Assembly: GCF_008831285.2 (NCBI RefSeq)
Contig: NC_045143.1
Coordinates: 22,262,302-22,326,301, forward strand
Source: Nymphaea colorata
Taxonomy: Eukaryota > Streptophyta > Magnoliopsida > Nymphaeales > Nymphaeaceae
Direction of reading: 5' to 3'
DNA length: 64,000 nt
Part shown: in pieces, positions 1 through 64,000 of the stretch
Layout of the letters: each line of letters opens with the position of its first letter
How positions within the stretch are numbered: position 1 is the stretch's first letter
Notes under the pieces: model-generated
The model's input: the letters and a program-made list of their open reading frames with translations, nothing else
Database searches by the model: none
Told to the model about the DNA's origin: nothing
Program-made: the position numbers and the translations under genes

Positions 1-699
1 AATCACCCCCCAAGGGGCAGTTTTTGACTCAAAATAGGGCCTGTGCGCAGTGCCAATGAGCTGGCATGCCAATTTTTTATTTTTTTTAACAAAATCAAAT
101 AAAATGAATAAGAAAAGGTTGTTTATATAAGAAGCATACAACAACTTTTTTTTTAAATTTAAGATGTGTATAAAAATGGTTTTTGTTATAAATGGGTGGC
201 CAACTTCATTTTGAGAGACTTCGGCTCATTTTAGAGCTGGATTGGATTCAATTGGTTGCCCATACCATCTACTGAGTGGTTTACAAAAACATAATTTTGG
301 CGCGAGAGCGAAGCATAAAACAAATGGAAGGTCTGTACACACGCGCACGATGCTCATAGCTCTAGACTTTGTTGTTTTGAACTGGATTTTGGATTTTGAG
401 TTTAAAATGCTTGATTTGTATCTAAACTTGGGTTTTGAATGTAATTTGGATCCAAGAGTTCGACTTTGGATTTGAAACTCGCGGCTCCGTTTGAGTTTTG
501 AATTTGAATTTTGTGTTTGGGTTCAGACATGGGTTTGAAGATTCATTTTGGATCGAATAGTCACAAATTTGATTTGGGTCTAGGATTGGACTTAAGGTCT
601 AAAATTTAAAGCCAAATAAATGAAGATTTCGTTTGGGTGAAAATAAAATATACAATTTTTTTTTGGAAAATTTGGGGTGATAACAACCAATTAATAGTG
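1..699. other. AT-rich low-complexity sequence, no gene
   Basis: No recognisable coding sequence. From about 360 to 600 the DNA is built from degenerate GGATTTTGAATTTG-like words. The same flavour recurs at 4640-5050 and 9180-9400, so it probably belongs to a dispersed, decayed repeat. Confidence 0.4.
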
Positions 700-1079
700 T
701 GATGTTTCTTTAAGAAAAAATAAAACAATTAGTGACAAAAACTTTTGATACTAAAAGTGCAACAATTTGCAACAAAAATAATTTGTTACTAAACATTCAA
801 CAATTTGAAATGTCGGATTTCATTTCTAAAAATCAGACTCACTTGAAATGACAAGGCACACAAGCTGATATTTGCAACACAAATTTTTGTTGCACTTGAC
901 AATTAGCAATGAAACTTTTTCGTTACGGATCATTAGTTATTCATAACAAATAGTATTTTTTGTTACTAAGGGATTCAACATCGTGACTTTTAGTAATAGA
1001 AGTTGTAACAAAAATTTTCGTTTGTGAAACTTTTAGCAACAATTTTTTTGCATTACTAAAAGTCCTCCTTGTTGTAGTG
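700..1079. mobile_element. CACTA-like terminus with subterminal repeats
   Basis: The segment ends at 1079 with TTGTTGTAGTG, the reverse complement of CACTACAACAA, a CACTA-superfamily inverted terminus. The preceding 370 bp carries repeated words such as gcaacaaaaat and gttactaaa in both orientations, like CACTA subterminal repeats. No clear opposite terminus is seen, so it is a truncated or non-autonomous element. The same 11-bp end occurs at 25935 and at 40031-40041. Confidence 0.45.
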
Positions 1080-1839
1080 ACTGTCATAAAAATACACCTT
1101 TACCCCAACCTTCCAACCAAAAGAGAATAGAGTTTCCATCTCCAATCTGCCATTGTATGAATTGCTCAACCCCCATCCATCCCAACAGATACTTTTCCAA
1201 AACCACGAGTCAATAGGTTTATTCCTCCTTGTCCCAAAAGTGTGGTGCTCAATATACTTTCCTTAAACTAAAGTGGACCACTTGAGATTATTGCAAACCG
1301 TTTGAATAGCCAGATGTCCAAGATACACTTGATTAAGGTCAACCAGATGTTTAACTCCAACGGTCCCTTCCCCTTTAGGTGGACATATGTTGCACCATGC
1401 AATGAGATGGCAAGATCTTTGCAGAAGCATCCTAAAAGAATTTAGTTGTCAATGATTCGAGGGTTTTAATAAGATTTTTTCAAAATTTAAAAAGACTATA
1501 CTAGAAAAGGGCAAGAGGCATCAAGTTAGATTCAATCAAACATAGCCTCTCAACATATGAAAGAGTTGTTGCTTTCCAAGGAGCAAGCTTCTTCTGAGCT
1601 TTATCAATCAAGGGTTGGCAATACTCCAATGACAAGTTTCCTTCAAAGAGGTTGAGGCCAACGTGAGCTGAAATTGGGCTAGAGGCCAACCTGTGATTTC
1701 CAACACTATAACTTTAAGATCCTCAGAAGCATTAATATGGCAAATATCGTGGCATTCACCCTCATACCAGCTTTGTCTTGATATTCGTTAAGAATCTTCT
1801 CAATTTCCTTGGCAAATTCTAACTTGAAACAATACTATA

Positions 1840-2350
1840 AAATTGAGCTATCCCCACAATCGTTGCCCATGGAAATGACCATGGGTAATTGTAGCCAAAA
1901 CTCTTATATAAGCAAGTCGAGGCCTGGCCAGATCTATTGGAGTCTTTTTCTCGTGCGATTTTTTGTTTTTGCTGGATCATTTTTTATCAAGAGTGGGCAG
2001 GATCTGACAGTAGGAGAAGAGAGAGGGTTTTGGTCGAGAGGGTTGACCAAGAGAATTGAGAGAGATCAACAGGCTGGTGAGCAAGAACCATCACGAAAGA
2101 ATAGAGCAAGAGAGAGAGAGAGAGAAAGTCATAATAAGGATTGCTTTTCACCCTCCCTATCCCTCTTATGGTCACTACCTTGCTACTAATTCTCGGATTC
2201 TAGATTAGGTTATTCTTCCTCTTTGTAGACATGTTTGGACTACCATGATATGCTCTCAAAGTCAACAAAAGTGGTTCTTGCAGTCTCTTGTGCATCTTGT
2301 GTTATTTGGCATAATTAGGGTGTATCAACCTCTCTTGAGGGTATACAGGT
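1840..2350. other. Unclassified insertion inside the LINE
   Basis: LINE similarity stops here and a different sequence follows. It has a near-palindromic cCATGGaaatgaCCATGGg word at its left edge, a GA-rich stretch around 2020-2130 including an (AG)n run, and T-rich sequence to the right. It may be a solo LTR or other insertion, but no family could be assigned. Confidence 0.3.
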
Positions 2351-2910
2351 CCAAAAGTGCCGATGGCGAAAATCTTTCAATATCTTATTAACTGACTTTG
2401 GATGTAATGGCCCCTATCACCCTTCTTTTCCTTTCATTTTAAAAAGTTTGATTCAATGTGTCTCTCATCCTCTTTGATGGAATCTGGAGAATGAAACACT
2501 TGCGCACTGATCTACATTGAATTTGTTGTAGAATCACATTCATTTCTTATGGATTAATGGATTTTTGTATAGATAAAGGGATACTTTAGTTGCCTTAGCA
2601 ATTAAAGAGATGATCATTGGTTGAGAGATCATAGAGGATTTTCGTGGAGGCCCTATCAAGGAAGACGCCACCTTGGAAGAAGAGAGAAGAAGTGGAAGAT
2701 CCCCACCCAGCATCTTCGGCTGATACCTTGTTTAGAGACTCTTAGCCATGATTGATTCCCAAAATGTGATAAAATAGCCATTTCAAGCTTCCTGCTCTTC
2801 TTTGGAGACTTGGAGTGTAAGCCAATTCATTCCTTTATTGTAGAGACAACTGCTGGGAAATGCACAAGGTGATTTGGAGCTATACTGATGGTCGATAAGT
2901 AAGGTAATGC

Positions 2911-2942
2911 CTTCTTCTTCTTCTTCTTCTTCTTCTTCTTTC
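2911..2942. repeat. (TTC)n microsatellite
   Basis: About ten perfect CTT units lie inside the LINE remnant, directly next to its reverse-transcriptase block. Read on the LINE strand they give a lysine run, an expansion in non-functional sequence. Confidence 0.9.
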
Positions 2943-4225
2943 TATTTGTATCAATCACTTCTTGGTACTTGGGGATGAGGACCAAGTGGGATCTATTAAT
3001 TTTCCAGACAAGCTTCCTGGATCTGAAGAAGTCCTTTATGGCTCTAGAAGGTGTCTTCTTAAACAATATGCCAGTAGTGCTGTTGCAAAAAGGAGGAGAA
3101 AACATTAGCCCCCAGAGGACTATCTACTTTAGATCCAAACACTACTGGGTTTAACCTTAAAATCAATGACTTATCTCGTAACTGATAGTTATCATCCTCG
3201 GTGACCCTGGGTCCTTGTGAGAAATGAGTAAACAATTGGCCTGATGCCTCATTTTCACCCACTAGAACTTTGAAAAAACTAGAGCATTCCTCACTTATGT
3301 CATTTTTGCTCTCAAAAAATCGGATCTCCTACTTTCAAGAAGGAAAATAACCGCTTAGCTCTATTCCCTGAAGCTCCTTTCAAGAAGGATAAGTGCTGCA
3401 CTGTTCTTCATTTGTTAAGACATAGTTTTCTTGGTCAATTCTTCTTTAAACTCTGTCTAATTCTGTTTGAAGGGAAAAAATCCTAGTTAGGACATTGCCA
3501 TAGTGAAGCTGGTTCCAAATAGATAACTTGGACTTTGTAATCTCCATCTTATTAATGAGAAAGATGAAATTGCAACCACAAATCTCATGATTTCGGTCCA
3601 ACCTACATTCGACATTGTCATAACCTGCTCTATTGTGACTCCAAGTGTACAAACTGTGAGGGTCTTCTACGATACGAAATCATGGATAAACAAGTTCAAA
3701 TCATAGCATGAGGCTGAATTTTGGGACGCGCACTCTTATCTCTATGATCTCTGACTGCATTAAAATCACCCAGAACCGCCATAGGGAGTCTCATGGCACC
3801 AATCTTCTCGTGATGCAAAGATAATGCCATGCTTCTTAACTGTCTGCTGGGATGTAAGTAAAACTCAAAACAAGTAAAAACATGATCTAAGCCCATACTT
3901 TGGGCACTGAGGCCGATCCAGTCATTGTAAAAAATAACATCTACAATTTGGATAAAAACAGAGTTCTAGCTAGAAATGACAAGAGCTTGACCATCTGCTT
4001 GGACACAATTATCAATAAAACTATATTTACTATTACATCTAATGCAATTAACAAGGTGCTTAGATGAGCACATAGGGTCCAAAAGAAAGACAATGTGAGG
4101 ACATAACTCATGTAGAGAGTTAGACATTGCGAACTTGGCTTCTTTGCAAACAAGCCCTCTAATATTCCAATTCTTGATTTCATTGCATCCATCGAAATTA
4201 AAACAAGTAGAAGTACCACTTAGTT

Positions 4226-6047
4226 CATATTGACTTGTAAAATTTCATAATTTTGCATATGATCATTTATATGGAAAAGTTCAAAATGTACTTGCATCCA
4301 TGTCTCCTGTAGAAATTCATGATAGATAGGACCCGACTTGTCCGTGCAAGATCTAACAGTCCATGGGGCCATTATTAGGATAATTACATCAAGGACTAGA
4401 CTAAGTGTTCTAGATTCTAAGTTATAATGTCATCCAGACCTTAATGTACCCTAAATTTGGAAATGATTGAAATTTTGGAAACCTAAGTGGATCATCAAAA
4501 ATTAGAGTGCAATAACCAAAAGAATATTTGGAATCAAAGGATTTAGTTCATGATTTGTGTCATCGTCGATCCATGCAATAGATCCTAGAACTAATACGAA
4601 TGCATGCAAACTAGGTCTAAACATAGTTGAGATCTGGTTTCTATGATTTTAAGGATGTGAACCAAAGAAATATATGATATAAAATCCAAATTATTGAGAT
4701 CCATATCCTAGTTCGAAATCTGATTTAGGAGAGGGTCCAGATTTGCTCTTGGTGATTCAATTTAATAATTAAAATACGAAGGTTTGAGGCTTTGGGTAGG
4801 GTCAACTAAGGTTGAGATTGGATTTCATATGTTGATCCAAAAAATGTTGATATAAAATCCAAAACTTAAATTAAATCTAATTCTATGAGGTTTGAAATAA
4901 AAAGTTCTTGATGAAATATCCAAATAAAGTTCCGATTCTCTAAAATATCTGAAATCAGGGTTCAAATTGGTCATGATCTTGATATAAAGCTTCAAACTTG
5001 ATGTCCAAATATAATCAGAGTTCAAAATTGTATTCCAAGGCCTATATCATCTAAGGTTTGATCTAATGCTTTGGTTAGGATTTACTCTAGATTCACATGA
5101 TGTATCTAGATTCAAGTTAAAATTTGGCTAATATGGCTAACATGAGCTAAAGTTAGCTTTGTGATAGTGGGTTCAATGTCAAGTATGAGCTGAGGCATCA
5201 AGTGAGACAAGTAGGGCTTAGGTAGGTTAATCCTATGGTTTAGATTTCAATCATGTCTAAACCTAGGGTTTTAGAAAACCAGTTTGAAAACATGTTCAAT
5301 TTTGAAGACGTGCAATTAAAAACTATGCTTTTGAAAACATGTATCCTCATGTCAGTTTGGACCATGTCTATGCAAGGACTGTTGTCGCATGCATGTAGTT
5401 GATCAACCCAACCTGATTCTCACATGGACCTAATTTTAAGTGTAGGGTTTGAAATTGAATGTATGCTACAAAGCAAAAGCAAACTATATAAATGACATCA
5501 ATCATATGAAACATGTCAAAGTATAAACACAAGATATCCAATCATTATATGGATGAATTTTGAATGGATATTTATAAATTCCCTCTATTGTTTTGAGGGA
5601 GGACTCATATAGTGCTTAGGATTTTGCTACCTTTTTCTTTAGTTGCCTCTTTAAGCCTACATTTTTTGCTGGTTTGTTGCAATTGACATTTGGATTTCTA
5701 AGGAGAGGTTCAGCTTACATCATGAAGACCACTTTTCCTAACTATGACAAGGTAACCAACAAAGACCGCCTTCTATCGTCTGCTCTGTTCTTGGCAAAAC
5801 TACAAATTGCAGTACTTTATGCCATTTTTTAGCTCTTTTTATTTTCTTGCTACAGAAAAAAGTTTGTCATTGTTGTTCTTTTTTCCTGTCAATCCTTGAG
5901 TATTATCTTGTTAATTATATTTGTACCTTGATCTTAAATCTTTTGTATCCTTTATCATTTTATTATTATCTTGACTTTTGAACTTGGATATTATCAGGTT
6001 GTCAAAAGCCTGTAACTATGTTACTTTACGTGTCATTTTTAATTCTA
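4226..6047. other. AT-rich intergenic sequence, no gene
   Basis: No coding sequence is supported. 4430-5300 contains degenerate words around GATTTGGATTT / AAATCTGATTT similar to 360-600 and 9180-9400. The rest is T-rich with no recognised element. Confidence 0.35.
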
Positions 6048-6261
6048 GGTGTTTCTGTACTCATGGGACATTTTGGTAACTAACAACAATGGTTGTTGAT
6101 TTTTCATGCATTGGAGGTTGTGTGGTACAGTTTGAACTTTGGAGTATGTTGCTTGGCGTTTCTATACTCATGGCACATTTTGGTAACTAACAACAATGGT
6201 TATTGATTTTTCATGCATTGGAGGTTGTGTGGTGCAGTTTTGGACTTTGGACTATGTTGCC
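6048..6261. repeat. 107-bp tandem duplication
   Basis: Two adjacent copies (6048-6154, 6155-6261) share long identical blocks such as ttttggtaactaacaacaat and differ at a handful of positions. No open frame is shared, so the duplication is non-coding. Confidence 0.85.
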
Positions 6262-6910
6262 TCTGTTGCAAAGGTCTTTCTTACCTTTGATATTGCTGCA
6301 GCTCAAAGTATGGTCAAATCACCCTTACTCTCTTATTACTTTTTGAATATTTTATAATTATTTTTTATTTATTTTTCTCAAAATATTGCAGATATGGTAA
6401 TATTTATGCAGTTAAAGTTTTTGAAAATCACCTAGAAATGCTATGGAATTAACCAGAAAAGGCAATTCTTCTAATTGAATGGTTGAAATGCTTGGCAGCC
6501 GCTACATCATTTGTGTAGCTAAATGGTTTAATTACAGAACATTTGGTTTTCAAATTCCGATTTCCAACATGTTATACTCTTCACACTTGCGAGAGGCTGC
6601 AATTAAGTTATTCAATCACAACCTTTGCTGGAGGAAAAAGAAAACAACCATATGATACCACCATAGGGCTCATAATAAGAATGAGCTGCTACTTTTTAGT
6701 GCACTTTGGCTATTTTCTTTTGTGAACTTTCTTTTTGTTATTGATGTTCAAGATATGATTCAATGTAACGCAACTAGTATCAAGTGTGGCACCTACTTTG
6801 GACGGTGGTGCAGCAGCACAGAGATCAGGGATTTGTGCTCGTGGAGGCCGCCTGTTTAGGCTGACATGACCCAGGCAGTGAAGGCATTGATACTTCTTCT
6901 TGAGTTGCCA

Positions 6911-7080
6911 GCAGAATAAGATTATGTAGTCTCAGTATTGTTTTTGTATTATTTTGATCTTCTACTTGAGGAGGTAGAAGAATAAGATTATGTAGTTTCA
7001 ATATTATTTTTTGTATTACTTTGATCTTCTTCATGAGAAGGTAGCATAATAAGATTATGTTTTTTGAATATTTATTTATG
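6911..7080. repeat. About 67-bp tandem repeat, 2.5 copies
   Basis: The word gaataagattatgtag recurs starting near 6911, 6977 and 7044, each followed by a T-rich stretch and ttgatcttct. The third copy is partial and diverged. Confidence 0.75.
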
Positions 7081-7139
7081 TATTATTTTTATTACAGCTG
7101 CTTTCTTTTTAGGTTTTACAATGCTAGTGGAGTTGTGTT

Positions 7140-7357
7140 TTAAGTTAGAAAGCTGCAGCACTCTATTCGAATCCAATGGTCTCTCAATTCCAAATATTTA
7201 ATTCCATTTCAATCAAATAGAGAATTCTCAATTTTGGAATGAAAATTCTAAGTTTTCAAACACACGCAAAAATTGGAATTGGAATGAAAATTCTGATTCC
7301 ATTTTTTAGTGGAATTTTGATTACTGAATCAAAATTCTAGACCAATCAAATGCCCCC
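7140..7357 (-). mobile_element. Terminal fragment of the GGGGGCGTTTGATT inverted-repeat family
   Basis: The reverse complement starts GGGGGCATTTGATTGG after a TAA trinucleotide. It then follows, through about 210 bp, the same course as the element end at 36166-36400, including repeated AATTTTGATTC and GGAATTTTCAT words. The opposite end is not visible, so this is one end only. The terminus resembles PIF/Harbinger-type ends with TWA target sites, but the family is not proven. Confidence 0.55.
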
Positions 7358-10300
7358 TTATTGAATTTGAATGCAAGTTTTAAAACCATTTGTTGCTTTG
7401 TAATGTTAAAATTCAAAGACAATATTCATAATAACAAGAATATAAACTAACATGCCAAAATATGATTTACAAGACTAGGCACCTTAGACTAGGATTAGGA
7501 CACATTAGCAGACCCAGAACAGACCCTAGTTATGTTTAAAATATTGAAGAAATCAAAACTAGTGCTAAACTCGGATTTGACTAGCGAAGATAAGAAAATT
7601 TGACTAAGTTTGGAAAATATAGTAACTCAACTTAGTGGCTGACTTTGATGGGTTCAAACACTAGATTAGCCATATCTGATTGCCATCAAAATTACTAGGA
7701 AGACTATACAAAGGAAAATCAACTCCAAGTTGAAATTGAAAGAAATTTTTACATTTGAAATATATATGATCAGAAAATCCTATGATGAAAACTTATACTT
7801 CCATAAAACAAATCCTATAAAATCAAATGAATGACCACATTTGGTTTGAGTAAAACCGTATTCAATCAACTTGTATTGATTTAAAATTTGGTTTGTAGAC
7901 CCTCCGCATAACACAAGAATTTACAAATTGAAAAAACATACTTGGAGAAAAAAGTTATGATTTTACAAACTTAGAGCTAAAACATGAATGACAGAAAAAG
8001 CTACAAAAATAGAATTGACTTAATAACTCTGTGACCACATGTGAAACGATGAACAAGGTATCCAATTAACTCAGTTCACCTTGAATTTGAGTTTGTAGAT
8101 TCTTTATATGACATTGAATCAACAATAATTTGCAGAATAAAAAAACATGCAGGGATAAAAAGGTTGTAGTCCAACAAATTAGAATAAAAATCTAATACAT
8201 ATAGACATTATTGAAGAACAAGTCAAACAACTAAATTATAATGAGATTCTATTGGGCTTGAAACATCCTTTGGGGCTGAAATTTCGATGATAGAATCTTG
8301 GCATGATAGAGAATCAATAGGAATTAAAAATTTTGAAAAAATTAAATAGAAAAAAAGAAACAATATCACAAAGTTGACAAAAATGCAATTCTATAGAATT
8401 TTGCAAAAAAAAACTTATAGAAAATAGTTTCAACTAAATCACTAATTGATTAGTCAAATCAACTTAAAATTAGATAACATTTGGTGCAGAGATACAACAT
8501 AAAGTCTGACTTTTGGATTTTACAGAATGCAAATCGAAGCTCCCAGGCAAAAGTTACAGGGTTCACAAGTTAAATCAATTTCAAATTCCGATTTCTACAT
8601 TTGAAAGTTGCAAAAGACAAACTTTGTTAAAACTACAAAATGTAAGACCAAATGGGCTTATAATTTGATGAATATTGTGAATAACAAACTAGACACACGA
8701 AAAAATTATGTGGTTTTTACAAAATCGGCAATATGATCTTTAGATATATAGCCTTCTACATTCAAGCTAAATTTTAAACTTTCTGCATATCCAAATTTAG
8801 TTTGAATTAAAAAAGTTGCATCTTTATAACACATAAAGACCTCAAATGCAATGATATAAAAGCTTGCAACCCAACCATACAAAAATATTTAAACATAAAA
8901 TGAAGTATCAAACTAGAAAACAAGGAGAGGAGCATACATGCGACCTTGAAGCTCAGAGGGAGATCAAAGGAGGCTGAGTTAGTTCAGGTGCATTGTTCTC
9001 CCCACCTCTCTAGAGAAAAGGAGAAACCCAACTGAGATGGAGTCCTAGAATTCTAACAAGTGTCAGAATTCTAAATGTAGAATTTTGACAAAAGACGACA
9101 TTCTAAAAAGTTGGATGAGTGACATGTCATCCATCTAAAATTTTAGATGGTTGATAAGTTCTTTTTAGAATCTGACAAGTGTTAGCATTAGATTAATTTG
9201 GAACTGAATTCTGGATTTAGATACAGATTTAGTTTACAATATGGATTTGAAAGAGATCTAGATTAACATTTATAGAGGAATTTGGATGCAGAACTAACAT
9301 CAAAAGTCTACATCGAGATATGAACTGAGAAATTTAGATTTGGAGATTTGAAATTGAAGTTTGGATTTGAATCAAAGTATATTACAGATTTGAGTTATGA
9401 TATTGTGTTATGATCAAAGAATTGAAATCTGGATGCCAAAACTAGGTCTAATATAGGTCTTGTGGGCTCACACTCAATGTTCAGGAGATGGACTCGGGCT
9501 TGACCTAGGTATAGACTTAGCTGAATGCAGGTTGGACTAGACTTAGGTTAAACTGAGTTAAGTTCGGTCAGACACGTTCAGCTATGCTCGATCTCGATTA
9601 AGCTCAATTCTATGTAGGCTCAGACCTTATGTGAGCCTTACTAGGCTCAGGTCTAGCACAAAAATACCCTAAGCTAAGTTATCTAACTTCAAAATTAGGT
9701 TTATACAAAAATAATGCATGCATTTATAAATGACACTTTTACCCAATGTAAAACTGGCTTTGCCATTTAACTGACATTGTGACCCCATTAGGACATAGAT
9801 TGTTGTTTGGTTGAGGGGATATTCCAAGTTTGACTAAAAAATTCCTCCATGTACCCTTAGAAAATCACATTTTTCAAAATTGACCAAGCTGAAAGTCGAA
9901 ATGATACAAAGATTTTAGATTGTCTGTGAGAACTGAGTACACTAATACTCTCTTTGACTAACACAGAGTCCATATGTGTGATCAGATTAGAAATTTGTAT
10001 TTTGAATCTCTCAAAAATTAGTTTAGAATTCTCTAATGATAATGTCCAGATATTGGCACTCAAAGGAGTTATTGGAAAACTACAATTGTCTCCCATCTGA
10101 GTTATAATTCTTCAAACTGAAGAATATTATTCAGATTCAACATTGAAGAATAGCTTCCAACTTAGTTTGAGCTAACTCACTTGACTTAGGCAGAAGTGGT
10201 GATCAGACGCGTGGGAATAGGAGAAATAAGGTACTATTTTGTAGAAGTTGCTACTCTAATATTGGAATTCAGTATCAAAGACTAGAAATGGAACTGCAAA

Positions 10301-10448
10301 TGCACTACTGACACTGAGTGGATCCTGTTGTGGGTCTAATCAGGTTTGTAGATGTAATGATGTCAAGAAATGGTGGAAAATAGGAAAAATGAGTCATTTC
10401 TGGACCATTTTGAACAGATATAAGCTAACAAGTATGTTTTAAGAGTTA
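7358..10448. other. AT-rich intergenic sequence, no gene
   Basis: About 3 kb of A-rich sequence without supported coding. 9180-9400 has degenerate GATTTGGATTTAGA-like words. 9450-9660 has repeated aggctcag/gacttag words. Together these suggest decayed LTR-retrotransposon non-coding DNA, but no LTR pair or primer site is seen. Confidence 0.3.
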
Positions 10449-10745
10449 CTAGTACCTTGTACAGATAAAAATAACCATGATTGATATTGCATAGAATAAT
10501 TCTCAGGATTCTCATGATGGTCATGCAAAATTAGAGGAAAATAAGGTGATTAGGGGAAAATGGTCATTTTTTAGGTGTCGACAACTTGGGGTCCTGGTTT
10601 TACTAGTAACTTGTACAGATAAATTGATATTGCATAGAATAATTCTCAGGATTCTCATGATGGTCATGCAAAATTAAAGGAAAATAGGGTGATTAGGGGA
10701 AAATGGTCATTTTTTAGGTGTCGACAACTTGGGGTCCTGGTTTTA
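10449..10745. repeat. Tandem duplication of about 150 bp
   Basis: Copies at about 10449-10602 and 10603-10745 are nearly identical over the block starting attgatattgcatagaata and through gtgtcgacaacttggggtcc. The second lacks about 10 bp (aaataaccatg) near its start. The high identity points to a recent duplication. Confidence 0.85.
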
Positions 10746-11398
10746 GATACCTATGGTATGTGATTTGCTTTGGTTTAGTTCATGTCCCTGCATTTAAAAT
10801 GCTTTTGAAAAAACTAGTTCAAAATCCAATTTATGGGGGTTAAAATGGTCAATTTTTCCTATAAAAATTTGGAGTGTCTATAGTTGGGAGTCTCAAAGGT
10901 CTTCTTCATTGTTCGCTCCTTCGTCATCCCTCCTTCATTAGCTATCATCTCCTACGCATTTGTAGACTTTGAATCCATGGTGCAGCAACCTTCATCCACC
11001 AGCAAAAATGGTTACTTAAGTTGCATGGATGGAGACAAGAGGGTCCCCTGCTTATGGGTCCTTGACTATTAGTTTGCAAATTTTGATATTAATCTGAGGT
11101 AATAAAAGTATTCATTTGGCACTTCTTCCTTTCTTTCTTTTTTTGTTCCCTATTGATGGACTTGGTTCTAACCATTTTGTAGATTCCGGTTAAAATTTAT
11201 AATTTCATGCTTTGTTTCCACCCAATTTCAATTGGAAATATCATTTTAAACTGTTTTCACATAGAATCACATCATTCATCTCTAATCTACCATAGTCAAT
11301 CATCATCTCTTAATCTCCACACCATTAAGAGCAAAAACAAGAATGTGGTTCTCATTCCCTCTTTCATTTTCTCTTTGCAGCAGCAATGTTGTAGTGGG

Positions 11399-11430
<32 letters not shown>

Positions 11431-11431
11431 A

Positions 11432-11465
<34 letters not shown>

Positions 11466-13400
11466 CTCCCATTGTCAGATAACTCTCGCTTGCCTTAATT
11501 AGTGACTTAGGTAACTCGATCCATCATTCAAAGCATGCAATGTCAAATCTTCTTTTCCTACAATGAGCCATGCTCTCCTTCCTCTTTGCCAAATGAGATT
11601 CAAAGACCTCCTTGAGCTTTCCTGTGCTCTTTTGGGGATAATTAAGGACATTATTAGATTCTCTAATAATTTCTTTTCTCTTTTCTTCATCATCTTATCA
11701 TTGGTGAAGGCTTTTCTCCACCTCCAGTTTTGTATTTTAATCTCACTTCTGGTCATCATCATCCAAGGAACTTATTCCACCCAAATTTGATAGGTCTTAG
11801 TTTCCTCAAATCTATAGCTTCTTCTCACCTCCAGCTGATCTCACTAAGAAACCTAATCTCCTATTATAATCTTTATATCTGTATCCAAGATGAGGTGATA
11901 CAATGTAATAAGGAAATTAATTAGGGAAATGTTTGCATGCTTTGACTGGAATTCTGTGATGGTATTTGAAGCACTTTTGTTGGAAGTATAAGAAGGAAAC
12001 AACTGAAACTAGCAGTTGGAAATGGTTTTCATAGTTTTCATTTTTGTGACATGCTTTTCTTGGTCCAAAATACTTTGACGCTGGCTGTGATGTCTATTGG
12101 ACTTGAGCCCAAGTATTACATGATCAAGATGGATGATGTGAAGAGAACAATAATGAAAACTGCAACTTACAACACTTATTTAACCTTAGTCAACCTTATT
12201 ATTATATATTCAGATTTGATGGAACATGCTTACGCATTAGTCACTTAATTGTTTAGTTGATCCTTTTGACCTCTTTGGCCATTGAACATTGATCCTCTAT
12301 TTAATTATGGAAATACTTCTTTTGATAATAAGGATAATGTGATTAAAAAGAGTTCAGTACATTGATCTTCATAATTATGCTAGCATTCTAGAATATTTCA
12401 ACATGCAACCTCAGATGTGATTTGTTATACATGGGCCAGGTGGCTCTTAAGCTAGTTGCTTTGTTCTACTCTAGATTTAACTCATGCAGAACATAAATTG
12501 TTGCTAGTGTCCAACTTACACATACTGATGGCTGAACTAACAGAATACTAATACACAAAAATAAGGAATTAGGATCTTTGGCATAATCCAAATTTATGAT
12601 CGATTAAAGCTACTTTTAGATTGCCATAGTTAATTGTGTTTAAATGTGCTTCCTTAATTATTCTCCATATGGTGAGCTAGTTGCTTTGTTATACATTTTA
12701 TGTTTGATGTTCTTCATTATTTTTATTTGCTACGTTAATCTTCTTCTTTATATGAAAATTAATCATAAATGGGGCAAATACTACTGATTTTAAATAATTA
12801 TTTAAGTGCTCAAAATATTTACGTCAACTTTGCGGTTTTTTCAGATGTAAGGCAATTATTTTCTTAATGAAATTTATTTACACTAGAAAAAAGATTTGCT
12901 TTGAATGATATAGATAATAAAAAACAATGTCAAGTTATAACTAGGAAAATAAACTTTTACTAACATAAAATTTTACCTATAATTTTTCTCACCCCTCTCA
13001 GGTTCTACACAAACCAAATGAAGAAAGGTAGAGAGAGATATGCATATAAAAATTTATAAACTAATATCATTTATGGATCAATTGATTACTAGCATGGAAA
13101 TATTTAGTTGACATAGAAACCAACAATGTCCACATATCAATAAGCAAAAAATGGAACCAACAAGGTCTACATATCAATAAGTTCACATAGAACCCAACAA
13201 AGTACTTCTATAGGAAAATGTAAGTAAAGTTGACATGCTTAACAAGAGGTTGAACGGTGTAATAATCTTATGTTTGATTGAATCTCTAGTTGGATCAATT
13301 TCTCTACATTAACAAATAAACTTTGTTGGTTAATAATGTAAGAGGCAAGTCATCTAAACAGTCATACATTGGATAAGATCAACCTAAAATCACATGTTGC
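10746..13400. other. Intergenic sequence, no gene recognised
   Basis: Several short open frames occur but none resembles a known protein or has matching splice signals. The only notable feature is the compound microsatellite at 11399-11464. It is AT-rich throughout. Confidence 0.3.
11399..11464. repeat. (AT)n(GT)n compound microsatellite
   Basis: An AT run changes to GT at about 11416 and continues to 11464 with two interruptions (atgttt). Likely length-variable. Confidence 0.95.
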
Positions 13401-13429
13401 TTGTAATTTGAGAGGCTATCATGTAATCT

Positions 13430-16253
13430 CTAAGACATTTGTTTTGTTATTTTAAAGTTGCAACCTCTTTCTCCAGTAAAGCATTTTGTGCCTCGATGTG
13501 TGACATATGCTTCTGCAATCTCAGCCCTTCTAGATAATTTAGTGGCTTCTTGTTCATAAGCAATCTGACTATGTGTTTGATCAAAAACATTTGTGTAGTT
13601 TGGTTCCATTCCATATTTATGCACACCTCCACCTCACTCATGTCCCATATTGCAAATACATCATTTTGGCTTGCATTGTCATCAGAACCTAGAGGTAGCG
13701 ATAATGTTGCATCTCTATGTTCAGCCTACAAATACGAAAGTAGCATCAATCAACAAGCTTTGAAATCATGTAATGAAAATCTGTATATATTTACGTAAAA
13801 TAAACTAGTACTCACTATCATTTCTGCACTGTCATGATTGGCATGACAATTATCTTTTCACAAATGTGTAAGAGTGAAAACCTCCCTACGAGTGAGCTCT
13901 CTTCCATCTTGGACATCCTTCTAGCGCTATGAAAAAAAAAATATTGACAATTATGTAGTTTCAGTTTTAAAATAAACATTAGCATGCATGGAGGGAAGAA
14001 GATATACCCACTCATCGCAAAATTTGGCCAAGCTTTTTTATCCTAGTGTGTAGAAATTTTAACTTAGCTCAATTTGCCTTGTTCTTTTGTAACTTTAAGT
14101 ACAATTTATAGAACATTAAATGTGTATATTGTTGTATCAACGAATCTACAATTCACAATTGCCTTCCGCTCTAGTGAATTCTGACTTTTTAGACAATCTC
14201 TCCATTGTTCTATATCAACCCTTTCTTCTACCTACTCATCGATTACATGATCTTCATCATTGTCAAATGGATCAAAGTATTTTTTTCTTTAACTCTTACT
14301 TCCATTCTTTTCACATACCATTCAATTTATTCATGACCCATGGCCTCATATGATCTTTTAGGTCAATTTTTGCCTACATTAGGAGTCATATGTTATGTTA
14401 TCTGACAATTATATATGTAAATAATAATCAATAAATGAATACCTTTACTTGAAGCCAAATATTGTCTTTGTATGTTGTAGGAATCTGTGGCCAACTATCA
14501 TAATTGATTGGAGCTAGTTACCATTACAGACCAATATGCTTAAGAAGTTAGACAACATCAATGTGTTATTTTTAATTGGCTGACAAAATTCATTGCATTC
14601 TACTGTAATATACTTTCCATTTTTTAATTCAGCTGCCTTTAGGCATCTGCTTTTGTCTTCATCCTTTATACTTTTTCTGACCTGCAGCTATCACAAATGC
14701 GTTAAAATCCTTATTATTATTCGAAGAAAAAATAGTTAATCAAAATGACTAAGACCTACCATCAATAGTATTAGAAGCTTCAGTGCTTCCATCCTTTGGA
14801 GAAGTTGTCAGTGCATTGTGTTTAACATGTCTCATAATGATGAAAACGTATCATATATGAGCATGTATAGAAATAGCGAAGACACATATCATAATCAAAT
14901 ATTTAAGAATAAGCAAGAAATTGTGGAAACTAAATGAAATGCATTTACATTAACAATCTATCATATAAACCAAAAGATATGAGTTCTAGCTGTTCTTATT
15001 AGAAAATAAATGTTTTTATTACATAAGACAAAGTCATATAGACAAAAAAAATATCATAATAAGGGGTTTAAATCTGCAACAAAGCTTTAATGTTCTCGCT
15101 AAGCTCTTCTATTTGAATATGTTAACTTTCTTCATATGCTTTTATCCATTTTCTTGTTGATAGACAATCATCTTCAAAATCTTGCATTATTTGTAATAAT
15201 TCATCATTTGGTTCATTAATTTTAGGGACAATGTTTGATAGTACTTCATATTGTTCTTCAGTAACATCTAGTAATAGTATATCATCTTGTTCTTTAGTGT
15301 CAGCTATGATCTTTGATAAAAGTATATCATATTGGTCTTTCGTATGGGGAACAATAGCTGGTAATGCTGCATCTACAACATATTAATTTGAATCTTCTTT
15401 TTTTTTTTTCCAGTTAGCATGAAATCTAATATGGTGAACAGAAAACATGAGTTTTAGGAATGAGAAAAAATAAAAAATAGTGAAGTATTATGAATTGTAT
15501 TATTCATTCAACTATTTGAAAATAATGACTTTCCAATTAAAGCTCAACATTCCAAAGTATACTATTCCAAATACCATTCATCTTCATCTACTTTGTTTTC
15601 ATTATTATGTTTCTCATGTATGTTGATGTCATCCTCATTCATGTCCATCCTGACCCAATCATGTTTAGAGCTATCTATTGACACACCTGGAGTTATACTT
15701 AGATCGTGTCCATCATTTGGTTGACAATAATATGACATATTATATAAGTCTCTAGGTATCATATCTAAAACAATATTCTAGTCATAGTTGATTGGATTGG
15801 AAACGTAGCAAACTTGGATCACTAAATGAGCTAATATAAATGGTTCATCTTTTGTACATGTGTACTTAGAATTCACCATTGTGGATCCAAATTCATCATT
15901 CTTAGTGCCACGACTGAGCAGTTCGAGTACATCAAACCACTTGCATTTGAATAGAACAAACTTAATGTGTTCAAAATACTCTATGTCAATAATATCTTCA
16001 AGAATGTCATAATATAACACTTCTATTAACGAGAATTTGCATCTCTTCTATTCAAATAATGATACAACCATGAATGAACAACTCCATTATTTTGTAGTTT
16101 TCTCTTCATTGCTCTCTCTTGTGTTGAATCTAAATCCATTGACAGGGAATTCCTTGTACCTTTTTGCCATTGCCAATGGTCCTTGAGACAGCCACCTAAT
16201 TGTTTCTGATACATCTCTTCCATTTTATCATTCATTATAAATATAAAAAACAT
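13430..16253 (-). pseudogene. CACTA (En/Spm) transposon coding remnant: DUF4216 and Transposase_24
   Basis: Read on the minus strand, 16250-15560 encodes a DUF4216-type domain: GILEDII-like YDILEDIIDIEYF, LFKCKWFDV, KNDEFGSTMVN, DEPFILA, then PRDLYNM and an acidic tail. DUF4216 is typical of plant CACTA transposon proteins. Around 15380-15121 an open, acidic segment (TEEQYEVLS, NEPNDELLQ) follows a possible splice acceptor. From about 14700 to 13430 the order fits the plant Transposase_24 family: APINYDSWPQIPTTYKDNIWLQVK-like block near 14510-14440, then FTLTHL near 13870 and a C-terminal coiled segment (EAQNALLEKEVATL). Frame changes and stops show decay, though some breaks may be introns. 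The main DDE transposase (TNP2) and both termini are not seen. Confidence 0.78.
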
Positions 16254-16654
16254 GATAGTTGTTATTACCCTTTCGAAACATAAAAGAATGTAATTGATTT
16301 TATAAGTTAAATGTTTTTATTTTGTGAATTTATATGCACCATTAATTATTGTATGATGTTGAAATTTGAAGAACAAATATCCAGCTTCATGTGGATCTTT
16401 ATTAGTAAAAATAAGTTAGGGTATAATTGTTATTCCTTCATAAAAAATAATTTTACATGTATGATCACTTTGTGAACTTAAAATCAAGTTTTTGTAATGT
16501 TGCATAATCAGTTCATGTAGTACATATATATTTACTTGGTGCACATACTCTTTTAACTATATATATAACAGAAATAACTAAGGCAACTACCTTCATTTCT
16601 CTATTTATTAACGTATGTAGTGCTGACTCATAAAAATTAAAAAAATGAAGTGAG

Positions 16655-16656
<2 letters not shown>

Positions 16657-16710
<54 letters not shown>
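16657..16710. repeat. (CT)27 microsatellite
   Basis: A perfect 54-bp CT run followed at once by a short TATATATA. It sits at the left edge of the diverged tandem pair 16711-17395. Confidence 0.97.
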
Positions 16711-16713
<3 letters not shown>

Positions 16714-16812
16714 ATATAGAGGATGTGGATTTGTCCAGCAATTCGGATGCTCGAGCCTCTCAATACATGCCCAATGCAAGACCAGAGTGTCTAGACAGCA
16801 GAAGGATTTCAA

Positions 16813-16852
<40 letters not shown>

Positions 16853-17047
16853 AGAATTTAAAATCAGCCAGCTACTGAACGCTATGAAATGACAATTTTT
16901 TTAACAACTATTGCTAAAGAAGCACCATACCATGGGAGTATTAGCAATGGTATATTGTGTGGCAATGGTTTCAAGATGGTTTATGATGTTTTTAGTGATG
17001 GTCTTTTAAATATTTAACTATCTGGCAGTCATCTTGATTTTAATTTT

Positions 17048-17081
<34 letters not shown>

Positions 17082-17200
17082 TAAGTTGTGAATTTCTCTG
17101 GCCGTCCGAATGCTCCATCCTCTTGCACATGCAGCCCAGTAAATTGCATTGATTTGCATGTACGAGGGGTGAATTGTCGGAGGATTTCAGCTTATATGTA

Positions 17201-17237
<37 letters not shown>

Positions 17238-17395
17238 TGTTGAAATCAGTCAACTGTCAAATGTTGTCGAATGGCTAAACATTTAATTCCACTAATAAAG
17301 ACACCATAAACTATGGCAATACCCTAAATTGTTACTAATGTTTATGTAGTTGTAAGTGTTTTTAATGTTGCTTTTAAAAAAGTTTGATAGCTAGC
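16711..17395. repeat. Diverged tandem pair of about 350-bp units with internal (TA)n
   Basis: Unit 1 (about 16711-17030) and unit 2 (about 17079-17395) have the same order: a (TA)n edge, a block with gaatgctc/ggatgctcgag and aggatttca, an internal (TA)n/(TG)n tract, then a block with aaatcag-cag/tca and tgtttttagtgatgg or tgtttttaatgttgc. Internal tracts lie at 16818-16847, 17051-17078 and 17197-17237. A related single copy is at 62757-62940. Confidence 0.45.
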
Positions 17396-17397
17396 TG

Positions 17398-17413
17398 ATA
17401 TATATATATATAT
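17398..17413. repeat. Short (TA)n microsatellite
   Basis: A TA run of about 16 bp at the right edge of the tandem pair. Confidence 0.85.
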
Positions 17414-19699
17414 TATTTCTTTCCCTCTATATATAACAATTCCTATTTTATTTTTTTCCTTCTTTACAGTTCAAAGAGAGAGTTGTTCTGCTATTATGTG
17501 GAGTATATACAACTTTATACTGTAGGTGACCTAACCTTGGAGAGGCTATGCATAAGAAAAGAAGTGCACCTGTTGATATACGTATACCTACAGTATACTC
17601 CTGACATTTTATTTATGCTTTGTTGTCTTACCACTAGGGTTCAAGCATGAAAAAAAGGTCTACTGAATCTTTTCTAGGTCCAAATAAATAAATAAATGTG
17701 TACATAATGTTTGTGGCAGCTAAGCAACAGCCAAGCCTAAACTTTTATTTCTTAGGAAAATAAATTAACTAAGCTAAGGATTTCTTGAGCTGTCTATTCA
17801 GTTCATGATTCAAGACAGATTTTGCTTACTAGCCTACAATAAGATGAACCTATTTACAAGCATGATCCTGATAAAGTGTCATGTGATTATTGGCATAGAC
17901 TGACCACCTTTCAACACAGATCTCATGCTCAATTCAGCTTATAGACATTCTAAAAATTCAAAACTTATATTGAGATTAGGGAAGGGGCCAAACTTATTTG
18001 GATAGGAGCAATTGTAGAGAAGCACCGATATTGAGATCAAAGCAAGAGGTACATGAGAAGTAAAAGGGATACTAGACAGGGAAAAGGAAAGTAGATATAA
18101 TAGTCATAACTATCAGTTAAATAGACATGAGTAGTTGTTGTCATACATGAAAAGATAGGGCCTCTTGCTTTTCAAGATGAGCAGGTTCTTGTTATAAGGT
18201 CACACATGCGCATGCATGTTTCTGTGTATGTGGGTGTGTGTGAGCATAAGAGTTACCAATTGATCATATTCTCAATGTTGGATATGTGAAGATCCTAGAT
18301 AAACTAGTTAAATAATAAAAATAGTAGGTTCTATAATTATATCTACTTTAATGAGATTGTGTTGCTATATATGCAATTCCAATGTCCCTTAATGAGCCAT
18401 TTATTGGTTCATGTTGACAAATTCTAGGTCTCTCCACTCAATTCAAACCAACCTTCTACATGTCCTCACTACCACTGGTTGTCAAACTACTATGGGTAGT
18501 CCAATGTTAGCTCCAGAAACTCCCCCAGTTCTAATTCCTGTTGAAGCCAATGGCATTTCTTCTCCTAAATAGGATTGTGCGCATTGCATTACTCTTGACT
18601 ATCAAATGAGCATTGGGCTGCACTATGCTCTAGCATTAACTACCAACTTGGCTTACCAGTTCTTGTAGTCATTTACGTATTTTCAAGAATGATCTCAGCT
18701 GGTATTTTCTTCTTAGAGCAATCCCTTAGTTGTTCATCAAACTTTGCATGTGCATCCTTCATTACTATCTCATGATAATGAGAAATAGCTCAACTCAACC
18801 TCCTACCAATCACTATATATGATTGCATTATTGTTGCACCACATAGTAACACCCTTTTAATTATTAATTCTCTCATACATGTCATTATTACTTGTTCCTT
18901 GTTGGGCAGTATACCACTTCATGCTATATGTTTTGCATTTATCTTGCCCCTCAATTTTCTGTCCCCATTCATTCCCTCTTTTCTCATAACTCTTTCTGCC
19001 CTCCTTGTTCTCTAATTGTTTCTCATCATTGTCCTCACTTGTCTCATCTTTTTTCGCTTGAGTTATTTGTGTTCCAAGACTTTTGTCTTGTCCTTCTTTT
19101 CACCATTGTTTGCCATTACCAATCTCTCCATCCCTCCTAGTTATTTGGTTGTCTTGTCATCCATGTGTCTATTTTGACAGCCTTCATAATCTTGCACTTC
19201 ATCCCCAACCACCCAAAATTTTAACAAACTTTCTATCCGACCAATCCTCATTTCAGCCTGGGCATTTGATGATCTCATTTCCAACATGTACCATTCAATC
19301 TCATTTCTCCCCTTTTTGGAGTCATTTTCCATGTGTGTACAATCTACTGAATTTGACTTTGTCCACACTCTTGTCTATATTTTCTTCACAAAATGTATAA
19401 TGTCTAGAATTTAATAAATATACATTTCTTTCTCTTTAGTCCTAATTTTTCATTATGGTTAATCATTGTAAACTCTTAGTGTCTTAATGGCATAGTTCAA
19501 GTCATGTACTTATCTACATCTCACATGGAGTAGATAAGACAAATCTGATCATTATATGATAAAACATTATATAGCAGTTAGCAAACAATCACCCCAATAG
19601 GAAATAGGTAATTTGTAAGCACCATCATATGCCTAACCATCTTTGTCAGTGTTGTATTTTTTCTTTTTGACTCTATTTTATTTTACAAATCATTGGAGT

Positions 19700-20240
19700 A
19701 GTCAATTTTCTATATATGTCCTTTTCATTGCTTAATTCTTTTTACAATTCAAATATGTTCTTCCTCTATGCATTCTATGAGCTTTATTCCTATAATCAAT
19801 ATAATTGTCAACCATAGTCATGAAGCATAAGAGCTTTGAATTTATAAAAGACTAGATATATACCATAAGCTGGTCAACTTGAGAAGTTATGGAACAGAAT
19901 ATGCCACATCTAATCTCTACACACATAAGACCACATATATGAGAATGAAGTAGTTGCATTGGCATTGCAACTTTAATTGCTTTGCTAAATGGTTTGCTTT
20001 TAACTTTTTTAGCCAACCAATCCTCACATACTTGCACTTTGATACTCACAAGAGACCTTGATAATATCTCTTTAGTAAGTTTGTGCATTGTCTTTTGCAT
20101 ACCCTGAACAAGCAGGCCATGTAGACACATCCATATTCACATTTAAATTAAAATATTCGTCATTCATATTGTAGGGATTTATATTATCAACAACCCATTT
20201 TTATATATAATCATTTTTTGATATAGTGTCAACACAAATG
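19700..20240 (-). pseudogene. Ty1/copia fragment: integrase zinc/N-terminal region
   Basis: On the minus strand around 20130-19855 a peptide carries HGLLVQGMQ, VCEDWLAKK, then PFSKAIKVAMPMQLLHSHICGLM. This is the order of the GAG-pre-integrase segment and integrase start of plant copia elements (usual form HSDICGPM). The zinc-binding C/H pattern is incomplete and stops occur on both sides. Its wording differs from the neighbouring copia remnant at 20580-22973, so it is a separate element. Residual similarity may continue to about 19700. Confidence 0.65.
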
Positions 20241-20579
20241 CCCATGAAAATAAGTTTGCATCCACATAGTCAATGTAGAACTAGAAAAAAAGTTTCATCA
20301 AATATCTGAAGCATGAAGAATATCATGCAAAAACAAGCATTCTCCACCTCATAAACCTAGTCTGTTGTTTCAATTCCATGAACCTTTATTCAGCTATTGA
20401 TCAAAGAACAAACCATGAACCATTGGGTCTACAAGAGTTTTTAATATTCGAAATATGCATTTCAAGCATATAGCATGTAATCCATTGCTCAAAACCTAGC
20501 AATCAAAAGGACAATATTTGCAATTAGAGTATACACCTCATAACAACTTATGTTATTGAGGTGGGCACCATCTTTGATG
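20241..20579. other. Junction between two copia remnants
   Basis: Sequence between two copia fragments on the same strand; it contains stops in all frames and nothing recognisable. The junction itself is not marked by a visible LTR. Confidence 0.3.
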
Positions 20580-22973
20580 TGTTCTAATTTGGGTGAAGAG
20601 GGACAAGTGTCCAAGTCTCATTTCTAATGAGAGTGTCCATTTCTTTCGTCATGGTCAGCATCCATTTGGGGTGTCGTTGGGCTTCTTTGTAAGTATTGGT
20701 CACCATTTGGTAATGTCTAGTGGGAGGTCTAATTGTTTCATGAGATATAACAGTTTCATGTGGTGCAACATTTGGCTCTTGGCCATGTGGTAGATTGGTT
20801 TCTATAAAAGGGCAAGTGGAGGCCAGAAACTAAATACATAAGCACTAAGGATGACATGTAGTGTTTTCAATGGGGTTAAGTAAGGAAATAATGTTGCTTG
20901 GTGAGGTTTGGGTAGTTTCAATAGGTTGATTTGTAGCTTGAGTGGTGATTATAACCCTATTGTATAGCAATCTATTTTGCTTACATACTTGTGTATGAGG
21001 CTTAGTGGAATAGATCACCATTGTTTTGATAGGGCAAAAGCTAAGGTTATTTAAAAATCACATATTGAAATAAACTCTTTACCAATCACCCATTCAAAGA
21101 CACAAATCATTTGTGATAACTCTCATATCCAATAACTAGACAAGGTTTAGGATGAAATTCAAGCTTGGATGTGTTATACGACACTAAGTATTGGTAAAAA
21201 ATGCGACAAAAAACTTTCAGATTGAATAATCATACTATGATTTAATAGAAGCTCATAGGGGAGCTTGTTTTCCAAGTTGGTTGATGGCAATCAATTAATG
21301 AGAAAAGTAACGATTATGAAAGCATTAACCCAAAATGTTTTTCCTTAATTGTCATGAAACATCAAGCTAAGAGCACTCTCTACCACTTGACAGGGTTTTT
21401 TTTCAACAATGCCATTTTGTTGGGAGTACTGAGAGGACAAGAGATCCATCTTCGAACTCCTTCCTCATTGAGAAAATTTGAAAACTCATAACTCTCAAAC
21501 TTACACCACTGTCACTATGAAAAACTTTAAAGTCAAATTGGCTTTCAACAATACTAAACAAATTTTAAAGCACTTAAAGGTGTCAGACTTCTTGTAGAGT
21601 GTAGAGTAATAGTCAACAAGCAATAAATAAAATTTGAAACCATTGCATGACAAGCAAGGTGCTGGTCTCCATAAATCAGCATGAATCACTTTCAACGGAT
21701 GAGATGCCCTAATTTCAAAAAAATCAAATGGAAATCTATGCTTTTTAGCCAAAACATAACTAGAGCAATGAAAAGCATCATCACAAGTCTCCTGACGATA
21801 GTCCAAAAGAACATTTTTAAACACAAAATCAAGAACACTAGATCCAAGATGAACAAGTCTATACAGCTAGTTTATTGCAACATGTTTCAGCCATATAAGT
21901 TGAATCATAACTAATATCTATCCTCCTACCATGATCTGACTAGCTATATAGACCTCCCATAACCAGCCCTTGATGAAAAATCTTCCTGCCTTGCAAATCG
22001 TTAACTACAAATCCATGAGAAGTAAACTCAAAATTACAATGATTGTCAGCAGCAAATTTTGAAACCAAAATCAGATTCTTTGAGATTTTTGGAACATGCA
22101 ACACATTCTTCAAGAGAAAAATACATTGAGGTGAAGCGATAGTCACATTACTAGATCCAACAATAGATAGTCCGATTCTATTGGCGACCATGACTAAGTT
22201 TGACATTTAGCTTCTTCTAGCCTAACATAGAGAGAGAGAGAAATTGGACTTAACTTGGTAGGTTACACCATTGTCTGGTTACCACGAGTCAACTTTGTCC
22301 CTTACCAAAACAGCAAACACTTTCATATATCATAGCAAGTCTTAGCCATGTGATTCTTTCGGCCATAAAACTAACAAGCAACATCATTGACGCTGCTAGA
22401 TGAGTTATTATTATTATTATTAGATCCATTGGATCTTTAACAACATCATTTGTCATTGCTACAGCCTCAGTCTCAATTGTTATAGCTGTTTCATCTACCT
22501 CTTTGAGAAAAGAATGTAGTGAGTGTCTTTTCAGAAGTTTGAGAGACCTTCGGATAAAGAGTAACAAATCGCTTTGCATGATTTAGGAGCATATCATATT
22601 GTTCTTAAATGATGCTAGTTCTTTCAAAATTGTGTAATGAATCCTCCATATTCAAATGATAAACCATTTAATGTGTGGTGAACAAGATCATCATACAACA
22701 CAATCTCATTAATAGAACTCAAAGAATATACATTAAACTTAACTTCAAAGGTAATCAAGCTAACTCTAACTGAAATCTCCACAAAAGATAGTTTTTCGTC
22801 TAACTTGACTGAAACTAAGCTAGAAAATGCATTCCATTGGATGGCTGAATTCGGGACAAGAGCATTGGATGTACTTGAAGATGAGGAAGTCATGAATGCG
22901 AGGGACGAAGCAAAAGCAAAGAAGGGAAATCAAACAAGAATGGTGACAAACGCTCTTAGCAGCTCTGTTACCA
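20580..22973 (-). mobile_element. 5' part of a decayed Ty1/copia element
   Basis: On the minus strand the element begins with a primer-binding site at 22973-22962 (one mismatch to TGGTATCAGAGC). The gag start is at 22893 (MTSSSSSTSN, later VSVKLDE). A zinc knuckle with its second Cys replaced by Tyr (CQFYGRKNHMAKTCY) lies near 22340. The segment before the integrase has VLHVPKISKNLI (about 22100). The integrase has HADLWRPAP and YLLLVD (about 21690-21610) and QYSQQNG (about 21420). The reverse-transcriptase N-terminus has MDTLIRNETWTLVP near 20620. The protease active-site region is not recognisable. Stops and frameshifts are frequent. The rest of reverse transcriptase, RNase H and the 3' LTR are missing. 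Confidence 0.8.
22962..22973 (-). other. Initiator-tRNA primer-binding site of the copia remnant
   Basis: The minus strand reads TGGTAACAGAGC, one base from the standard plant copia site TGGTATCAGAGC. It lies about 70 nt before the gag start, so the 5' LTR should occupy the sequence to the right of 22975, though its outer edge is not recognisable. Confidence 0.7.
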
Positions 22974-25934
22974 TGAAATGAGAACACAAGAGAGAGAGAG
23001 AAAGAGAACTCTATTTACTTGGTTTGGCCAATATTGTGCCTACATGTACGAGTTATTTCTTTCAACTGACTTTCTCATTTGATGAGTGAATTCCCATATC
23101 ATGAGGATCATATGATCCTTGGTTCTTGGAGTTACAAAATCCTTGCTTAGAAAACAATATCATTAGTGTAATGACAAGGATAACACATGGCTCGATTCTC
23201 TTTGAAATCCTTATGTCATCCATAAATGTTGCCTTTATTATTAGCTTTCATGCTGGTCTCTTGAATCACATGATTAGATTTTACCTCATTAACATATGCA
23301 TCATAGGATGTTGTCAAACCAACAATTTGTTAGTGAATCAAGTTTTAGATTGGAAAGATTATCCAACTGAGGAGTTATTGTTCTTGCCTAATCCAGATAA
23401 TCTAGATTAATATTTTTTTGTAGACTCATCATATTGTCATAGGTTGAACGCTTGAAGCTTCAATCTATTGATAAACCTGTTCTTTGAATTTAACATTCAA
23501 AAAGTATTTTGAATTTGGAGAAGTAGAAAAGAACTATATGACTAAACTATTGTGGTGCCAATGACAACTAAGACTCCATTAGAAACCAAACACTAGAAAG
23601 CATAGTATTGTAGTGTTGTTAGCAGGAAATACACTTGAGTGGTAATAGCATATGTTGAACTTTAAAAAGATTTTGAGCAAAATGGAAACATTGTAATCTA
23701 TGATCAGATGCTGACATCGAAGAAAAGGTGGCAAAAACAAATTCAAACAGATGCAACATGCTTCTTATTGACATTATCACTAAGAATATACTAGAATACA
23801 GCAATAGATGTTGAATGTCAATTCTAAACAAAGTGGAATCATTGTTACCAATGATCATGTACTTATGCCAAAGGAATGAAGGCAAGAAACTTTAGAAAAT
23901 AAATACAAGTTCCTATTTTGATTGAATAAGATAAAATAGACAACTTTGCACTTAAATGCTTTCTTTTACAACATGCTTAAATAGCTAAACTCTGAAGGGG
24001 CTCCAATACCATGAGCGATCAGTGAAAACACAAGCAAATGATAATGGCAAATAGCATGGTTCACTTGGCTATTTCTTTGCCTCCATGAACATTGTTCAAC
24101 AATTGATAGAGGTTCCAATTGACATGTAGGAGTTAACAAATCTATTATTTCTTTCTATATGCATTCCATGATGTGCTCTTTTGACTTAGAAATAGTTGCA
24201 TCAAAATTTGATTTCATGATATTTTTATAGATATGGTTGTGAGTTTGATGTTATCACTAACTGTTGCCACATTGACAATGCTGCATTTGGTGAATGCTGG
24301 TCCACATATTGTCCTCGTATATATTTGACTGTCTCTAAATTAAGTGAACCATATTGTGCTTTAACAAGAAATGTTTTAGGGGTTGGAGAAATGTGCCATA
24401 GATTTGCATTTTGTCAAGTGTGGAATGGAGGGCCTTATGTGTTTGCAGCATTGCTTACTCCATGTAGGGAGACCACCTTAAAACTCTTTTCCCTTCTATT
24501 TTAGAATGAAAACCCCCTTGTGGCGCAAAATGGAAAAAGGTTTTTTTGAAAATAACCAACCACCCATCACTTTCAAAAATAACCAAAACATATCACATAT
24601 ATGTCGAACATATGTGCTTTTTGGGCGGGCAGGAAGAGTATTTCATCCCACAACCCAAGTGAGAGTCCAAGCTCCCACCTAACCTCTCATCCCCCTAGGG
24701 TACATGGCTGGCTTTTGGTGCCTCGTGCCACTTCTACAATGCTTCAACTTGCATGTCAGTAGCCCCTCTTTTGCATAGATAATTGATGACTTGGGGATTT
24801 GGAATAGGAACTTGCAGCCCACCAGCCCCCACTCCAAATGCTGTGCCATCTTCCTTGGGGATTAGCATGTGTGCTTTGTGTTTGGCCCTAAACATGCAAC
24901 ATGTTCTCTCTTATGAGATGGTTTACTTAATATGTTATTTTGTAAACAGGTGAAATAAAATATCTTATTATACAGTTTTGATAATAAATATAGTGTTGTT
25001 TCAAGAGAACAACCTATATTTATGTTTGTTGAGTGATTTCCACTGCAAGGTTATGTGAGTATGCATATTGTTTTATATTATGTTGTGCATTGTTTGGTTA
25101 TATGAATATAATAAACATAAATCTTGAATAGTTGAGATAATCAAAATAAATTTTGATAGGTTTAGACAACAATCTAGCGAATTTGCATTTTGTAATGTAA
25201 AGATAGAAACTATTGTAATGATCAAATTTTGACAGAATAGGAAAATAACATATGATGATGGATTCCAAAACGTGAAACATTTTAGGAAAATTAGTATAAG
25301 GCTATCTAGGTCAAAGTGAACGAGTCATATCCAATGTCATCTTTGTCCAAACTTATTTCTACTTCAATCTTCATGACTATATTGGTTGGGGTAAATTCAT
25401 ATGCACATTTTGTTCTAATAGAAACAGCCTTTGTCCATGAGCATGCCAATTGGAGCATATATAGAAAGGAAGATTATATGCATGATCCCTTGCTTGTGCC
25501 TCTCAGTACATTAACTCCACTGGGAATCCAAAACCCATTGGGGGATTAGATGGTGAATTAATGTTATAGCATATGAGTTGTCTGTGTAAGAAAAATAAAA
25601 GGATCAATAGGGTCAAAGGATGATAGGAAGAAAGTATTACATCGTGACAATAAGAAATAGAAATAGAAATAGAAATGTGGAGATGAATTCTAAATTACTG
25701 ATATTGTATGAATCGCTCGGGCATTTTATCAAACATGTTGAGTGCATGGCCCAAGCTGCATGTTACTGCCACTGTAATGGGTGTGCATGACTTAGTGGTA
25801 AATACAAAAAGAAAAGGACACCTCTAAGACACAAGAAAGAGAGATAGAGATGAGTGTGCATGTTTTTGTTGTAAATGCAAAAAGAAAACAAATATCTATA
25901 CGAGAGAGAGAGAGAGAAATACACACAATGGAAA
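22974..25934. other. Intergenic sequence; left part probably LTR
   Basis: 22975 onward should contain the 5' LTR of the minus-strand copia remnant, beginning with a GA-rich stretch at 22985-23008. The remainder shows no supported gene. 24480-24860 is locally richer in C and contains no recognisable domain. Confidence 0.35.
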
Positions 25935-26087
25935 CACTACAACAACGTAATATTTGCAACAGACTTTATGGGTGTCTGCCGTTGCGAGATTCCACATTCA
26001 CTAATTAAAATTTAGGAATGACGTGAAATACTTGGGCATGCGTGGGAGGTTGGTAGAAAGAGAGAAAGCAGAGACGGTAGATGAAGG
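25935..26087. mobile_element. CACTA-like left terminus
   Basis: CACTACAACAA starts at 25935 and is followed by cgtaatatttgcaacag, similar to CACTA subterminal words at 700-1079. The copia LTR begins about 150 bp later, so the copia may have inserted into a small CACTA derivative. No matching right end is found after 32897. Confidence 0.35.
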
Positions 26088-26949
26088 TTTTGGGTTAGGA
26101 CGAGCCTCAAGTGAGAATCCAACCCGCCCACTCACTTGAGTGAGCAGGCGATGAAAAGAGGAGGGCACTCGACGGTGCCCTATGCTCTCTCGTTCGACTC
26201 AAATCTTTTTTGGAATAGAAAGAAGGCTCTTCCCTTTTGCTCTCACACAACAAAACGAGAAGGGGAGGAGGAAGGCAAGAAGCGAAGGAGGAGAAAAATG
26301 CAGCAAGACTGCTGGGTTGATCAGCGGGTCAAGAAGAGAGAGAAGAGACAAAGAAGAAAGAGGGAATGAAGGCAGTCTTTATTGGGTGATCTCTTTTTTG
26401 TTTTTTTTTTTTGTTTTTGTTCTTTCTTTCATTCGTATAAGAGAGTATTATTCTTCTCATGTGTTCTCTATTTTTCTTAAAACAGTAGAGATATTGCTGT
26501 TGGTGTATTTGGTCCCATTTGATATATAAAGTCTCCTTGCTCGTAATTTTTTACCCAATTATTGGGGGGTTCTTTCACGTATACTTGGTTTGCATTTTTT
26601 CTGCTGTTATATTCCTACAATATGTTCACTTATTATTGGAATTTCATCACAACACCTATTATAGTAGTCATGAATTTGATATGAGCAGTTTTGTGCACTT
26701 TCTACTATCAGAGAAGTTGGTTTGGGATGTCATATTGATGCTAAAGACTGCCGTTAGTTGCATAATTCTTGAATATATATATTCTTGAAGTTTGAGAGCA
26801 TTTGTGACAGCATTAAATGTTGAAATTGGCTGGTTGTTGTCTTTCTAAGTATTTGTTTGTAGGGGTAATTTGTTTTTACAAGAACATATCCATTTTTGAG
26901 TTTTTTTTGCAAGTTTGAGAAAAGGTTGTTGGTGAGAACAACCATAACA
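26088..26949 (+). repeat. 5' LTR of the copia element
   Basis: Starts ttttggg where the 3' LTR has TGTTGGG, and ends ..ataACA before the primer-binding site. It shares with the 3' LTR cctcaagtgag, tcacacaacaaaacgagaa, the GA-rich block, and the run through gtggtcccattt. It contains about 50 bp (near 26112-26165) absent from the 3' LTR. Confidence 0.88.
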
Positions 26950-26952
26950 AAG

Positions 26953-26964
26953 TGGTATCAGAGC
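26953..26964 (+). other. Primer-binding site for initiator tRNA-Met
   Basis: TGGTATCAGAGC, an exact match to the usual plant copia primer-binding site, lies 3 nt after the end of the 5' LTR. Confidence 0.92.
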
Positions 26965-27535
26965 GCTCGGTTTGTAGTGTTCACTCCTAATGAAAGATAG
27001 AGTCGACCCCCACTAGGATGATCTCTCTAAATAGAAACAATTGGACTATTGAAAAGCAAAAATGGAGGATTTTTTTTATTGTAAAGATTTGTATGCACAC
27101 ATTGAGAACAAGAGGCCAACAAATATAAAAGATGATAAATGAAAGCTATTAGACAAAAAAATCATTGGCACCATCAAACAATGGTTAGATGACAGTGTCT
27201 TTCATTTGGTATCCGTAGAGACGAGCGCAAAGTCATTATGGTAGAAGTTGCATGATCTTTACGAGAGAAAAATAGCTGTAAACAAGACTTCTTGATCATG
27301 CAATTGGTAAATGTCAAACTTAGAGAGGGGAGTCATATGTCAGAGCATTTGAATGAAGTATAGAGCATTATTAATCAGTTGTGAGCCATGAAAATGATGT
27401 TAGATGATGAGTAACATGCACTTTTATTGCTTAGTTCTCTTCTAGATAGTTGGGAGACTTTAGTTATTTCTTTGAGTAACTCTGCTCTAGATGGTCTGCT
27501 AGCGATGAAGTATGTAACTAACATCATATTAAATG

Positions 27536-29570
27536 AAGAGACAAGGAAAAAGTCTCTTCATATGACTATCTCACTGGTGCTAGTGATGGAGACGGGCGCA
27601 GGCAAAAGAACCATAATAAATGGCATGGTAGATCAAAATATAGGTCTAAATCAAGGCTCAAGATGACAGGTAAATGCTTTTATTGTGGTATTCCATGTTA
27701 CAAAAAGAGGAAATAGAAAGAAGAAAAAGAACAAAAAAAAGGAGAGTCAAGGAGTGTAAAACCAAAATAATACACTACAGTTGCTTTAGTTACTTTTATA
27801 TGAAGAAAATGATTGTCTTACAGTTGAGAATGGTGATTTTATATAGATATTAGATACTGAGACATCTTATCATGTCACACCATGTAGAGATTTGTTCTCA
27901 TCCTTTAGAGCAGGTGATCTTGGAGTAGTTCACATGGACAACAGTGAGACTTCAAAGATTATTAGGATAAGAGATACTCGCATTAAGATGAGCATAGGAT
28001 GTAAATTGATTTTGAGATATGTGAGACATGTTTTAGATCTTAGAATGAATCAGATTTCTGCATAAAAGCTAAGTGAAGATGGATATTGTACTTCTTTTAG
28101 TGATGTTGGTTGAAAATTGACAATAGGGGCATTAGTGTTGTCTGGAAGCAGCAAATTCATCTCTTTGCATGGTATGAAGTCTCGAATCAGTAGTATTGAC
28201 ATAAATGCAGTTACTGATGGTACTTTGTCAGATTTGTGGTATATGAGGCTATGTCACATGAGTCAAAGAGGAATCACTTTACTCGCTAAGAAGAATTTGT
28301 TACCAAAGGCAGATGGTGCACAATTATCTCCTTGTGATCATTGCTTTACTTGGTTGGTTAGTTGCATAGGATCTCTTATCAGAAAAACACTCTTCAAAAA
28401 TTAAAGATGTATTAGATTTAATTTACATATTCATCTTTAATGAAGAGACAATGAAAAAATGTCTTCGTACTACTAGCTCATAAGTGCTAGTAATTGGAGA
28501 CAACTATAGTCAAAAGAATCGTAATAAATGGCATGACAGATCAAAATCTAGATCTAAATTAAGGCCCAAGATAACATGTAAATGCTTTCGTTGTAGTATT
28601 TCAAGTTACAAAAGATTAATTGCAAGAAATGAAAAGAAGAAAAGGAACAAGAAATGAATATGCAAGAGATTGTGAAACCAAAAGAATAAACTTATACTTG
28701 TTTCAGATGATGAGGTAATATTACTTTTATTTGAGGAAAATGATTGTATTACAGTTGAGAATGATATTTTTAAATGGATATTAGATATTGAACATCTTAT
28801 CATGTCACACCATGTAGAGATTTGTTCTCATTGAGTAGTTCACATAGACAATCATGAAACTTCAAAAATTATTGGGGTAGGAGATGTTTGCATTAAGATG
28901 AGCATATGATGCAAATTGACTTTGAGAGATGTGAGGCAGGTTTCAGATCTTAGAATGAATTTGATTTCTGTAGAAAAACTAAGTAAAGATGGATATTGTA
29001 GTTCTTTTAGTCAGACTGGTTGAAAATTGACAAAAAAAACATTAGTATTGGTTGGAAGTAGCAAATTTGGCTCTTTGTATGCTATGAAGTCTCGAATTAG
29101 TAATATTGAGATAAATATAGTTAGAGATGTTTGCATTAGGACGAACATATGATGCAAATTGACTTTGAGAGATGTGAGACATGTTTCAGATCTTAGAATG
29201 AATCTGATTTCTGCAGGAAAACTAAGTAAAGATGGATATTGTAGTTCTTTTAGTCAGACTGGTTGAAAATTGACAAAAAAAACATTAGTATTGGTTGGAA
29301 GTAGCAAATTTGGCTCTTTGTATGCTATGAAGTCTCGAATTAGTAATATTGAGATAAATATAGTTACTGATAGTACTTTGTTAGATTTGTGGCATAAGAG
29401 GTTGAGTCACATGAGTTAAAGAGGAATCGTTTTGTTCGCTAAGAATAATTTGTTATCAAAGGTAGATGGTGCAGAGTTATCTCTTTGTGACATTGCTTGG
29501 TTGGTAAGTTGCATAAAATTTATTTTTAGAAAAGTGCACTTCAAAACCTAAATATGTATTAGATTTAGTT
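27536..29570 (+). repeat. About 0.9-kb tandem duplication inside the copia gag-protease region
   Basis: Copy 1 (27536-28432) and copy 2 (28440-29570) start with atgaagagaca and end with gtattagattta-tta. Both contain the knuckle, protease and pre-integrase words. Copy 2 is longer because it holds a further internal 243-bp duplication. Confidence 0.8.
28881..29366 (+). repeat. 243-bp tandem duplication nested in copy 2
   Basis: Units start with gagatgtttgcatta at 28881 and 29124 and are nearly identical through ttagtaatattgagataaat. The near-identity shows it is younger than the surrounding 0.9-kb duplication. Confidence 0.88.
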
Positions 29571-30010
29571 TATTCAGATGCATGTGGACCTATAAATGTG
29601 ACATCTAAAGGTGGAACATCTTATTTTGTCGCATTTATTGATGATGCATCTAAGAAGGTATGAACCTTTATAATGAAAAATAAAAGTGAAGTAATAATAT
29701 ATTCATGACTAATGGTGGTGAGTACATAGCTTCTTCTTTTCGAGAATATTATTTTAAACATGGTTTTAGACATGAAAAGACAATTCTCTATACTCCACAG
29801 TAGAATGAAGATGCAGAAATGATGAAAAGAATTATAGTTGAGAGAATCAGAAGTTTTCTATGTAGCTCTAAGTTGCCTAAGTAGTTTTGGAGAGAGGCAC
29901 TACGCATTGCAGTTTATTTGATAAGTAGAGCTCCTTCAATACCTCTAGATGGAGATATTCCATATAGAATTTGATCAAATAAAGAGGTAAGTATGACTAC
30001 ATCAAAGACT
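29571..30010 (+). pseudogene. copia integrase remnant
   Basis: Recognisable pieces are ACGPI (about 29580), SKGGTSYFVAFIDDASKK (about 29605-29660), NGGEYIASSF (about 29710), RIIVERIRSFL (about 29830) and FWREALRIAVYLI (about 29885). Stops replace key codons, including one straight after LYTPQ. Confidence 0.8.
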
Positions 30011-30419
30011 TTGGTTGCAAAGCTTTTATACGTGTTCCTAAACCAAACTAGATGATAAAACTATTCCTATAATATTTCTTGGTTATGTAGGTGATGAATT
30101 TGGTTAAAGTTATGGGATCTAAAGATTGACAAAATTTATTGGATTCATGATGTTGTCCTCAAAGAGGATCAGACAATTGAAGATATCATGAGAGACAAAC
30201 AGTCAAGTATGAACGTTAGTAGTGTTCATGAGAAAACCTATGCAGAACCTAAAGAACTTTTTTTTAGCATGGTGAAATAGATGAAAATGTAGAGGAAGAG
30301 AAAATAGAGGCAAACGAGCAATATATAGATAACAGTCCTATGAAGACTCAAACTGCTTATGAACATGAGGTGGAGGGGGGTCTTCCTTAGAACCAATTAA
30401 AGAGCAATTTGGGAGAGGT

Positions 30420-32050
30420 AAAAGAACACGTATTTCATCTATTAGATATTCTGCTAATGAACATATTATATTTACAGGTATTGGAGAGCCAGAATCCTAT
30501 GCAGATGTGTTAGATGATGTGCATAAAGATGAATGGGTTCAAGCTATGTAGGAAGAGATGAATTATCTATATAAGAATCATACTTTTGATTTGGTAGAGC
30601 TACCAAAAGGTAAGAAAGTATTACAAAACAAGTGAATCTACAAGCTTAAAAATAAACGTCAAGGCAAGTTGAGATAGAAAGCTCGGTTAGTGATGAAATG
30701 TTTCAAGCAGGAAAACAGTATTAATTTTGATGAAATTTTCTCTTTTCTAGTTAAAATGTCATTTATCAGGGTAATACTTAGTTTGGTGACACATCTAGAT
30801 TTGGATTTGGAGCAGTTAGATGTAAAAACTATTTTTTTTTATAAAAATCTAAATGAATAAATTTACATGACACAACCAGAAGATTTTGTAGTTGATAGGA
30901 AAAAACATATAGTTTGAAAGCAAAGGAATAGCTTTTATGGACTTAAACAAGCACCTAAGCAGTGGTAAAAGAAATTTGATGCTTTTATGATAAATCAAAA
31001 GTATCGCAGGTCAACCACATATCATTATGTCTACATCAGAGAGTTTTCATTAGGTAACTTCATTATCTTGTTGTTATATGTAGATGACATACTTATTGTT
31101 GGATAGAATTGTCGATGGATTAGCAAAGAAAGACATGAGGTAGTTCTTTGATATAAAAAACTTGAAACCAGCACAACAATTGTTATACATGAGGATTGTT
31201 CATGATAAAAAAAAGTCAAAATGTTGTGGTTGTCACAAGAAAAATACTTTGAGAATGTACTTAATAAGTTCAGTATGAAAGATGCCAAGATAGTAAATAC
31301 TTCTTTAGCAACACATTTTAAATTAGGAAATTAGTAATATTCATCCTCAATAGATGAGAAAGAAATAATGGAAAATGTACCATATGCCTCCATAGTAGAG
31401 AGTCTCATGTATAATATGATTTGCATGCACCCAGACTTGGCTTATGCAGCTGGTGTAGTGAGTAGGTTCTTGTCAAATCTTGGCAATAAGCATTGGGCAG
31501 CAGTGAAGTGGATCCTAAGGTATCTTAAAATATTTTTAATTATTGTTTATGTTTTGGTGAATATAACCTAGAGATACAATGATTTGTTAATGCAGACATG
31601 ATAGATGACTTCAACTCTAGGAAGTCTCTTTCTGGTTATGTCTTTACTTTTGTAGGAAAAGTTGTATCATGACAGTTTATGTTGCAAAAGTGTATTACTT
31701 TTTCCACTACAGAGGTAGAATATATTGTAGCAACTGAAGCTTGTAAAGAATTATTATGAACGAAGAATTTTTTTCATGATATTAGTCTTAGCCAAAAAAC
31801 CTATGTGTTTCATTGTGATAGCCAAAGTGCTATATACTTGGCAAAGAATTCAGCTTTCCACTCAAGGACCAAGCACATTGATGTTAGATTTCATTGGATT
31901 CGTGATGTGCTTGAGTAAAAACTAATTCAGTTAGAGAAGATACATACAGAGAAGAATCCTACAGATATGATGATGAAGTCTCTACCTAAAGAAAAACATG
32001 GCAAGTGTAGAGACCTAGTTGGGGTGACTGCCTTTAAGGCAATGCATTAA
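30420..32050 (+). pseudogene. copia reverse transcriptase and RNase H remnant
   Basis: Reverse-transcriptase pieces run from WVQAM (30537) through FDLVELPKGKK, YGLKQAPKQW (about 30940) and the catalytic YVDD at 31077-31088. RNase H region pieces include SLMYNMICMHPDLAYAAGV (about 31400), CDSQSAIYLAKN (about 31815) and RTKHIDVRFHWIRD (about 31865). Many in-frame stops and shifts occur between blocks. Confidence 0.85.
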
Positions 32051-32090
32051 GTTTGTTCATTTTACAAGTATGATCTCTCCCTTGAAGTTT

Positions 32091-32099
32091 GAGGGAGAG
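32091..32099 (+). other. Polypurine tract of the copia element
   Basis: GAGGGAGAG just before the 3' LTR start, the expected plus-strand primer site. Confidence 0.75.
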
Positions 32100-32101
32100 T
32101 T

Positions 32102-32897
32102 TGTTGGGTCAGGTCCAACCTCAAGTGAGGGCACCCGATGGTGTCTTACTGTCTCTCGTTCAACTCTTCGGTTTTCAAATAGAAAGAGGGCTCTTCCCTC
32201 TTGCTTTCACACAACAAAACGAGAAAGGGAGGAGGAAGGCAAAAAGAAAAAAGAGGAGAAAAATATGGCAAGGCTACGTGAGTTGATCAGCAGGTCAAGA
32301 AGGGAGAGAAGTGACAAAGAAGAAAAAAGGAATGAAGACAATTTTTATTAGGTGATTTCTTTCTTGTTTTTTTGAAGTTTTTTCTTTCATTCATATAAGG
32401 GAATGTTTTTTTGTGTGTTCTTTATTTTTTCTTAAAGCAGTAGAGATATTGTTGCTAGTTTATTTGGTCCCCTTTGATATATATAAAGTTTTCTTGTTCG
32501 TACTTTTTTATTCCATTATTGAAGGTTTTTTTAGATATAATTGGTGTGCATCATTTTATTGTTTTATTTCTATAATATGTTCAATTATTATTAGAATTTC
32601 AATGTTACACCTTTACAGCAGCAGAACTTAATATGGGCAGTTTTGTGCACTTTCTACTATCAAACTAATTGATTTGAGTTGTTATATTGATGCTAAAGAC
32701 TATTGTTAGTTGCATAATTATTAAATATATGTATTCTTGAAGTTTGAGAGCATTTTTTACCATATTAATGTTGAAATTAACTAGTTGTCTTTTTAAGTAT
32801 TCGTTTGGAGGAGTAATTTGTTTTGACTCATACATATTCATTTTGTAAGTATTTTTGTAAGTTTAAAACAAGGTTACCGGTGAGAACAAATATAACA
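32102..32897 (+). repeat. 3' LTR of the copia element
   Basis: Begins TGTTGGGTC and ends ..tataACA. It is the counterpart of 26088-26949 with many substitutions and a deletion of about 50 bp relative to it. Confidence 0.9.
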
Positions 32898-33186
32898 AAC
32901 GATGGGATCACTCCACCACCACCAGCTCATGCCGACGAGAGGCAGCTCATCGACCGAGAGGCGAGGGAGTTGTGGACGGTGACACGCGTAGAATTGCTGG
33001 AAGCAGGTTGAATATACCGACAGGGATCGAAGATGGAACAATGAAAAATCAGTTAAACCACGCCCTGTTGCATCCCTCCCAAACCTGCGCTTTGTTTCTT
33101 AGGAGAATTAGACACCGATGCGGGGAAGCAGAAGTTTTCTATCCTTGGTATGCTTTTCTCTCTCTCTCTCTCTCAATCTGGTGTGG

Positions 33187-33302
33187 TCGGACGAGGGTTT
33201 TGCTGGTTGAAACTTGAAACCCTCGTTCGATCTCTTGGAAGCAATTGGACGAGGGTCTTGCTGGTTGAAACCCTTGTTCGATCTCTTGGAAGCAATTGGA
33301 CG
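33187..33302. repeat. About 55-60 bp tandem duplication
   Basis: The words ggacgaggg-ttgctggttgaaac and cgatctcttggaagcaatt occur twice in succession, the first copy with a 7-bp extra repeat (ttgaaac). Confidence 0.8.
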
Positions 33303-34439
33303 AGTCGCGCTCGTCGATTTTGAAATTTCTTCATTTGATAATCCACCAGTTTCCTGAAGTTACAGCGATGCTTCGCTTACAGAACTATTGGGCCCTGAAT
33401 GAAACGGATCGGAGCCACGTGGCGTTAATATCGGTGTTGAAGTTTGGTGGTGGAGGATTCCATCGTGCTTTTGATTGTAAGCCCTCTTTCTTCTCCCATG
33501 TTTGATGGAAATTAATGCATCTATAACGAAGCAACTGCTGTCTTTGTGGCCAACTGGTCAGTTGAATTTTGTATATTCGTAAATTTGTCATTTTCACTTG
33601 TGCAAGTGTCATAGATCGATTTTCCAATAACATTTTTACTTATGCCTTTACAAGTTGAAGAGATATCACTATCTGAGATCTGAATGTTATATATTTATTC
33701 AAAAGAAATTTGAGCCTAGTTAGTATGTTCGATTTTCCAAGTGTTCTATGAAATTTTCGAGCATATATGATTTTTATGGAAAGGTAGGCCCATATCCTTT
33801 TAAATGAATGAAACGCACATTTTATCAAATAGTGAAACAAAGAAAACGTAAGTGCAAAGCAGGTCTGTTGTATGTTAATTTTCTTGTAATCATGTGTCAA
33901 ATTTGATGCAGCAATTTTTTTTTTCAAAACCCATGTTGTGAGTGTTCGCTGCTGATGTAGAATGCAAAGTGTATATCTCATTTTTTCCTTGTTTATTAAT
34001 GATGACATACTTCAAAGAAATATTTAGTTGACATTAGAACTTAATAATTTGAAGCACAAAACATGAATCATGTCTGATGTTTTAAATTCTTATAAATAAT
34101 GTTAAACTGAACCCTGAATTACATAGATAATGACAAATTTTATGAAAAAAAAAATTGCAAGATCATAAAAAGATGGAAAAAAGTCTATCAGTCTATGAAC
34201 ATGGTGGTGACTGTATGTAATTGGTAGCATCATGCCCTTGAAGTATATTCTCTGATAGTGTTCTATTGTTTCATAATTAGCTTTAACTTCTACAATTTGC
34301 ATTTCTTCAGCATTTTGTACAACAAGCTTAATATCGAGATTCCCACTATCTTTCTTCTTGGTTCCATTGTGAAGTCCGGCATCCCAGTCTTTTTTTTTTT
34401 TTTTTTTCTGAGGATATGTTGATCTACTTCAGATAAGTG

Positions 34440-34520
34440 TAAATGGGTAAAGGCCAATGCTTGGTGCAACGGTCAAGTACTGGCTGCCAGATGAAAGTCA
34501 CGGGTTCAACTTCTAAGGAG
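34440..34520 (+). repeat. tRNA-derived SINE candidate (head)
   Basis: TGGTGCAACGG at 34462-34472 fits the Pol III box A (TRGYNNANNNG). GTTCAACTT at 34504-34512 fits box B (GWTCRANNC) except its last base. The spacing suits a tRNA-derived SINE head; the 3' body is not delimited. Confidence 0.4.
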
Positions 34521-36165
34521 GGTTTAACAATGGAACAGAGTTGATATGGTCATTTTCCAGATACATGTTAGACATGCAAGTTTCAAAAGAAAAACAAATG
34601 AACGGCAGCTGTCTCATACTGTTGACTCTCCATCTTAATTTTGATGCAATGGAGACCAGGACTGAAGGATTCCTCTGACAGGAAGCCAAACTTTGGTTCA
34701 TGGATTTGCTGCTCATATAGGGCTCAATATAACTGTTCCTTGCAGAGTCTTGTTTGCAGGGAAATAGGTAACGCGCGTCTCTTTGATCTACCACTAGCCG
34801 TGATAAACTTGTGGAATATTTGTTTTGTTTCTCTCTCGTCTCTGCTGGTTTTTAGTCAGGATAGCATTCTTTCCAGGCCACCTATCTAGCTCAGAACCAC
34901 CAAACCCAACTGGCAAATCTTTGTGCTGTTTCTCATCTCAATTTGTGTCAGTGAGACTGTGCTACACACTGCTGGAAAAAGGAAAAGTAAAACAAGGTTG
35001 GGGCAGAGTGACCAAAAGAGGTGAAAGTTCACATACCATCCATCTGTAACTAGTTTCCTTTTGTGGGCCTTTTCTGTATGTTCAATTGTTGTTTACCTAG
35101 TTTCCCAGGAATCTGCTTTTTTTGAACATTATGTCCACCCATGTCTTCTCTTAACCTGAGGTCATGCCTGTCATTGTCCCTAGAAATGGCCACAAGTTAA
35201 GCAACAAGCTGGTTCCATAGCTGGAATTTAATGCTTCTAGTTGTGATGAACAAAATGCAACTAGTAGGAGAAATGTTGCTAGAAACTTTGAAAGGAGTTT
35301 ATCAATATGACATCCGAGCGTTGCATGTGGTTCTAGGCTTCTAGCCACTTCAGCCAGCATTGGCTTTGTCAATGTACATATATAGTCCAAAAAAGTTAAA
35401 AGGAGTGTTTTAAATGGCATTGATTTTATTCTTTACAACTTTAGAATTGAAATCCCGAGGATTCTTATCCTAGACTTTCTTTTCTTAAGATGCTTGTTTA
35501 ACTAGTGAACCTAATGGTTCAAACATCAATATTTTTTCGTCTTTGCATCCCTCACAGATGATGTTGGAAGTATTGCACAATAGAGGAAAAGGAGCTAATA
35601 TTTTGAAGTTGTGCATGAGACGAAGAATAATTGTATCTGTGCACTGGGTTGAGCACATCATTTTGCAAGAAGAGAGGGCCCGTGGAGGAGGACCGATCGA
35701 GTCTCATGGTTAGCCTCAGTTACTACCCTTCTTTGCATATCTAAATGCACCGCTTGTTGGTCTTGTATGTTGCATGTGTATCCGTCGAAAAAGTAGAGCG
35801 CTGCTTGGTTTGGGTTGGTGATTTAGGACCTTCAATCATTTCCTTGCTAAACTGGTAAGAAGCTGTCTAATTCACTTCCTGCTTACGTTATCCATTTTCA
35901 ATCCCCTATAGCTATCCATCTCTTTGTGTTTTTGTATAGAAGCCTATACGCGTAATTGCTCTTTTGGAGCTTCAAGCTTGAAGCATGGGATGGGGTTCAA
36001 CAAGTTCATCAGTGAGCTGCTTGGATGAAAGGCATCCATCTGTTTTGACCATTGAAAGGCAAAAAATGTCTGTGAAGGTTTTGTTCTACACTTCTTGTTG
36101 CCTTGGCATATTACAAAGTCTCCTTGCTTTTCAACTTGTTACTAAAACATCCTTAGTCACTCTAA

Positions 36166-39100
36166 GGGGGCGTTTGATTGGTCTGCAATTTTGATTCTGG
36201 AATCAAAATTCTATAATCAAAATTTCACTTGAAAATGGAATTGGAATTTTCATCCAATTCTAATTTTCACCTGTGTTCGATAATTTAGAATTTTCATTTA
36301 GGAAATAAAAAATCCGTGTTTGATTGAAATGGAATTAAAATTTTGGAGAGAACGTCGGATTCAAATATACTGCTGCAACCTTCTAACTTGCAGCAAGGCA
36401 TTTTAGAAAAACAAAATTCAACATAAATAGTCCCCAAATAGCAACGAAAAAGCAATAAAATAAATCAAGATTAAACAAATCAACTTTTCTAGCTGCTTGC
36501 TAAGGTACGCCTGCCTTGGTTTCTCCCTGTCTGCCTGTGCATGAGCTTGTCTACGCAACTTGAGTGCAGCAGCAGTCCCTAGAGCTTGGTTGGCCTCCTT
36601 GTGGACTTCCTTGTAGAAAATAAAATAGGTCGATCTGTGCGGTTCCGAAGCTCAAATAAGAAGTGGCCCCATTACGAACTCAATTTTGCAAGCTCTCCGC
36701 TATAAGCCCCAAATAGATTATGATACTCCACAAAATATTTAATCACCTGCGGCCCCTTTCTCAACCTGCCATCAGCCTAAATTTGCTGCCAAAGAATATC
36801 GGCAACAGGATGGTGGTTTTGATTATAAAAAGTAATCTGGTGTTCTCAGGCGTGGATCTGGCTCAAACTGTTGCAACAAATACCATCTTAAAAGGGTCAA
36901 GCACAAGTGAATAGCATGCATAAACATAGAAAGCAAGGTCAATATTAAAATAAAACAAGTATGCAGCTCAAAAGTTAAATAAATACTATATGTAAAAACA
37001 AAAGGAAAGAGATTCCATCATTCAAGAAATCTACTCATGGCAAGAGGAAGAGGAAGTATTGATGTTCTTAATTACAACACAGGGCACAACACAAATAACA
37101 AATCTCTTGTGAGTCTCAAGAACTTGACAAAGCCAGACCAACGACGCCAATAAAAAGGATCTCTTTTTCTCATGAACAACAGCTGTTTATGTTGATTTCT
37201 ATCACCCCTTGAGGCTAATGAGCAGTGATTGAACCGTATCTCTGTCAAAGATAAAAAGACGTTAATCCAACTGGAGAATGATGAAGCTGAGCTTAGTTGG
37301 AGGAGCCTACAAACACCCTGATCCCCACAACTGATCACAGAAAGAAAAAGGAGATTGGGGCGCGGCCTAATCTTCTTTCTGGACTGCACCTTTATGCTTT
37401 TAATCAAGATTGGGGCGTGGCTTAATGTACTCTTCCTTCTTTCTTGTCGTGCTGCACTGCTGTGGATGAAAAGCATAATAGTAATAGCAATAGTCAGTAA
37501 TGGTAGGCAGGGTGGTGTAGTACACTGCTGGACGTGAACTACGAGAATGCATGATGAAGAGCTTTTGCAATTTGAACTTTTGGTGGTCGCTCCTTAATCG
37601 TCAGCATATGGAGATATAGATATGGTAGTGGTGAACGCACTCACTCTTTCTCATGGCAAGACACGGATCCAAAGTTGGCATCATCCAACAATAAAACGAC
37701 CATGGCAAGAATTGGCAATTGGTTGAAGATGAACTTGCAACAACCACTTACATACAGCATAAGCAGCAAGAAAAAAATTGAAGACATAAGTGAGACCCGT
37801 TAAGAACTACTAACTGAAATCATCGCAAGGAAAAAGAAATAAACAACTAATGATGCAAAAAAAGGATAATTACCTAATTCAATATATGATATTAATAAAG
37901 CTTTCCAACCAAAATAAAACTGGTAAAGAATGTCGATCTCATACTTTAATTTCTATCTGTTTCCTTCATTTTGCCGTTATTTCTCACTTTATCCAAGTAT
38001 AGTGGGTAGTTTACTTGCAAATCTGGGGATTTTCCACTAAGAATTATCTTTACATGCCACCCACATTTTCTGCCCCTGTTTCTAAAAATAGAGTCACCGT
38101 GTTGAGGTTTGCCCACTAAGATCATCAATGTGCCAATTCAAAGACCGTGGTACATTTACATCAATCAAGCTTTCATGGTAAAAGAATGGCTTCTTTCTTC
38201 TTCAAAAAGCAGCTTTGCAACTTCAGAAGATACTGGAAATGGAACAGCACGAATATATATATATATAGTTTTGGGATTTTCAGGAACATGGTCAGCTAGA
38301 TTTAGGTTTGTTGCATCAAGATTATCAAAGCTGAGGTGCATGACATCAATCAAGCTATGATGCCAAAAGAATGGCGCCTTTCTTCTTGAAAATGGCAGAT
38401 TTGCTACTTCAGAAGATAACAGAAATGGAACAGTAAGTAACCTGATCGGCTTTCAATTATTATAAATTCAACACTTAACTCAGACCCACAACCTAAACCA
38501 GTCGTTGTCTCATGTTTCTGGAAACTAAAACGAAAAACAGATTAACTAAAGTATATTCTAGATTGTGCATGCGTACGCACGAGAAACCCAACAAAATCTC
38601 CAAGTTACAATTCTAACTAACAGTTAAAAGGAGACGAAATATGATAACAGTTGCCACATATATTGGACGTTTTCAAGCAGCAAGTTCTTCATACTGAAAA
38701 AGAGTTCAGACCAACCCCTACCCATAAACATGTATGATTCTTTAGACCACGATTGTAATACTACGCACAATGAGAGCATAATATGAAGTTTCAAGGCTCA
38801 ACACGGACATGAAGCAGCACAGAGCGCCTTAAGAAATCCTGCACAAGAAAGAACAATCGAAATCAAGAGGTCAATTAATCTAAAATAGCAGGAAAAAAAA
38901 AAAAAAGAAGAAGAGGAGGAACATCTATGCATCAGCGATGGCCGACACACACCTTCCGTTGCAAGAATAAAGGGGCTGCTGGAGCAGCCCCTCAGTGCGT
39001 TGGCCACGGCTGGTGCACACCTCGATAGGAGAGAGGGTGGAGAAGACAAATAAAGGCGAACACGACCTCTTGTTGAGGATCAAACAGAGATAGATAATCG

Positions 39101-39245
39101 GACCCCATGGTCGGATTTTGATTTTGAAATCGATCCATAATTTTGAAATCAAACTACATTGTTTGATTAGGTGATTTCAGTTTTTTGAAATGAAACTGGA
39201 ATCTTCATTTCAAAATTCCACCAATTCTCATGAATCAAACGCCCC
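36166..39245. mobile_element. Possible 3.1-kb DNA transposon with short inverted termini
   Basis: The left end is GGGGGCGTTTGATT at 36166-36179 after TAA; the right end is AATCAAACGCCCC at 39233-39245 before TAT. Both ends continue into subterminal sequence rich in ATTTTGAAAT and GGAATTTTCAT words. The left 210 bp matches the fragment at 7140-7357. The terminus resembles PIF/Harbinger ends, but flanking trinucleotides do not match exactly and no transposase is recognised inside. The interior includes a minus-strand stretch near 36760-36500 with broken open reading (KGPQVIKYFVEYHNLFGAYSG) that I cannot identify. The two ends could instead be separate copies. Confidence 0.45.
38158..38434. repeat. 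Diverged direct repeat of about 95 bp
   Basis: acatcaatcaagct..aaaagaatgg..cttcagaaga-a..gaaatggaacag occurs at 38158-38251 and again at 38341-38434, separated by about 90 bp with a short (TA)n at 38253-38267. Confidence 0.75.
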
Positions 39246-39893
39246 TATAGAAGCTATTGACATGTGTAATGTAGCTTCTGCTAGAAATGCAGTACATTTG
39301 TTAAATTTCTCCTTGTTTCTATCACGCATCAACAAGAATCATAGTTAAAACTATTGGAGAAGAAACGGCTCGGAGAGTGGAAAAAACTATTCAGGAAAAA
39401 GTTGAGGAGTGCTTTGATTTTAAAGAGATAAAGCTAGAAATTTAAAGAAGAATTGTAAGGTAGAGAAGTCACTGAATCAGCAGGACCAGCCTTTGGTCAA
39501 TCCAATAAAAATTTCAACTTTTCAAAGCTGGATACACATAATTTTTTGTATAAATCTTTGGGTTTGTAAGTTTTTTGTACAATGGATACATTATTATAGT
39601 CATTTTAGTGAAATTTTTGTTGTGAAAACTTTCTCTCAATTGCAATGTGATGGATGGATGCGGGGTTGATGAGGGTGAATATATCATTGTCTATAGCTTA
39701 TACTGTAGCCAATAAGAACATGACGCATGCTCAAAAGTTTTTTTTTTTGCAACTTTCATTGTAGCGACTAAAAAGGTGAGCTGTAGTAAAAAACCTCTTG
39801 CCAACGGCTCTTGCCTTGCCTATTATTTTTGGCACAACGCCAATGGCAAGGGTGCCCCATAAAAACAGCTAAGGTTTGAGCCATTGCTAAAGC
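39246..39893. other. Intergenic sequence, no gene
   Basis: No supported coding sequence. The right part (39720-39893) leads into the CACTA-like end and contains ccaatggcaagg and gccattgctaaagc words that look like subterminal repeats. Confidence 0.3.
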
Positions 39894-40022
39894 AACGACA
39901 ACTTGGTTATTGGCCACGGCATCGGACTTAGCAAATAACGACAACTTGGTTATTGGCCACGGCATCGGACTTAGCAAATAACGACAACTTGGTTATTGGC
40001 CACGGCATCGGACTTGGCAAAT
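39894..40022. repeat. 43-bp tandem triplication
   Basis: Three nearly identical 43-bp units start with aacgacaacttggttattgg at 39894, 39937 and 39980; the last ends ttggcaaat where the others have ttagcaaat. They lie just inside a CACTA-like terminus. Confidence 0.95.
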
Positions 40023-40030
40023 AACTTTAT

Positions 40031-40041
40031 TTGTTGTAGTG
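40031..40041. mobile_element. CACTA-like right terminus
   Basis: TTGTTGTAGTG, the reverse complement of CACTACAACAA, identical to the ends at 1069-1079 and 25935-25945. Element sequence lies to its left, with the 43-bp triplication. The left terminus was not found. Confidence 0.45.
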
Positions 40042-40173
40042 AAAGTTGACCCTCCTCAATACTACCAACATCAACACTCCTCAATACTACCCTTCATAAT
40101 TGGCTAATATATACCATATTATTTTTTAAAAAGACAAAACATATCTCGCCCACAGTCTCATGTTGAGCTTATC

Positions 40174-40176
<3 letters not shown>

Positions 40177-40241
<65 letters not shown>
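40177..40241. repeat. (TA)n(GA)n compound microsatellite
   Basis: About 30 bp of TA followed directly by about 35 bp of GA. The same order occurs at 49285-49344 and 60718-60783. Confidence 0.97.
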
Positions 40242-40244
<3 letters not shown>

Positions 40245-40595
40245 GCCACATCCAACAGCATAGAAAAACCCATAGCAAAGCCATAGAATAGGACCCTTAA
40301 GTCCACATCCCAGCTTTTCTCTAAGAGAACCACAACGCCAAACAATATGACCAACTCCAAAATTCTTCATTGCTCACAGTTCAACCCCTGAAGAGAGGGA
40401 GAGAGAGAGCTGCGACATGACAAGGTCTGCCCAAGAATGAATGTGATCGAGTCGATAAATAGAAACCAAACAGGAAGAAGACGCTCTCTGGTTTGTGGCA
40501 AGTTCATCTGCTTCCTATTTGCAATAGGGTTTCGATGACGCATGGCGTACTGTTGGGCGTGAGGACTGAGGAGCGACGGGCTCGACGTCCATCTT

Positions 40596-40763
40596 CTAGA
40601 GCCATGAGATGCTGGACACAACGGATTCAGAATGCATGGACACCGCGTCCCGCACGTCCCAGAGTTTAATGTTTGCATTGTCTTCTAAAATCCGGAACCA
40701 CCCACACGGTGATTTGCCTTGGACAATCTTAATTAAACTACGAAATGACCAGTTTCGTTCCAT
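40596..40763 (-). pseudogene. Small ORF with a WD-repeat-like tail
   Basis: A 55-codon frame on the minus strand starts MERNWSFRSL and contains NIKLWDVRDAV, which matches the end of a WD40 repeat (..IKLWDVR..), followed by SVVSSISWL and a stop. A complete WD repeat or propeller is absent. It may be a captured or decayed exon of a WD40 gene, or chance. Confidence 0.25.
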
Positions 40764-41864
40764 CAAGACAGAAGCATATGTGGAATGGAAAACGCGCTGA
40801 ACTAGTTACTGTTTGCACATATTGACTGATGACACTATTCTCTGTAGTTATGGTCGTCGCTCGAGGGAAAACGTTCTCCTCTAACAGTTTACAGAACACG
40901 CCTGCTCTAATAATAATAATAATAATAATAACAACATCATTTTGCCTTCAAAGTATATCGTTTTAAGGCATCTTTAGATGAATGGTCGCGGTTGAATTTA
41001 TGAACAACTTAGTTTTTGACAAAACCATAACTCAAAATAACGTGCATGACTTGGTCCCGTCTTCCATGTTTTTTTATAGAAAATGTGATTTTGATCTCTT
41101 CTTTATTTCATGTGAGTGATTTTTTTTATTACTGCTTGAAAGAGAGGCTGTGAAATCGAGTAATTGCTTGCACAGATCTGTGCAGGCAACAAATACGCAG
41201 TCCTTTAAAAAAGAGAGAGGGCTGAGATATTTTAAATTTTTTTTATAATATAGTGTGTTTTTTACTTTTTTTTTTTTTTTATAATTATCTTTTTGTCCTT
41301 TAAAAACCTTCATTTTCACTATTTTGGTCATTATTTATACACACAACAATAATATGCATATAACGAGTTTCGTAACGTCCCTGTAACGTTCCCTGCGCCC
41401 ATCGCAACCGGGCATTTTTTATCGTGTCGTCTAAACACAGCCTCAAAGTGGATGGAAAAGGCCGGATATTCCGCTCCACGTCTTCTGATATTTAAATAAA
41501 AACAAGAAGAAAAAATTGTTCCCTTGATTTTAAAATAAATACAATACGGATGCATATCAGCCAAATGACATCTCATTAAGGTTTTTGGAGGCAATATAAG
41601 AATGGACAGTGACAACACGACGTGCATGCATGTGGGGGCGTGGAGGAGAACGTGAAGCTCGTCATCTTCATTATTTCCCGGCCCTAGGGTTTCCCCACTA
41701 GCAAAATGGGGCGGTCCAAATTAATGCTTCATCAATTTCATCCGCTAACCAACGTACTGTGCTTCTCCAATTGCATGCATGCATGTTCTTCTACTCTCCT
41801 CTTCAAAATTAAAATGCTACTCTTAATGTCATATTCAGCCTTCCTTAGACACCGACCACACAAA

Positions 41865-41960
41865 AGGCATAGCCTAACTGGTTGTCTTTGAGCTTGTAAA
41901 GGTTTGATTCTTGTGGACATTATGTTTATAGTGGGCACAGTTGAAGTGTACATTGTTGAC
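41865..41960 (+). repeat. tRNA-derived SINE candidate (head)
   Basis: TAGCCTAACTG at 41870-41880 fits box A exactly and GTTTGATTC at 41902-41910 fits box B with one mismatch. The start-to-start spacing is 32 nt, slightly short for a tRNA head. Confidence 0.4.
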
Positions 41961-44203
41961 ATTGTAGGACCCTAGAAATAGGGAGAAATTGGAGAGACTT
42001 TCAAGTCTTTTTTTTCCAATAAAAGGGTTATTAACAGCCAAGGAGAGGCCTACATGGGCCTCAATTTTTTTTTTTTAAAAAAAAAGTTACGTGTAAATTT
42101 TAAAAAGTTTTACTTATCCTATTTAAAAATTTTAAAAATGATATTTTGGGTCATGTCAAAATTTAAAAACTTTAATTCGACCCCCCTCATAAAAAATTTA
42201 TGGCTCTATCTCTAGTTATTAACCTCTTGCTCACTAGAAAAGACATTTTCATTTTGTATTTTGATACCAGTAAACTGCCTTTTTAAAATATCGGTGGGGA
42301 ACCGTACATCCATCAATTGAAAAATGTTATGTTATGGATTGCTAACACCAACATAAACAAGAAAAAGCTTCTAAAATTGTTTTATTTAAATGAAGTGGCT
42401 GGTATGATAGAAACAAATCTCATATCGTACGATAAATGCAAGCAAGGCCCCTTATATTTATTATTATTGCAGTGTGGTTGATACATATGATGTCTGGATG
42501 GAGTATAGGCATAATGCTGGCAGTAAAAAGTTGGCTTGTAAGTAGTGGATCAAATTGACCACTGTTAACTGCTTATACTCTTCAAGGAATGTCCGTAAAC
42601 ATAATCGATTCAGGAGCCGGATCGGTGAGGCTGCCGAATCCATGCAATTCGAACTATTTTGCTGAATCGGTTGGAAATCAGCTCAACGATATATAATGAA
42701 AAAATTGCTTTGTGCAAAAAGGAAATGAAAAATTTTAAAAAAGAAAAAAGAAAATTTCGAAAAGTATATGTATAAAAGCAACGTGTGGCACTCTTGAATC
42801 GAATCAGGTATTACATTAAAAGTGGATGGTGGTGTATATGTCTCTGATCTGTTGACATCTCTAATCATCTGAATTCTCATAAAAAATATGTGACCATCCA
42901 AAAAAGTGGACAGGGTTAAAGAATATATCCGATACAAATATGATCTGTTGACATCTCTAATCAACCGAGTGGCCAATTTGCAAATATTTCGCCCCACTTC
43001 AAAGCCCGCATCAAGATTATTGCTCTTGACAGCACCTTTCGAAAATAAAAACGATTTAGACTTTGGAAATTGGAGAGGAGATTACATGACGTCCAACTCA
43101 GTGTGAAAATGACACATCCGAATTTTACCATGACAAAGGAGATGTATAAGGCCTTTTAGGGTGTGTGAAACCTTTCAAAGTCAGGTGGGAGGCAGAACAT
43201 CGTTTTTGCCTTGAAAATGGGCTTTAAAGAATGTTTGAGTGAGAGTCAAATCGGGTTAACCCTTGTTTTAATCGAACAGAAGACACCAGGAACGTTCTGC
43301 CCCAGGTTTTAGAAGGGAGTTAAATGTTTTTGGAAAATACCCTGAAAGGAAAATATTTTTGTGAAAATTAGATTTATGAAAAAAAAATATTTTTTTTAAG
43401 AAAAATAGATTGTGTGTTTGAATGATGCATCCAAAATGCCATTTTTTGTTAACAATATGGAAGGTGTCAGGTTATTGAATCTCTTTTAAAAACGAAGCTT
43501 TAAAATCGGATTTTTCTCAAACCTAGCTTTGACATCACCCAAACGGGCAAAAAAAAACACCATTTTAACTGTTTACAAACCATGGGCGAAGAGACGTGGG
43601 GGAGACTGCTGTTATTTTCAGTGATTGGATGTAGGTGAACTTAAATTCAGTTAGTCCCATGAGACCTGAGTCACCGCCTTAGTTAAAACTAATTAAAAGT
43701 TTGTTCATAAAAAAAAAAAGAAAAAAGCTCTGCCATTAATACAAACGCTAGGTAAAAGTTTTCACATAACTTTGTTTTTGCTAAACCATATAGAATGCCA
43801 TCCAAACACAACTTTTTTTTTTTTAAAAGGTTCGATTAATGAATTTATTTCGGATTGGATTCTTTCTTATTAGAGTCCAAATCATTTAGGTCCCAAAGTT
43901 TTGGATCTAGCCACAACCTTTTCTCCCCTCTTCTCAAAATTAGTTGGATGAAATAAGGAGAGATCTTAAACCTGAAATCTTCCCTGCTCAAAGTTAGTTT
44001 GACAAGATAACGGAAATATCTGAAGCCTGAAAAGAAGGAATTAAGAAAGTTAGCTTCTTGGACTGGTAACTTCTTGCGTAATGGAAACCAAATATGACAA
44101 TGACAATGTCTCCTTCTGTCACGTATCTAACGCTCAGTGGAAGGATAGGCAATGGAAGAGATACGAGAGAAAAGGGAGATTTTCATTTAATTTTACTCTC
44201 TTC

Positions 44204-44228
44204 CTCTCTCTCTCTCTCTCTCTCTCCC
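44204..44228. repeat. (CT)n tract in HMGR proximal promoter
   Basis: A pyrimidine tract of about 25 bp lies just upstream of the G-box and about 85 bp upstream of the TATA box. CT/GA tracts are common near plant core promoters and can bind GAGA-binding BBR/BPC proteins. Regulatory use here is inferred from position only. Confidence 0.75.
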
Positions 44229-44243
44229 GCTCGTGTCACCTGC

Positions 44244-44249
44244 CACGTG
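44244..44249. promoter_or_regulatory. G-box (CACGTG) upstream of HMGR
   Basis: A perfect CACGTG palindrome, in the context tgcCACGTGca, lies about 65 bp upstream of the TATA box. G-boxes bind plant bZIP and bHLH (including PIF-type) factors. Its position in the proximal promoter makes it a plausible light- or stress-responsive site, but that role is inferred. Confidence 0.5.
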
Positions 44250-44312
44250 CAGAGACAACTCCGCGCTGCACGACGAACGTGTGGTCCCCAGATCGTTGCG
44301 CTCTGCCCGCGT

Positions 44313-44319
44313 TATAAAT
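44313..44319 (+). promoter_or_regulatory. TATA box of HMGR
   Basis: TATAAAT lies 140 bp upstream of the HMGR start codon. Plant transcription usually starts about 30 bp downstream of the TATA box, which would put the start near 44345 and give a CT-rich leader of about 115 nt. No upstream ATG is present in that leader. Confidence 0.7.
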
Positions 44320-44373
44320 CCAACGTTTCCTCTCCCAAGCGCCTCCTCACAGAAAGCCACCCGGATCCATCTC

Positions 44374-44395
44374 ACCGGAAAATATATTTTCCGGT
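44374..44395 (+). promoter_or_regulatory. Perfect 22-bp palindrome in the HMGR leader
   Basis: A perfect inverted repeat (arms ACCGGAAAATA / TATTTTCCGGT) lies 64 nt upstream of the start codon and about 30 nt after the expected transcription start. In RNA it could form a short hairpin near the cap; in DNA it could be a dimeric protein site. The symmetry is exact; the function is unknown. Confidence 0.6.
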
Positions 44396-44458
44396 AGAGA
44401 AGCCGGCTGCAACCCCTCTTTCTCAATTTCTTTTTCCTCTCTCTATCTCGGTCGCGGG

Positions 44459-47400
44459 ATGGAGATCCGGCGAAGGGTGTCGGCGAAACAGCCGGAAGGC
44501 AAGGGCTTCGCCACCGCGACCACCAACCAGGTGGGAGGGAAGGGGAAGACGCGGGTGGCAGTCGCCTCCGACGCGCTTCCCCTCCCAGCCAATGTGACCA
44601 ACAAGTTCTTTCTCGTCCTCTTCTTCCTCTCCTCATACTACCTGATGCGGCGGTGGCGCGAGAAGATCCGGACCAATACCCTCCTTCACCTAGTCACCTT
44701 CTGGGAGATTGTGGGCATCATTTCCTTCCTCTCGTCATTCATCTATCTCTTTGGCTTTTTCGGCATCATTTACGTTCAGCCCTTCGTCTCCAAGTCGTCG
44801 GAAGAATGGGACGACCTTGAGCCGGAGGAGACGTGCTCCAAGGCTGCACCTGCGCGCTGCGCCGCCGCGCCTCCGCCCCCTGCCCAGCCTGCCGACCTCG
44901 CCGGTGACCCCGACGAGGAGGTCATCATGGGGGTCGTGAAAGGCACCGTCCCGTCTTATTCCCTGGAGTCGAGGCTCGGGGACTGCAAGCGCGCGGCCGG
45001 AGTGCGGCGGAAGGCTCTGGAGATCGTCTCCGGAAGGTCGGTCGAAGGGTTGCCGCTCGAAGGGTTTGATTACGGGTCGATTTTAGGGCAATGCTGCGAA
45101 CTACCGATTGGGTATGTGCAGATCCCCGTGGGGATCGCCGGGCCCTTGCTGATGAAGGGGATGGGGGAGGTGTATGTGCCGATGGCAACCACCGAGGGAT
45201 GCTTGGTCGCAAGCACCAACAGGGGCTGCAAGGCAATCTATGCATCCGGCGGGGTTGACGTGGTGTGCCTGAGGGATGGAATGAGCCGGGCACCGGCGGT
45301 GAGGCTGCCGTCTGCAAGGCGCGCAGCGGAGCTCAAGTTCTTCCTTGAAAATCCGATGAATTTTGAGACCGTCGCGATGGTTTTCAATCGGTACGTTCCT
45401 CGCCTAATCCATTTGCTGTTTGGGTTTTCTGAGTCGTTTCCTCTCGACATTTTCTGCCCCAGAACAGTTTCATAACGAATTTTGGAAATGGAGAATCCTT
45501 TTCTTCCAATAAGTGTTTTTCTGCCTAGAATAATTTCACAATGAAATCTGCAAAAGAAGAAGGATTTCTTTTTTCTCCAAATTTTTTGGCTTTTGCGTGT
45601 TTTTTCTCTTTTTGTTATTCTTTCTCCTTGTAGTTGTCCTACTGAAGAGTTTGTTTCTCCAATTGGATTCCTAAGGTCGTTTTTATTTTTTCTCCTTTTT
45701 CTTGTGTTGACTGCGAGTTTTCCAAAATTGGTCCTCTTCAACCTTCTTTTGGCAAAGGCTCTTGTGTAACTAATGGTAGACATTTCAACGCTTGACTGAC
45801 TGCATGTACACTGTTCTGCTGTTGACGTCTTGTGAGGTTTTCTCACCGTTGTATTATGTATTTGGCTTCTGTTTTTGTGACTTTCTCGAGTTTCATCTTC
45901 CCGTTCATTCTATGAGATATTGCTAAAAAAAATATGCGACCTTAATTAGTTTTCCACTGTTGGGCAATTGCAGGACAAGTCGCTTTGCGAGGCTGCGGAG
46001 TGTCAAGTGCGCCTTGTCTGGGAGGATCCTTTACATGAGATTCATCTGTGCAACGGGAGATGCCATGGGCATGAACATGGTTTCTAAGGGAGTCCAGAAC
46101 GTGCTTGAGTTCCTTAACAACGATTTCCCTGACATGGAGGTGATCAGCATCTCAGGTTGGTCCATCGTTAACCTCTGTTTGTTTCTCCATGTGTTCTTCA
46201 TTTTGGTGTAAGCTCTGTTGGATGGGGAGACACATTGGTTGGCCTGTGAAGCAGTCAGTTTCAGAAGCAGCCTTGCTGTTATATCAACTGAACATATCCC
46301 ACTTGCTTTTCCTCTATTTTCGTTTTCACAAAAGAGATTTTCCCCCTCAAAACCGAAAAAGGAAGAAATGAAAGACTTTTGCTTTCTTGAACATCACTTC
46401 TTGGAATTTTTCTCCGCAAAATTGTGGTTGTGGAAGAGCTTTTCTGGCCTTTCCTATATTTTCTTCTTAAGCTGTCACTTCCAGGCAAGTTCATCGTCGG
46501 CCCGTGTACTCCTATTCTTCTTTTCTTCCATCTTTTTCCTGAAAACTACCCACATCTCTTTTACTCCATGTACCTGTCAGCAATATTAGTTGTGTGTGAA
46601 AAAACCTCGTGTTGTGAAATTTTACAGGGAATTACTGCTCTGACAAGAAGCCAGCTGCAGTCAACTGGATCGAGGGGCGTGGGAAGTCGGTCGTCTGCGA
46701 TGCGATCATAAAGGAAGAGGTGGTGAAATCGGTGCTGAAAACGTCAGTGCCTGCGCTGGTGGAGCTAAACACGAGAAAGAATTTGGTTGGCTCGGCGATG
46801 GCTGGTGCCATGGGTGGGTTCAACGCCCATGCCAGCAACATAGTAACTGCCGTCTTCATCGCCACTGGTCAAGACCCAGCGCAGAACGTCGAGAGCTCAC
46901 AGTGCATCACCATGATGGAAGTTGCTGATAATGGAAAGGACCTCTACATCTCCGTCTCCATGCCCTGCATTGAGGTAAATCCGCAATTGCCTTTTCTTTG
47001 GTTCCTTCAGGTTTCGTGGTGGTAGAATCTTTCTGAATGCTTCTGGTGCGATTCTTTGGCTGCTTTGCTGTTCCTGTATATTTTAGACTTCAGTTTCGTT
47101 TGTTGATATAATTCTGTGGGTCGCTTCAACCTTTACAGCCACTAGTTTTCACGTGTATGTTACTAAGTAATTGTCTTCATGTTGACTGTTGTTCATGCCA
47201 CCCTTAGAATACCTAGAGCTCCGTGTCCCTCGGTTAAAGTTTGTCTTTATCTAACAGGATGTGCCCATCTCTTTTGTAGCAGCAAGTTTTGAAAAGAAAA
47301 GATGTGCATCGCTCACTCGCCCTAGTTGCTCGAAAACTAAAAGAAAATTTTCATCTTTGTTTGAGTAATATATGTATCATCGGCACTGCTGAGCTACTTT

Positions 47401-47855
47401 TGTCAAGTTGTTTCCTATAGTGACAAAAACTTGGCTCGAACAACAGGCCCTGACAAGCTTTGTCCTGTTGTCTGTCTTCCATCTTGACATTTTCCACGGA
47501 GATCGTGCAACTGGTTTCTTATTTATCTGATTTATTTCAATTCACCAGCTGAAGAATATGCTTATTAATATAAACATTTTCGTGTTCTCTTTTCTATTGG
47601 CGTTAACAGGTGGGTACGGTTGGTGGTGGTACCCAGTTGGCTTCACAATCTGCGTGCTTGAACCTTCTTGGAATTAAGGGCGCTAATATGGAGTCACCAG
47701 GGGCCAATGCCACCAAGCTAGCTCTCGTAGTTGCTGGCGCAGTTCTAGCAGGAGAGCTCTCTCTCATGTCTGCTCTTGCAGCTGGCCAGCTCGTGAAAAG
47801 CCACATGAAGTACAACAGGTCGAGCAAGGACATCAAGTCGGCGGCTACATCATGA
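44459..47855 (+). CDS. HMGR: 3-hydroxy-3-methylglutaryl-CoA reductase (HMGR), four exons
   Basis: Reduces HMG-CoA to mevalonate with two NADPH, the committed step of the cytosolic isoprenoid pathway; plant HMGRs sit in the ER membrane with the catalytic domain in the cytosol. Exons 44459-45390, 45974-46155, 46628-46974 and 47610-47855 join in frame (intron phases 2, 1, 0; all GT-AG) to 568 residues, normal for plants. The N-terminus starts MEIRRR, the arginine motif of plant HMGRs. Two membrane segments lie near residues 46-66 and 83-108, then an acidic, Ala/Pro-rich linker to about 155. Catalytic motifs seen: [21 protein letters not shown] (E246), [16 protein letters not shown] (K378), GQDPAQN (D454), GTVGGGT, and [12 protein letters not shown] (H552). 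S558, with M at -5 and I at +4, fits the known SnRK1 phosphorylation site. The start has G at -3 and +4. Exon 1 is GC-rich inside AT-rich DNA. No frameshift or stop is seen; it looks functional. The paralogue number cannot be assigned. Confidence 0.97.
45391..45973 (+). other. HMGR intron 1
   Basis: This 583-bp GT-AG intron splits an Arg codon (phase 2): the exon ends CG and the next exon begins G. It is T-rich, as plant introns are. An open frame on the opposite strand across the exon 1/intron 1 boundary is a by-product of composition, not a gene. Confidence 0.93.
46156..46627 (+). other. HMGR intron 2
   Basis: This 472-bp phase-1 GT-AG intron interrupts the Gly codon before NYCSDKK, the catalytic-lysine motif. 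The acceptor is a T-rich stretch ending in ttttacag. No embedded gene or repeat is seen. Confidence 0.93.
46975..47609 (+). other. HMGR intron 3
   Basis: This 635-bp phase-0 GT-AG intron falls between the codons of I-E and V-G-T-V-G-G, just before the NADPH-binding GTVGGGT motif. Nothing else is recognised inside it. Confidence 0.93.
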
Positions 47856-48240
47856 AATCCGGGAGGAAGAGCAGACGCCAACCACTTCAAGAAGGAAGGA
47901 GTAAGAAGACGAAAAGCATAAAAGACGGAAAAGCAAAAAGGGTCGCCGGGAAGAGGAACAGTCTATAGCCATCTTCCTTGCGACCGTTTAGAATACTTGT
48001 TCACCTTGTGTATGTACTTAATTTGGCAATGTCCTGCTCCTCTTTCACCTTGTAACAGTAAATCGGAGTCGGTTTCTTTTTGTTATTCCCGTGGGAATCT
48101 CTGTATGATGGGGACGGCAGCGCTTGATGTAATGGACACCCCCCTCCTGGGGATGCTTCTGTGGCTGCTCCTAGTTTGACTGGTGATTCCCTTTACTGTA
48201 TTTGTTTCCTTGTGATGGCCGTGTTTGCTGTATTTGTTTT
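47856..48240 (+). other. Probable HMGR 3' untranslated region
   Basis: The sequence after the TGA stop is purine-rich at first (to about 47970) and then T-rich, as plant 3' ends are. No perfect AATAAA is visible. TTGTAA near 48050 and a TGTAAT element near 48130 are possible polyadenylation elements. The end is a guess. Confidence 0.4.
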
Positions 48241-49081
48241 ACTATCTAGAAGTTTACTTTGAAGTCTTGCGGTCCTCTTCTGCGTTTATCAGCATCTTGC
48301 TGTTGGTCTCCTGTGCATTTATCATTTTGTCTACCTACAGGGAAGATATTTGTTGGGAACTTCAAATGGCATTGAATGTTTTGTTGATCTCTAAGCAACT
48401 TCAACGAGAACTCAGGTCAAGTTGCAGTACAACCTAAGCATTCTTCCATTTGTTTACGGAGGATAACTTAGAAAAGGGATCGTGGTGCAAGTTTATCGAT
48501 GGAATGAAGGTTTTAATACGCGACAAATAAGTCCTAGGACTAGTGGACGCTTGTGTACTTGGTCTGAGAGAAAGAAAAAAAAAGTTCCTGATTCAATGTA
48601 CGATTTTTTATAACAAGTAAACGATAGTCCGATGGCATGTTCTTTTTCTTTTCCCCGCTAACTGCACTATTAAAAGGGGAAAAACCATTCACTGAATAAA
48701 GGTTTCGTCCGAGAGTATCAGCCGCAAGGGAGTGTCGAACTTCTAATATCCATTTTCCCATTTTTATTGCTACATTGTCGATAAAGCAGTTAATTTTGCT
48801 GTTCTTATTTGGAAAAGTTATTTCTCTCATAAAGAACTAATCTTTTATAGAGACTGTAACTATATTAAGAGAATACAGATATTAAAAAGAGTGTGTTTGG
48901 ATGACATCCACAAAGTTTTGTGTATTTAGGTGATGGTCTAAACTGGAAACCCAATTTTGACAAATGGCAGTTTTGACCAAATGACCCTTCTGAAAAGTTA
49001 TTCATACAAAAATGTAATTTTGGTGTTTGACCACCAAAACACACAACCGAGGAGATGCAACACTAGATTGGAGTGTTAGCT
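48241..49081. other. Intergenic sequence between HMGR and the duplicated block
   Basis: No gene. It contains one small MITE candidate (48891-49044); otherwise AT-rich sequence. Confidence 0.35.
48891..49044. mobile_element. Small MITE candidate (154 bp)
   Basis: The left end GTGTGTTTGG and right end CCAAAACACAC are inverted repeats with one extra base; the inside is AT-rich and non-coding. Target-site duplication is not clear. Confidence 0.4.
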
Positions 49082-49282
49082 GATGCAGCCCTGAATCCTA
49101 AAAGCAAGGGCTCCTTGCAGACTCCCAACTTGACCTTAGCTCGGTTTGTAGAGCAAAACAAAATCAGGTTTTAAAATAGTTAAGAAATTAAAGTTGGCTG
49201 TTACATGTTCAAGTTTTCATACAGCATTTTTTTTATATCAACAGAAGTATTCATCCATCTTCACCGGTCATTATTAGCAGAC

Positions 49283-49284
<2 letters not shown>

Positions 49285-49344
<60 letters not shown>
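49285..49344. repeat. (TA)n(GA)n compound microsatellite
   Basis: About 44 bp TA then about 16 bp GA, followed by an A-rich purine stretch. Confidence 0.97.
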
Positions 49345-49461
49345 AAAGAAAAAAAAAAGAAAAAAAGAAAAAGGGAGGAGGTCATATCCTTAATCCTGCT
49401 CAATTACAACCGCTAGATACAATGTGATTAACCACATTGCTTGTGAGAGATTGGAGACCTT

Positions 49462-49463
<2 letters not shown>

Positions 49464-49492
<29 letters not shown>
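49464..49492. repeat. (TA)n microsatellite
   Basis: A perfect TA run of about 28 bp in unit A; unit B has short TA runs at 54728-54768 in the corresponding area. Confidence 0.95.
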
Positions 49493-49496
<4 letters not shown>

Positions 49497-50112
49497 TTAT
49501 ATATAATCATGCAGCATATTAGTGCTCCTTACGTCAAACAACGTGGCATGCCATGCATGGACTTACGTGCGTCACGTTCAATAAAATTCCTCATAACACT
49601 CCGGTCCGTCCTGGGCGTCTGTTGGGTCGTCATCATCGTCGAAATGATAATTATGGTGGTGGGTGTGACTAGCCGCCTTTGAACGTGTCTTTTTTGGAGA
49701 CCTGCACTGTCGCTAACTGGTTTCGACGTTGTTTACTGAATCCAAAGCGTCGGGAAAAACGCAACCACAAGTATTGATCGCATTGTCAATTGACAGAGAC
49801 TTCTGCAACGTACCTTTTTCTCCGTCGTTAACTGGTCGACTTTTTCAGGGGAAATTTACCCTCGATTTAATTATTTACCGCCGTAAAATTCTCGGTAGGG
49901 AAAAGTCGTACATTTTTTTTCTTTTTTCACCCGCTCCACACTATTTCCCCTCGCAATCAAACATGGCCTTATATTAAAATTGTTTGTGGATCGAATTTGG
50001 CAGAGTCCGCCGCATCAGGATCCCAATTGCTTGCGAACTGAATCAAGTAAAAAATTTATACATTTAAATAGTCCTCATCAATTTTCATCTTTCTAAAATT
50101 ATTACTAGTACC

Positions 50113-50136
50113 ATTATTATTATTATTATTATTATT
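50113..50136. repeat. (ATT)n microsatellite
   Basis: Eight ATT units in unit A; the matching place in unit B (55090-55120) is T-rich without the expansion. Confidence 0.9.
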
Positions 50137-50658
50137 TATTTTTTGTCCTTACCGTCTCTCTTTTTTTCTGAAGTTTAGGGCAAGAACATCACCACTCAAG
50201 TGCTTAGACAACTATAATGAAAGACACTCAAGTGCTTAGACAACTATAAAGAAAGATCCACCGCACTTTTAATTTTGAAAAAAAATGCGTACTGTGATTG
50301 TTAATTGGGATGATAAGAAAGAGTATTTCATCTTTCCATCCTAAGAGCCAAAGCCCTCATCCTTCAATCAATTGAAGCAACATACCTTACATGCTTCATA
50401 ATTTACTTAAACCATATCATATGGAGGCTTCAAGTTTTTAATTAGGAAACAAGTTGGTTGGTTAATGTCTTAAATCTTTGGAGAACATTACGTACATTAA
50501 AAAAATAAAAAGATCTTATTCAGGTTGTCTTGGATAACACCTTCAGAAAACTCCATCTTTTAAACATCAAATTTGGTGACAAGTCTGTTTTTGACAAGTA
50601 CTTTTCGATGAACCCATGGGCCGTAGCATAACTGATTGGTTTGGCAGGCTGATGAGAG

Positions 50659-51282
50659 CTCAGTCGTCAATTTTATTTTTGTACGCACTACTCTTCTAGA
50701 CCTGCAAACAAATGCAATGTCATACTCCGGTTAATAGGTATACTACAGATCCACCAACACTCCTCAGTCGTCAATTTTATTTTTGTAGGCACTACTCTTT
50801 TAGACCTGCAAACAAATGCAATGTCATACTCCGGTTAATAGGTATACTACAGATCTACCAACACTCCTCAGTCGTCAATTTTATTTTTGTAGGCACTACT
50901 CTTCTAGACCTGCAAACAAATGCAATGTCATACTCCGGTTAATATGTATACTACAGATCCACCAACACTCCTTGGTCGTCAATTTTATTTTTGTAGGCAC
51001 TACTCTTTTAGACCTGCAAACAAATGCAATGTCATACTCCGGTTAATAGGTATACTACAGATCCACCAACATTCCTCAGTCGTCAATTTTATTTTTGTAG
51101 GCACTACTCTTCTAGACCTGCAAACAAATGCAATGCCATACTCCGGTTAATAGGTATACTACAGATCCACCAACACTCCTCAGTCGTCAATTTTATTTTT
51201 GTAGGCACTACTCTTATAGACCCGCAAACAAATGCAATGCCATACTCTGGTTAATAGGTATGCTATAGATCCACCAACACTC
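50659..51282. repeat. Six-copy 104-bp tandem array
   Basis: Units start ctcagtcgtcaattttattt (or ctTGgtcgtc) at 50659, 50763, 50867, 50971, 51075 and 51179. They contain gacctgcaaacaaatgcaatg and cggttaataggtatactaca. The word before gacc alternates tctag / tttag / tctag / tttag / tctag / tatag, hinting at a 208-bp dimer unit. 104 is not a multiple of 3, so open frames across copies are not coding. Unit B has only one diverged counterpart at about 55660-55770. Confidence 0.97.
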
Positions 51283-52031
51283 CAAAGCAGCCTTGTCTAA
51301 GGATGCAGAAGGAAGGAAGAAGGGTTTCAACCATCTTTGGGCAGCTTCCACTCTGGTGAGAATACAAAAATTATGACATTTTCTATGAATTATATATAAC
51401 ATGAGGCAGCCAGGTTATTCACTTTTAAAAACGTTATTTCCTCAAAGCAAAGGTTCTTAAAAACCCACTTTTGACCATCATCAAGCACAACTTTAAGTAC
51501 TTTTGGTTACATGGTTCACTTTTCTATTTTATTTTGACTTGAATTCAAAAAGAAAAAAAATAAGCCTCAACTGCATTCAAGAAAAAGATTGCCCGTTTGC
51601 AAAACTGTCTTGTTATAAGAAGAGAACGGTTAAATTTACCAATCCATGATATTAAGGTAGATTACTCATTGTTAAATGTCTCTTTGACAGCTCCATATCT
51701 CAAATCCAAGGATGATATGAAATCTCTTTTATATGGGACTCATATAGTAAGCAAAAACAAGGTCTCAACGTTTTTTAAAAATGAGAATTTGAAATACGTA
51801 GTATGTGAGGCAGAGGAGTGTGTATGTTTCTTAAGTCCTTGTTCTTGAGATCCTCGTGGTTTCATTTTCATTAATACATTGTGCTCTCTAATCACCTTAG
51901 ATCTTATACCCAAATTAATTAAGTAAAATCTTGCTTAGCAAAGGTTTGCCAAATTCGAATTAATTAAGTAAAATTTCACTTAGCAAAGGTTGCCAAAAGA
52001 TAAAGCCCGAATTGCGTAAAAGTATGCAATC

Positions 52032-52437
52032 TTTCAACTAGAGATGGCACACAAGCCAAGTTGATCTCGAGTTGGGCAGTTTGAGCTCTACTCAACTCAC
52101 ATAACTCAAGCTTGAACTCAAGTCGAGCTCGATAGAAAAAGTTTGAGCTCAACTCTTCTAACCTGTTCATGTTAAGCATGTGATATGCCTGATTTCTTTT
52201 AACTCGATTAAGTCATTTTAACTTGATTAACTCATTTAGTTGTTACTTGCTTAACTATTTTCTTATTATAATTCAACATTCATTATGTAGTCGAGTCGAG
52301 CCAAGTTTAAACAAATCAAGTTGTTACAACTCGAACTCGACTCGTTTATAAACAAGTTGTGCTCAAGTCAAGCTTTGATGAGTGAGTTCTAGTCAAGCTC
52401 AAGCTGGCCGGACTCGTTATGCAGCCTCAATTTCAAC
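52032..52437. mobile_element. hAT-like non-autonomous element with target-site duplication
   Basis: A 392-bp insert (52039-52430) is flanked by TTTCAAC on both sides (52032-52038, 52431-52437). Unit B carries the empty site with one TTTCAAC near 56172. The insert starts TAGAGATGGC, a hAT-type end, and its right end reversed is TGAGGCTGCA, an imperfect match. Inside are repeated gagctcgactcg-like words. No coding capacity. Confidence 0.75.
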
Positions 52438-52794
52438 AAGTCATATAAAGCATAGCCCTTTTCTCCCATAAATTGCAATAAATTACACCCACTGACTACT
52501 GCCCACCTAACTCATAAGCACGAGAAGACAGCTGCCATGTGCTCACAAAGTATATATAATTGAAACGTAACCTTCAGTCAAATAGTAAAGCTAAATTTTT
52601 GATTAAAAATTGAATACTTGTGTGAGCCACTCCCTAGTGCGATATACATGTTCATCTTCAGGGGCTAAGTTGAGCGCATCTCTCGGTTATGTATTACTTG
52701 AAAGGCTTTATGAAAGATGCAAGTGTAATTCCAACAATAGTTGGTGTGGTATTAGCCCCAAGCTAGCTTCATGGTAAATGTGCATTATATTTGA

Positions 52795-52980
52795 AGGGGC
52801 GGAGCCAGTAATTGTTCACTAAAGAGGCCAAATTATAGTTTCAAAATTTTTAACAGAATTTTTCAAAATTTTTATGTAAACTAATTGAAAATTTTTAAAC
52901 AATACGTATAAAAAATTTGTTTCTGAAATTTTAAGGGGGGCACAACCCCCCTGCCAACTCACCCCCTTGGCTTTGCCCCT
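52795..52980. mobile_element. MITE with AGGGGCGGAGCCAG termini
   Basis: The left end AGGGGCGGAGCCAG (52795-52808) and right end TTGGCTTTGCCCCT (ending 52980) are inverted repeats; the interior is aaatttttaa-rich with a ggggggcacaacccccc foldback. Decayed relatives of the same interior appear near 42060-42220, 59505-59680, 61738-61945, 62945-63095 and from 63885. It is absent from unit B. Confidence 0.65.
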
Positions 52981-53039
52981 GAGGATGAAACCCTGCCATC
53001 TAATGAGAAGTTGAAGCCTTCCCTCTTTTCTTCTACTCT

Positions 53040-53215
53040 TGAGGTCCAATGCTATATCGGGACCTGCGTAAACTTACTTACGGTTACTACTTCAACCTGA
53101 GAGTAACACCTGCCACCTTTTGCAATTCAGAAAAGCAACGTCATAAGAGTCGAACTGACGACCAGAATTTTCTCACCAGCCTGCCAACCCGACCATTTAA
53201 GCTATGACCCTTGGA
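53040..53215 (-). repeat. tRNA-derived SINE, copy in unit A
   Basis: On the minus strand TAGCTTAAATG (53204-53194) fits Pol III box A exactly and GTTCGACTC (53155-53147) fits box B exactly, followed by about 110 bp of body. The same element, diverged, is in unit B at 56590-56765. Confidence 0.65.
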
Positions 53216-54727
53216 ACATCAATAGCAAATTTAAAAAAGTTGAATACCTCGGATCTGGTTACTACCAGCTCTCATTACGTTGCCTGCCTGAGTTTTTAAT
53301 TTCATGGATTACTTCATCTAAGTGCTGATCACCTACAATTTGTAAAGCAAACATACTAAATTAATTCATTAAACGAAGCTCAGTTTTTTGTTTTCGGAGC
53401 TGGAATGTAATTTTTTCTGTGAGTATGAACGTCGATGGTCTTGATTTGGATTGGGTCCATCTTTTACTGCTGTATTTGTTGACGTAGTCATATTTCATGT
53501 AATTGGAATAGATCCAAACTCAGATCTAGTTGGATTGCTAATCTGTCACTAATTTGTATATTATCCAATAAGTAACTAACCTGTTTTCATTCGGCCGATC
53601 GATTCATGCTGCCAGCTTTTATAATGTTGTATATAGCCAGGTCGTAACTTTATTGGATCTAACTTGGAAATGAAACTTCGTATTCAGAATCAGTTAAAAA
53701 AACTCATACCAATTCTAAAACTAAGAAATTCAATCCAGATCTTCCAGCTAAATGGCTGTGATCATAGATATTGTTTTAATTTTGTGGTAATGTTCATCCA
53801 AGTGCAAGGTGGAATCCCAAAAGGTGCTTTAACTGTTTCAAGCATCTCTCAACTTTCTATCTGGAAAGCCTTTTTTGGTATTACAAAGCTCATAATTATT
53901 GAGAGCAAAGATGCACTTTAAATTTTCTTTCAAGTAAACAGCTAAAATAAATAAACATTTGTTGGATACATATTTAGCTAGAGTTCATCTTTTATGATTG
54001 TTGGGTGAATAGGAAAAATATTTAATGCTACTAACCAACAAAAGAACCAAAACCCCCACCACTCATCTTGCATTATGATTGTTGGATACACTGCTTTCGG
54101 TGCCTTAAATTGATTCTCAATTATGTGCCTCAACTTGCATATTGGTACCTTCATACCGTCTTCATGCTAGCTCCCACTCCGTCGATTGTGTCGAACCCCT
54201 TCGATATCTTGTATATTGATTGTTGAGGAGTTGTTTGATAACAAGACTGTGCTGCTCCACTCGATTGCCTAGATCTCTTTGCTATTGAAATGCCCTTACT
54301 TACATGACAAATTTCTTCATTTAGTTTACTGCAGTAAATACTTAATAGCATCTTCTTTTGATCCTAAACAACAAAACATTTTACAGGCCGTTTGAATCTT
54401 ACTGCAGTAAATAGTTCTTAACCTCTTTAGTGGCTTGGGCTGGTGGCTGCTAGACAGTAACAGTCATGGATCCGAGTGATAGTCGACACAGCCTTTGGGT
54501 CCAGCGCCCTGAATCAAAGAGACAGCCCTGAATCCCCAAAGGCAAGGTAAAAAAACGCTTGCCCCCTTGCAATATACAAACTGACCGAAGCGGGGGAACA
54601 CCAACACACAAATCAGGTTCTGAAAAGGATTAAGAAAATTGACTGTTATGAAACCAAGCTTTCATACAATTTTTTTTTTAAGGTAAACAAAGTAATTTAT
54701 ATATTCGTACCCTTAATATTAGCTGAG

Positions 54728-54768
54728 ATATATATATATCAAAAAAAATATATATATATATATATATT
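54728..54768. repeat. Two short (TA)n runs separated by poly-A
   Basis: TA runs at 54728-54739 and 54748-54768 with an A8 between them. Confidence 0.9.
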
Positions 54769-56318
54769 GAAGGAAGAGCCAGATCTGCGGCCGGCCCCCT
54801 TGGTTCGGACTGTCGCTGACTGGTTTTGACGCTATTTACTGAATTCAAAGCGTCGAGAAAGACGCAGCCCCACGTATTGGCCTGATCGCATGGTCATTGA
54901 CAGAGACGTCTCCGTGCTCTCCCCTTTCTCCGTCGCCAACTCCCTATCGCTCCAGTCAATGATTTTACAATTGTTTGTGCGTCGAATTTGGCAAAGAGTC
55001 CGCCGGATCGGGATCCGAATTATTTGCGAACCGAATCATGTAAAAATTTGTATTTTTAAATAGTCCTTCAGGAATTTTCATCTTTCTCAAATTATTTCTA
55101 TTATTTTTTATTAGTGTCTTTTACTTTTTTGTCCTTTCACGTGATCTCCTTGTTTCAATTTTGCCATTTCAAGCATCACAGTCGTGCAGGAACATATCAT
55201 CACTCAAGTGGTTGGATATCTATAAAGAAAGAAAGGCCCATCATACCTTTATTTTTGAAATAAAAGACAAGCTGTAATTATTTTTCTTAATAGGTACAAC
55301 GAGTATTTCTTCTTACCACTAACTCAGAATCGAAGCTCCCACTTTGCAAAATTGTTTGATTGAAACTCTAATAAGTCCATGTTCAAAAACTCAACAAGCA
55401 AAATAGCACGCATATTTCATCATTTAATAAAAAAAATATCATATGGAGGCTTGAAGATTTTTTATTTTTTATTATAATTAGGAAACAAATTGGTTGGTCA
55501 ATGTCTTAAATCTTGGAGAACATGACTTACAATAAAAAATTAGAAGATCTTATTAAGATTGTCTTGGTTGACACTTTCAAAAAACTGCATTATGTTAAGA
55601 TCAAATTTTGGTGACAACTTTGTTTTTAAAACATGACCACGAGTTGATTGGACTGATGGGTGGGTGGGAGCTGGGTGGTCTTCAATTTGATCTATGTGGG
55701 TATTAGGTGGTACTCTTCTTCTAGGATGATGAAGAAGTGTGTGACTCTGTAGTTGATAGGTATCATTCTATGTGGGCAAGAGAAAGAGAAGAGTTTTGGC
55801 CTTTTTCAAGCAGGTTTCTGCTCACCCCCAAAAACATGATTTCTATATATGGGTGAGAATACAAAAATGACATTTTTTATGAATTATATATAACATGAGA
55901 CAGCCAGGTTAGTATGTGAATCATATATATAATGACGTTTTTCAAAAATGAGAATTTGAAATAAGTAGTATGTGAGGCAGAAGAGAGAGTGTGTCTGTTT
56001 CTTTTAAGTCCTTGGACTTGAAGATCCTCGTGATCTCATTTTCATGTCATACTTAGTGCTCTATAATCACCTTGGATCTCATACCCAAATTAATTAAGTA
56101 AAATGTCGCTTAGCAAAGGTTGCCAAAAGATAAAAGCCCCCAGTGCGGCAAAGTGTGTGACAAGTGCTATCTTTCAACAAGCACAGCCCTTTTTTCCCAT
56201 AAATTGCAATAAATTACACCCACTGCCCACCTAAGTCTTTACGTTGCCGACATTGCCAACCAATAAATATAGGGAGCCAATGCTGCCATGTGCTTGTATA
56301 GAATTGAAACTTAAATCA

Positions 56319-56482
56319 AATAATAAAGCTAACTTTTTAACTAAAATTTTAAAACTTCTTTGAGACACTCCCCAGTGTGATAATTACATAGGTTCTTTGA
56401 AATAATAAAGCTAACTTTTTAATTAAAATTTTAAAACTTCTTTGAGACACTCCCCTGTGTGATAGATACATAGGTTCTTTTT
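56319..56482. repeat. 82-bp tandem duplication in unit B
   Basis: Two nearly identical copies start aataataaagctaacttttt at 56319 and 56401 and differ at few positions (cccagtgtgataa / ccctgtgtgatag). Unit A has one copy (about 52580-52650), so the duplication is younger than the segmental event. Confidence 0.9.
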
Positions 56483-56589
56483 CAAGTGGTTAAATTGAGT
56501 GTCTCTCCCCCTTATATATTCCTTGAAAGGCTTTATGAAGGATGCAATTGTAATTCCAACTATAGTTCTTATATTGTATATTAACGTGA

Positions 56590-56765
56590 ACGCCGAGGTC
56601 TAGAGTTACATCGGGACTTGAGTGAATTATGGTTGCTACTTTCATCTCATGGGTAGCACCTGCTGCCTTTTATTTTTGAGAGAAGTAGCACCAAACAGAA
56701 TCGAACTGATGACCAAACTTTCATCAGTCTGCCAACACGCACAGCTACGCTATGTCCCTTAGAAA
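56590..56765 (-). repeat. tRNA-derived SINE, copy in unit B
   Basis: On the minus strand TAGCGTAGCTG (56752-56742) fits box A and GTTCGATTC (56706-56698) fits box B. It occupies the same place in the duplicated unit as the SINE at 53040-53215, so the SINE was there before the duplication. Confidence 0.65.
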
Positions 56766-57339
56766 AAATGTACGTTAGATCAATAGCAAATTTACAAAAT
56801 TTGAAGCCATTATGTTGGCTGCCTGAGTTCTTAATTTCATGGTAATTTTTATCTAAGTTCATCGTGGTTAGGCTTATCACCTCCAATTTGAAAAGCAAAC
56901 ACACTAAATGTATTAAAGAAAGCTCAGTATTTTTTATCTGAGCTGGAATCTAATTTTTCTTCTGTGAGTATGAATGTCAAGGTTTTGGATTTGGGTTGGG
57001 TCCTTCTTTTACTACATTCGACTTAGTTATATTTCACGTAATTGGAATATATCCAAACTCAAATCTAGAAAACGAATCTGTCACTAATTTGTATGCGATC
57101 CAATAAGTCACTATCTTTTTTTGAATCACCCGATCGATTCAATCTGCCAACTTTTATAATGTTGTATCTATCGATCTATCTATCTGGTATTAATATGTAA
57201 CCAGGTCGTAACTTTATCGGATCTAAGTTGCAAATCAAACTCGTATTCAGAATTGGTTAAAAAGTGCATGCCGATTCTAAAACTAAGAAATTAAGCCCAG
57301 ATCTTCGGGCTAAACGGCTCCGATCATAGATATATAAAC

Positions 57340-58255
57340 AGGTATGTAGATCCAACAGTTTCTCATTCCTAACCCTCCGTCCGTGCATCCTTTTTGGTAA
57401 GCTTCCAAGCATAGTCACCAAAAATGGTTTTTTCAAAAAAAAACATGTTAAAATTGTGGAAAATAACTAAGCCGAAAAAATGGCAAAAAACGCAAAGAAA
57501 AGTGTGTGCTTTTTCTTTCTTTTTTTTTTCTCATTTCATTTATGTGTTTTTTCATACTTTTCTAACGTTAAACTGCTTATTTCTATTTTTTTTTACTTTT
57601 TATTTGTTGATTATCTACTTATTTTTTGATATTGCCTTATTAGTTTCCCATTTAAATTTTCGCATAAGTTTTAAGACTTTTTAAAAAAATTTTACTGTTT
57701 TATTTCCTGTTTTTATCTAAACGAAATCCGTAGTTGTAACTATGCGTCCAAATTAAGCTCCCCACTTATGGTTGGAATAAAAAAAAGTACTTTTAACAAT
57801 GGGACCCAGAAAATGACATGACAAGATCAGATTACCTCCTCAATAGCAGAAAATCCTCTGTTTTGACGTCTCGTATAATCTATTCTTCTGAAATTTCCAG
57901 ATTCAGTTTGTAGGAATTCGGTGAACAGATGCATGCTAGCGAACAAAGGAAAAAACGACACTGATACCAAATGAAGATCCATTAATGATCCGAACCGCTT
58001 CTGACCCCACCGTACTGCATATAAACGCCAGATATGCTAGTCCAATTCTCATTCCGTTTCAAGAAAAATGATGTCTGAACCTGAGTTGGAACCCAAAGCA
58101 GATTTAAGAGAATCCAATACAATTTCACTGGTCGTTTTATATAATGATATATTATTTGCTAAAGAAGACAAACACTTGGTTGAATGTTTAGTTTATTGTG
58201 ATTGAAGTATTTGACCAAGCTCTTATCATTTGTCCAATCTTTTTTTAAGTTTAAG
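57340..58255. other. Unit-B-specific sequence, no gene
   Basis: AT-rich with a very T-rich part at 57505-57700; no counterpart in unit A and no recognised element ends. Confidence 0.35.
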
Positions 58256-60716
58256 TTTGCTTTTGGTCTTTAGGGGTGACATCTCTACTGTACTTCAACT
58301 TGAATATCGGTACTCCATTTGTTTAACAACACATGAAATTGATACTCCAAAAACTCAAAACAGAAATTGACAGCCAATCATCCTTTACTCCGTCTATGGT
58401 GCCAACTCCCTTGGAAATATTTTATATGGTGATTGTCCTTCTATAACAAGTTTGCATTGTGCCAATTAGAAGTGGAGCAAAAAAAATTCTGTCTATGAAA
58501 CACTAAATGTATAGGAACCAAATTTTCAATCGACATTGGGGCGGAGACCCAGGTCGTTTAGGATTGATTCATATAGTTGAACCAAAATTTACCTTTGATC
58601 CGATCATTAAAAGCAAGGTTTTAGGGTGGGCTTCTGGGTCTACCTCCCTCCCTCCCTGCTGCCGAAAGTGATTTTAGATCATTTAGATTCTTTGTTACTG
58701 AAATACCCTTTCTTTGCTTCACTAGCGGTCCACAAACCCATCACTAATTTAGTCAAATACTTGATAGCTTCTTCTTTTGAGCCCGTTTGACTCTTATTGC
58801 AGTAGCCTTCCAAATAATTATTCTTCGTCGAAACCAAATGGAGGAGAACCTCCAAGTGCCTCCTGTTGTCAGAGTCCCCGTTCCTGCGGTTTGTACAAGG
58901 CATAGGATAATTAAATATAGAAAAGCTATAGCCAAACACCTCCAAATTCATATAATATTAGGTTCGAGTGTCATGTGAATCAGCAGCCTTAACATTTAAG
59001 ACAAATTAATAGAGCAATAACACAAACTATAGCCAAACACCCCCTTAAGTTAATCTTAGTGGCCAAAATTCTTTTCTCCACCCTTGAACAAGCTGAAACT
59101 AATATATATATATATATATACGTTTTGCTTTACTAAATCATGCACGTTGTAGAACTGTTGACCTTATTCAAGTTCAATATCTTAAGACCAACACTATGTT
59201 CAAGTGACTGGAGCTGTTGTGATCAGCATACATATCCACAAACAACTCTTCCACAAAAATACACAAATTAGAAGCAGTGGCGAGCCACATGGTGGCCCAC
59301 ACCAGCCTCATAAAATATGTTTGTTTTTATATTAATGCTATTGTGTGCCATTAAAACAATTGAAGTTAGCGATTTCTGGCGCTTACACGTGGTACATGCA
59401 TCGATATTGCAGCCGCCATCTGCTACCATTTATTGCGCATAATTAAGCTCATGATATACAAGTTACTAATAAACATCAATTAACCATTTTTGGTATAGAT
59501 ACCAAGGGCGAAACAAAAATTTTTTCATATAAAGTTTCTAAATTTTGTTTGGATTCAAAATATCATTCTTCAAATTTTTTTTATATGTTTTTCTAAATTT
59601 CATATGTAATTTTTAAAAAAAAAAACAGTTTGAGGTGAAACTGAGCCTATGTGGGCCCTTCCTTGACTCTGTTCCTAAGTATAAGTACAACCACTGCAAC
59701 CAAGACCCATTTGAATTGATGGAACCAAAGTTTAAATTTGGAAAAGTTTTACAATGAATGAAACAAACACAGAACTAAACACCCGAGGGCCGAGAGTTTT
59801 CATACAGATACGGAACTTTAACTTTATTCCTAAGCAAATTTTATTGACCGTTGAAAGTTTCGTGCCCAAACAAACAAACATGATATTAAAAATACCTGGA
59901 ATAAAAATGATAAAACAAAAAAGTAGGCATACCAGGTATTGAGAAATGACCTCGCCCGCTGTGAAAGAGTTCAAGAAACAGACGTCGTTCTCACAGTCTC
60001 AGTTCTGGGCCCATCCTTGGAAAGGGTAGGCCGGCTGCCTACTAAGAGGAATTAAGTTTGGCCATATCTGATTCCTACGGCCTTTAATGGCTGGTCCGAC
60101 TCCCGAGGCTGCCGTCCTAACTACGTGCACTGCAGTGCTTGGGAAAAAGACGGTGCCTCGACTCCCAACCACCACCTGCTCTGCCCTTCCCCAATTATCA
60201 GATATGATGCTTAAAATTCGTAATTAATGTTCAGATACCATGATCGTTTGTACAGCGATTTCAATTGATAGCTGATGAAAGCGTTCCCTTTCAAAAGGTC
60301 ATTGATCGATGGGTCAAGATGAAGGGTTTTTTCAACTAGTAATGGACGACGCGCTTTGGTTTTACCTTATATATATATATATATTGATTGGTAGAAATTA
60401 GGTCAACAAAAAAACACCAGAACTTCACATATGATATTTAAAGTGTTTTTTTATTTAACTTTACCAATATAATCTTAAGGATAAGTTCATACAAAATATA
60501 TAATAAGTTGATCAATTTTTTTGGTAAAAATAAGCAAAACTTCATGGCTTCCATGACATCATTTTTTTTTAAAAACAACTTCATTCAAAAAGCATGTTTT
60601 ATATCAAAATAGTTTTTATAAATATATCAAGATGTTCATATTTTATTCAAAATAACCTTTTAGCAAAAAATTGAAGACTCTTGCTTTTGTCCCTAAGTGT
60701 CTCATTTCTACCAACA

Positions 60717-60717
<1 letters not shown>

Positions 60718-60783
<66 letters not shown>
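60718..60783. repeat. (TA)n(GA)n compound microsatellite
   Basis: About 38 bp TA followed directly by about 28 bp GA. Confidence 0.97.
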
Positions 60784-60786
<3 letters not shown>

Positions 60787-62029
60787 CCAAATTTCTTACG
60801 ATTATAACATCGGCAATGACATTATGATGAGCAATTTATGTTCATGTTTTTTATAACTTCGAACTATATTGAATCAGTTGTATTTTAACATAAGTTTGAA
60901 CATTAGTTATGCATATATTTGTGTGGTTTATTAACGTTTAATTGTTTTGTTTGATACGTGAAAAGTGGTAAGTACGTAACTTGCATACATATTTTCGATT
61001 GTAGATTAAAAAAATTAAAACACTTTCATCTATGCATAAATTTGCATTGATAAAAACAATAGCTACATTTAGTAGACGCCGGTTAAAGCTTTCCCAACAT
61101 CTAGGTAATTATTGGTAAAAAATTTTGCCGACATCCAAAGAGCATTGTAGGAAAAAAGTTTTACCAACATTTGTTGAGATGTCAAAAAAAAACAAACTAT
61201 TAGCAATGCTCGTGTACGTCGGTAATAATTAATGTTTAGGTATGTGTTGAGCGCGTTGATGGTAATTAACTATCAAATAAGTGTCTACTTGCATTATTTC
61301 CCTCCAAGATTCCCTAAAATTTGAAACTGGTTACGATGCCTTTCTTTTCAGTTCAAAAGTAAAATTTGCCCTTTCCAGCTTCTAAGGGCAACGTTATAGA
61401 TCATTACGTTTTAGTAGAATGTCACTGACCCCCTTTTCCTTTGTTGCATCTAAGGATTCTGACATTGATGTTGAAATATATGTTAGTTAGTAAACTGGTT
61501 CTATCCCATTAGTACTTTGATTTTTTTTGTTTTTTTTAGGGGGTGGGGCGTGGGGGAGGGCCCATGATGTTCTATTCATAACAACTGGCCACCATTGACT
61601 TCAGCTGGTAAAGTTTATCTGCTTCTCTTGTCTGAGTTCCATAAATGATGAGTAATCTAGCTAAAACAAGTAGCTCATTTTCTTATTTAAGACAGCCCCT
61701 AATTGCAATTATATGTGAATATAAATGTGGTGCAAACAGGGGCGAAAGTAGAAAATTTTCATTGCAAGGAAAGAATTATAGTTTCAAATTTTAATAAGGA
61801 TCAAAACATAATTTCTTAAATTTTTTTTATACAGGTTAAACTAAAATTGTTAAATATAGCTATAAAATTTTGCATATTAAAAAATTAGGGAGAGGGAGGG
61901 TGCCATGTTTACAGATGGCCCCCATTGCCTCCACTCATGGGTGCAAGTAAAAAAGATTGGTTGTTCATTGCATGTTCCTTGTTGTCTTAGAGGCTGAATA
62001 ATTCTATATATACACCAGTGGTGGAGCTT

Positions 62030-62185
62030 AGGTAATGTAATGGATTGGACACGCCTTAGGTAAATTTCACCAGTGATTCGGTTTTACGTCTAACCATAGG
62101 TAATAGATTGACCACGCCTTAGGCAAATTTCACCGGTGACTCGGTTCTAGTCATAGGTAATAGATTGGACACGCCTTCTTCAAGA
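62030..62185. repeat. Tandem repeat of about 60-65 bp, 2.3 copies
   Basis: taggtaat-gattggacacgccttaggtaaatttcacc and its neighbours recur near 62030, 62098 and 62154; the third copy is partial. Confidence 0.75.
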
Positions 62186-62756
62186 GATAGCGACGATCGA
62201 TTGAATTCGTAGCTAAATGGTAAAGGAAGAATATAACAAAATGCTTGGGAAAAAGTTTTCCATTTTTCTAGACTTTTTTGGGGCTCGAGGTTCCGACCCG
62301 AGTACGTCGACGTCAGAAACGCAGCAGGGTCGGCACTGAGCGCCTCACGTGGTGCGAAGGACAAAGTCAAAAGCCCCTCTCCTCCCGCGTCCATGTGCTT
62401 GACAGCGGCTTCCCACATGCAAGTGCTTCTGCACCGGAACTTCTTCCTCTCAGATCGACAAAACAACACCACCCGCGTCCTCAATATTTAATGCTAATAT
62501 GTCAAGGGAAGTCGGACTTCAGCTGCGATGTATATCGTCCTCAATATTTAATGCATGTATACCGATACTCGGCATGTAAAAGAAAATTGGCAATGTCTAT
62601 GATTATTATTATTTTTTATTCTGTGTCACTAAAAAATATCATAAAAAAGTACATTTCATTGCTAAAGCCATCAAGTAACTGCCATCCCAAACATATTTTT
62701 TGAGACAGTTTTTAGCTACATAAAATAAAAAAACCGACCGACCAAAAAAATAGTTT

Positions 62757-62940
62757 GTTGATTTCAATGGAATGGCCAAATGGTTAAACATTTAAATGCC
62801 ATCGCTTAAAGTCTCTAGCCACAGAACACTAGAAACGTTTTATGATGTAGCAGAGACTGACTTGTGATGTTTTTTAGTGATGGCCTTTAAAGTGCCTGTA
62901 ATGAAGTGTTTCAAATATTTAGCAATCCGATGACATTACT
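62757..62940. repeat. Dispersed repeat related to 16865-17395
   Basis: Shares aatgg-taaacatttaa, tttatgatgt, gttttttagtgatggcctttaa and caaatatttagcaatc with the units at 16865-17030 and 17240-17395. Non-coding; class unknown. Confidence 0.35.
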
Positions 62941-63715
62941 ATCGATCGACCATCATTTTTTAAAATTTTTATATAAAACAAATGAAATTTTTGTTCAAAA
63001 TTTTTATATATAACAAATGAATTTCAAAATGCACTTTTTCTTTACAAAATTTTGACGTAGGAACAAAGGGCATGTGGGCCCTATATTGACACTAAAAAAA
63101 AAGGTGTCAGCATTTGTGAAACTTTTTATAAAGTAAATGGACATTTTAAACTTTTTCTACTTTTAAATTTTTTTTTAATTTTATTTTAATGGGATCATTT
63201 TGATCATTATACATCCCTATGCATCATTTTTTTGTGCACATGCATAACCATAACCAGCTTCCCTACCAACTCCGAACTCCGAAGGGCCGCTGATACGAGG
63301 TTACGTCTTCCTTCATTTTTCGAAAAATATAAAATTTCAATTACATGTCAAAATAAATAAAATTAATTTACAGGTTAAACTTTTCAAAAATTTCAAACTC
63401 GCTTAAAAGTTTTGAAAAACACAAACCGGTGGTCCATATTATCTATCGCCGGGTGAACCTGACCCACTTTCCGTATCTTTTGGTGAGCTGGTTGGGTCCT
63501 GCAATTGGATTCCTTGCAATCGAATAGTGTTGGGGAACCTGCAAACCCGGGGACCTCCATGTGGGAAGGAACAAATGTCCTGGACCGTGGCCCCCCATTG
63601 CCAGACAATATGGACCGTTCTATAAACTCGGGAGAACTAGGAAGGAGTTGTCAGTCCACATGCTAGCCATGTGGTGGGATCCCCACTTCTTCGAATCGAA
63701 AGCCCAGCACGCAGG

Positions 63716-63723
63716 TATATAAG
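63716..63723 (+). promoter_or_regulatory. TATA box near the right edge
   Basis: TATATAAG in a locally GC-balanced stretch, about 37 bp upstream of a GC-rich foldback. Its position relative to the foldback is what a small Pol II transcription unit would need. Confidence 0.4.
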
Positions 63724-63752
63724 CCAAGCGAGGTTTTCTGAGCACAGGCGTG

Positions 63753-63845
63753 GGTCTGCCTCCCCCTTGCTGCTTCTCTGGAACCCAGTCAGGCTGCCTA
63801 GCCCGTGAAGTTTAGCAAGACAGAGGGGGCCGCGGCCCGCAGACC
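63753..63845 (+). ncRNA. Candidate foldback transcript (possible pri-miRNA-like hairpin)
   Basis: Outer arms GGTCTGC (63753-63759) and GCAGACC (63839-63845) pair. Inside them CCCCC pairs with GGGGG, CTTGCT with AGCAAG and CTTC with GAAG, leaving a loop of about 25-30 nt. The arms are separated by bulges, notably a GC-rich one on the 3' side. I do not recognise a known plant miRNA in it. It may equally be the 5' part of an unknown transcript or chance pairing in GC-rich DNA. Confidence 0.3.
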
Positions 63846-63884
63846 AATCTCTTGCCCATGCTGTCGATCAGAGGACCACCAACA

Positions 63885-64000
63885 GTGGTAGAGCTAGAAA
63901 TTTTTGGCCGAGAGGTACTAATTAAAAAACAAAAACTGGATTCTTCTAATACATAATAAAATGATTGCCCTAAAAGAATATCATATATAATAAGTAAATG
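63885..64000. repeat. Decayed dispersed repeat at the window edge
   Basis: ggtagagctagaaatttttggccgag resembles the start of the MITE-like family at 52795 (gcggagccag..aaattttt). The window ends inside it. Confidence 0.35.

Follow-up and report, generated by a model that had tools for sequence, protein, structure and literature searches.

The closest described counterparts of the locus analyzed here are the SINE-derived satellites (sSats) of squamate reptiles, whose arrays have been reported to carry a longer terminal unit that continues to the end of the SINE, to show a dimeric pattern in some instances, and to be located preferentially in subtelomeric positions (PMC10702118). Minisatellites and satellites derived from Alu, B1 and SINE-like elements have also been tabulated, with entries from animals (PMC6947457). 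Here we describe a small array from Nymphaea colorata, located within a 64-kb stretch of DNA that was analyzed as a whole and is referred to below as the window. As in the squamate arrays described in PMC10702118, its tandem units come from part of a SINE, and the terminal unit reaches the SINE end; in addition, the alternation at one variable site (C T C T C A along the monomers) recalls the dimeric pattern of some sSats. Unlike those arrays, it is found in a plant, it is one array of six units, and an unamplified paralogue adjoins it. It also resembles the cases of PMC6947457 in being a tandem array born from a SINE, the starting state here surviving in a linked copy. The array looks like a small plant example of a kind that is already known, and we make no claim that it is the first plant report.

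The paralogue is available because the array lies in one of two tandem copies of an intergenic segment. Tandem segmental duplicates of intergenic DNA accumulate substitutions, indels and transposon insertions independently of each other as they decay, and the present pair, which likewise consists of two direct copies, does not differ from them in kind. The duplication is ordinary, and its value is that of an internal control: with either copy taken as the outgroup of its partner, a single assembly suffices to place losses, insertions and tandem expansions in order.

Results

A tandem duplication downstream of HMGR

HMGR, a sterol-pathway gene, is located on the plus strand at 44459-47855 (ATG 44459, TGA 47853-47855), as identified from its open reading frames and from PF00368 matches, with a layout of four exons as judged by eye. 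Both its protein and this layout suggest nuclear DNA of a plant. The first-pass annotation had proposed that HMGR is followed by two non-coding units in direct order, and its coordinates and lengths proved correct to within tens of bases, since the measured limits of homology are A 49086 and B 54523 on the left and approximately A 54409-54425 and B 58804-58825 on the right. Based on blastn and shared 12-mers, unit A was assigned to 49086-~54420 (+) and unit B to 54523-~58820 (+), each right edge being accurate to about 15 bp. The first A/B homology is encountered 1.2 kb after the HMGR stop codon.

Comparison of A and B by blastn yielded collinear plus-strand blocks, the best of which covered 792 columns (71%, E 2e-116). 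After removal of low-complexity words, the two units shared 170 12-mers on the plus strand and 4 on the minus strand, whereas dinucleotide shuffling of B (50 replicates) left a mean of 5.0 and a maximum of 15. A single collinear chain contained 162 of the 170, and the pattern is not one of scattered short matches only. A and B are direct, adjacent and collinear copies, and the data indicate that they most probably originated from a single tandem duplication of an intergenic segment lying about 1.2 kb downstream of HMGR.

We considered HMGR itself as part of the duplicated segment and set this aside, as a comparison of the gene and its 3' side (44000-49100) to 54400-64000 returned only a 24-bp match (E 0.5). 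Past B, no extension of the homology was seen. The two units are separated by a 97-bp spacer (54426-54522) that is like neither outer flank, 350/500 and 363/500 shuffles scoring equally high. We note that CCCTGAATC has a second occurrence approximately 20 bp upstream of the start of B (54500-54545).

Pfam scans of six stop-read-through frames covered 44001-58900 and 59001-64000. As a control, the frame method recovered PF00368 (HMGR) in three frames of 44001-49000, where the other weak match was to PF08367 (E 0.018, under its cut-off). No family was detected at E<=1 in 49001-58900, which led us to set aside hidden genes in A and B, nor at E<=0.1 in 59001-64000. Known RNA families were likewise set aside, as nothing in the whole window reaches the Rfam gathering score, and ARAGORN predicted no tRNA genes. 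A and B have decayed without recognisable coding content, and no finding demands a function for either unit.

Divergence and age of the two copies

The divergence of A and B was calculated from 12 hand-chosen homologous segments comprising 2,397 aligned sites, after AT microsatellites, one-sided segments, the array and a few short stretches (53251-53271 and 54224-54269, for example) had been left out. These chosen sites showed 181 transitions and 206 transversions, corresponding to a K2P distance of 0.182 (bootstrap 0.164-0.201). With plant rates of substitution per site and year set at 1.3e-8 and 7e-9, the duplication would be 7 and 13 Myr old, respectively, and slower assumed rates of 3e-9 and 1.5e-9 would place it at 30 and 61 Myr; we prefer none of these values.

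Divergence is heterogeneous among these 12 segments (p 0.007). The segment carrying the element termed SINE 2 below has diverged faster, with differences at 48/201 sites versus 339/2,196 elsewhere (Fisher p 0.003), and is richer in transitions (29 to 19, versus 152 to 187 elsewhere; p 0.046). Both excesses are consistent with the decay of methylated cytosines, which they do not prove. A central part appeared to evolve more slowly (374 sites at 90.1% versus 2,023 at 82.7%; nominal Fisher p 2e-4). However, we place no weight on it, because it was picked after inspection and, in a scan by stretches of 250 columns, 121/2,000 permutations were as high; a conserved functional core was set aside on the same grounds.

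Two SINE-like loci in each unit

The proposal that a SINE is common to both units and older than their duplication is supported for the tRNA-derived SINE-like element SINE 2, of which the A copy at 53041-53216 (-), used alone as a query, matches the B copy at 56595-56764 (-) with an E of 6e-17. An nhmmer profile built from both copies had one further window match at E<0.1, namely 50614-50700 on the plus strand (E 5.3e-9). The same site was found with a profile of other edges (E 5.7e-10), and the next-best match was 34916-34990 (E 0.56). We refer to this second locus as SINE 1. In A it spans 50612-50762 (+), its head (50612-50658) lying outside the array and its remainder being the first array monomer, and in B it is represented at 55637-55777 (+) by a single unamplified copy of the monomer. 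The relationship between the two loci was also detected with the A copy of SINE 2 alone as query (50616-50732, E 1.7e-5), and the A copy of SINE 1 in turn recovered both SINE 2 copies (E 5e-6 and 9e-6). In pairwise comparisons, 50590-50790 scored 70 against the A copy of SINE 2 and 52 against the B copy, with shuffle means of about 21 (20.5 for the A copy) and 0/500 shuffles as high in each case. The B copy of SINE 1 is barely alike to SINE 2 when compared directly (103/500 and 29/500 shuffles as good).

Each unit thus carries two SINE-like loci in opposite orientation, and their collinearity shows that both predate the duplication. The head of the B copy of SINE 2 (56686-56759) aligned to the full tRNA model (RF00005 positions 1-71) with 16.0 bits and an E of 0.74, the gathering score being 29, and one unrelated Rfam family scored higher on this stretch (17.6 bits, E 0.22). 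The A copy did not match the tRNA model at E<=10. A and B boxes were seen by eye in the head, and inspection of the flanks gave no clear target-site duplication or 3' tail. The weak tRNA fit, together with the existence of two related copies, makes SINE a likely label for this family, although not a proved one, because the fit is below the gathering score and is missing in the A copy.

A 104-bp array that starts within SINE 1

A six-copy array of a 104-bp monomer was identified by TRF at 50659-51283 (+) in A. The first-pass annotation had listed it among the elements present only in A. It is not an insertion specific to A: B keeps one copy of the monomer, and the edge of the array falls inside SINE 1. 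Indeed, the left edge at 50659 lies within the SINE 2 profile match (50614-50700), which places it in SINE 1 and leaves the SINE head outside the array. The profile match reaches 42 bp into the array, and the match of the A copy of SINE 2 alone reaches 74 bp into it.

The extent to which the monomer is SINE sequence was evaluated by shuffling. When sequence from 50688 on was shuffled, 2/1000 shuffles fitted the A copy of SINE 2 as well and 415/1000 the B copy; from 50701 on, the corresponding values were 16/1000 and 759/1000, and for monomer bases 20-104 alone 60/1000 and 401/1000. A SINE origin is therefore well supported by these alignments over the leftmost 42-74 bp of the monomer. For the rest, and thus for the whole monomer, it is only suggested, because the likeness is weak after 50688/50701. 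This bears on an alternative in which the tandem duplication is real and the array is unrelated to the SINE, SINE 1 consisting of the head only and the monomer being unique sequence of the segment. The fading of the likeness to SINE 2 beyond 50701 speaks in its favor, but the profile match and the SINE 2 query both run into the array over the stretches given above, and we consider this alternative unlikely, if still the strongest of those considered.

Evidence for the single copy in B comes from position together with similarity. Between the flanks that A provides, the B middle scored 164.5 with one monomer, as compared to 124 with none and 130 with two, and 164.5 was attained by 0/1000 shuffled monomers, 1/1000 shuffled B middles and 1/1043 other 104-mers. 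The B copy of SINE 1 as query found A 50631-50742 with an E of 0.0055, though the A copy found the B copy only with an E of 0.99. Two results speak against the single copy: an unanchored local comparison of the monomer to B was weak (6/1000 shuffles were as good and several of 1,328 other window segments scored higher), and the B copy shows the slight direct likeness to SINE 2 given above.

Pairwise differences among the monomers average 4.4% (range 2-9%), whereas monomer and B copy differ at 15/74 aligned sites, which makes the present array younger than the duplication. It is possible that an older array has since contracted in B. Taking the present array as younger, the position of its left edge in SINE 1 and the one copy in B imply that, once the duplication had taken place, a portion of a SINE was multiplied sixfold in A. 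Five of the six monomers start and end with CTC, which suggests slippage or exchange between these short repeats.

Insertions, duplications and other segments confined to one unit

A hAT-like element had been proposed as specific to A and younger than the duplication, and both points hold. The element (52039-52429, +; 391 bp) is flanked in A by an 8-bp target-site duplication (52031-52038 and 52430-52437), with CTTTCAAC on the left and ATTTCAAC on the right (7/8 bp identical). In B, the empty site at 56171-56178 (+) is a single CTTTCAAC, directly after which the right-hand flank begins. The target-site duplication in A and the empty site in B establish that the insertion postdates the duplication. 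When 200,000 pairs of positions separated by 200-600 bp were drawn at random from the window, a fraction of 0.00096 had flanks matching at 7/8 bases or more, a value that is raised somewhat by the choice of the element edges by eye. Pfam detected no coding domain in the 391 bp. Assignment to the hAT superfamily is tentative because the ends, compared by eye, match poorly as terminal inverted repeats.

The 82-bp tandem duplication previously attributed to B alone was recovered by TRF at 56318-56481 (+); its copies differ from each other at 5/82 sites and each differs from A at 13/76, and A has a single version. Conversely, a 45-bp tandem duplication (51913-52002, +; TRF) is present in A only, its copies differing at 4/42 aligned sites, and is single in B. 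A 188-bp element found only in A, with imperfect inverted ends (52795-52982), is without a clean empty site in B, and may represent an insertion in A or a loss from B; a weak second copy with GGGGCGGAGCC-like ends was observed at 61739-61931 (E 0.002).

Another A-only segment, 314 bp long (51418-51731), has a TTA trinucleotide on either side; insertion in A and deletion in B would account for it equally well. Either of these two segments may be what the first-pass annotation called a MITE. Inverted arms at 51419-51784 resembled MITE ends, but we make no claim for them, because the right arm is also present in B and 39 inverted pairs occur in the surrounding 1.8 kb.

Both units also carry tails that do not align. 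The A tail (53777-54123) has no B counterpart, its best match to the B tail being 11 bp (E 0.56), and the B tail (57338-58288) has neither an A counterpart nor another copy in the window, and no terminal repeats were found in it. Part of the A tail (53824-54106) has a diverged match at 24430-24724 (nhmmer E 8e-7; blastn gave fragments only, best E 0.045), and is possibly a dispersed repeat that inserted in A.

Discussion

We hold it to be quite probable that the locus reflects one tandem duplication, two prior SINEs and later events specific to A or to B, among them the amplification of SINE 1 in A. In this account, SINE 1 and SINE 2 inserted first, and duplication of the segment then generated A and B. 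In A, the hAT-like insertion, the 45-bp duplication and the array followed, the last by amplification to six copies of a 104-bp stretch that begins 46 bp into SINE 1, probably through slippage, or else through unequal exchange, between the CTC trinucleotides at the unit ends. In B, duplication affected an 82-bp stretch. Judging from the divergence of their copies (9.5% for the 45-bp duplication, 6% for the 82-bp duplication, 4.4% for the array), the 45-bp duplication is the oldest and precedes the other two, but we do not insist on this order, as the counts are low and arrays undergo homogenisation.

This history retains most of the interpretation given in the first-pass annotation, namely the duplication, the older shared SINE, the younger hAT-like element and the 82-bp duplication of B, but replaces its reading of the array. 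The second SINE, the 45-bp duplication of A and the tails that do not align were absent from that account.

Two other explanations concern the duplication itself. A and B could be neighboring insertions of one large dispersed element, such as a non-autonomous transposon with two SINEs. We regard this as improbable: the sequences that border either unit have no 6-mer in common, Pfam shows no transposon coding domain in 49001-58900, and no further unit was found in the 64-kb window (none at E<=1e-3, matches elsewhere being simple repeats and short matches only). That alleles or homeologous segments were set in tandem by the assembly is very improbable, given that A and B diverge by 16%, far above the usual allelic difference, with many insertions, and that the window has no second HMGR.

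Retaining the tandem duplication, the most instructive feature is the array whose seed, at least partly SINE, remains single in the other copy, and a plant case with its starting state preserved is a small addition to the arrays already described. It is conceivable, but we would put it forward only tentatively, that the locus captures a satellite at an early step of its birth from a SINE of a plant, the linked paralogue preserving the starting state. If this were true, and if the same SINE family had seeded other arrays in the genome, satellites of SINE origin would exist in plants much as they do in squamate reptiles.

Other observations were made elsewhere in the window. Between 26001 and 32000, the GC skew is strong and ranges from +0.22 to +0.29 (2-kb steps), values elsewhere being mostly near zero. 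A dispersed repeat pair in opposite orientation is formed by 59501-59659 and 42176-42045 (-), with an nhmmer E of 3e-5. Lastly, short tandem duplication seems to be frequent along this stretch, as TRF identified tandem duplications of two to three copies with units of 43-243 bp at 6051-6260, 6887-7089, 10480-10745, 28881-29366 and 39894-40025.
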